From a virus: a stretch of 21,874 bases of DNA. The first letter of the stretch is position 1, and every line of letters begins with the position of its first letter. Below the pieces are notes generated by a model. It was not told the DNA's origin, searched no databases, and saw nothing but the letters and a program-made list of their open reading frames with translations. Below are positions 1 to 21,874 of this stretch, one piece after another. Both the position numbers and the translations under genes were made by a program. The stretch covers positions 1 to 21,874 of IMG/VR virus record IMGVR_UViG_3300025141_011333; one strand, given 5' to 3'.

Positions 1-38
1 AACAGCGATGATTGATTAAAATAAAAAGGGAGAAAAAA

Positions 39-1376
39 ATGGAAAATGCACTACCGTATGACGAGATGACGGAAAACGCTGTATTAGGTTCTGTTATCGC
101 AAATCCAGGAGAATATGATGCTGTGGCTAGATATTTTACTGATGAAAATGTGTTTTATCAAAGGAAAGCTAGATTACTCTGGAAACGGATAAAACGTATG
201 AAATATGATAAACAGACAATTGATACAGTTACCGTATGTTTATCGATTACAAAAAAAGACATAGATAAAGGACTTACCAAATACTATGTTACTGGATGCA
301 CCAGTAATACTTGTACTCCAGGTATGACTGAATTATATTCCAATCAGTTGTATGAGAAATATTTAATGAGGAAGATTATTGTTAAAGCTGATGAGATTAA
401 AGAGAACGCTGAAGACAATAAGAAAGATATCTATAAAACGATAAGTGAGACACACTCTATTCTTTCTGAGATATTAAATATAAGACCCACAATGGCTTCA
501 GATATTAATGATGTTATTGCAGATACTGTTGATAGCATTAAAAACAAAACAACAAAGCTAATCAAAACAGGTTATGATAATATTGATAACTTTTCAGGTG
601 GATTAACAAGGGGAGAGATAACAATCATAGGAGGAAGACCAGGTCATGGCAAAACCACTGTAATGATTAACATGTTAGCCAATGTATTGGAACAAGGATA
701 TAAGGCTATATTCTTCAGCAGAGAGCTTCCAAATTCTGAGCTTGTAAAGAAAATTGTGTGTTTAGAATCACAACAGCTGTCTTATGGTATGGTTCGTAAG
801 AACATATTCACTGAAGATGAATTAAAGTTTTTTAACTCTGCACTATCACATATAAAGGAGAAATATTCAAGCGATAAGTTTTTAATGTTTGATAATGTGA
901 GAGATTTCGCAGCCTCATCAGGAGAAGTGAAGAAGTTTAAACCAGATATTATATTTGATGATTATATACAGCTTATTGCCTGTGATTCAAGACAAGACCA
1001 AAGAAGGTTACAGATAGAACAGCTTGTTAATGATTATAAATGGTTAGCAAAAGAAACAAATGCTGTTGTTGTATTGGCTTCTCAATTAAATAGATTTATA
1101 GAGAGGGCAGGTTCTAGAGGTAAGGCTTTAATGCCTCAGTTATCAGATTTAGCTGAGAGTGGAGCCATAGAACAAGTAGCAGAGAATGTATTCTTTTCTT
1201 ACTACGATTATAAGGTCCAAGGGGAAAGAGGAAAAGGAAAAAATATCATAACCATATCAGCGGGGAAAGTTAGATACGGAGACAGTGGTACTGTTGATTT
1301 AGGATATGATGGAGATAAATGTAAAATATATAATTCAATAGGAGAAATGATAGATGACACCTTACCATTCAAATAA
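39..1376 (+). CDS. dnaB: DnaB-family replicative DNA helicase
   Basis: Replicative helicase that would unwind phage DNA at the fork as a hexamer. The 445-residue length is normal for DnaB. The N-terminal helical domain (about residues 5-110) begins with a DnaB-like ENAVLGSVI segment. The RecA-like C-terminal domain carries Walker A GGRPGHGKTT (198-207, Lys205), a Walker B acidic pair in IIFDDYIQL (Asp307/Asp308) and the family signature SQLNR (about 347-351) followed by LSDLAESGAIEQ. I chose ATG 39 because GGGAG lies 6-7 bases upstream; an in-frame TTG at 12 has no ribosome site and adds nine lysine-rich residues. It is the first gene in the window of a rightward replication operon, overlapping the resolvase gene by 23 bases. 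No primase domain or primase gene is visible, so it must lie outside the window or be supplied by the host. Family assignment is firm. Confidence 0.95.
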   Translation: MENALPYDEMTENAVLGSVIANPGEYDAVARYFTDENVFYQRKARLLWKRIKRMKYDKQTIDTVTVCLSITKKDIDKGLTKYYVTGCTSNTCTPGMTELYSNQLYEKYLMRKIIVKADEIKENAEDNKKDIYKTISETHSILSEILNIRPTMASDINDVIADTVDSIKNKTTKLIKTGYDNIDNFSGGLTRGEITIIGGRPGHGKTTVMINMLANVLEQGYKAIFFSRELPNSELVKKIVCLESQQLSYGMVRKNIFTEDELKFFNSALSHIKEKYSSDKFLMFDNVRDFAASSGEVKKFKPDIIFDDYIQLIACDSRQDQRRLQIEQLVNDYKWLAKETNAVVVLASQLNRFIERAGSRGKALMPQLSDLAESGAIEQVAENVFFSYYDYKVQGERGKGKNIITISAGKVRYGDSGTVDLGYDGDKCKIYNSIGEMIDDTLPFK

Positions 1377-1842
1377 AAAGTACGTAGGAATAGACCCAGG
1401 AAAAAGTGGGGGTATAATGGTTATAGATGAAATGGGAGAAGCAACTGCATATAAATGTCCTGAGAAAGTTCTTGACATGTCAATTTTATTTAAATTGATT
1501 GTAGGACATACTGCTCCTGATAATGTAGAACTTTTAATGGAGAGAGTATGGGCAAGACCAGGAAATGCTGTAAGAGCTGCGTTTACATATGGAGTTAATT
1601 ATGGTCAATGGCTTGGTATAGCAGCGTCTTATGAGATTAAGATGTATACTGTATTACCAAACAATTGGATTAAATGGGTGGGTTGTCCTAAAGCATTGCC
1701 TGTCGCAGATAGAAAGAGGTGGCTTAAAGCAAAAGCTAAAGAATTATACCCTGAATTGAATAAAGTAACACTTGCAACAGCAGATGCAATATTAATAACA
1801 CATTATGCAAAGGAGAAATACTTCAATGAAAAAAAACTATAA
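1354..1842 (+). CDS. RuvC-like Holliday junction resolvase
   Basis: Predicted RNase H-fold endonuclease resolving four-way junctions or branched replication DNA, possibly before packaging. At 162 residues it matches RuvC size. Seen directly: first acidic strand VGIDPGKSGG (Asp14), second acidic residue in LLMERV (Glu63), and the C-terminal helix TADAILITHY (Asp144), which together supply the metal-binding acidic set expected of RuvC-type nucleases. The start at 1354 follows a GGAGA site with about 8 bases of spacing and overlaps the end of the helicase gene by 23 bases, implying translational coupling. Placement beside the helicase fits a role in replication and recombination. Other RNase H-fold phage nucleases are possible, but the GIDPG opening and length favour the RuvC group. 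Confidence 0.85.
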   Translation: MTPYHSNKKYVGIDPGKSGGIMVIDEMGEATAYKCPEKVLDMSILFKLIVGHTAPDNVELLMERVWARPGNAVRAAFTYGVNYGQWLGIAASYEIKMYTVLPNNWIKWVGCPKALPVADRKRWLKAKAKELYPELNKVTLATADAILITHYAKEKYFNEKKL

Positions 1843-2032
1843 ATACAAGTGTTTTGTTAGGTCAACATCAAATGTAATAACAAAAAAAGATATGTATCAA
1901 ATAAGCTTACCTCCACATGTTTGGAAAAAAATGGGATGGAAAATTAATGAGAATGTAAATTTATACTTAATTAGAGATGAAGATACAAAGCATATTATTA
2001 TAAAAAAGGAGAAATCAAACAATGAAAAGTAG
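1826..2032 (+). CDS. Small AbrB/SpoVT-like DNA-binding protein
   Basis: A 68-residue basic protein. Residues about 24-60 read like the swapped-hairpin AbrB/MazE fold: a short strand ending in ISLPPHVWKKMGW, then a polar turn (KINENV) and two more strands (NLYLIRD, HIIIKK). In known members this fold binds DNA as a dimer and acts as a transition-state or antitoxin-type regulator. The start ATG 1826 lies 9 bases after AGGAG at 1811 and inside the end of the resolvase gene; an ATG at 1805 would add seven residues but lacks a better site. It overlaps the next gene by 11 bases. No toxin gene is adjacent, so a phage transcriptional regulator is likelier than an antitoxin. The fold call comes from sequence pattern only. 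Confidence 0.6.
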   Translation: MKKNYKYKCFVRSTSNVITKKDMYQISLPPHVWKKMGWKINENVNLYLIRDEDTKHIIIKKEKSNNEK

Positions 2033-2321
2033 AACATCAATGGAAAGGGCAGCAGACGCTGAAGACCCGAACTGTGATATAGATGAATGTAGGACGTGTG
2101 GAGCTCCAATTGATGAAGAACAAGGAGATATAAGAGGATATTTTGGTATATTACCCATGGCTTTTTGTGTGTGGTGTACATCATCATTAACGGATATGGT
2201 TATACAAATGAATGGATTTAATGATATTGATGTGTTAGAAGAGAGATTGGAAGAGCTTAAACATGAAGAGAAATATCCAGGAAAATCAAAACATTATTAC
2301 AATAGACAAGATGAACATTAA
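2022..2321 (+). CDS. Small zinc-ribbon protein, function unknown
   Basis: A 99-residue acidic protein with two CxxC pairs, CRTC (Cys23, Cys26) and CVWC (Cys49, Cys52), separated by 22 residues, the spacing of a treble-clef or zinc-ribbon knuckle. The C-terminal third (about 60-95) is a charged helix rich in Glu and Lys. The start ATG 2022 is preceded by AAAGGAG at 2006-2011 with 10 bases of spacing. It is embedded in the replication operon, overlapping both neighbours by 11 bases. Zinc ribbons of this size occur in nucleic-acid-binding and transcription-modulating phage proteins, but nothing here identifies the partner. Confidence 0.6.
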   Translation: MKSRTSMERAADAEDPNCDIDECRTCGAPIDEEQGDIRGYFGILPMAFCVWCTSSLTDMVIQMNGFNDIDVLEERLEELKHEEKYPGKSKHYYNRQDEH

Positions 2322-2400
2322 CAAAAAACTAACACTACTTATAGTATTATGGATACTCGATAAAGCAATCATGCTTATCATGTTGATATTACTTAATTGA
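2311..2400 (+). CDS. Possible 29-residue membrane peptide
   Basis: An ATG at 2311 inside the end of the zinc-ribbon gene opens a 29-codon frame ending in TGA at 2398-2400. The peptide is MNINKK followed by an almost wholly hydrophobic segment rich in Leu, Ile, Met and Val with a single Asp-Lys break, i.e. one membrane-spanning helix with a positive N-terminus. Its stop overlaps the TTG start of the next frame (bases TTGA), and it exactly fills the 75 bases between two genes. There is no clear ribosome site, so translation would depend on coupling to the upstream gene. It may be real or a chance reading of a short gap. Confidence 0.35.
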   Translation: MNINKKLTLLIVLWILDKAIMLIMLILLN

Positions 2401-2849
2401 TATATCTACAAGACATAATAGACTTATTTGGTGAATGTTATAGAGAAAAGGGGGATAGTTGGGTGAAAGTAACAGAAGAATATGCAAAGGGATTTGACCT
2501 TGATTTAAAGTTTGGAAAATTGGGAGAAGACTTTGTTAAAGACATACAAGATGGTAACAACAAGATAGAGGTAAAAACAGAAAGAGATATCTGGAAGACA
2601 ACAGGCAATATTGCCATTGAAATGAGGTATAAAGGGTCTCCATCAGGTATTTCCACAACTGAATCTAACCTGTGGGTGCATTTATTGAGCTATAAAGGGG
2701 TCATAGAGGGCGGATTTATGTTCAACGTAGACTTACTTAAGGAAAAGATAAAAAAGCTCCATAAAGATGGTGATTTAAAAATGGTGATGGGTGGGGATGA
2801 TAATATGAGTCAGATGGCTCTGCTTCCAATTAAGGAATTATGGGGTTAA
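2397..2849 (+). CDS. PD-(D/E)XK-like nuclease
   Basis: Up to 150 residues. The core reads GEDFVKDI, then KIEVKTE (the E-x-K catalytic strand), then TGNIAIEM and SGISTTESNLWVHLL, a layout shared with small phage proteins of the PD-(D/E)XK nuclease superfamily in which Glu and the ExK pair bind metal. Predicted activity is DNA cleavage, perhaps host DNA degradation or recombination; the substrate is unknown. The start is uncertain. TTG 2397 gives the full frame but has no ribosome site and overlaps the preceding peptide stop. GTG 2463, after AGGGGG at 2449-2454, would give 128 residues that keep the whole nuclease core. Its TAA overlaps the stop codon of the opposing giant gene, so there is no intergenic space for a terminator. 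Confidence 0.6.
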   Translation: MIYLQDIIDLFGECYREKGDSWVKVTEEYAKGFDLDLKFGKLGEDFVKDIQDGNNKIEVKTERDIWKTTGNIAIEMRYKGSPSGISTTESNLWVHLLSYKGVIEGGFMFNVDLLKEKIKKLHKDGDLKMVMGGDDNMSQMALLPIKELWG

Positions 2850-5800
2850 AAACCTTCTTTAATATCCCAATTGAAATCGTTATAATAATTTTGAACATTG
2901 AATTTTTTAGCATAATGCTTTAATTTAGAGGTGTAATCATTGAGCCTTGCTTTGTATTGTGCTTCAGCTTCAAATAATGTCATTGTAATTTTGTCAGCAT
3001 CACGATGTTGCTGTAGCCATTTAATAAACTTCATTGAATTTCTTTTGCCTTCCTTTCCACTTTTGAAAAGGCTCCCTTTATTTGGATTTAATGTTTTTAA
3101 CTTGGATTTCATTATTGAGAATGCTTTTTTAAATGCTATATTCATAGGGTCTCCAGTTCTATATCTATCATGAGCAACAGCAAAAAATGTTGAATAGAAT
3201 TGTTTAGCAAAATCTTCTTCATCACCGAGATAGAAAGAATTTTTAAAGTCCTCATAGTAAGGAGACAACTCGTTACCTTCCATATCTTTTGGCATAGATT
3301 GACCTTTTTCATCCATGAAATCTCTGTATAATTTTGATATTCTAATCCTGTCTCTATTTAGTGGATTATTTGTCCTTTCACGTATTTTCTGTATATTTGC
3401 ATATAAAGAAGTTGTATTACGAAATACACCATCCCCAAACTGATTAAAATTAGATTTACCTTCATATAATTGCCCTAATTCCATACCTATAGAGCCAATA
3501 GTATTAAAGATTGCAGGTTCAAGAGTTTGTGTGAATCCTGTGTCAAAAGGGCTGATTGCCTCTGACATTATACCTAAAAACTCACCTTTCCACATTGTTG
3601 TCCTAAATCTTGTCCACCAATCAGTATTTTCTTTTGGCATTTCAGTGCCAAGTAAGTGCCTATAAAGACCAATCATAGCACTCCCAGATAAATATGTTGC
3701 TGTCAATCCCATTATAGGTTTCATAAAGTTTTTATTTTGAACAGCTTCCTTTGTGTTTCTTATAGTATTTTCAGTTGCAGCAAAAGCCATACGTTTAAAT
3801 AAAGTAAGAGGTCTTAATCCTTCTTTACCTGCCCACTTAGGCATAAATAAATCTGCAGATGAGCCCTGCGTATTGATATGTGCATATGTATTCATTTTAT
3901 TATTAATATTTTCAACATCTCTCATTAATTGAATTTTCTCATAATTTGACAATGTATTGTCAGCTCTTACCTCTTTAGCATTTCCATATTTTATTCTTAA
4001 GGCTATTTCTTTGTCATTTAAAAAATAAAAAGATTTAAGTCTTCTGACTGCTTTTTGGTGCAGATTGCTTTCTTTTGGATGCAATGCTATTCTCTCCAAT
4101 AATCTTCTTTGTTCTGCTATTGATGAAGCTATTGCTAATAGTCTATTAAATTTTTCTGTAGGTCTCATAAATCCAGCCTTAAACGCTGTTGCATCCAATA
4201 CTTTATCAATTGCATGTCTACCCTCATATAAAACATTACCAACGGTAAATGCATTACTGTTCATAGCCCTATTATAAACTTCAGCATCTTTCGCTAAGAC
4301 TAAGGCGAAGCCTTCTCCAACATCTCTTAACCTATGGGCAAATACAGTTTGAGTCGTACCTGTTATTAAATTTTTAAATCCAGCGGTAGGAAAACTTAAA
4401 CCAAGTTTAGCTACGATTCTAGCAGTACTTTCAAGAGTTCTATAAGAAAGCTCATAAGGGTCTGCAGATTTTTCAGCACCTAACTGCTTATTAATAACTT
4501 CTTTAACCCAATTTAATTCTTTCTGTTTACCACCCTTTAAAATACCCTCAGCTCCTTGAAATACCTTATGTATTCCATTACCTGGTTTCATTCCTTGTAT
4601 GGCTTCTGGAAACATTTCTAATGTAGCATAGAACTTAGCCATTCCTTGTACATAAGGTGTAACGGTTTTATCAAATGAATTTTCATATGTTCTTACAAGC
4701 TTACCTTTTTCATTCTCAATATATAAATCTTGTAACGACAATCTATCCTTTAAATATTTTATCGATATCTTGCTTGGATTGAAATTAATCATATCATCAA
4801 ATTGCATCTCAGCTATCAGCCTTGAATCTTCCATTTCCTTGCTTAATTGTTCTTTTGTAAAGTCTTTCCCATACTTATCTTTTGCTCTTTTATAAGCTAT
4901 ATCTGTTGCTAGTTTATTTACAGCGTTTGCCCTAGCTCTTTCATTTACATATAATAATCTTTTGCCTTCCTGTGTTAAAGACCTTGTGATATAAATTCCA
5001 TCTTCTATAAATTTAATTCCAGATTTACTCGACATAGACTCAAATTCTGCTTGATTTGTGTTTTGTCGTAAAGAAGATTCAAACTTATCTTTTCCGAATC
5101 CTTTTTGTATAGTATCAATATATAGCTTTGCTATTTGACCCTCTTTTGTGTTTAGATTTATATATTTATAACTGCCATCTTTATTCTTTGCAGCCAACCC
5201 ATCTCCACGAGTCCTCCCATCTCTGCCTGTTTTTATTGTTTTGCTCCACTCAGGGTTTATTACCTTATCAAAAAATGACTGAGCATTTTTAATTATCTTT
5301 CCTTCACCTTTAGGAAGTTTATTCCCATATTCTTTTTTTGCTTTTTGTAAAGCAAGTAACATCTCTCCGTTATTATCAAGAGCCACAACCATATTGTTTT
5401 TTATTTTAGAAAGTTTAGTCTCTCTTGTAAGGAAATTACCTCCAATTATTTTTGAAGCACCTTCGTTGAATTTTAATAATGGGGATTCATTTGTCGCCTG
5501 TATAGAGTTATGTGTAAGTAATTTTTCAGCTATATCTGACATTCCAATTTTTTTAACAGCAGCATGAGTACTTCCTAGTATCATTGCACCTTCTTTTAAT
5601 CCACTTTGCATCCCGCTGTCTACTTCTGCCCTTCTTAAATTATTTACATCATTTAAGGACATCCAACCAACACCATCTCTTTGAACAATGTCTTGATTAA
5701 TAACAAAATCATTATATTCCTTTAGTTCTTTTACAGTTGCATTGAACAGCTTCCCGTCTTTAACATCTAAAGCCTTTAAGGTCTTAACTTGGTCTGCTAA

Positions 5801-8800
5801 AGTAATATTTCTTGGTAATCTATTCCTTTCGATATCTGATATGAGATTTAGTTTTTTTAATGCATCTTTTTTGCCAATAAAATCTTTAAGCTCTCCAGAT
5901 AAAACTTCATCAAATTTATTTACAAATTTATTTAATTCATTTATTTTTTCAGAATACTTAATAGAATTTTGGTCTTTAGGTATTGTTAGTCTGAAATTTT
6001 TAGGATTATCTATTCCTGCTCTTTTAGCAATAAACTCTATAAATTCATTTCTATTGACATTGTATTTCTTTTCAACATCCCTTACCTGTTTATTTAAAAA
6101 ATTCTTATAGGCTGAAGGACTTTCAAAACTCGCATCACTTATTTTTTTGTATTTAGTTACGCCACCTTTGAATTGCACACCTCTAGTATCTAGTTTTTGT
6201 GTTAATCTTTTAGATACGATATTTGCATAATCATTAAAATTACCTATGCCTAAGATAGTTTTAACTCTTGACACAACTTGTTTTAAAGCTTGATTAAATC
6301 TAGAGAATAGACTTGGAGGGAATGTTAAGGCTTGTGCCTTATCTCCAGTTACATCTGCTGTAAACTCTTCCATATCTCTATTTTTATTTTGCTTTTTACT
6401 TTTCCATTCTTTATACTCAGAAGTTTTACTGGCTAATTGCTCTAATATACTTAAATCCTTAGACAATTTTACATCATTGGTTTCCCTTGCATATGCTTTA
6501 AGCTTATGAAACTTCTCATGAAAGTAATCAGTTGGTTGAAATCTGTCTTTTGCAAGTAATATTGCTCCCTCTGCAGCATCTATAAACTGACCTAAAACAC
6601 CTTTCCCTAATTTTGCTTGCTGTAATTGTTCTGGAGACAGTTTATCTTTTGCTGCCCACCTTTCAACAAACCTTTCTCTTGCTGGGTCAAATCCCTGTTT
6701 GAATGGCCCTTTACTCACATCCCCTTTTTTAAATTTAACATCAATGGGAGAACCCATTTTTTTATGTAATTCTTTCTGAGCTATAATTAAATCAGAAGCT
6801 TCTTTAATATTATAAACTCTATCAATTCTTGTTCTTTCATGCCCAAACAAATAATTTTCAGTTGCCGATTCCTTCCCTCCTAATTTTGCACCAATAGATT
6901 TTCCTCTTCTTCTTAAATCATAAAAGGCAGAGTTTGGGTTATCAGACATTTTTTTCTTATTAATTAACTGACCAACTTTAGCTGCCTTACCCATTAAACT
7001 TTTTCCACTGCCTACGTATTGCATAATATCTTCTGCCAATTTTTTATCTATCCAAACTTTTCGATTAAAAGTATTATATTTGACGAAATTAGCGTCCATA
7101 TCAAGAAAATATTCTTTTGTCTTATCCTCAAATTTTAAATATTTTTCTAAATCTTTTGGGTTGTCTTTTAAAATTTCTGCTAATTTATTAATTTCTAAAT
7201 TTCTTATGTAATAACGTGCTCCCAGTTTACCTACTATCTCTACTCCTTTATCTCCACTAGCTATAGCTTCTTCAATAGTAAATTTCCTTATTCCTTTTTT
7301 TGCTGGGTTTTTACCTGCTCCACTTGCATTCCATTCATTATATTCATTCATAACAGTTCTTGCATATTCCATTAATCTATTTGAATCTGGGCCTCTTAAA
7401 AATTCATTTATTCCTAAATGTTTAAAAAATAAATTCAATTCATTTGACGGTTTATTACTCGTTGTATTCCCGTCTTTTCTTCCTAGTATATTATCATTGA
7501 AAAATTTATTTAAATCAGATATTTTAACTTCTGTAAGGTCTTTTCCTTTATATTCATTCAAAAACCTTGATACTTCAATTATTCCATTTTTAGGGTTTTT
7601 AATGACCCCAGTAGCAAAATCAGTCTTAGACCTACCTATATCGCCTGATAGCCTTGCTTTTGCGTAGTCAATAAAAGCAGAAGAGTCGAAATCGCCTCTT
7701 TCAATAGCAGCTCTAGAAAGTTCGCCAGTTTTATCTTTAGCATTAATCATTTCAACCAGTTTTACTTCTTCTAGTCGCATATCTTTTGTTTCGTTTTTTA
7801 GCTGTTTCTTCCAATCATAAGGTTTTTTATCACCTCTTTTTATAACCGTAAGTTTATCTCTTTCTGAAATTTTATCATTTAAATTTTTCCTAGACATAGG
7901 AATTTTAGCTGATATAGCCTGAACTTCAAACTCCTTTTCCTTTCTTTCAAGTTCTGATTGAACTAAAAACTCCATTTGTTCATCTAATGTTTTTGGAGTC
8001 TTTGTTTCTTTGGTAATTGTTTTTTTAGTCTTTGTAGGCTCAGAAGGAACTATATCATATTCATAACCAGTTGTCTCAAATTCTGGAGCACCTTCCACTT
8101 CAACTTCTTCAATATCTTTTTCTTTTACTTCTCTTTTAAGTGGGTCTCTTTGTTTTAATAATTCTTGTTTATATGTTTTCTTTAATCCTTCTCCAAGTGC
8201 TAAGGCTTCATTATATGAATCTCTTCTAGCCCCTGTAACTAATTCATTGCCTTTTGGAGTTGTTAATACAGGTTCATATCCAATTATTTCCCCATCTTTA
8301 TTTTTAACTTCTTTTACAGATACATCAAAGCTATCAGCATATTTAGTCCTCATCTTTTTAGCTATTCCAGGTTCATTTAAAGCACCTAGATTAACCATAT
8401 CATGAACATCTTCTAATGATTTTATTTTCTTGTTAAGCTCTGCGTCAATATCCTTAATTTTAGCTTCTGTAGACATTTCTTCTTTAGTAAAAAACTTCTC
8501 TTTATTTTTAGACATTTCTCTAGTGATTCCATACAAAGTATTATTAATGAATCCAAATTCTTTCAATAACTCTGCTCTAGCTGCATGTCTTTCTTTTCTA
8601 CTTGATAATTTTGGTATATCATCCATTTTATCAAGATTCTGCGTATATTTTTTTAATGCCTTATTGTATGCAGGAATACCTATATAAGCATCTCTTGCTT
8701 CTGATATAATATTAATCTTTTCTTGGACAAGCTCTGAAGGTATAGGGACACCAGCTTCAATTAAATCTGATTCTATTCTTTCAATCTTTTCATATCTGGA

Positions 8801-9985
8801 CTGCATTTCACCTTTTTCACCAACACCTAATAAATCATGAACTTTTCCTTTAGGGTCTGATTTTGTCTTAAATCCAGCCTTCTCGAATATATCACCATAA
8901 AAAGCGTGTTTTGCTTTCCTATACCTCTCAACATCTCCTTCTCCCATCCTTAATGGCTTCATTGAAGCTCTTAAACCACCAACAATAGCAGTGTTCATAA
9001 AAATACTTGAAAGCCAATCATCCATATCGACTTCTTCTCCCATTAAAGCCCGTTCTGCTATTTGACCAGTACCAAATAATGTACCTTCAGCAATTACTTG
9101 CCCTACTGGATTCATTGTTAATTGTGTCACTTTATTGGCAAATGTTTTGTCTGTAGCCATTCTAGCTTTTGCAAATTTTGGAGCCATTAATCCTTTTGTG
9201 AAATAGCCAGCTGCAGCCCCTAATGCTAAACTGCTTGCTCCATGCTTTGTTGCATTCCAAGTCATTTGTTTATAATCCATCTCATCTCTTAATCCATCTT
9301 TTATTTCAATGGATTGCTGTGCTGCATCTTGTAAAGCTCCTCCAGCAGCTCCATATGTCGCAAGACTAAATCCTGATTCAATACCTGCTCCTCTTGCTAA
9401 ATAATTATGAAATCCTCCAGCCATTGCTTTTCTTGTACTTCTATTTGCACCTGCTTTTGCTAACATTTGGCTAAATCCTTTTGTTGCCATATTCTTCAAA
9501 GGGCCATGCGTTATTGACTTTGCAGCTACACTCCCTACCCCACTACTACCAAAAAATGTTAACATATCTACAGGTGATACTAACCCAACGAAAAACTGAC
9601 CCGCTTCATCATACCATGCCCTATCAACATCTTCTTCTTTATATTTAGCTTCTCCATGCATAATTTGATATATAGTTCCAGCGATTGATTTATTATAGGC
9701 TTCTCCCCACCAATTACCATCCTCAGCCCACGCTTCAGATAAATTAGCCGTAAGTATCTTTTCAAAAAAACCAGGATTAGCTTTTTCGTCAAGTTCTTGT
9801 TGTGTAGGGATTTGTGATTGTTTGGGGTCTGATGTAGTAAATGGATTCTCCCCATAGCTAATATCATTTCCATCTTTATCTTTTTTATACACTCTTTGTA
9901 TATGTTGATAAACATCGTAGTCTGTCTGACCAAGAGTATTAAATCTCTCTTTATACCATTTGACTGCTTTTTCTGGGTTAATCAT
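2846..9985 (-). CDS. Giant polyvalent/ejection-type virion protein, 2379 aa
   Basis: Last gene of the leftward structural operon, directly after three probable internal virion proteins; position and size suggest a protein packaged in the head and ejected with the DNA, comparable in role to T7 gp16. Regions: an N-terminal segment with hydrophobic stretches (about 130-156 and 250-265, Gly/Ala rich); helical charged region (350-620); Pro/Thr/Lys/Glu linker (about 625-690); tyrosine-recombinase-like module (about 770-1065); zincin motif HEKFH (1156-1160) with EEFTAD at 1206-1211; a long helical region (1260-2080); a hydrophobic segment (about 2088-2112); and a charged C-terminus. Fusion of a metallopeptidase to long helical regions is typical of phage large polyvalent proteins. 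It starts at a TAATG overlap with the preceding gene and has no good ribosome site, so translation is probably coupled. The frame is uninterrupted, so this is an intact gene rather than a chance fusion. Confidence 0.85.
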   Translation of the reverse strand: MINPEKAVKWYKERFNTLGQTDYDVYQHIQRVYKKDKDGNDISYGENPFTTSDPKQSQIPTQQELDEKANPGFFEKILTANLSEAWAEDGNWWGEAYNKSIAGTIYQIMHGEAKYKEEDVDRAWYDEAGQFFVGLVSPVDMLTFFGSSGVGSVAAKSITHGPLKNMATKGFSQMLAKAGANRSTRKAMAGGFHNYLARGAGIESGFSLATYGAAGGALQDAAQQSIEIKDGLRDEMDYKQMTWNATKHGASSLALGAAAGYFTKGLMAPKFAKARMATDKTFANKVTQLTMNPVGQVIAEGTLFGTGQIAERALMGEEVDMDDWLSSIFMNTAIVGGLRASMKPLRMGEGDVERYRKAKHAFYGDIFEKAGFKTKSDPKGKVHDLLGVGEKGEMQSRYEKIERIESDLIEAGVPIPSELVQEKINIISEARDAYIGIPAYNKALKKYTQNLDKMDDIPKLSSRKERHAARAELLKEFGFINNTLYGITREMSKNKEKFFTKEEMSTEAKIKDIDAELNKKIKSLEDVHDMVNLGALNEPGIAKKMRTKYADSFDVSVKEVKNKDGEIIGYEPVLTTPKGNELVTGARRDSYNEALALGEGLKKTYKQELLKQRDPLKREVKEKDIEEVEVEGAPEFETTGYEYDIVPSEPTKTKKTITKETKTPKTLDEQMEFLVQSELERKEKEFEVQAISAKIPMSRKNLNDKISERDKLTVIKRGDKKPYDWKKQLKNETKDMRLEEVKLVEMINAKDKTGELSRAAIERGDFDSSAFIDYAKARLSGDIGRSKTDFATGVIKNPKNGIIEVSRFLNEYKGKDLTEVKISDLNKFFNDNILGRKDGNTTSNKPSNELNLFFKHLGINEFLRGPDSNRLMEYARTVMNEYNEWNASGAGKNPAKKGIRKFTIEEAIASGDKGVEIVGKLGARYYIRNLEINKLAEILKDNPKDLEKYLKFEDKTKEYFLDMDANFVKYNTFNRKVWIDKKLAEDIMQYVGSGKSLMGKAAKVGQLINKKKMSDNPNSAFYDLRRRGKSIGAKLGGKESATENYLFGHERTRIDRVYNIKEASDLIIAQKELHKKMGSPIDVKFKKGDVSKGPFKQGFDPARERFVERWAAKDKLSPEQLQQAKLGKGVLGQFIDAAEGAILLAKDRFQPTDYFHEKFHKLKAYARETNDVKLSKDLSILEQLASKTSEYKEWKSKKQNKNRDMEEFTADVTGDKAQALTFPPSLFSRFNQALKQVVSRVKTILGIGNFNDYANIVSKRLTQKLDTRGVQFKGGVTKYKKISDASFESPSAYKNFLNKQVRDVEKKYNVNRNEFIEFIAKRAGIDNPKNFRLTIPKDQNSIKYSEKINELNKFVNKFDEVLSGELKDFIGKKDALKKLNLISDIERNRLPRNITLADQVKTLKALDVKDGKLFNATVKELKEYNDFVINQDIVQRDGVGWMSLNDVNNLRRAEVDSGMQSGLKEGAMILGSTHAAVKKIGMSDIAEKLLTHNSIQATNESPLLKFNEGASKIIGGNFLTRETKLSKIKNNMVVALDNNGEMLLALQKAKKEYGNKLPKGEGKIIKNAQSFFDKVINPEWSKTIKTGRDGRTRGDGLAAKNKDGSYKYINLNTKEGQIAKLYIDTIQKGFGKDKFESSLRQNTNQAEFESMSSKSGIKFIEDGIYITRSLTQEGKRLLYVNERARANAVNKLATDIAYKRAKDKYGKDFTKEQLSKEMEDSRLIAEMQFDDMINFNPSKISIKYLKDRLSLQDLYIENEKGKLVRTYENSFDKTVTPYVQGMAKFYATLEMFPEAIQGMKPGNGIHKVFQGAEGILKGGKQKELNWVKEVINKQLGAEKSADPYELSYRTLESTARIVAKLGLSFPTAGFKNLITGTTQTVFAHRLRDVGEGFALVLAKDAEVYNRAMNSNAFTVGNVLYEGRHAIDKVLDATAFKAGFMRPTEKFNRLLAIASSIAEQRRLLERIALHPKESNLHQKAVRRLKSFYFLNDKEIALRIKYGNAKEVRADNTLSNYEKIQLMRDVENINNKMNTYAHINTQGSSADLFMPKWAGKEGLRPLTLFKRMAFAATENTIRNTKEAVQNKNFMKPIMGLTATYLSGSAMIGLYRHLLGTEMPKENTDWWTRFRTTMWKGEFLGIMSEAISPFDTGFTQTLEPAIFNTIGSIGMELGQLYEGKSNFNQFGDGVFRNTTSLYANIQKIRERTNNPLNRDRIRISKLYRDFMDEKGQSMPKDMEGNELSPYYEDFKNSFYLGDEEDFAKQFYSTFFAVAHDRYRTGDPMNIAFKKAFSIMKSKLKTLNPNKGSLFKSGKEGKRNSMKFIKWLQQHRDADKITMTLFEAEAQYKARLNDYTSKLKHYAKKFNVQNYYNDFNWDIKEGF
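6236..6628 (-). other. Zincin metallopeptidase domain inside the giant protein
   Basis: Residues about 1120-1250. HEKFH at 1156-1160 fits the HExxH zinc motif, preceded by a helix (FIDAAEGAILLAKD). The downstream EEFTAD (Glu1206/Glu1207, Asp1211) supplies a likely third ligand, as in the metallopeptidase domains of phage and conjugative-element polyvalent proteins. The tail of the domain reads FPPSLFSRFNQALKQVV then ILGIGNFNDYANIVSKRL, a helix-plus-loop ending I associate with that family. A role in maturing virion proteins or cleaving a host target after ejection is inference. Confidence 0.65.
6791..7678 (-). other. Tyrosine-recombinase-like module inside the giant protein
   Basis: Residues about 770-1065. 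The first part (770-880) resembles the SAM-like core-binding domain of integrases, with EVSRFLNEYKGKDLTEVK then SDLNKFF and later ELNLFFKHL. The second part carries the catalytic landmarks in order: box I YIRNLEINKL (Arg928, Glu931, matching R-x-x-E-x-x-x-L), a basic hairpin KYNTFNRKVWID (Lys969 or Lys976), box II YDLRR (Tyr1022, Arg1025), LFGH (His1049) and RVY (Tyr1058). The spacing Arg to Arg is 97, Arg to His 24 and His to Tyr 9, against about 99, 23 and 9 in XerD as I remember it. The usual box II histidine is tyrosine. Domain boundaries are estimates. Confidence 0.65.
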
Positions 9986-11640
9986 TATTTATATAAATTT
10001 TGATAATGCTTACTAGGAAATGTAGAAGGCATTTTTATCCAATATTTCCCATATTTAAGAGTCCTTGTTAATTTAAAATATTCTTCTTCATTTTGAGAAA
10101 TAAATTCATCAATAGTCAAGTTTGAATTTTCAAATTTGATTTTAAATTCATTAATTTTTTTTCTACTCTGTTTTCCAATAATACCGTCTTTTTGTTTTTT
10201 ATCTCCCCAAGCTCCTTCTGTTAATGCTTGAGATTGATTAAACTCCCCTAATAAATATTTTTTCATAGCAACTGACGCTTTATCTGCTCCATCTAATATT
10301 TCTTTTTTTTCTCTAATTCTATTTTCAACATCTTCTATTTTTGAGTCTATAAAACCTTGCCTCTGAGGAAGTTCTGTTGATTTATCTTTTTTTAATTCAT
10401 CTAAACTAACCCCATCAATTTCTCCTGAATCATAAAAACTTACTGGTTTTTTCAATTCTCCCGAAAGATATTTTTTTATAACATTTAGGTCTGTTGTTCC
10501 ATATCTTTCCATTAAATCTTCATTTGATTTTTTAAGCTCCTCTTTTTCCTGTTCAGCAAAAATAGTTTCTTCCTCTTTAGCTTGTTGCTCTTCAATAGTA
10601 ATAATACCATCGCCATCTAAATCAGCTGTTTCAATCAAACTCTGACTATCTGGAAGCTCATCCGCATACCAACTGCCAGACCAATTTTTATAACCTTGCC
10701 TAGCTTTATCATCCCTCGTTTGTACAAGTCTTAGTTCTTTATCAAGTATCTCTTTTGCTCCAATAGTATCTCCTGCAGCAGCTTTATCATTTATTCCCTT
10801 AAAATCAACATCTGGCATAAGGGCTTGCCACTCAGCTAAATCATCATCAGCAAGTTCTCCCCATTTAGCTTTTAAAAGATAATTCTTTAGACTTGTAGTA
10901 GTACCTATTACTGACTTAAATTCAGCCATTTTTTTAGTTCTTATTTGAGTTAGAGCAGCTGGCGTTAGCATTCCATTAGAAATTGCTGCTGCCTCTTCTT
11001 CTGTTATTGAATCATCTCCCATCATTGCAGTTAACGCTTTATCGAGATTAGTCTTATATCTTGTCAATTTATCAGCTATATCATCTTCATCGAAAGTTCC
11101 ATCTCCAATACCCGATGGCATTCTAAATAACTTTTCCTTAGTCTGAGGGTGAAGTCCTAAACTTAGCTTTTCTTCTAATTTAGATATTCTTACATACTCA
11201 TTATTAAGCATATCCAAATTTGATTCATATTTAGGCTGTCCTTCATCATTAACTAAAGATGCTCTTGTTGCATCTAAATCCATCCAATCCGAAGCTTTTG
11301 GTTTATATTCGTCACTTTTTAGAAATTCATCAGCTTGAGTTAATGCAGTGGAATATTCATTAAACTTGTAGTTTTTATTTTCCATTACATTTTCTAGTGC
11401 AGCATGATTTAAAGAAGTTGAGTCATATTTAGAACTTCTATCCTTTATATTGTTTAAAGCCTGTTGAGCATTAGCGATTTGTGCTGGAGTTTGTGCAGTT
11501 ACTAAAAGATTTTTAATTGCTTCCTGTTGCCCTGATATACTCTCCTTTGCTCTTTCATGCCCAGATGAAAACGCTTCAAGCAATTGTAATATCTCTGCTG
11601 TTGAACCTCTATTTATTTGTTGAGATTTATAATCCGCCAT
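9985..11640 (-). CDS. Probable internal virion protein with EF-hand loop
   Basis: A 551-residue, mostly helical, acidic protein of unknown family. The N-terminal 120 residues are Gln/Ala/Asn-rich helices; charged helices and coiled-coil-like stretches (about 352-390 and 420-450) follow. Residues 340-351 are DLDGDGIITIEE, a perfect canonical EF-hand calcium loop (Asp at 1, 3 and 5, Gly at 6, Ile at 8, Glu at 12), flanked by helix-forming sequence. Its place between small ejection-type proteins and the giant protein suggests a head-internal or DNA-ejection component; this is positional inference. The start ATG follows AAAGGATTCAA. Its stop overlaps the start of the giant gene by one base (TAATG). 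Confidence 0.75.
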   Translation of the reverse strand: MADYKSQQINRGSTAEILQLLEAFSSGHERAKESISGQQEAIKNLLVTAQTPAQIANAQQALNNIKDRSSKYDSTSLNHAALENVMENKNYKFNEYSTALTQADEFLKSDEYKPKASDWMDLDATRASLVNDEGQPKYESNLDMLNNEYVRISKLEEKLSLGLHPQTKEKLFRMPSGIGDGTFDEDDIADKLTRYKTNLDKALTAMMGDDSITEEEAAAISNGMLTPAALTQIRTKKMAEFKSVIGTTTSLKNYLLKAKWGELADDDLAEWQALMPDVDFKGINDKAAAGDTIGAKEILDKELRLVQTRDDKARQGYKNWSGSWYADELPDSQSLIETADLDGDGIITIEEQQAKEEETIFAEQEKEELKKSNEDLMERYGTTDLNVIKKYLSGELKKPVSFYDSGEIDGVSLDELKKDKSTELPQRQGFIDSKIEDVENRIREKKEILDGADKASVAMKKYLLGEFNQSQALTEGAWGDKKQKDGIIGKQSRKKINEFKIKFENSNLTIDEFISQNEEEYFKLTRTLKYGKYWIKMPSTFPSKHYQNLYK

Positions 11641-11662
11641 TTGAATCCTTTTATTTTAAATT

Positions 11663-12133
11663 TTATCCGTATCTAATTCCAGAAGCTTGCTGTTGCCACT
11701 GATTAATCATATCTTGTACTGATTTCAATGATTGAGCCCTTTGTTGCCCTGTTTGTGACAATACATCAGTCATTCCCTTACCATATACATCCTTAATTTC
11801 ACCCGTATATTGTTGTTGTTGTCCACTACCTGCAAAACCACCAGCAGCTTGTATTCCTTTTTCTCCGCCTCCAGCTGCTAGCATTTTACTTAATAATGTT
11901 TGTCCTGTTGCTTCAACTTGAGGAGAATATGTCCCTGCAAGTCCTCCTTTAAGTAAGTCTGAAGATAGAGGTTGAAACATACTTGATGGTAATTGATAGG
12001 AACTTAATCCATATTGGCTTTGTAATGCCTGTGAAATATCACCAGCCCCAAGTTGCCCAAGACCACTAAAACCACCAGAAACGTCAAGTCCCATACTTTG
12101 TAATTGTTGCATTATATCATCAATCATTGCCAT
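11663..12133 (-). CDS. Small Gly/Gln-rich internal virion-type protein
   Basis: A 156-residue protein, low in charge and rich in Gly, Gln, Ser and Leu, opening with the amphipathic helix MAMIDDIMQQLQSMG and closing with a Gln-rich helix (about 118-150). There is no signal peptide and no recognised domain. Composition and position in a cluster of three before the giant gene resemble ejection or internal core proteins of podoviruses (compare P22 gp7/gp20 or T7 gp14 by role only). AAGGAG lies 9 bases before the start, within the last codons of the 315-residue gene. I do not recognise the family. Confidence 0.65.
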   Translation of the reverse strand: MAMIDDIMQQLQSMGLDVSGGFSGLGQLGAGDISQALQSQYGLSSYQLPSSMFQPLSSDLLKGGLAGTYSPQVEATGQTLLSKMLAAGGGEKGIQAAGGFAGSGQQQQYTGEIKDVYGKGMTDVLSQTGQQRAQSLKSVQDMINQWQQQASGIRYG

Positions 12134-12134
12134 A

Positions 12135-13082
12135 TTATCTATCTCCTTCCATTTGAGTCAATAATAATAGTAAATTCATAAGAATATTTGAGCCTTGTTT
12201 GCCTTTTCCTAATAATGTTGCAGGGTCTTGTGCAAATGCTCCCTCTTCACCAAACAATGATTGTGTAAAAGTTTGTTTTCCTTCTAGCCCTTGTAATTGT
12301 TTAAATAACTCATCTGATGATATCCCTAATTCATCTGAAAGGCCAGAAAACGAATCCCCTGATTTAGTTGGGTCTAAATCATAAAAAGTTTCTCCTCCTC
12401 CGCCTCCAACTGATTTTCCATAGCTTTCTGTTAATTTTTGAGTATCAATACCAGCCTTTTGAGCTCCTTTTAATAATTTTGCTTCTTTCCCTACAACAAC
12501 ATCTCCTGCTTTAGCTCCTTCGAATGTTTTTCCGATACCTTCTCCCATTTTACCCATTGCATAACCTTTTATTCCTTCAGTCAATCCTGTTTTAAATAAA
12601 TCACCGCCAGACACTTTTGTTGCTTCAAGCATATCGTCAAGCATACTTTCATTTCCAGCAGCTATTCTTCCTGACTCTTTACCTAAAAATGTTCCTCCCC
12701 ATTTACCTGCATCAAGGCCAGCACCCTTTGCTGCCTCTATTTGTTGTTGTGCAAATTTTGATTGCTGTTTTGCTTTATACATTCCCGATAAACCTGCTAG
12801 AGTTGCACCTGCTATAGTACCAACACCAGGAATTAATCCCAACATAGGAGCAATTGTTTCTAAAAACCCTCCGAAACCTTTAGTTTCTCTTTTCTGGTTT
12901 AATAGTTCTTTTTGTTTTCTTTGAGAAGCTATTTGTTCTTTCTGAAATTCTTCAGACATCTCCCCTTTCTGTTGACCAAAAGCAAGAGCTCCAGTTTTTT
13001 GAGCCTGTTCTGACCCTAATAAACTCTCTAATAATCCTTGTTGTGTACTTGCGATACCATAAGGGTTGTATCCATTCGCCAT
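12135..13082 (-). CDS. Glycine-rich hydrophobic internal virion-type protein
   Basis: A 315-residue protein. Residues about 27-70 form a Gln/Lys/Glu-rich helix. Residues about 72-103 are a glycine-rich hydrophobic segment (ETIAPMLGLIPGVGTIAGAT) able to insert into a membrane. A run of five glycines lies near 225, and a Leu-rich segment (NILMNLLLLL) ends the protein. This pattern, a soluble coiled region plus a glycine-zipper membrane segment, is common in phage proteins that leave the head and form a DNA channel across the cell envelope. AAGGAGTAAGAT precedes the ATG. It follows a 106-base gap after the fibre gene and is the first of a four-gene ejection-type block. No family name can be given. 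Confidence 0.7.
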   Translation of the reverse strand: MANGYNPYGIASTQQGLLESLLGSEQAQKTGALAFGQQKGEMSEEFQKEQIASQRKQKELLNQKRETKGFGGFLETIAPMLGLIPGVGTIAGATLAGLSGMYKAKQQSKFAQQQIEAAKGAGLDAGKWGGTFLGKESGRIAAGNESMLDDMLEATKVSGGDLFKTGLTEGIKGYAMGKMGEGIGKTFEGAKAGDVVVGKEAKLLKGAQKAGIDTQKLTESYGKSVGGGGGETFYDLDPTKSGDSFSGLSDELGISSDELFKQLQGLEGKQTFTQSLFGEEGAFAQDPATLLGKGKQGSNILMNLLLLLTQMEGDR

Positions 13083-13173
13083 ATCTTACTCCTTTTTTAA
13101 TCCAATCCGTCTATTAAATATATTAATTATTCTCATCATTTACAAATCTACATTTTATGTTATAATTGTTGCA

Positions 13174-13239
13174 GGTAATGCTGTTGCTTTAATCATATTC
13201 TGCAAAATCTGATACTGCTGTTGGTAATGCTGTTGCTTT
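13174..13239 (-). repeat. Direct repeat of the fibre 3' end across its stop codon
   Basis: The 17-base sequence ggtaatgctgttgcttt occurs at 13174-13190 and again at 13223-13239. The second copy lies inside the fibre gene and encodes KATALP near its C-terminus; the first lies just past the fibre stop. In the transcript direction the downstream copy can be read as MIKATALPATIIT followed by a stop, a frame-shifted echo of the fibre C-terminus. The rest of the gap to 13083 is AT-rich with no clear terminator and holds only the ribosome site of the next gene. Confidence 0.8.
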
Positions 13240-14937
13240 CATTATAAAATCACAATGTTCTCCTGAACCTCCACCCCAATTTAGATAACCATTGCCTATT
13301 CCTGAAGATTGTTTTTTAAAACCAACCCAATAGTTATATGTATCACCTGCTGTTAATCCTGTAACTGCCCAATAATGTTGTATTGTCGCATTGTCTGTTT
13401 CATCAATTAAGTTAATTGCTTGTTCATAAGTAGCACCTGCTGTACTATATCCACTTGTTGCATTTGCAGTAGATAATCCTATAAAGGTGGTATTATTCGC
13501 TTGAGCATCTACTTTAATTTGAATCATAATCTCAACTGCACCACTTGGAGGAGCAATAAATCTAATTCCCATATCATCATCAGGAACAACAAAAGAGGTT
13601 GTTAAAGTATAAGTAGTTCTACTTGCATCTTCTCCAATCATTCTATATCCAATTATCATTCCTGCATAAGCACTATTTGCTACACTAAATTCAGTAACAG
13701 TATCTCCACTTACAGTCCCTGCTACCCAATTAGTTGCTCCCATTGTAATCTTGTCATTAGCTTCATCAAGAATTAACATTTTATCTGCACCAACAACAAT
13801 ATCTAATACATCATCAGAAGATTCGTCTAAGTAGGTATGAGTTCCTCCATCAAAATATAATTTCTTTGTTGCATCAATAGTAAAATTCCCACTTGGTATC
13901 TCAACATCTACATCTCCATCTACTGTTGCACTTCCTGTTAATCTTACTCCTGTAGATAATCCTCCATTATATTCTGCTACTCTAAGTTCTAGTCTTCCTG
14001 ATTCACTTCCTGCTGTTACATCATCTGCTTTTGCTTTAATTGACGCATATAAAGTTTGGTTACCACCACTATCCTCACCATGAAACATAATTCTACCTAT
14101 TGTATCACTATCAGCAGGAGAAGCACTATTTCTATATATTGATATATCAGGACTATGATTACTTCCATCATCAGTTGATTCTATTATTAATTGAGAAGTT
14201 GAAGCATTAGTTGTTACTAAATGTAAACAATCTGCACTTGTATCCCACAGCATATAATTTGAAGCTGTATCACCAAAAAACTTTACATCATATCCAGCAT
14301 CATCTACACCAACAGTTAAATTACTAACGATTGTTACAGTATCACTTACAGGGTCTAAGATTAAATCTCCATCAGGAATTAATGACATATGTGCTACTGC
14401 ACCACTATCATCAGTTGTCCTTAAATTCGTAACTCCATGTTCTGCCACTTCAAGTGAAAACAAATCATTAGGGTCATCTGTATCTTTTAAAGTAAGTGTG
14501 CTATTTGATGTGTTTATTTGGAATAAAGATACATCTACCCCAAGAATACCATAATTAAAAATACCACTAGAAGTCCCTATAAAATAAAAGTCATCACCTG
14601 ATGTTAGAAGGTAAGTATCTCCTCCTGAAATATATAAATCTAATGTTCCTGTAGAATCTGTTGATTCAAATCGTGTATATACATTTGGTCTAAATGTTAA
14701 ATACATACTATCACACTCTACTAAATGTGATGTTAATTTACCATTAAGAAATAAATCTCCATTTATTCTAAGCTCATCCTTATTTAAAGAAAGGGGGGTA
14801 TTCTCCCCCCCAATCTTTATAACTTTCTGATGAGTATCTAAAACATCGTCATCCCCTAATAGAATTGGATTCTTTCTGTTTGGCTCAAAAGAACCATCAG
14901 TAATAGAGTGAAGTTGGGGTAGACGAGCTCTAGGCAT
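13189..14937 (-). CDS. Tail fibre / appendage protein
   Basis: A 582-residue protein rich in Asp, Thr, Ser and Gly with many short beta-strand repeats (for example SNLTVGVDDAGYDVKFFGD, GNFTIDATKKLYFDGG, VLDIVVGADKMLILDEANDK), the style of trimeric beta-structured phage fibres that bind host receptors. The N-terminal 60 residues (MPRARLPQLHSITDGSFEPN) are distinct and probably attach to the virion. From about 430 on, the sequence changes to a globular-looking Thr/Ala-rich tip. There is no catalytic motif for a depolymerase and no intramolecular chaperone signature that I recognise. Translation probably depends on the upstream 49-residue gene through a TAATG overlap, as no ribosome site precedes the ATG. 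The 3' end is duplicated downstream. Confidence 0.8.
   Translation of the reverse strand: MPRARLPQLHSITDGSFEPNRKNPILLGDDDVLDTHQKVIKIGGENTPLSLNKDELRINGDLFLNGKLTSHLVECDSMYLTFRPNVYTRFESTDSTGTLDLYISGGDTYLLTSGDDFYFIGTSSGIFNYGILGVDVSLFQINTSNSTLTLKDTDDPNDLFSLEVAEHGVTNLRTTDDSGAVAHMSLIPDGDLILDPVSDTVTIVSNLTVGVDDAGYDVKFFGDTASNYMLWDTSADCLHLVTTNASTSQLIIESTDDGSNHSPDISIYRNSASPADSDTIGRIMFHGEDSGGNQTLYASIKAKADDVTAGSESGRLELRVAEYNGGLSTGVRLTGSATVDGDVDVEIPSGNFTIDATKKLYFDGGTHTYLDESSDDVLDIVVGADKMLILDEANDKITMGATNWVAGTVSGDTVTEFSVANSAYAGMIIGYRMIGEDASRTTYTLTTSFVVPDDDMGIRFIAPPSGAVEIMIQIKVDAQANNTTFIGLSTANATSGYSTAGATYEQAINLIDETDNATIQHYWAVTGLTAGDTYNYWVGFKKQSSGIGNGYLNWGGGSGEHCDFIMKATALPTAVSDFAEYD
14793..14811 (-). other. G6/C7 hairpin within the fibre gene
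   Basis: Six G (14793-14798) and seven C (14805-14811) flank a 6-base loop, giving a strong six G:C-pair hairpin in an AT-rich gene. It encodes fibre residues about 43-49 (IGGENTP). In the mRNA the seven-G run is also a potential slippage site. No function is shown. Confidence 0.6.
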
Positions 14938-15086
14938 TATTTTTTAGGTTTGAATCTATCTAATAAAGGCTTTAAAATCATATCCAGTACAACATCATCT
15001 GCTTTACTTGGGCTCATTTTAATACATTTTTCTAATATCATAAAACCTAATAAAACCCATTCCCAATTACTTGTTATCCATTCCAT
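14937..15086 (-). CDS. Small membrane-associated protein, holin-cluster member
   Basis: A 49-residue frame with ATG at 15086 preceded by AAGGAGAAGTAA. It opens MEWITSNWEWVLLGFMILEK, a Trp-rich hydrophobic helix, followed by a short soluble tail (KMSPSKADDVVLDMILKPLL) ending in basic residues. One base separates it from the stop of the preceding coiled-coil gene, and its own stop overlaps the fibre start (TAATG). Its strong ribosome site and fit between two genes make it very likely real. The form suits a small holin or an envelope-associated accessory protein; the exact role is unknown. Confidence 0.75.
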   Translation of the reverse strand: MEWITSNWEWVLLGFMILEKCIKMSPSKADDVVLDMILKPLLDRFKPKK

Positions 15087-15087
15087 T

Positions 15088-15369
15088 TTACTTCTCCTTA
15101 TTTTCTAATTTTTTTAATCGTTTATTTATATTCGTCTTATCTCTTTTTGTAAATAGAGGAGGATGAGAATCCTTTTTCAGAATAGCAACATCCTTCTCTA
15201 ATTCTTCTATATACTTCGCATTCCTATGTACTGTCTTTTGCAAAGATTTCATCTGTCTGTCTAATTCGTTAGGCTTATTAACATACTTATCAATCCTTTT
15301 TAAATCAATTTTATGTTTAACAGCCTTAATAATCCTTGTAGCCACTATCTTTGCCAACCATATAGGCAT
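15088..15369 (-). CDS. Small basic coiled-coil protein
   Basis: A 93-residue, very lysine-rich protein. Residues 1-20 (MPIWLAKIVATRIIKAVKHK) form an amphipathic basic helix that could lie on a membrane. Residues 35-67 look like a coiled coil (LDRQMKSLQKTVHRNAKYIEELEKDVAILKK, split here by a break in charge pattern), and the C-terminus is another charged helix. It lies in the run of short membrane or coiled-coil genes between the metallophosphoesterase and the fibre, with one base between it and the preceding gene. Function is unknown; a lysis accessory or a fibre/tail assembly helper are both possible. Confidence 0.65.
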   Translation of the reverse strand: MPIWLAKIVATRIIKAVKHKIDLKRIDKYVNKPNELDRQMKSLQKTVHRNAKYIEELEKDVAILKKDSHPPLFTKRDKTNINKRLKKLENKEK

Positions 15370-15370
15370 A

Positions 15371-15613
15371 TTATTTACTTACTCCTAGCCATGTTAATAT
15401 AATTCCTATAACAATAGTCAAGGTGCTTCCTATAGTTTTAACTGCTGTTATACTGTTTTCTGCTTGCCTCAATCTCCCATTAATTTTTTCTAAATGTTTA
15501 TTGTTTGAATCTACCCTTTCTTTAATATGACCTAAATCACTACAGATTCTAACTAAATGAACTGTTATACTATTTCTATATTCTTCAGTTTTATCAGTAT
15601 CTTTTATTTTCAT
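15371..15613 (-). CDS. Holin-like protein (coiled coil plus C-terminal membrane helix)
   Basis: An 80-residue protein. Residues 25-58 form a heptad-like helix (ERVDSNNKHLEKINGRLRQ onward), and residues about 60-77 form one hydrophobic helix (IGSTLTIVIGIILTWLGV). This soluble coiled coil followed by a C-terminal membrane anchor is the layout of XhlA-type haemolysin/holin accessory proteins. The gene overlaps the preceding 102-residue gene by 20 bases. With the cytoplasmic lysozyme upstream in the same transcript, a role in membrane permeabilisation at lysis is reasonable but inferred. Confidence 0.6.
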   Translation of the reverse strand: MKIKDTDKTEEYRNSITVHLVRICSDLGHIKERVDSNNKHLEKINGRLRQAENSITAVKTIGSTLTIVIGIILTWLGVSK

Positions 15614-15902
15614 TCTTCTCTTGCATCCTTAAAAACTTCTCTTTTAATCCATTCCCACTTAACTTCGCTATAACTTCAACAAGTGTTTTATAACTATTTT
15701 CTAAACCCTTTTGTTCAAGTTGCATTAATTTCTGTTGGTCAATAAGTTTAACCAAAATACCTTCTAATCTATTAAATTTCTGATGTATGTCTTTTGACAA
15801 ATCATCTTGTATATATTTATTTTGTTTCCATATAAAAAATCCAAATGCTATTGCCACACATATAGGGATTCCATATCTTTCTAAAATTGATAACCAATCC
15901 AT
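15594..15902 (-). CDS. Holin-like protein (N-terminal membrane helix plus coiled coil)
   Basis: A 102-residue protein with one membrane helix at residues about 10-25 (YGIPICVAIAFGFFIWKQNK) followed by a helical, coiled-coil-like cytoplasmic region (about 30-95) rich in Lys, Gln and Leu. The topology resembles BhlA/UviB-type holin-like proteins. AGGAGTTAAAA precedes the ATG, and the start lies two bases after the stop of the 45-residue membrane gene. It is the mirror topology of the next gene product (membrane helix first rather than last), so the two may work as a pair. No lipobox is present, so it is not a classical o-spanin. Confidence 0.6.
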   Translation of the reverse strand: MDWLSILERYGIPICVAIAFGFFIWKQNKYIQDDLSKDIHQKFNRLEGILVKLIDQQKLMQLEQKGLENSYKTLVEVIAKLSGNGLKEKFLRMQEKNENKRY

Positions 15903-15904
15903 TT

Positions 15905-16042
15905 TTAACTCCTGATAAATATTGTATATACAACAATAGAAATTTTAACAAATATTAAAATAATAAATCCCCAAAACATAATAGCAACCCATATCATGAG
16001 TATTTGCTTCCAATCTTCTAACCATTTATTATTTCTCCCCAT
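15905..16042 (-). CDS. Small single-span membrane protein
   Basis: A 45-residue frame whose ATG at 16042 lies inside the end of the metallophosphoesterase gene (25-base overlap). The sequence starts MGRNNKWLEDWKQ and then contains a long hydrophobic stretch (about 14-42: ILMIWVAIMFWGFIILIF, then VKISIVVYTIF) ending in Arg-Ser, enough for one or two membrane passes. A GGAAAG stretch 7-8 bases upstream could serve as ribosome site. It fills an otherwise unexplained 115-base gap and abuts the next gene. Likely a holin or small membrane effector within the lysis cluster. Confidence 0.65.
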   Translation of the reverse strand: MGRNNKWLEDWKQILMIWVAIMFWGFIILIFVKISIVVYTIFIRS

Positions 16043-16797
16043 AAACAAGTCTTTCCATTTATGATTTGTATTACATGAACTGTGAACAATCCTTTATCAA
16101 AAAAATCTACTATTGCAAAAGCATGACTCCAGTTTATCCTTCTATTACCAAGCCATTCATTAGCTTCAGCACTCATATCCTTTAAACACCCAATACTCCA
16201 AGCAGACTTATGCCCATCCATATGAGTCGCAGACATTTGTTGTAAATCGTGCCAATGCCCATACATTATATTACATCCAAGTTTTCTTAAGTGATTAGCA
16301 GCATGATACTGTCCACCATATTGATGCCCATGATAAAAATATAATTTTCCTAACTTAAGGTGTTTACCAAAAGGATAGTAAGTATATCCTCTGCCATCCA
16401 AATCAACTGCATTAGCAAAACTGTATTGAGGGATGTAAGGGTATTTACCAACTGCAATATTGAGCCAATTATCATGGTTTCCTTCTGTTATATATTTTTC
16501 TTCACAATTAACTTTATCTAGGGACTCATCTATCATATCCATCCCTTTATTGACATCTTTTATATCTTTTTTGAAATCTTTTATAAGAAACTCTAATGGA
16601 GGAGGTTTTTTGTTTTTAAATTTCCAATGTGAAAAAGCCTCCCACTCTCCAACATCCCCTAAATCTACATAAGCATCTGGCTTAACTATCTCTATAGCTT
16701 TACATAATACATTGATTGCTTTTTGGTCGTGTAAGGGGAAATGTTTATCAGGTGTTACGACTACTCTTTTAATGACTCCATAATCGTTTTTCCTCAT
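16018..16797 (-). CDS. Calcineurin-like metallophosphoesterase
   Basis: A 259-residue predicted di-metal phosphoesterase. Family motifs appear in order: D-x-H (Asp17, His19), GD (LGDVGE, Asp48), GNHD (Asn107, His108, Asp109), HGH (His156, His158) and GHWH (His181, His183). All canonical metal ligands are present, so it should be active. The substrate cannot be read from the sequence; phage members include protein phosphatases and nucleases. It stands between lysozyme and the small membrane genes in the late operon, an odd place for a DNA-processing enzyme, so late host modification or envelope action is worth considering. AAGGAAATCT precedes the ATG. Confidence 0.85.
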   Translation of the reverse strand: MRKNDYGVIKRVVVTPDKHFPLHDQKAINVLCKAIEIVKPDAYVDLGDVGEWEAFSHWKFKNKKPPPLEFLIKDFKKDIKDVNKGMDMIDESLDKVNCEEKYITEGNHDNWLNIAVGKYPYIPQYSFANAVDLDGRGYTYYPFGKHLKLGKLYFYHGHQYGGQYHAANHLRKLGCNIMYGHWHDLQQMSATHMDGHKSAWSIGCLKDMSAEANEWLGNRRINWSHAFAIVDFFDKGLFTVHVIQIINGKTCLWGEIING

Positions 16798-16848
16798 AGA
16801 TTTCCTTAAAATTTATTGGAGTAATTTAGTATAAAAACTTGAAATTTC

Positions 16849-17274
16849 CTAATCAGATAGAGATGAAATCTGTTCACTAAGCTCTTTTGCACGATTGGGA
16901 GTTTGTTTAGCCCAAAGGGAATCGAGCATCTCTAATGAGGCTTCTTCGTATTGCTCTGTTTCTAAATAATAAATGGTTTGTTTAAATTTAGAGAAACCTC
17001 TTAATCCTAATTGATAACACATATTAATAACAACTTTTTTAGCTATTTCATCTACATCTTTAAACCAAGGGAAAGCAATAATTATTCTTTGTAAAAGGGT
17101 ATGCAGCTTTTTCATTAAGATTAAGTCAGATACATCTTCATCTATAACTAAATCTTTTATAGCGAAACCATAACCTATAGTATCATATCCTTCAGTACAT
17201 TGGTATACTTTAGGGCTAAAACCTTCGTGCTTTTTTATATCATCTACAATCTCTTGCAGCTCTTTAGGAATCAT
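16849..17274 (-). CDS. GH24 (T4-type) lysozyme, endolysin
   Basis: A 141-residue muramidase that would cleave peptidoglycan to release progeny. The catalytic block reads HEGFSPKVYQCTEGYDTIGYG: Glu17, Cys26 and Thr32 correspond by spacing (9 and 6) to T4 lysozyme Glu11, Asp20 and Thr26. The Asp position is cysteine, a variant known among phage lysozymes of the Glu-Asp/Cys-Thr type and compatible with activity. There is no signal peptide or SAR-type N-terminal helix, so it needs a holin for export; candidates lie just downstream. No cell-wall-binding domain is present, which slightly favours a Gram-negative host. The start overlaps the preceding 53-codon gene by four bases (ATGA). Confidence 0.88.
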   Translation of the reverse strand: MIPKELQEIVDDIKKHEGFSPKVYQCTEGYDTIGYGFAIKDLVIDEDVSDLILMKKLHTLLQRIIIAFPWFKDVDEIAKKVVINMCYQLGLRGFSKFKQTIYYLETEQYEEASLEMLDSLWAKQTPNRAKELSEQISSLSD

Positions 17275-17432
17275 CTCTTTTTAAAAATCTTATTAAATTT
17301 TTTAGCATAATCATCATCACATTGATAATTCCATCTAGGAAAACTACCCTTACCTTGTGTATTCAAGCCTAAGTCTTTACCATTAAACTTTTGAACCCCA
17401 CCATCTCTTATTTTCTTAGAGAGGTCTTTCAT
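17271..17432 (-). CDS. Small basic protein, function unknown
   Basis: A 53-residue frame (MKDLSKKIRDGG to FNKIFKKR) exactly bridging two genes: its ATG overlaps the stop of the 70-residue gene by four bases (ATGA), and its TGA overlaps the lysozyme start in the same way. It is rich in Lys, Asp and Gly with an aromatic centre (FPRWNYQ). There is no membrane helix and no recognised domain. The two perfect ATGA junctions are strong evidence that it is translated. Its place between capsid and lysozyme genes suggests a minor virion or assembly protein, but that is inference. Confidence 0.7.
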   Translation of the reverse strand: MKDLSKKIRDGGVQKFNGKDLGLNTQGKGSFPRWNYQCDDDYAKKFNKIFKKR

Positions 17433-17641
17433 TTCTTTTTACTTTTAAATTTCTTTTTAGCTTTAGGCTTAGGTTTACTTTTAACCTTTTTAGAATAAAG
17501 GTCGTTAGGGTTATGCCTATCATTAATTCTAACATATCCATTTTCCCCCAATTCTTTAACTTGCTTAATAACATCTCTGTCATCGTGTTGCTCTGAAATT
17601 CTTAAAACTCTTTTATCTTTTTTATACCAGTATTGTGCCAT
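17429..17641 (-). CDS. Small lysine-rich protein next to the major capsid gene
   Basis: A 70-residue protein. The first 50 residues look like a compact alpha/beta unit (WYKKDKRVLRISEQ, DVIKQVKELGENGYVRIND). The last 20 are a basic tail almost entirely of Lys with Ser, Pro and Ala, likely to touch DNA or an acidic surface. AGGAGAT precedes the ATG. It lies directly after the major capsid gene, separated by a strong hairpin, a position often used for head decoration or head-completion proteins, though no family is recognised. Confidence 0.65.
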   Translation of the reverse strand: MAQYWYKKDKRVLRISEQHDDRDVIKQVKELGENGYVRINDRHNPNDLYSKKVKSKPKPKAKKKFKSKKK

Positions 17642-17658
17642 TTTATCTCCTATTATTA

Positions 17659-17685
17659 TATAAGGGGGCTTGACACCCCCTTATA
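17659..17685 (-). terminator. Strong hairpin after the major capsid gene
   Basis: A perfect 10-bp stem, tataaggggg paired with cccccttata, with a 7-base loop. It begins 23 bases past the capsid stop and ends before the ribosome site of the next gene. A short hairpin (arms ctagct/agctag, loop att, 17701-17715) also spans the capsid stop codon, which is followed by a second in-phase TAG. There is no pure U-tract on either strand (UAUAUAAUAAU follows on the minus strand), so partial termination or 3'-end protection of the capsid message is likelier than a full stop. Genes below it have no separate obvious promoter. Confidence 0.55.
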
Positions 17686-17707
17686 CATTTCAAACACTAT
17701 CTAGCTA

Positions 17708-18607
17708 TTAGCTAGCATTAGTGAATTTATAACCTTTTTTATTGCTTGCGCTATCAACAAGTTTAGCACCATATATCATATCTGCTACTACTTTAGTTCC
17801 AAGAGCATCAATAGAATATTCTGCTTGTACTCTTACATCTTGCTGAACTGCACATACAGCAGCCGATTTATGAAAAACAGCTCCTGATATTGCTGTTCCT
17901 GCTGTAGCAACTGTATTTGACATATAGACATTTATACCAAATAATCTGCCCATAAATCCTTTAGTTCCACCATTATTCAAAATAGAACCATCGCCACCTG
18001 CATCAGCTCTCCAAAAGTTTTTAGAGATACCTGCATTAGGGTCTAAGATGTCAGCCATAAATGTTGGATTGACAACTAAAGAACATTCGCCATCCATATA
18101 AGGCACATCATTCTCACCTAAATTAGCAAGTGCTGCTTGAAATTCAGCAGCCGTTATTGCATCGTCAGCAGTTAAAGTAGCACCTTCATTAACACCATCA
18201 AGTTCTGCCCAAATATCAGCATCTACAGCTCTAGCAAGAGCTTCGCCAAACATCTGAGTATATTTAGATACTAAATCAGAATTTGATTGAATTAAAAGTA
18301 CATCTTCAAAAAGCATTGCATTATATTTATGCTTATCTATTGCTAATTGAGTAACTGTTGTTGCTGTTGCATCATAAGTTACTAATGTATTAGCAGCTTT
18401 ATCTGATGAAGCATCAAAATCAATTTGTGGGATATTAACTGTATCGCCACTTCCTTTTACTAAAGAAGAATAATCTTCAATTAAATTCTTGAAGACTGTT
18501 CCTCTTTCAAAATATCTGTAGATACCATCACTCCACAACTCTGGTACAAAATCATCAGCAGTTGAGGTTGTGTGAGCAGCACCTAACATTCCACCTGTTA
18601 TTGCCAT
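17708..18607 (-). CDS. Major capsid protein
   Basis: A 299-residue protein, probably of HK97 fold and nearest in style to P22-like or N4-gp56-like coat proteins. Features: N-arm MAITGGMLGAAHTTSTADDF, then VPELWSDGIYRYFERGTVFKN (helix), a GSGDTVNIPQID strand, the long spine-helix-like stretch ALARAVDADIWAELDG, and a C-terminal A-domain region with FGINVYMSNTV and VVADMIYGAKLVD. Composition is Ala/Asp/Gly/Thr rich with few Arg, usual for coat proteins. AGGAG precedes the ATG. It follows the scaffold gene and precedes a strong hairpin, the standard setting of the most highly expressed late gene. No prohead protease is seen in the window, in line with scaffold-based, uncleaved coat assembly. Confidence 0.88.
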   Translation of the reverse strand: MAITGGMLGAAHTTSTADDFVPELWSDGIYRYFERGTVFKNLIEDYSSLVKGSGDTVNIPQIDFDASSDKAANTLVTYDATATTVTQLAIDKHKYNAMLFEDVLLIQSNSDLVSKYTQMFGEALARAVDADIWAELDGVNEGATLTADDAITAAEFQAALANLGENDVPYMDGECSLVVNPTFMADILDPNAGISKNFWRADAGGDGSILNNGGTKGFMGRLFGINVYMSNTVATAGTAISGAVFHKSAAVCAVQQDVRVQAEYSIDALGTKVVADMIYGAKLVDSASNKKGYKFTNAS

Positions 18608-18638
18608 TTTAAAACTCCTCTCCCTTTAATAAGGGGGT

Positions 18639-19166
18639 TTATTTTTTCACAGCCGAAGCTATGATGTCATCCCACTTTTCCCTTCTCTCTTTTGCATCCA
18701 TCTTAGTCCAATCAACATTGGTAGGAGTATAATCCTTTCTAGGATTTCCTGCAACTTCAGGGGCATTGGGTTTGACATTATTAATTTTATTAGTAATATA
18801 TTCAAGAGTATCTAAGTCTAACCCAGATAATCTTTCTCTATCTTCTTCAGGGTGGTTCTCTAAAAGAGATGCTCGTCTTGTTTCCTCATACTTACCCCAC
18901 TTTTCAGCATTAGAAGTTAAACCTTCGACCTTAGAAGATACCTGTTCATATAAGGCTTTAAAATCTTCTTTTTCTTTAAGTTTACTTTCTTCTGCTTTAG
19001 CAAGATTTTTTTCTAATTTCGCTAAACGAGTTTCAGCATCCTGAGCTCTTTTTCTGTACTTTTTGCTTTCTGCAATATACTGCTCATTAGAGCTATCTTG
19101 AGTAGTTTCTGTAGCAGGACTTTCACTTACTGTTTCTGTTACTGCTGTTGTTTTATCTTCGGACAT
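18639..19166 (-). CDS. Capsid scaffolding protein
   Basis: A 175-residue acidic protein just upstream of the major capsid gene. The N-terminus is Thr/Ser/Glu rich and disordered (SEDKTTAVTETVSESPATET). The middle (about 30-90) is a long charged coiled-coil helix (KKYRKRAQDAETRLAKLEKN onward), and the C-terminus is a basic helix (DAKERREKWDDIIASAVKK) of the kind scaffolds use to bind coat. The start is ATG 19166 because AAGGAGGACAGT precedes it; an upstream in-frame start at 19217 would fall inside a palindromic regulatory site and has no ribosome site. First gene of the leftward structural operon. Confidence 0.82.
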   Translation of the reverse strand: MSEDKTTAVTETVSESPATETTQDSSNEQYIAESKKYRKRAQDAETRLAKLEKNLAKAEESKLKEKEDFKALYEQVSSKVEGLTSNAEKWGKYEETRRASLLENHPEEDRERLSGLDLDTLEYITNKINNVKPNAPEVAGNPRKDYTPTNVDWTKMDAKERREKWDDIIASAVKK

Positions 19167-19198
19167 ACTGTCCTCCTTTTTATTATTAAAATAAGTGT

Positions 19199-19220
19199 AT
19201 TGTGCAAATTTTTGCATAAT
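19199..19220. promoter_or_regulatory. Palindromic operator-like site, scaffold-proximal
   Basis: A 22-bp inverted repeat with half-site ATTATGCAAA (left arm attgtgcaaa, one mismatch; right arm the exact complement) around a TT centre. It is one of two near-identical copies in the 97-bp gap between the divergent scaffold and terL genes. It would lie in the transcribed leader of the scaffold message if the candidate promoter at 19251-19278 is used. A repressor or activator dimer site is the natural reading; the binding protein is unknown. Confidence 0.65.
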
Positions 19221-19250
19221 ACTAATAGATAACTTAAATTATCTTTAGAA

Positions 19251-19272
19251 ATTATGCAAATTTTTGAATAAT
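19251..19272. promoter_or_regulatory. Palindromic operator-like site, terL-proximal
   Basis: Second copy of the 22-bp palindrome: left arm ATTATGCAAA exact, TT centre, right arm tttgaataat with one mismatch. Its centre lies 52 bp from that of the first copy, about five helical turns, so two bound dimers would sit on the same face of the DNA and could loop or cooperate. It covers the TTG at 19264 that could start terL, which slightly favours use of the downstream ATG at 19309. Confidence 0.65.
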
Positions 19273-19278
19273 TCACAA
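19251..19278 (-). promoter_or_regulatory. Candidate leftward promoter for the structural operon
   Basis: On the minus strand TTGTGA (complement of 19273-19278) is followed after 16 bases by CATAAT (complement of 19251-19256), resembling -35 and -10 boxes of a sigma70-type promoter. The -10 box is one arm of the terL-proximal palindrome, so binding there would block the promoter. Transcription would start near 19244, leaving a leader of about 78 bases before the scaffold ATG. A matching rightward CATAAT exists at 19215-19220 but with no convincing -35 box. Confidence 0.35.
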
Positions 19279-20577
19279 TCAGATTATAAGAAAAGGTGGT
19301 TTGAGTATATGGGGTATAAACCTCATTATGGGCAAACCAAATTGCATTATCCAGAAAAAGATACTGCGAGGTTTTTTGTCATGGTATGTGGTAGAAGATT
19401 TGGAAAGACTACAGCATCAGCTATGGAGGCAACTTATTATGCTTCTCAGCCTAACCAAAAGATTTGGCTTGTAGGATTATCCTATGATAAAGCAGATTTA
19501 ATGTTTCGTGAGGTATGGAAATTGATGGTAGTAGGGCATGCTAATGATATAGTAAGAGCTTCTGAGAAAGAAAGAATTATAAAATTTAAATGGGGCACTA
19601 CAGTAGAGGCTAAATCTGCAGACAATCCTGACTCACTTGTTGGTGAGGGATTAGACTTACTTGTTATAGATGAGGCAGCTAAAGTAAAAAGGAGAATATG
19701 GGATATGTATCTTTCTCCGACTCTTTCCGATAGAAAGGGGAAGGCAATATTTATCACGACTCCAGAAGGATTCAACTATGTTTATGATTTATTTCTCTTA
19801 GGCAAAGAAGATGAATTATGGGAATCTCATCAAGCCCCTTCATGGGACAACCATTTTGCCTTCCCTGACGGAAAAAAAGACCAATTTATCCTCGAAAGAA
19901 AGAGGAATATGGCAAAAGAGGTGTTTGAGCAAGAATATGGAGCTAAGTTTACCTCATTCTCAGGTCGTGTTTACCCATTCGATAGGGAACTTGATGTAGG
20001 AGAGTTTCCTTATAATCCGAATTTTCCTACTTTTTGCTCCATAGATTTTGGGTATCGTATGCCTGCTGTTGGGTGGTTTCAAATTCACAGAGTTGGTGGA
20101 TTATGGCATATAAATATGATAGATGAGATATTACATAAAAGTAATATTAAAACAGACGAGTTAGCCTTAAAAATTAAGGCAAAACCTTATAATGTCCTTA
20201 AATATTATGGCGACCCTGCAGGGATGCAAGCTCAAGGGCAGTCAGGTATGGGAGATATAGAAATATTCAGAAGAAAGGGTATAATTATTAATACAAAGAG
20301 GGATAAGGTGTCAAGAAGTATCTCATCAGGTGTTTCTCATCTCAGAGGCTTCATAGAAAATGCCGAAAACCAAAGATTTTTACATATTCACAAAAAATGC
20401 ACAGGAATGATGGAAGATTTAGAGAATTATCGTTATCCTGAAGCAAAAGAAGGACAAGATTTAAAACCAGAACCACTAAAGGATGGTTATCATGACCATG
20501 GAGCAGATATGATAAGATATTTCTTTATAAACCAATTTCCAATTAAAAACAGACAATTTAAAGTGAGGACAAGATGA
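19264..20577 (+). CDS. terL: Terminase large subunit
   Basis: Packaging motor ATPase and nuclease, 437 residues from TTG 19264. ATPase: Walker A CGRRFGKTT (42-50, Lys48), Walker B LLVIDEAA (Asp136, Glu137), coupling motif ITTPEG (about 164-169). RNase H-like nuclease: SIDFG (Asp261), YGDPAG (Asp317) and HDHGADMIRY (Asp411, Asp415). All key residues are present. The start is uncertain. TTG 19264 lies inside a palindromic site with no ribosome site, but its extra residues include RWFEYMGYKPHYGQ, which resembles the conserved opening of related terminases as I remember them. ATG 19309 follows AAGGTGG by 9 bases and gives 422 residues. No small subunit is visible. It overlaps the portal gene by four bases (ATGA) and runs opposite to the capsid genes. 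Confidence 0.93.
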   Translation: MNNSQSDYKKRWFEYMGYKPHYGQTKLHYPEKDTARFFVMVCGRRFGKTTASAMEATYYASQPNQKIWLVGLSYDKADLMFREVWKLMVVGHANDIVRASEKERIIKFKWGTTVEAKSADNPDSLVGEGLDLLVIDEAAKVKRRIWDMYLSPTLSDRKGKAIFITTPEGFNYVYDLFLLGKEDELWESHQAPSWDNHFAFPDGKKDQFILERKRNMAKEVFEQEYGAKFTSFSGRVYPFDRELDVGEFPYNPNFPTFCSIDFGYRMPAVGWFQIHRVGGLWHINMIDEILHKSNIKTDELALKIKAKPYNVLKYYGDPAGMQAQGQSGMGDIEIFRRKGIIINTKRDKVSRSISSGVSHLRGFIENAENQRFLHIHKKCTGMMEDLENYRYPEAKEGQDLKPEPLKDGYHDHGADMIRYFFINQFPIKNRQFKVRTR

Positions 20578-21874
20578 CGAATAAAACAGTAGAAGAAATT
20601 ATAGCAGATTCAGTTAAAGAAACTAAACTGAATAAACAAAGAGCAAGGCGAGATTGGGTAAGAAAGATGCTTGATTATTATGGAGGCAATGCAACAACCC
20701 AATATATTAAAGATTATTTCAATTCTTCAGCATTTCAAGAAATCCCTTGTTATAATGCCAACTTTACACGAAGATTTGTCAATAAAATGAGTAGAATATA
20801 TACTGTTGGGGCAAATAGGAATATAAATAAGCAATATGACCTATTAACTATTAAAAAAGATGCTAGAATGAAGCATGTTGAGAGAATGACACGACTTATG
20901 GGCACAGTTGCGACTCAAATTGTCTATAAAGAATTTAATGGTATGCCTTATTTTGATTATAGACCTGTTTATTATTTCGATGTTCACCTAGAAGACCCTT
21001 TTACACCTTCAGCTATAATGTATCCCTTATTAATGCAACCTGAAGACATTAATTATAATAAAAATCTTGAATGGGCATATTGGGATAACTCGATTTATGT
21101 TCATTATGATGGAAATGGTAATGTAATTGACGAATATGAGCATGGATATGGTGTTTTACCATTTTTATTCACTCACAGAGAAGAACAGGTTGATGAATTT
21201 TTTGTAGACGGAGCAAATGACATTGTAGATTGTAATGAGCAGGTAAATATAGCAATGACAGAGATGCAACTTGGATTAAGATTCCAAATGTTCGGACAAC
21301 CTTATATGACAGGGGTTGATAGTGATAAAAGGATAGAAAGAGCAGGGTCTGACCAAATATTAGACTTGCCAGAAGGGGCAACTTACAATATTGCTTCTCC
21401 TGCAGGCGATATTAATGCTGTAATTGAGAATATTAAGTTCCAATTAGACCTCGTAGCACAAAATAACCACTTATATGTGCAATTTGCACAAGATGGAGGC
21501 GAAACTCCTAGTGGAATAGCTTTAAAAATCAAAGATTTAGAGAGATTTGAAGATTATCAGGATGATATTGAACTTTGGAGGATGTATGAGCATGAATTAT
21601 ATAATATTGAGAGAGAAATCGCTGCTTATAACAATATAAATCTACCAGAGAAGCTAAAGTTAGACTTTAATGAGCCTGAATATCCAAAAACAATTCAAGA
21701 CCAAGTAACTTTAGATGAACACAGACTAAAACATCACATGATTGACGAAGTAGACTTATTAATGGAGTATAATAAGGATTTATCTCGCAAAGAAGCTGAA
21801 AAAATCGTTGAAAAGAACAAAGAATCTCGTGATGAACAAATAAATGGTATGTTTGGTAACCAAAATGAAGAAGA
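20574..21874 (+). CDS. Portal protein, SPP1 gp6-like (partial, runs off the window)
   Basis: An open frame from ATG 20574 to the window end without a stop, at least 433 codons. It forms the dodecameric head vertex through which DNA is packaged and ejected. Landmarks: YNANFTRRFVNKMSRIYT (about 63-80), the mixed strand region around FDYRPVYYFDVHLED, the helical core with AMTEMQLGLRFQMFGQP, and the conserved GETPSGIALKIKDLE (about 309-323), which corresponds to the SG-x-A-L-K signature of SPP1-type portals, followed by long stem/crown helices. ATGA overlap with terL indicates coupling. Near the window edge the sequence turns highly charged (KEAEKIVEKNKESRDEQ), probably the C-terminal end, so only a short part is missing. 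Confidence 0.88.
   Translation, partial: MTNKTVEEIIADSVKETKLNKQRARRDWVRKMLDYYGGNATTQYIKDYFNSSAFQEIPCYNANFTRRFVNKMSRIYTVGANRNINKQYDLLTIKKDARMKHVERMTRLMGTVATQIVYKEFNGMPYFDYRPVYYFDVHLEDPFTPSAIMYPLLMQPEDINYNKNLEWAYWDNSIYVHYDGNGNVIDEYEHGYGVLPFLFTHREEQVDEFFVDGANDIVDCNEQVNIAMTEMQLGLRFQMFGQPYMTGVDSDKRIERAGSDQILDLPEGATYNIASPAGDINAVIENIKFQLDLVAQNNHLYVQFAQDGGETPSGIALKIKDLERFEDYQDDIELWRMYEHELYNIEREIAAYNNINLPEKLKLDFNEPEYPKTIQDQVTLDEHRLKHHMIDEVDLLMEYNKDLSRKEAEKIVEKNKESRDEQINGMFGNQNEE

Follow-up and report, generated by a model that had tools for sequence, protein, structure and literature searches.

Tyrosine recombinases such as XerD, XerA, Cre and lambda Int (PF00589) are stand-alone enzymes, in which a core-binding domain is joined to a catalytic domain. 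The box II histidine of their active site is usual, yet not strictly defining, as it varies among natural members. Cre circularises or resolves the genome of P1 at repeated sites. Polyvalent proteins, which include the virion RNA polymerase of N4, are giant multidomain proteins of phages and conjugative elements (Iyer et al. 2017, PMC5512222). The presence of zincin peptidases in polyvalent proteins delivered with DNA is established and processing of the chain has been proposed for them; the words integrase and recombinase are absent from the main text of that survey (PMC5512222).

The locus described here was analysed in a window of 21,874 nt, the whole stretch of IMG/VR record IMGVR_UViG_3300025141_011333. 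A single open frame on the minus strand (2846..9985) encodes a giant protein of 2379 aa of the ejection (polyvalent) type, which is homologous over its whole length to its relatives. One end-to-end homologue (L100) has 46% identity across residues 1-2375 by tblastn, another relative (L093) has 62-71% identity outside one middle gap, and more than 40 further marine virus contigs are also homologous. Among the close members, similarity is highest at residues 1-400 and from residue 1600 to the end, and residues 600-900 are the most variable. The N-terminal region (residues 1-360; 8906..9985, minus strand) is kept in close and in many distant members, with matches of relatives at residues 1-370 and a mean identity of 0.42-0.59 per 100 residues. 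The C-terminal domain of about 760 residues (2894..5173, minus strand) is matched in every family member (59 of 59 rows); a search for its relatives in PHROG and PDB found none at useful E-values. The giant protein is organised as conserved N- and C-terminal regions flanking a variable middle, which holds a recombinase and an HExxH peptidase. Several unrelated enzymatic domains in one chain are a mark of polyvalent proteins, and the recombinase and the HExxH region provide them here, the peptidase being named by motif and weak matches.

The relatives were reached through a neighbouring gene, that of a DnaB-like helicase (12..1376, plus strand; PHROG 19, E 1.5e-70). Relatives of this helicase carry the giant gene: by tblastn, the giant protein has matches at 44 loci, and at most of these the frame in the same place stays open for 2200-2800 codons. 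The family grew to 59 rows when the C-terminal domain served as query in a further scan, for which the profile was built from the closer set of 10, a profile of 33 being too diverse. Relatives of the terminase were also tried as a source of homologues and proved a false trail, their tail block being unlike the giant protein. Among 50,697 phage records no relative of the whole giant protein was found, even at E 10; pattern scans using the giant protein itself gave zero relatives, and three other giants searched against the phage records gave a single weak match, over the peptidase region.

Recognition of the recombinase needed these relatives, because the single sequence gives no useful database match, whether to a Pfam integrase, a PHROG or a PDB chain. 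When 12 members (the others being 17-31% identical to the window protein) were aligned and compared by hhalign with six known recombinases (XerD, XerC, lambda Int, HP1 Int, P22 Int and Cre), the two profiles matched with a probability of 93% and E 3.2e-7, placing R928 opposite the box I arginine of XerD. As a control, the C-terminal domain of the same family reached a probability of 0.2% and E 0.3 against the same recombinases. The AlphaFold2 model of the domain, made from the family alignment, has a pLDDT of 78.8 and a pTM of 0.67. The 20 best Foldseek matches of this model in PDB are all tyrosine recombinases, with XerA first (E 1.2e-3), followed by Cre, IntI and the SSV1 integrase. TM-scores taken over the whole chain and by query length are low, at 0.28-0.35, probably from a differing relative placement of the two domains; the catalytic domain of SSV1 alone gives a TM of 0.65 by its own length. 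Among structural matches in BFVD, phage integrases stand at the head and a model of baculovirus VLF-1 is found at rank 20. Profile and structure thus bore out the recombinase reading that a first-pass annotation, made from the letters alone, had proposed for the middle of this protein.

Domain models point in the same direction with less force. Phage_int_SAM_4, an N-terminal integrase domain, was found in five of the 12 members (best E 1.9e-6), and XerD is the best PDB profile match of the core-binding part (E 0.11). A PF00589 search of 68 related virus records gave nine matches with per-genome E-values of 1e-6 to 1e-3, all below the curated cut-off and all inside giant ORFs; each match is weak singly, and it is the shared location that counts. 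In the window itself PF00589 found no match, and the curated model does not assign the domain. No stand-alone integrase was seen among the 68 related records, many of which are fragments, and 21 records of the terminase lineage gave zero PF00589 matches. A chance likeness of an alpha-helical region to recombinases was considered as well, and is ruled out, as far as we can judge almost entirely, by profile, fold and conservation.

By sequence profile and predicted structure, then, residues 745-1080 (about; window 6746-7753, minus strand) form a tyrosine recombinase fold, in which a core-binding helical part precedes the catalytic domain. The module had been placed at residues 770-1065; the recombinase does lie there, and is slightly longer. 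The SAM-like core-binding part occupies residues 745-890 (7316..7753) and is drawn from the AlphaFold2 helices, Phage_int_SAM_4 and the hhalign match to the XerD N-domain. The catalytic domain follows at residues 891-1080 (6746..7315), as delimited by profile, fold and conservation. The landmarks R928, E931, Y1022, R1025, G1048, H1049 and Y1058 sit exactly where they had been read, and the lysine of the basic hairpin is K969. Their spacing in the giant protein is 97 residues from Arg to Arg, 24 from Arg to His and nine from His to Tyr. In E. coli XerD, the residues R148, H244, R247, G269 and Y279 are invariant in the alignment of the six recombinases and yield a spacing of 99, 23 and 9, if His270 follows G269, in agreement with the values of about 99 and 23 given in the first-pass annotation.

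The residue set of the superfamily, comprising Arg-I, the box I acid, Lys, Arg-II, the box III His and Tyr, is present in the giant protein. It was followed through 18 members with a median pairwise identity of 18%, where only five columns are identical in at least 16 members. These columns are Arg-I (R928, 7202..7204, 18 of 18), the acidic residue of the box I R-x-x-E (E931, 7193..7195, 18 of 18), the nucleophile position (Y1058, 6812..6814, 18 of 18), the histidine of the box III GH (H1049, 6839..6841; 17 of 18, with Q in L195) and the beta-hairpin lysine (K969, 7079..7081; 16 of 18 as aligned, the remaining two rows being gapped with a Lys nearby), all on the minus strand. Arg-II (R1025, 6911..6913, minus strand) is R in 13 of 18 as aligned; the other five rows, read by eye after a register shift, hold one R and four K. 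The invariants of the 12-member alignment are R928, E931, K969, R975, G1048, H1049, I1054 and Y1058. The histidine of box II (H-x-x-R) is missing in the giant protein, its place being taken by Y1022 (6920..6922, minus strand), with Y, T or F in near relatives. Because this position varies naturally, Y1022 was not counted as excluding membership of the superfamily.

Conservation of this kind bears on what the domain does. We favour catalysis, as read from the alignment, because in the canonical members no columns are kept better than those of the catalytic residues, in a domain that otherwise changes fast. Against activity stand the box II Tyr and the apparent Lys for Arg-II in four members. 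A serious rival is a DNA-binding or packaging role like that of MrpR or VLF-1. In the former case, the recombinase fold would bind DNA without cutting it, anchoring the ejection protein to the genome or its end in the head, or binding on entry. A precedent is MrpR of SPbeta, a DNA-binding protein derived from a tyrosine recombinase fold (PMC10516654), and two observations of the family agree with it: catalytic positions are lost in part of the members, and the SroF repressor of phi3T appears among the structural matches of a second model, that of a rearranged member. MrpR, however, has lost Arg-I and further essential positions. In the present family R, E, K, H and Y are conserved better than any other column of the domain, and DNA binding alone would not single out catalytic columns across 18 divergent members. 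We regard binding without cutting as unlikely.

The loss of catalytic positions has its own pattern. In about half of the family the recombinase region is eroded or rearranged, the members having been grouped by hand from alignments as canonical, rearranged or other. The rearranged members are L103, L104, L108, L091, L099, L112, L132, L129, L137, L136, L156, L149, L186, L205 and L135. In the middle of their giant ORFs the order is the core-binding part, box II, box III with Tyr, a box I-like R-x-x-E downstream and, directly after it, HExxH. The box II Arg is found in 15 of 15 and the Tyr in most, and the usual box I is weak. As a profile, the rearranged group matches the canonical group well (probability 96%, E 8e-9) and known recombinases weakly (probability 35%, E 4e-4); the model of one rearranged member is confident, yet its PDB matches are weak. 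The rearranged region could be a circular permutation, a duplication or tandem remnant, or decay. A tree built from the C-terminal domain shows clustering of the 18 members that keep the canonical catalytic set, without uniting them in one clade (five changes). With so many members altered in this region, activity is not required by all of them, and the family variation says that the giant protein does not need the recombinase for its basic virion role.

Next to the recombinase lies a zincin-like metallopeptidase region (5996..6733, minus strand) with HEKFH at residues 1156-1160, about 100 residues past the recombinase Tyr. An HExxH motif stands at the equivalent place in most full-length members, and weak SprT-like matches were found in five members; the window's own peptidase region has no Pfam match above threshold. 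The zincin assignment is made because of the HExxH motif, its position and the SprT-like matches.

The virion character of the giant protein, as it had been labelled beforehand, is inferred from gene order. In the window, the genes before the giant gene on the same strand encode scaffold-like, capsid, lysozyme, fibre-like, 315-, 156- and 551-aa proteins. Directly upstream lies g551, a probable partner virion protein of 551 aa (9985..11640), preceded by g156, a probable small virion protein of 156 aa (11663..12133), and g315, a probable virion protein of 315 aa (12135..13082), all on the minus strand and in an order shared by relatives. The fibre-like protein, by our own reading (13189..14937, minus strand), keeps this order in some relatives. 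The major capsid protein (17708..18607, minus strand; PHROG 267, E 1.6e-40) is encoded on the strand of the giant gene, and the terminase large subunit (19264..20577; PHROG 2, E 5.9e-49) on the plus strand. The order g315, g156, g551 and giant gene recurs in other genomes; in the 49 kb contig G057, TerL, portal and capsid lie upstream of the fibre-like gene, g315, g156, g551 and the giant gene and share their strand. Because of this order in the window and its relatives, the giant gene is placed among the late structural genes, and its product is probably part of the virus particle, to judge by the ejection and polyvalent proteins already known.

Two further rivals turn on this location. As the virion location rests on gene order, the giant protein may instead be an intracellular product of the late operon, its recombinase domain serving, for example, concatemer resolution with no delivery; against this speak the polyvalent architecture, which includes a zincin-like region, and the fact that several genomes have the giant gene amid their structural genes, and we hold it to be improbable. 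Alternatively, the recombinase may act in assembly, processing or packaging the genome in the manner of VLF-1, a nucleocapsid protein of the tyrosine recombinase family involved in packaging (PMC11654684). The VLF-1 model among the structural matches and the position of the giant gene beside assembly genes fit such a role. That fold match is weak, however, the phage family has its own terminase and portal, and the fusion with a peptidase motif in an ejection-type protein suits delivery better, so that a part in assembly appears quite unlikely.

The window looks like a mosaic, with 16849-21872 set against 1-16800. For its terminase, portal, capsid and scaffold the counterparts are found in one abundant lineage of marine phages, in whose tail block there is nothing like the giant protein. 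DnaB, the giant protein, g551, g156 and g315 match a second lineage with different head genes, and a terminase search of that DnaB/giant lineage was empty. The mosaic is likely the result of natural exchange; a chimeric assembly was also considered, and would leave the finding intact because independent contigs also carry the giant gene together with its neighbours. Common to both lineages is a 259-aa protein (16018-16797; 52-80% identity in the second lineage), a calcineurin-type phosphoesterase by motifs in our own reading, for which no Pfam match was found. A small gene (2397-2849; PHROG 13596, unknown function), lying on the opposite strand where the giant gene has its 3' end, is shared by 55 loci and is nuclease-like by our own reading. 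A 162-aa protein (1354-1842) begins with a RuvC-like DPGKSGG, again by our own reading, and has a weak DUF460 match only. In two relatives (L163:6355-12006, L166:4701-10400) a further very large protein, of about 1900 aa, is encoded ahead of the fibre-like gene; it is absent from the window, and the L166 copy has no PHROG match.

Taken as a whole, we give about even weight to the reading that the giant protein is a polyvalent ejection protein carried in the virion, whose variable middle holds, besides a zincin peptidase, a tyrosine recombinase competent for catalysis. Under such a scheme, the giant protein would enter the cell together with the phage DNA, the zincin peptidase would cut the recombinase free, and the recombinase would form 3'-phosphotyrosine bonds on DNA at once. 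The most likely substrate would be the incoming phage genome, before any phage gene is expressed, and this genome may be circularised or resolved at repeated sites, as Cre does in P1. Circularisation or resolution would be the most natural step; inverted repeats and a dif-like site were sought in the window, with no convincing recombination site found. The best perfect dyad of the window (17659-17685) resembles a terminator. Integration of the phage genome seems less likely, on the weak evidence of one pattern scan of 84,980 species genomes with the C-terminal profile, of limited sensitivity, in which no relative of the giant protein and no prophage was found. For an attack on host or rival DNA, which had also been raised, nothing specific speaks here.

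These observations suggest that, in a family of uncultured marine phages, the DNA may be accompanied into the cell by a recombinase that is already made. We consider it possible, while leaning against it, that in widespread uncultured marine phages a recombinase fused to an ejection protein and freed by a peptidase circularises or resolves the genome before the genes are read, with the catalytic domain of part of the group rearranged so that box I lies downstream of the nucleophile. If the domain is active, an enzyme of DNA strand exchange would arrive in the cell along with the phage genome. Polyvalent proteins are known for a virion RNA polymerase, peptidases, nucleases and ADP-ribosyltransferases; an active recombinase would add a new class to these delivered activities and would be relevant to the way in which linear phage genomes gain stability at entry. 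The analysis also gives a function to a region missed by automated annotation across a marine family, with Y1058 as a testable residue.

How this locus stands among known systems can now be set out. A full-text search of open-licence papers found no precedent for an integrase or recombinase domain in a virion polyvalent protein, nor any described case of an integrase domain beside a peptidase motif, as the first-pass annotation had supposed; a virion-borne polyvalent protein with a tyrosine recombinase domain appears undescribed. With XerD, XerA, Cre and lambda Int, the giant protein shares the core-binding and catalytic domains, the catalytic residues and an XerD-like spacing; unlike them, it has a box II Tyr for His, is too divergent for the Pfam model, and carries the domain within a giant late protein. 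MrpR/YopR of SPbeta and SroF of phi3T are phage proteins with the same fold, whereas MrpR has lost its catalytic residues and functions as a repressor. VLF-1 of baculoviruses is likewise of the tyrosine recombinase superfamily and is a protein of the virus particle, a location that is inferred for the giant protein; it differs in belonging to an unrelated virus group, in being a stand-alone protein and in its packaging role. The tape measure protein of P23-45 is reported to be fused to a virion RNA polymerase, and so also places an enzyme in a giant virion protein, an RNA polymerase and not a recombinase (PMC10770324). In architecture the giant protein resembles the polyvalent proteins (Iyer et al. 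2017, PMC5512222), which are likewise giant, multidomain and equipped with HExxH zincin-like regions, and whose entry into the cell with the DNA is presumed for the giant protein as well; it differs in its conserved C-terminal domain, for which PHROG and PDB gave no relative at useful E-values.

Follow-up and report, generated by a model that had tools for sequence, protein, structure and literature searches.

Four head genes diverge from a single 97-bp gap in a viral sequence of 21,874 nucleotides (IMG/VR record IMGVR_UViG_3300025141_011333, positions 1 to 21,874; hereafter, the window), with terL and portal running rightward and scaffold and capsid running leftward, as first noticed in the first-pass annotation and confirmed here from gene coordinates. 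We regard it as probable that this is the usual head-gene series with its terL-portal-neck block inverted in place, and that the gap from which the motor and shell genes diverge acts as one two-way promoter/operator.

The window holds three parts of a tailed-phage (HK97-type) head module: terL, portal and the major capsid protein. The capsid gene (MCP; 17708-18607, minus strand) matched phrog_267 (E 1.6e-40) and PF25209 (E 1e-11), and the large terminase gene terL (19264-20577, plus strand) matched phrog_2 (E 5.9e-49) and, above cut-off, PF03237. The gene at 20574-21872 (plus strand; open at the contig end) had no match in PHROG, Pfam or NCBIfam, nor in the PDB by sequence profile, and the assignment of its product as a portal is supported by predicted fold rather than by sequence family: an AlphaFold model (mean pLDDT 81, built from 51 aligned relatives) was matched by Foldseek to solved portals in the PDB (80alpha, NF5, SPP1 and others; best E 8.5e-13). 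The scaffold-like gene (18639-19166, minus strand) immediately precedes the capsid gene in relatives of both the split and the collinear kind, and its name reflects only this position and the charged, coiled-coil-like sequence of the product, which had no PHROG or Pfam match, only two NCBIfam matches far below cut-off, and an E of 0.089 when compared with the scaffold annotated in phage HTVC111P. Taken at its longest, the scaffold ORF would start at 19217 and leave a 46-bp gap to terL; the MSEDK start (19166), which has a strong ribosome-binding site (AAGGAGG), and the terL start at 19264 give a gap of exactly 97 bp. The window ends before terS, which was assigned only in relatives (by phrog_24579 and phrog_2538).

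The terL start is apparently a TTG, which near relatives conserve inside a nearly invariant GCAAATTTTTG; no ribosome-binding site is apparent, and the terL leader would be only about 17 bases long if transcription starts near 19247, as proposed below. In the contigs of two loci (L149 and L150), the terL frame is open for 636 codons, compared with about 440 elsewhere, and may include an N-terminal extension that runs into the scaffold gene.

Gene order was compared among relatives seeded by the window capsid, the window terL and the terL genes of two collinear loci (L077 and L021), where the capsid-seeded and window terL-seeded sets were the best 80 of 113 and the best 80 of 282 relatives, respectively. 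Once duplicates and G-handle copies had been dropped, along with two named phages and loci without the genes, a non-redundant set of 143 loci with terL plus scaffold or capsid remained. The same split was found in 105 of these (window included) and a collinear order in 38, proportions that are not natural frequencies because the sample was seeded from the window's own family. An HMM census of 217 sequences, including the window, gave 124 divergent, 52 collinear and 41 with too few genes, and none of the 217 was convergent or mixed in orientation. By seed, the counts were 36 split, 30 collinear and 14 incomplete for the capsid; 78 split and 2 incomplete for the window terL; 7 split, 6 collinear and 23 incomplete for the L077 terL; and 2 split, 16 collinear and 2 incomplete for the L021 terL. 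The earlier suggestion that the split marks a distinct phage lineage was supported: a tblastn search of 50,697 phage records with the portal gave no match at E 1e-5, and the split is common to terL relatives down to 51% identity (L003), or 43% for a fragment in L036. A single search of genome contigs returned one match, an 83% terL in MAG bacterium TMED88, which gives no useful host lineage; this large group of uncultured phages is probably of marine origin.

In tailed phages, the one-strand order terS-terL-portal-neck-scaffold-capsid is usual, though not obligatory. We assessed how the split departs from this order using terS and neck genes that were named via PHROGs in G001 and G029 and then traced by iterated HMMs. 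In split relatives, terS is located past portal and neck and shares its strand with scaffold and capsid. Among the 64 of the 143 loci that bear terS, 51 have terS on one strand, then neck, portal and terL on the other, then scaffold (and capsid) back on the first, so that the HK97-type series of terS, terL, portal, scaffold and capsid in order on one strand is inverted in part; in the window's orientation, the map reads capsid and scaffold leftward, terL, portal and neck rightward, then terS leftward. A further 12 of the 64 are collinear. The sole exception, L003, flips terS too, with terS, neck, portal and terL together on the strand opposite scaffold and capsid. The portal is on the terL strand in 134 of 134 loci, and the neck gene in 92 of 92; the terL-portal-neck block thus moves as a unit. 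Since a single in-place inversion of this block converts one order into the other, the split is the usual order with the block inverted, which sharpens the earlier, more general proposal of a past inversion to a defined segment between terS and scaffold. Layout was mapped in five split genomes and one collinear genome, with strand runs from three. In the mapped split genomes, one arm from the gap carries scaffold, capsid and subsequent structural genes, and the other carries terL, portal and neck and, beyond terS, more genes on the terL strand (including primase/helicase and replication initiation genes in G029); apart from a few small exceptions, the two arms meet at their ends. No terminator was found at the neck/terS junction of G001.

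The gap contains a dyad-symmetric intergenic element (19203-19268) that we propose as the two-way promoter/operator. Its left arm (TTGCAT, 19212-19217) and right arm (ATGCAA, 19254-19259) flank the core TAACTTAAATTA around the dyad centre at 19235/19236, and TGCAAATTTTTGCA (19203-19216) is copied with one mismatch at 19255-19268; TGCAAATTTTTGCA-like sites are not notably frequent across the window (3 versus 0.87 expected, with 8 of 100 shuffles reaching 3). Across the 124 split loci, the scaffold-terL distance between matched ends is 64-158 bp. Facing TTGCA/TGCAA arms were present in 51 of the 63 unique gaps of near relatives (0.75 expected from dinucleotide shuffles), and an alignment of 34 of these 63 gaps revealed three invariant islands (TTGCA, ATAACTTAAATTA and GCAAATT). 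The motif TTGCAT-N16-19-TWANNT stood ahead of terL in 48 of 64 near loci (0.8 expected) and ahead of scaffold in 37 of 66 (1.2 expected), and was absent ahead of portal (0 of 67), capsid (0 of 65), terS (0 of 32) and neck (0 of 48). Because the motif was derived from near gaps, the independent test lies in far gaps and collinear loci only: facing arms occurred in 11 of 25 far gaps (0.2 expected), and a half element occurred in the collinear L021 group ahead of scaffold (6 of 18; 0.1 expected) and not ahead of terL (0 of 13). Upstream regions of scaffold and terL lacked the half element in the collinear L077 group (0 of 5 and 0 of 3, respectively) and in outgroup collinear loci (0 of 13 for each). 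Symmetry of the gap as a whole exceeded that of shuffles (P ≤ 0.05) in only 48% of the 63 near gaps and only 12% of the 25 far gaps.

As a two-way promoter, the element offers a symmetric core common to both directions but no recognizable sigma-70 hexamers: TTGCAT matches TTGACA at only 3 of 6 positions, the -10-like hexamers are weak, and a standard sigma-70 scan of 19000-19500 reported three other sites (2.0 expected) and not the proposed pair. Predicted transcription starts would fall at about 19247 (plus strand) and 19224 (minus strand), 23 bp apart. From these starts, transcription would proceed leftward through scaffold, capsid and subsequent structural genes, and rightward through a three-gene motor unit (terL-portal-neck) that would end against terS, the block having presumably been inverted in place between terS and scaffold. 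A half element ahead of scaffold, and not of terL, in the L021 group is what an old scaffold promoter with an added terL side would predict; such a promoter may have gained its mirror half once terL and scaffold had become back-to-back neighbours. If the dyad is indeed the promoter, one factor may serve both sides, and motor and shell would be made together. The first-pass annotation had proposed that the split would let one regulator change motor and shell dosage separately, a reading that finds no support here. Both units start from one conserved dyad-symmetric gap, and reading the dyad as a shared two-way promoter makes joint control likelier than separate control.

Capsid and scaffold genes differ in how closely they follow terL. 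For 57 terL-seeded loci, 353 pairs shared a terL identity of at least 85%; capsids were less than 30% identical in 223 of these pairs and at least 80% identical in 53, and scaffolds were at least 40% identical in all 353 (mode 60-70%). Capsids of the 57 loci fell into ten types at 60% identity. In the mixed set, where the two seeds introduce a bias, the rank correlation with terL identity was -0.17 for capsid identity and 0.64 for scaffold identity; the terL-seeded set gave 0.19 and 0.68, respectively. A collinear locus (L023) and a split locus (L033) had capsids 90% identical, with terL and scaffold identities of 26% and 27%. Judged by these identities, the capsid gene is exchanged as a cassette that does not include the scaffold; in marine phages, capsid proteins and terminases have already been noted in variable regions by Mizuno et al. 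2013 (PMC3861242). A more ambitious, and only tentative, reading is of a clade-wide architecture in which one symmetric element between motor and shell would set their ratio by bidirectional starts, and in which the split would free the capsid gene for cassette exchange, as this gene would no longer be on the terL/portal transcript and is swapped without scaffold.

It seems unlikely that the inversion was simply fixed as a neutral change, leaving two separate back-to-back promoters through which motor and shell dosage are tuned apart. Such promoters would fit the split itself, the failure of the sigma-70 scan to score the symmetric pair and the frequent lack of symmetry in the gaps of far relatives, but the two halves mirror each other about a single invariant core in near relatives, so that the sites overlap and could not be occupied independently. 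We consider it rather improbable that the dyad serves chiefly in packaging (as a pac/cos site), in replication (as an origin) or as a structured element, with any promoter function secondary. The dyad does adjoin terL, and the window gap as single-stranded DNA folds better than all 200 shuffles (z = -4.8); against this, terS is on the far side of the block, a one-sided form of the element stands ahead of scaffold in collinear genomes of the L021 group, and the conserved islands appear to be fixed in sequence.

The arrangement is also old. The top identities between split and collinear loci were 69% for terL, 56% for portal, 45% for terS and 40% for scaffold, and with no split/collinear pair exceeding that terL value, the rearrangement cannot be recent. 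In quick terL trees (66 representatives of 157), three changes of orientation are required, falling to two if the very long branch L258 is left out; both a single split clade (AU P = 1.2 × 10−4) and a single clade of ingroup collinear rows (P = 1.1 × 10−7) were rejected. The terS tree has two orientation changes and is compatible with one origin, and the scaffold tree has four. As gene exchange between lineages can mimic flips, neither order is taken as ancestral. Both orientations do occur in related phages, as they would if the terL-portal-neck block were a phase-variable invertible element, but this is very improbable: the same 69% ceiling holds, no near-identical genomes were found in both orientations, and the block in the two genomes examined for end repeats (G029 and G002) is flanked by imperfect inverted repeats only.

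The left part of the window (positions 1-16800) has an ancestry different from that of the head genes, to which it is joined in a fibre-phosphoesterase stretch. Its DnaB, RuvC, 150-aa gene and 2379-aa protein have relatives in another contig set (67 loci), and in 33 contigs searched from this DnaB-seeded set, the window terL and capsid found no match, the same terL query having matched 33 of 35 contigs in a separate search. Two contigs of the DnaB set that were scanned for head genes carried a different terminase, with terL, portal and capsid collinear in G049. The fibre-to-phosphoesterase stretch (about 13.2-16.8 kb) is common to both contig groups; the window has no counterpart of the 1004-aa gene located between capsid and phosphoesterase in G049, nor of the tape-measure gene of G001. 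A chimeric contig is probably a better description than a working mosaic, with 17.7-21.9 kb untouched. The 2379-aa protein (2846-9985) had no match in PHROG or in the phage collection; in 44 of the 67 DnaB-seeded loci, a homologue with 21-62% identity occupies the equivalent position and converges with the 150-aa gene. A pattern scan with the 2379-aa and 551-aa proteins found no close relatives. The window being a fragment whose sequence left of about 17 kb looks chimeric or mosaic, the scaffold/terL junction might be suspected as an assembly artefact as well, but the recurrence of the identical arrangement in the 105 non-redundant loci and in G029 (a contig with a 99-bp terminal repeat), together with conservation of the gap sequence itself, excludes this in practice. 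Collinear relatives, which the first-pass annotation had named, together with discordant reads at the junction, as grounds for rejecting the split, do exist, but they belong to other lineages and so mark a rearrangement, not an error of assembly.

Phage classification is built on head and packaging genes, whose order is commonly assumed not to vary. The old and widespread inversion of three head genes shows that a common transcript for motor and shell is not required, and split and collinear relatives provide a natural contrast for studying how phages keep portal, terminase and capsid in balance. Control can be tested directly at the conserved gap, and capsid exchange without scaffold bears on scaffold specificity.

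Literature searches found no paper reporting this split head-gene arrangement, although such a paper may exist. Among known phages, HTVC111P and HTVC010P (Pelagibacter), HMO-2011 (Puniceispirillum) and A-4L (Anabaena) likewise have terL, a portal or head-tail adaptor, any annotated scaffold and the capsid gene as neighbours in this order, but have their head genes on one strand, whereas the window's family has terL-portal-neck turned around. The two-arm genomes of A-4L and HMO-2011, whose replication and structural genes run in opposite directions, also resemble this family in having long opposed arms that converge at their ends; in those phages terL and portal stay in the structural arm, and here the opposite holds, with terS left on the structural strand. 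Two-way promoters of E. coli and Salmonella are defined in PMC10268837 by a start-site spacing of 7-25 bp, a range that includes the 23 bp predicted for the window gap. Bacterial two-way promoters with symmetric -10 elements, as described in PMC10268837 and PMC12825309, resemble the gap in having a dyad-symmetric core between divergent genes; their usual start-site distance is 18 bp, and the gap differs from them in its long conserved symmetric TTGCAT arms and its lack of a consensus -35. The parts are those of an ordinary tailed phage; as far as these searches show, the gene order and the conserved gap are new.
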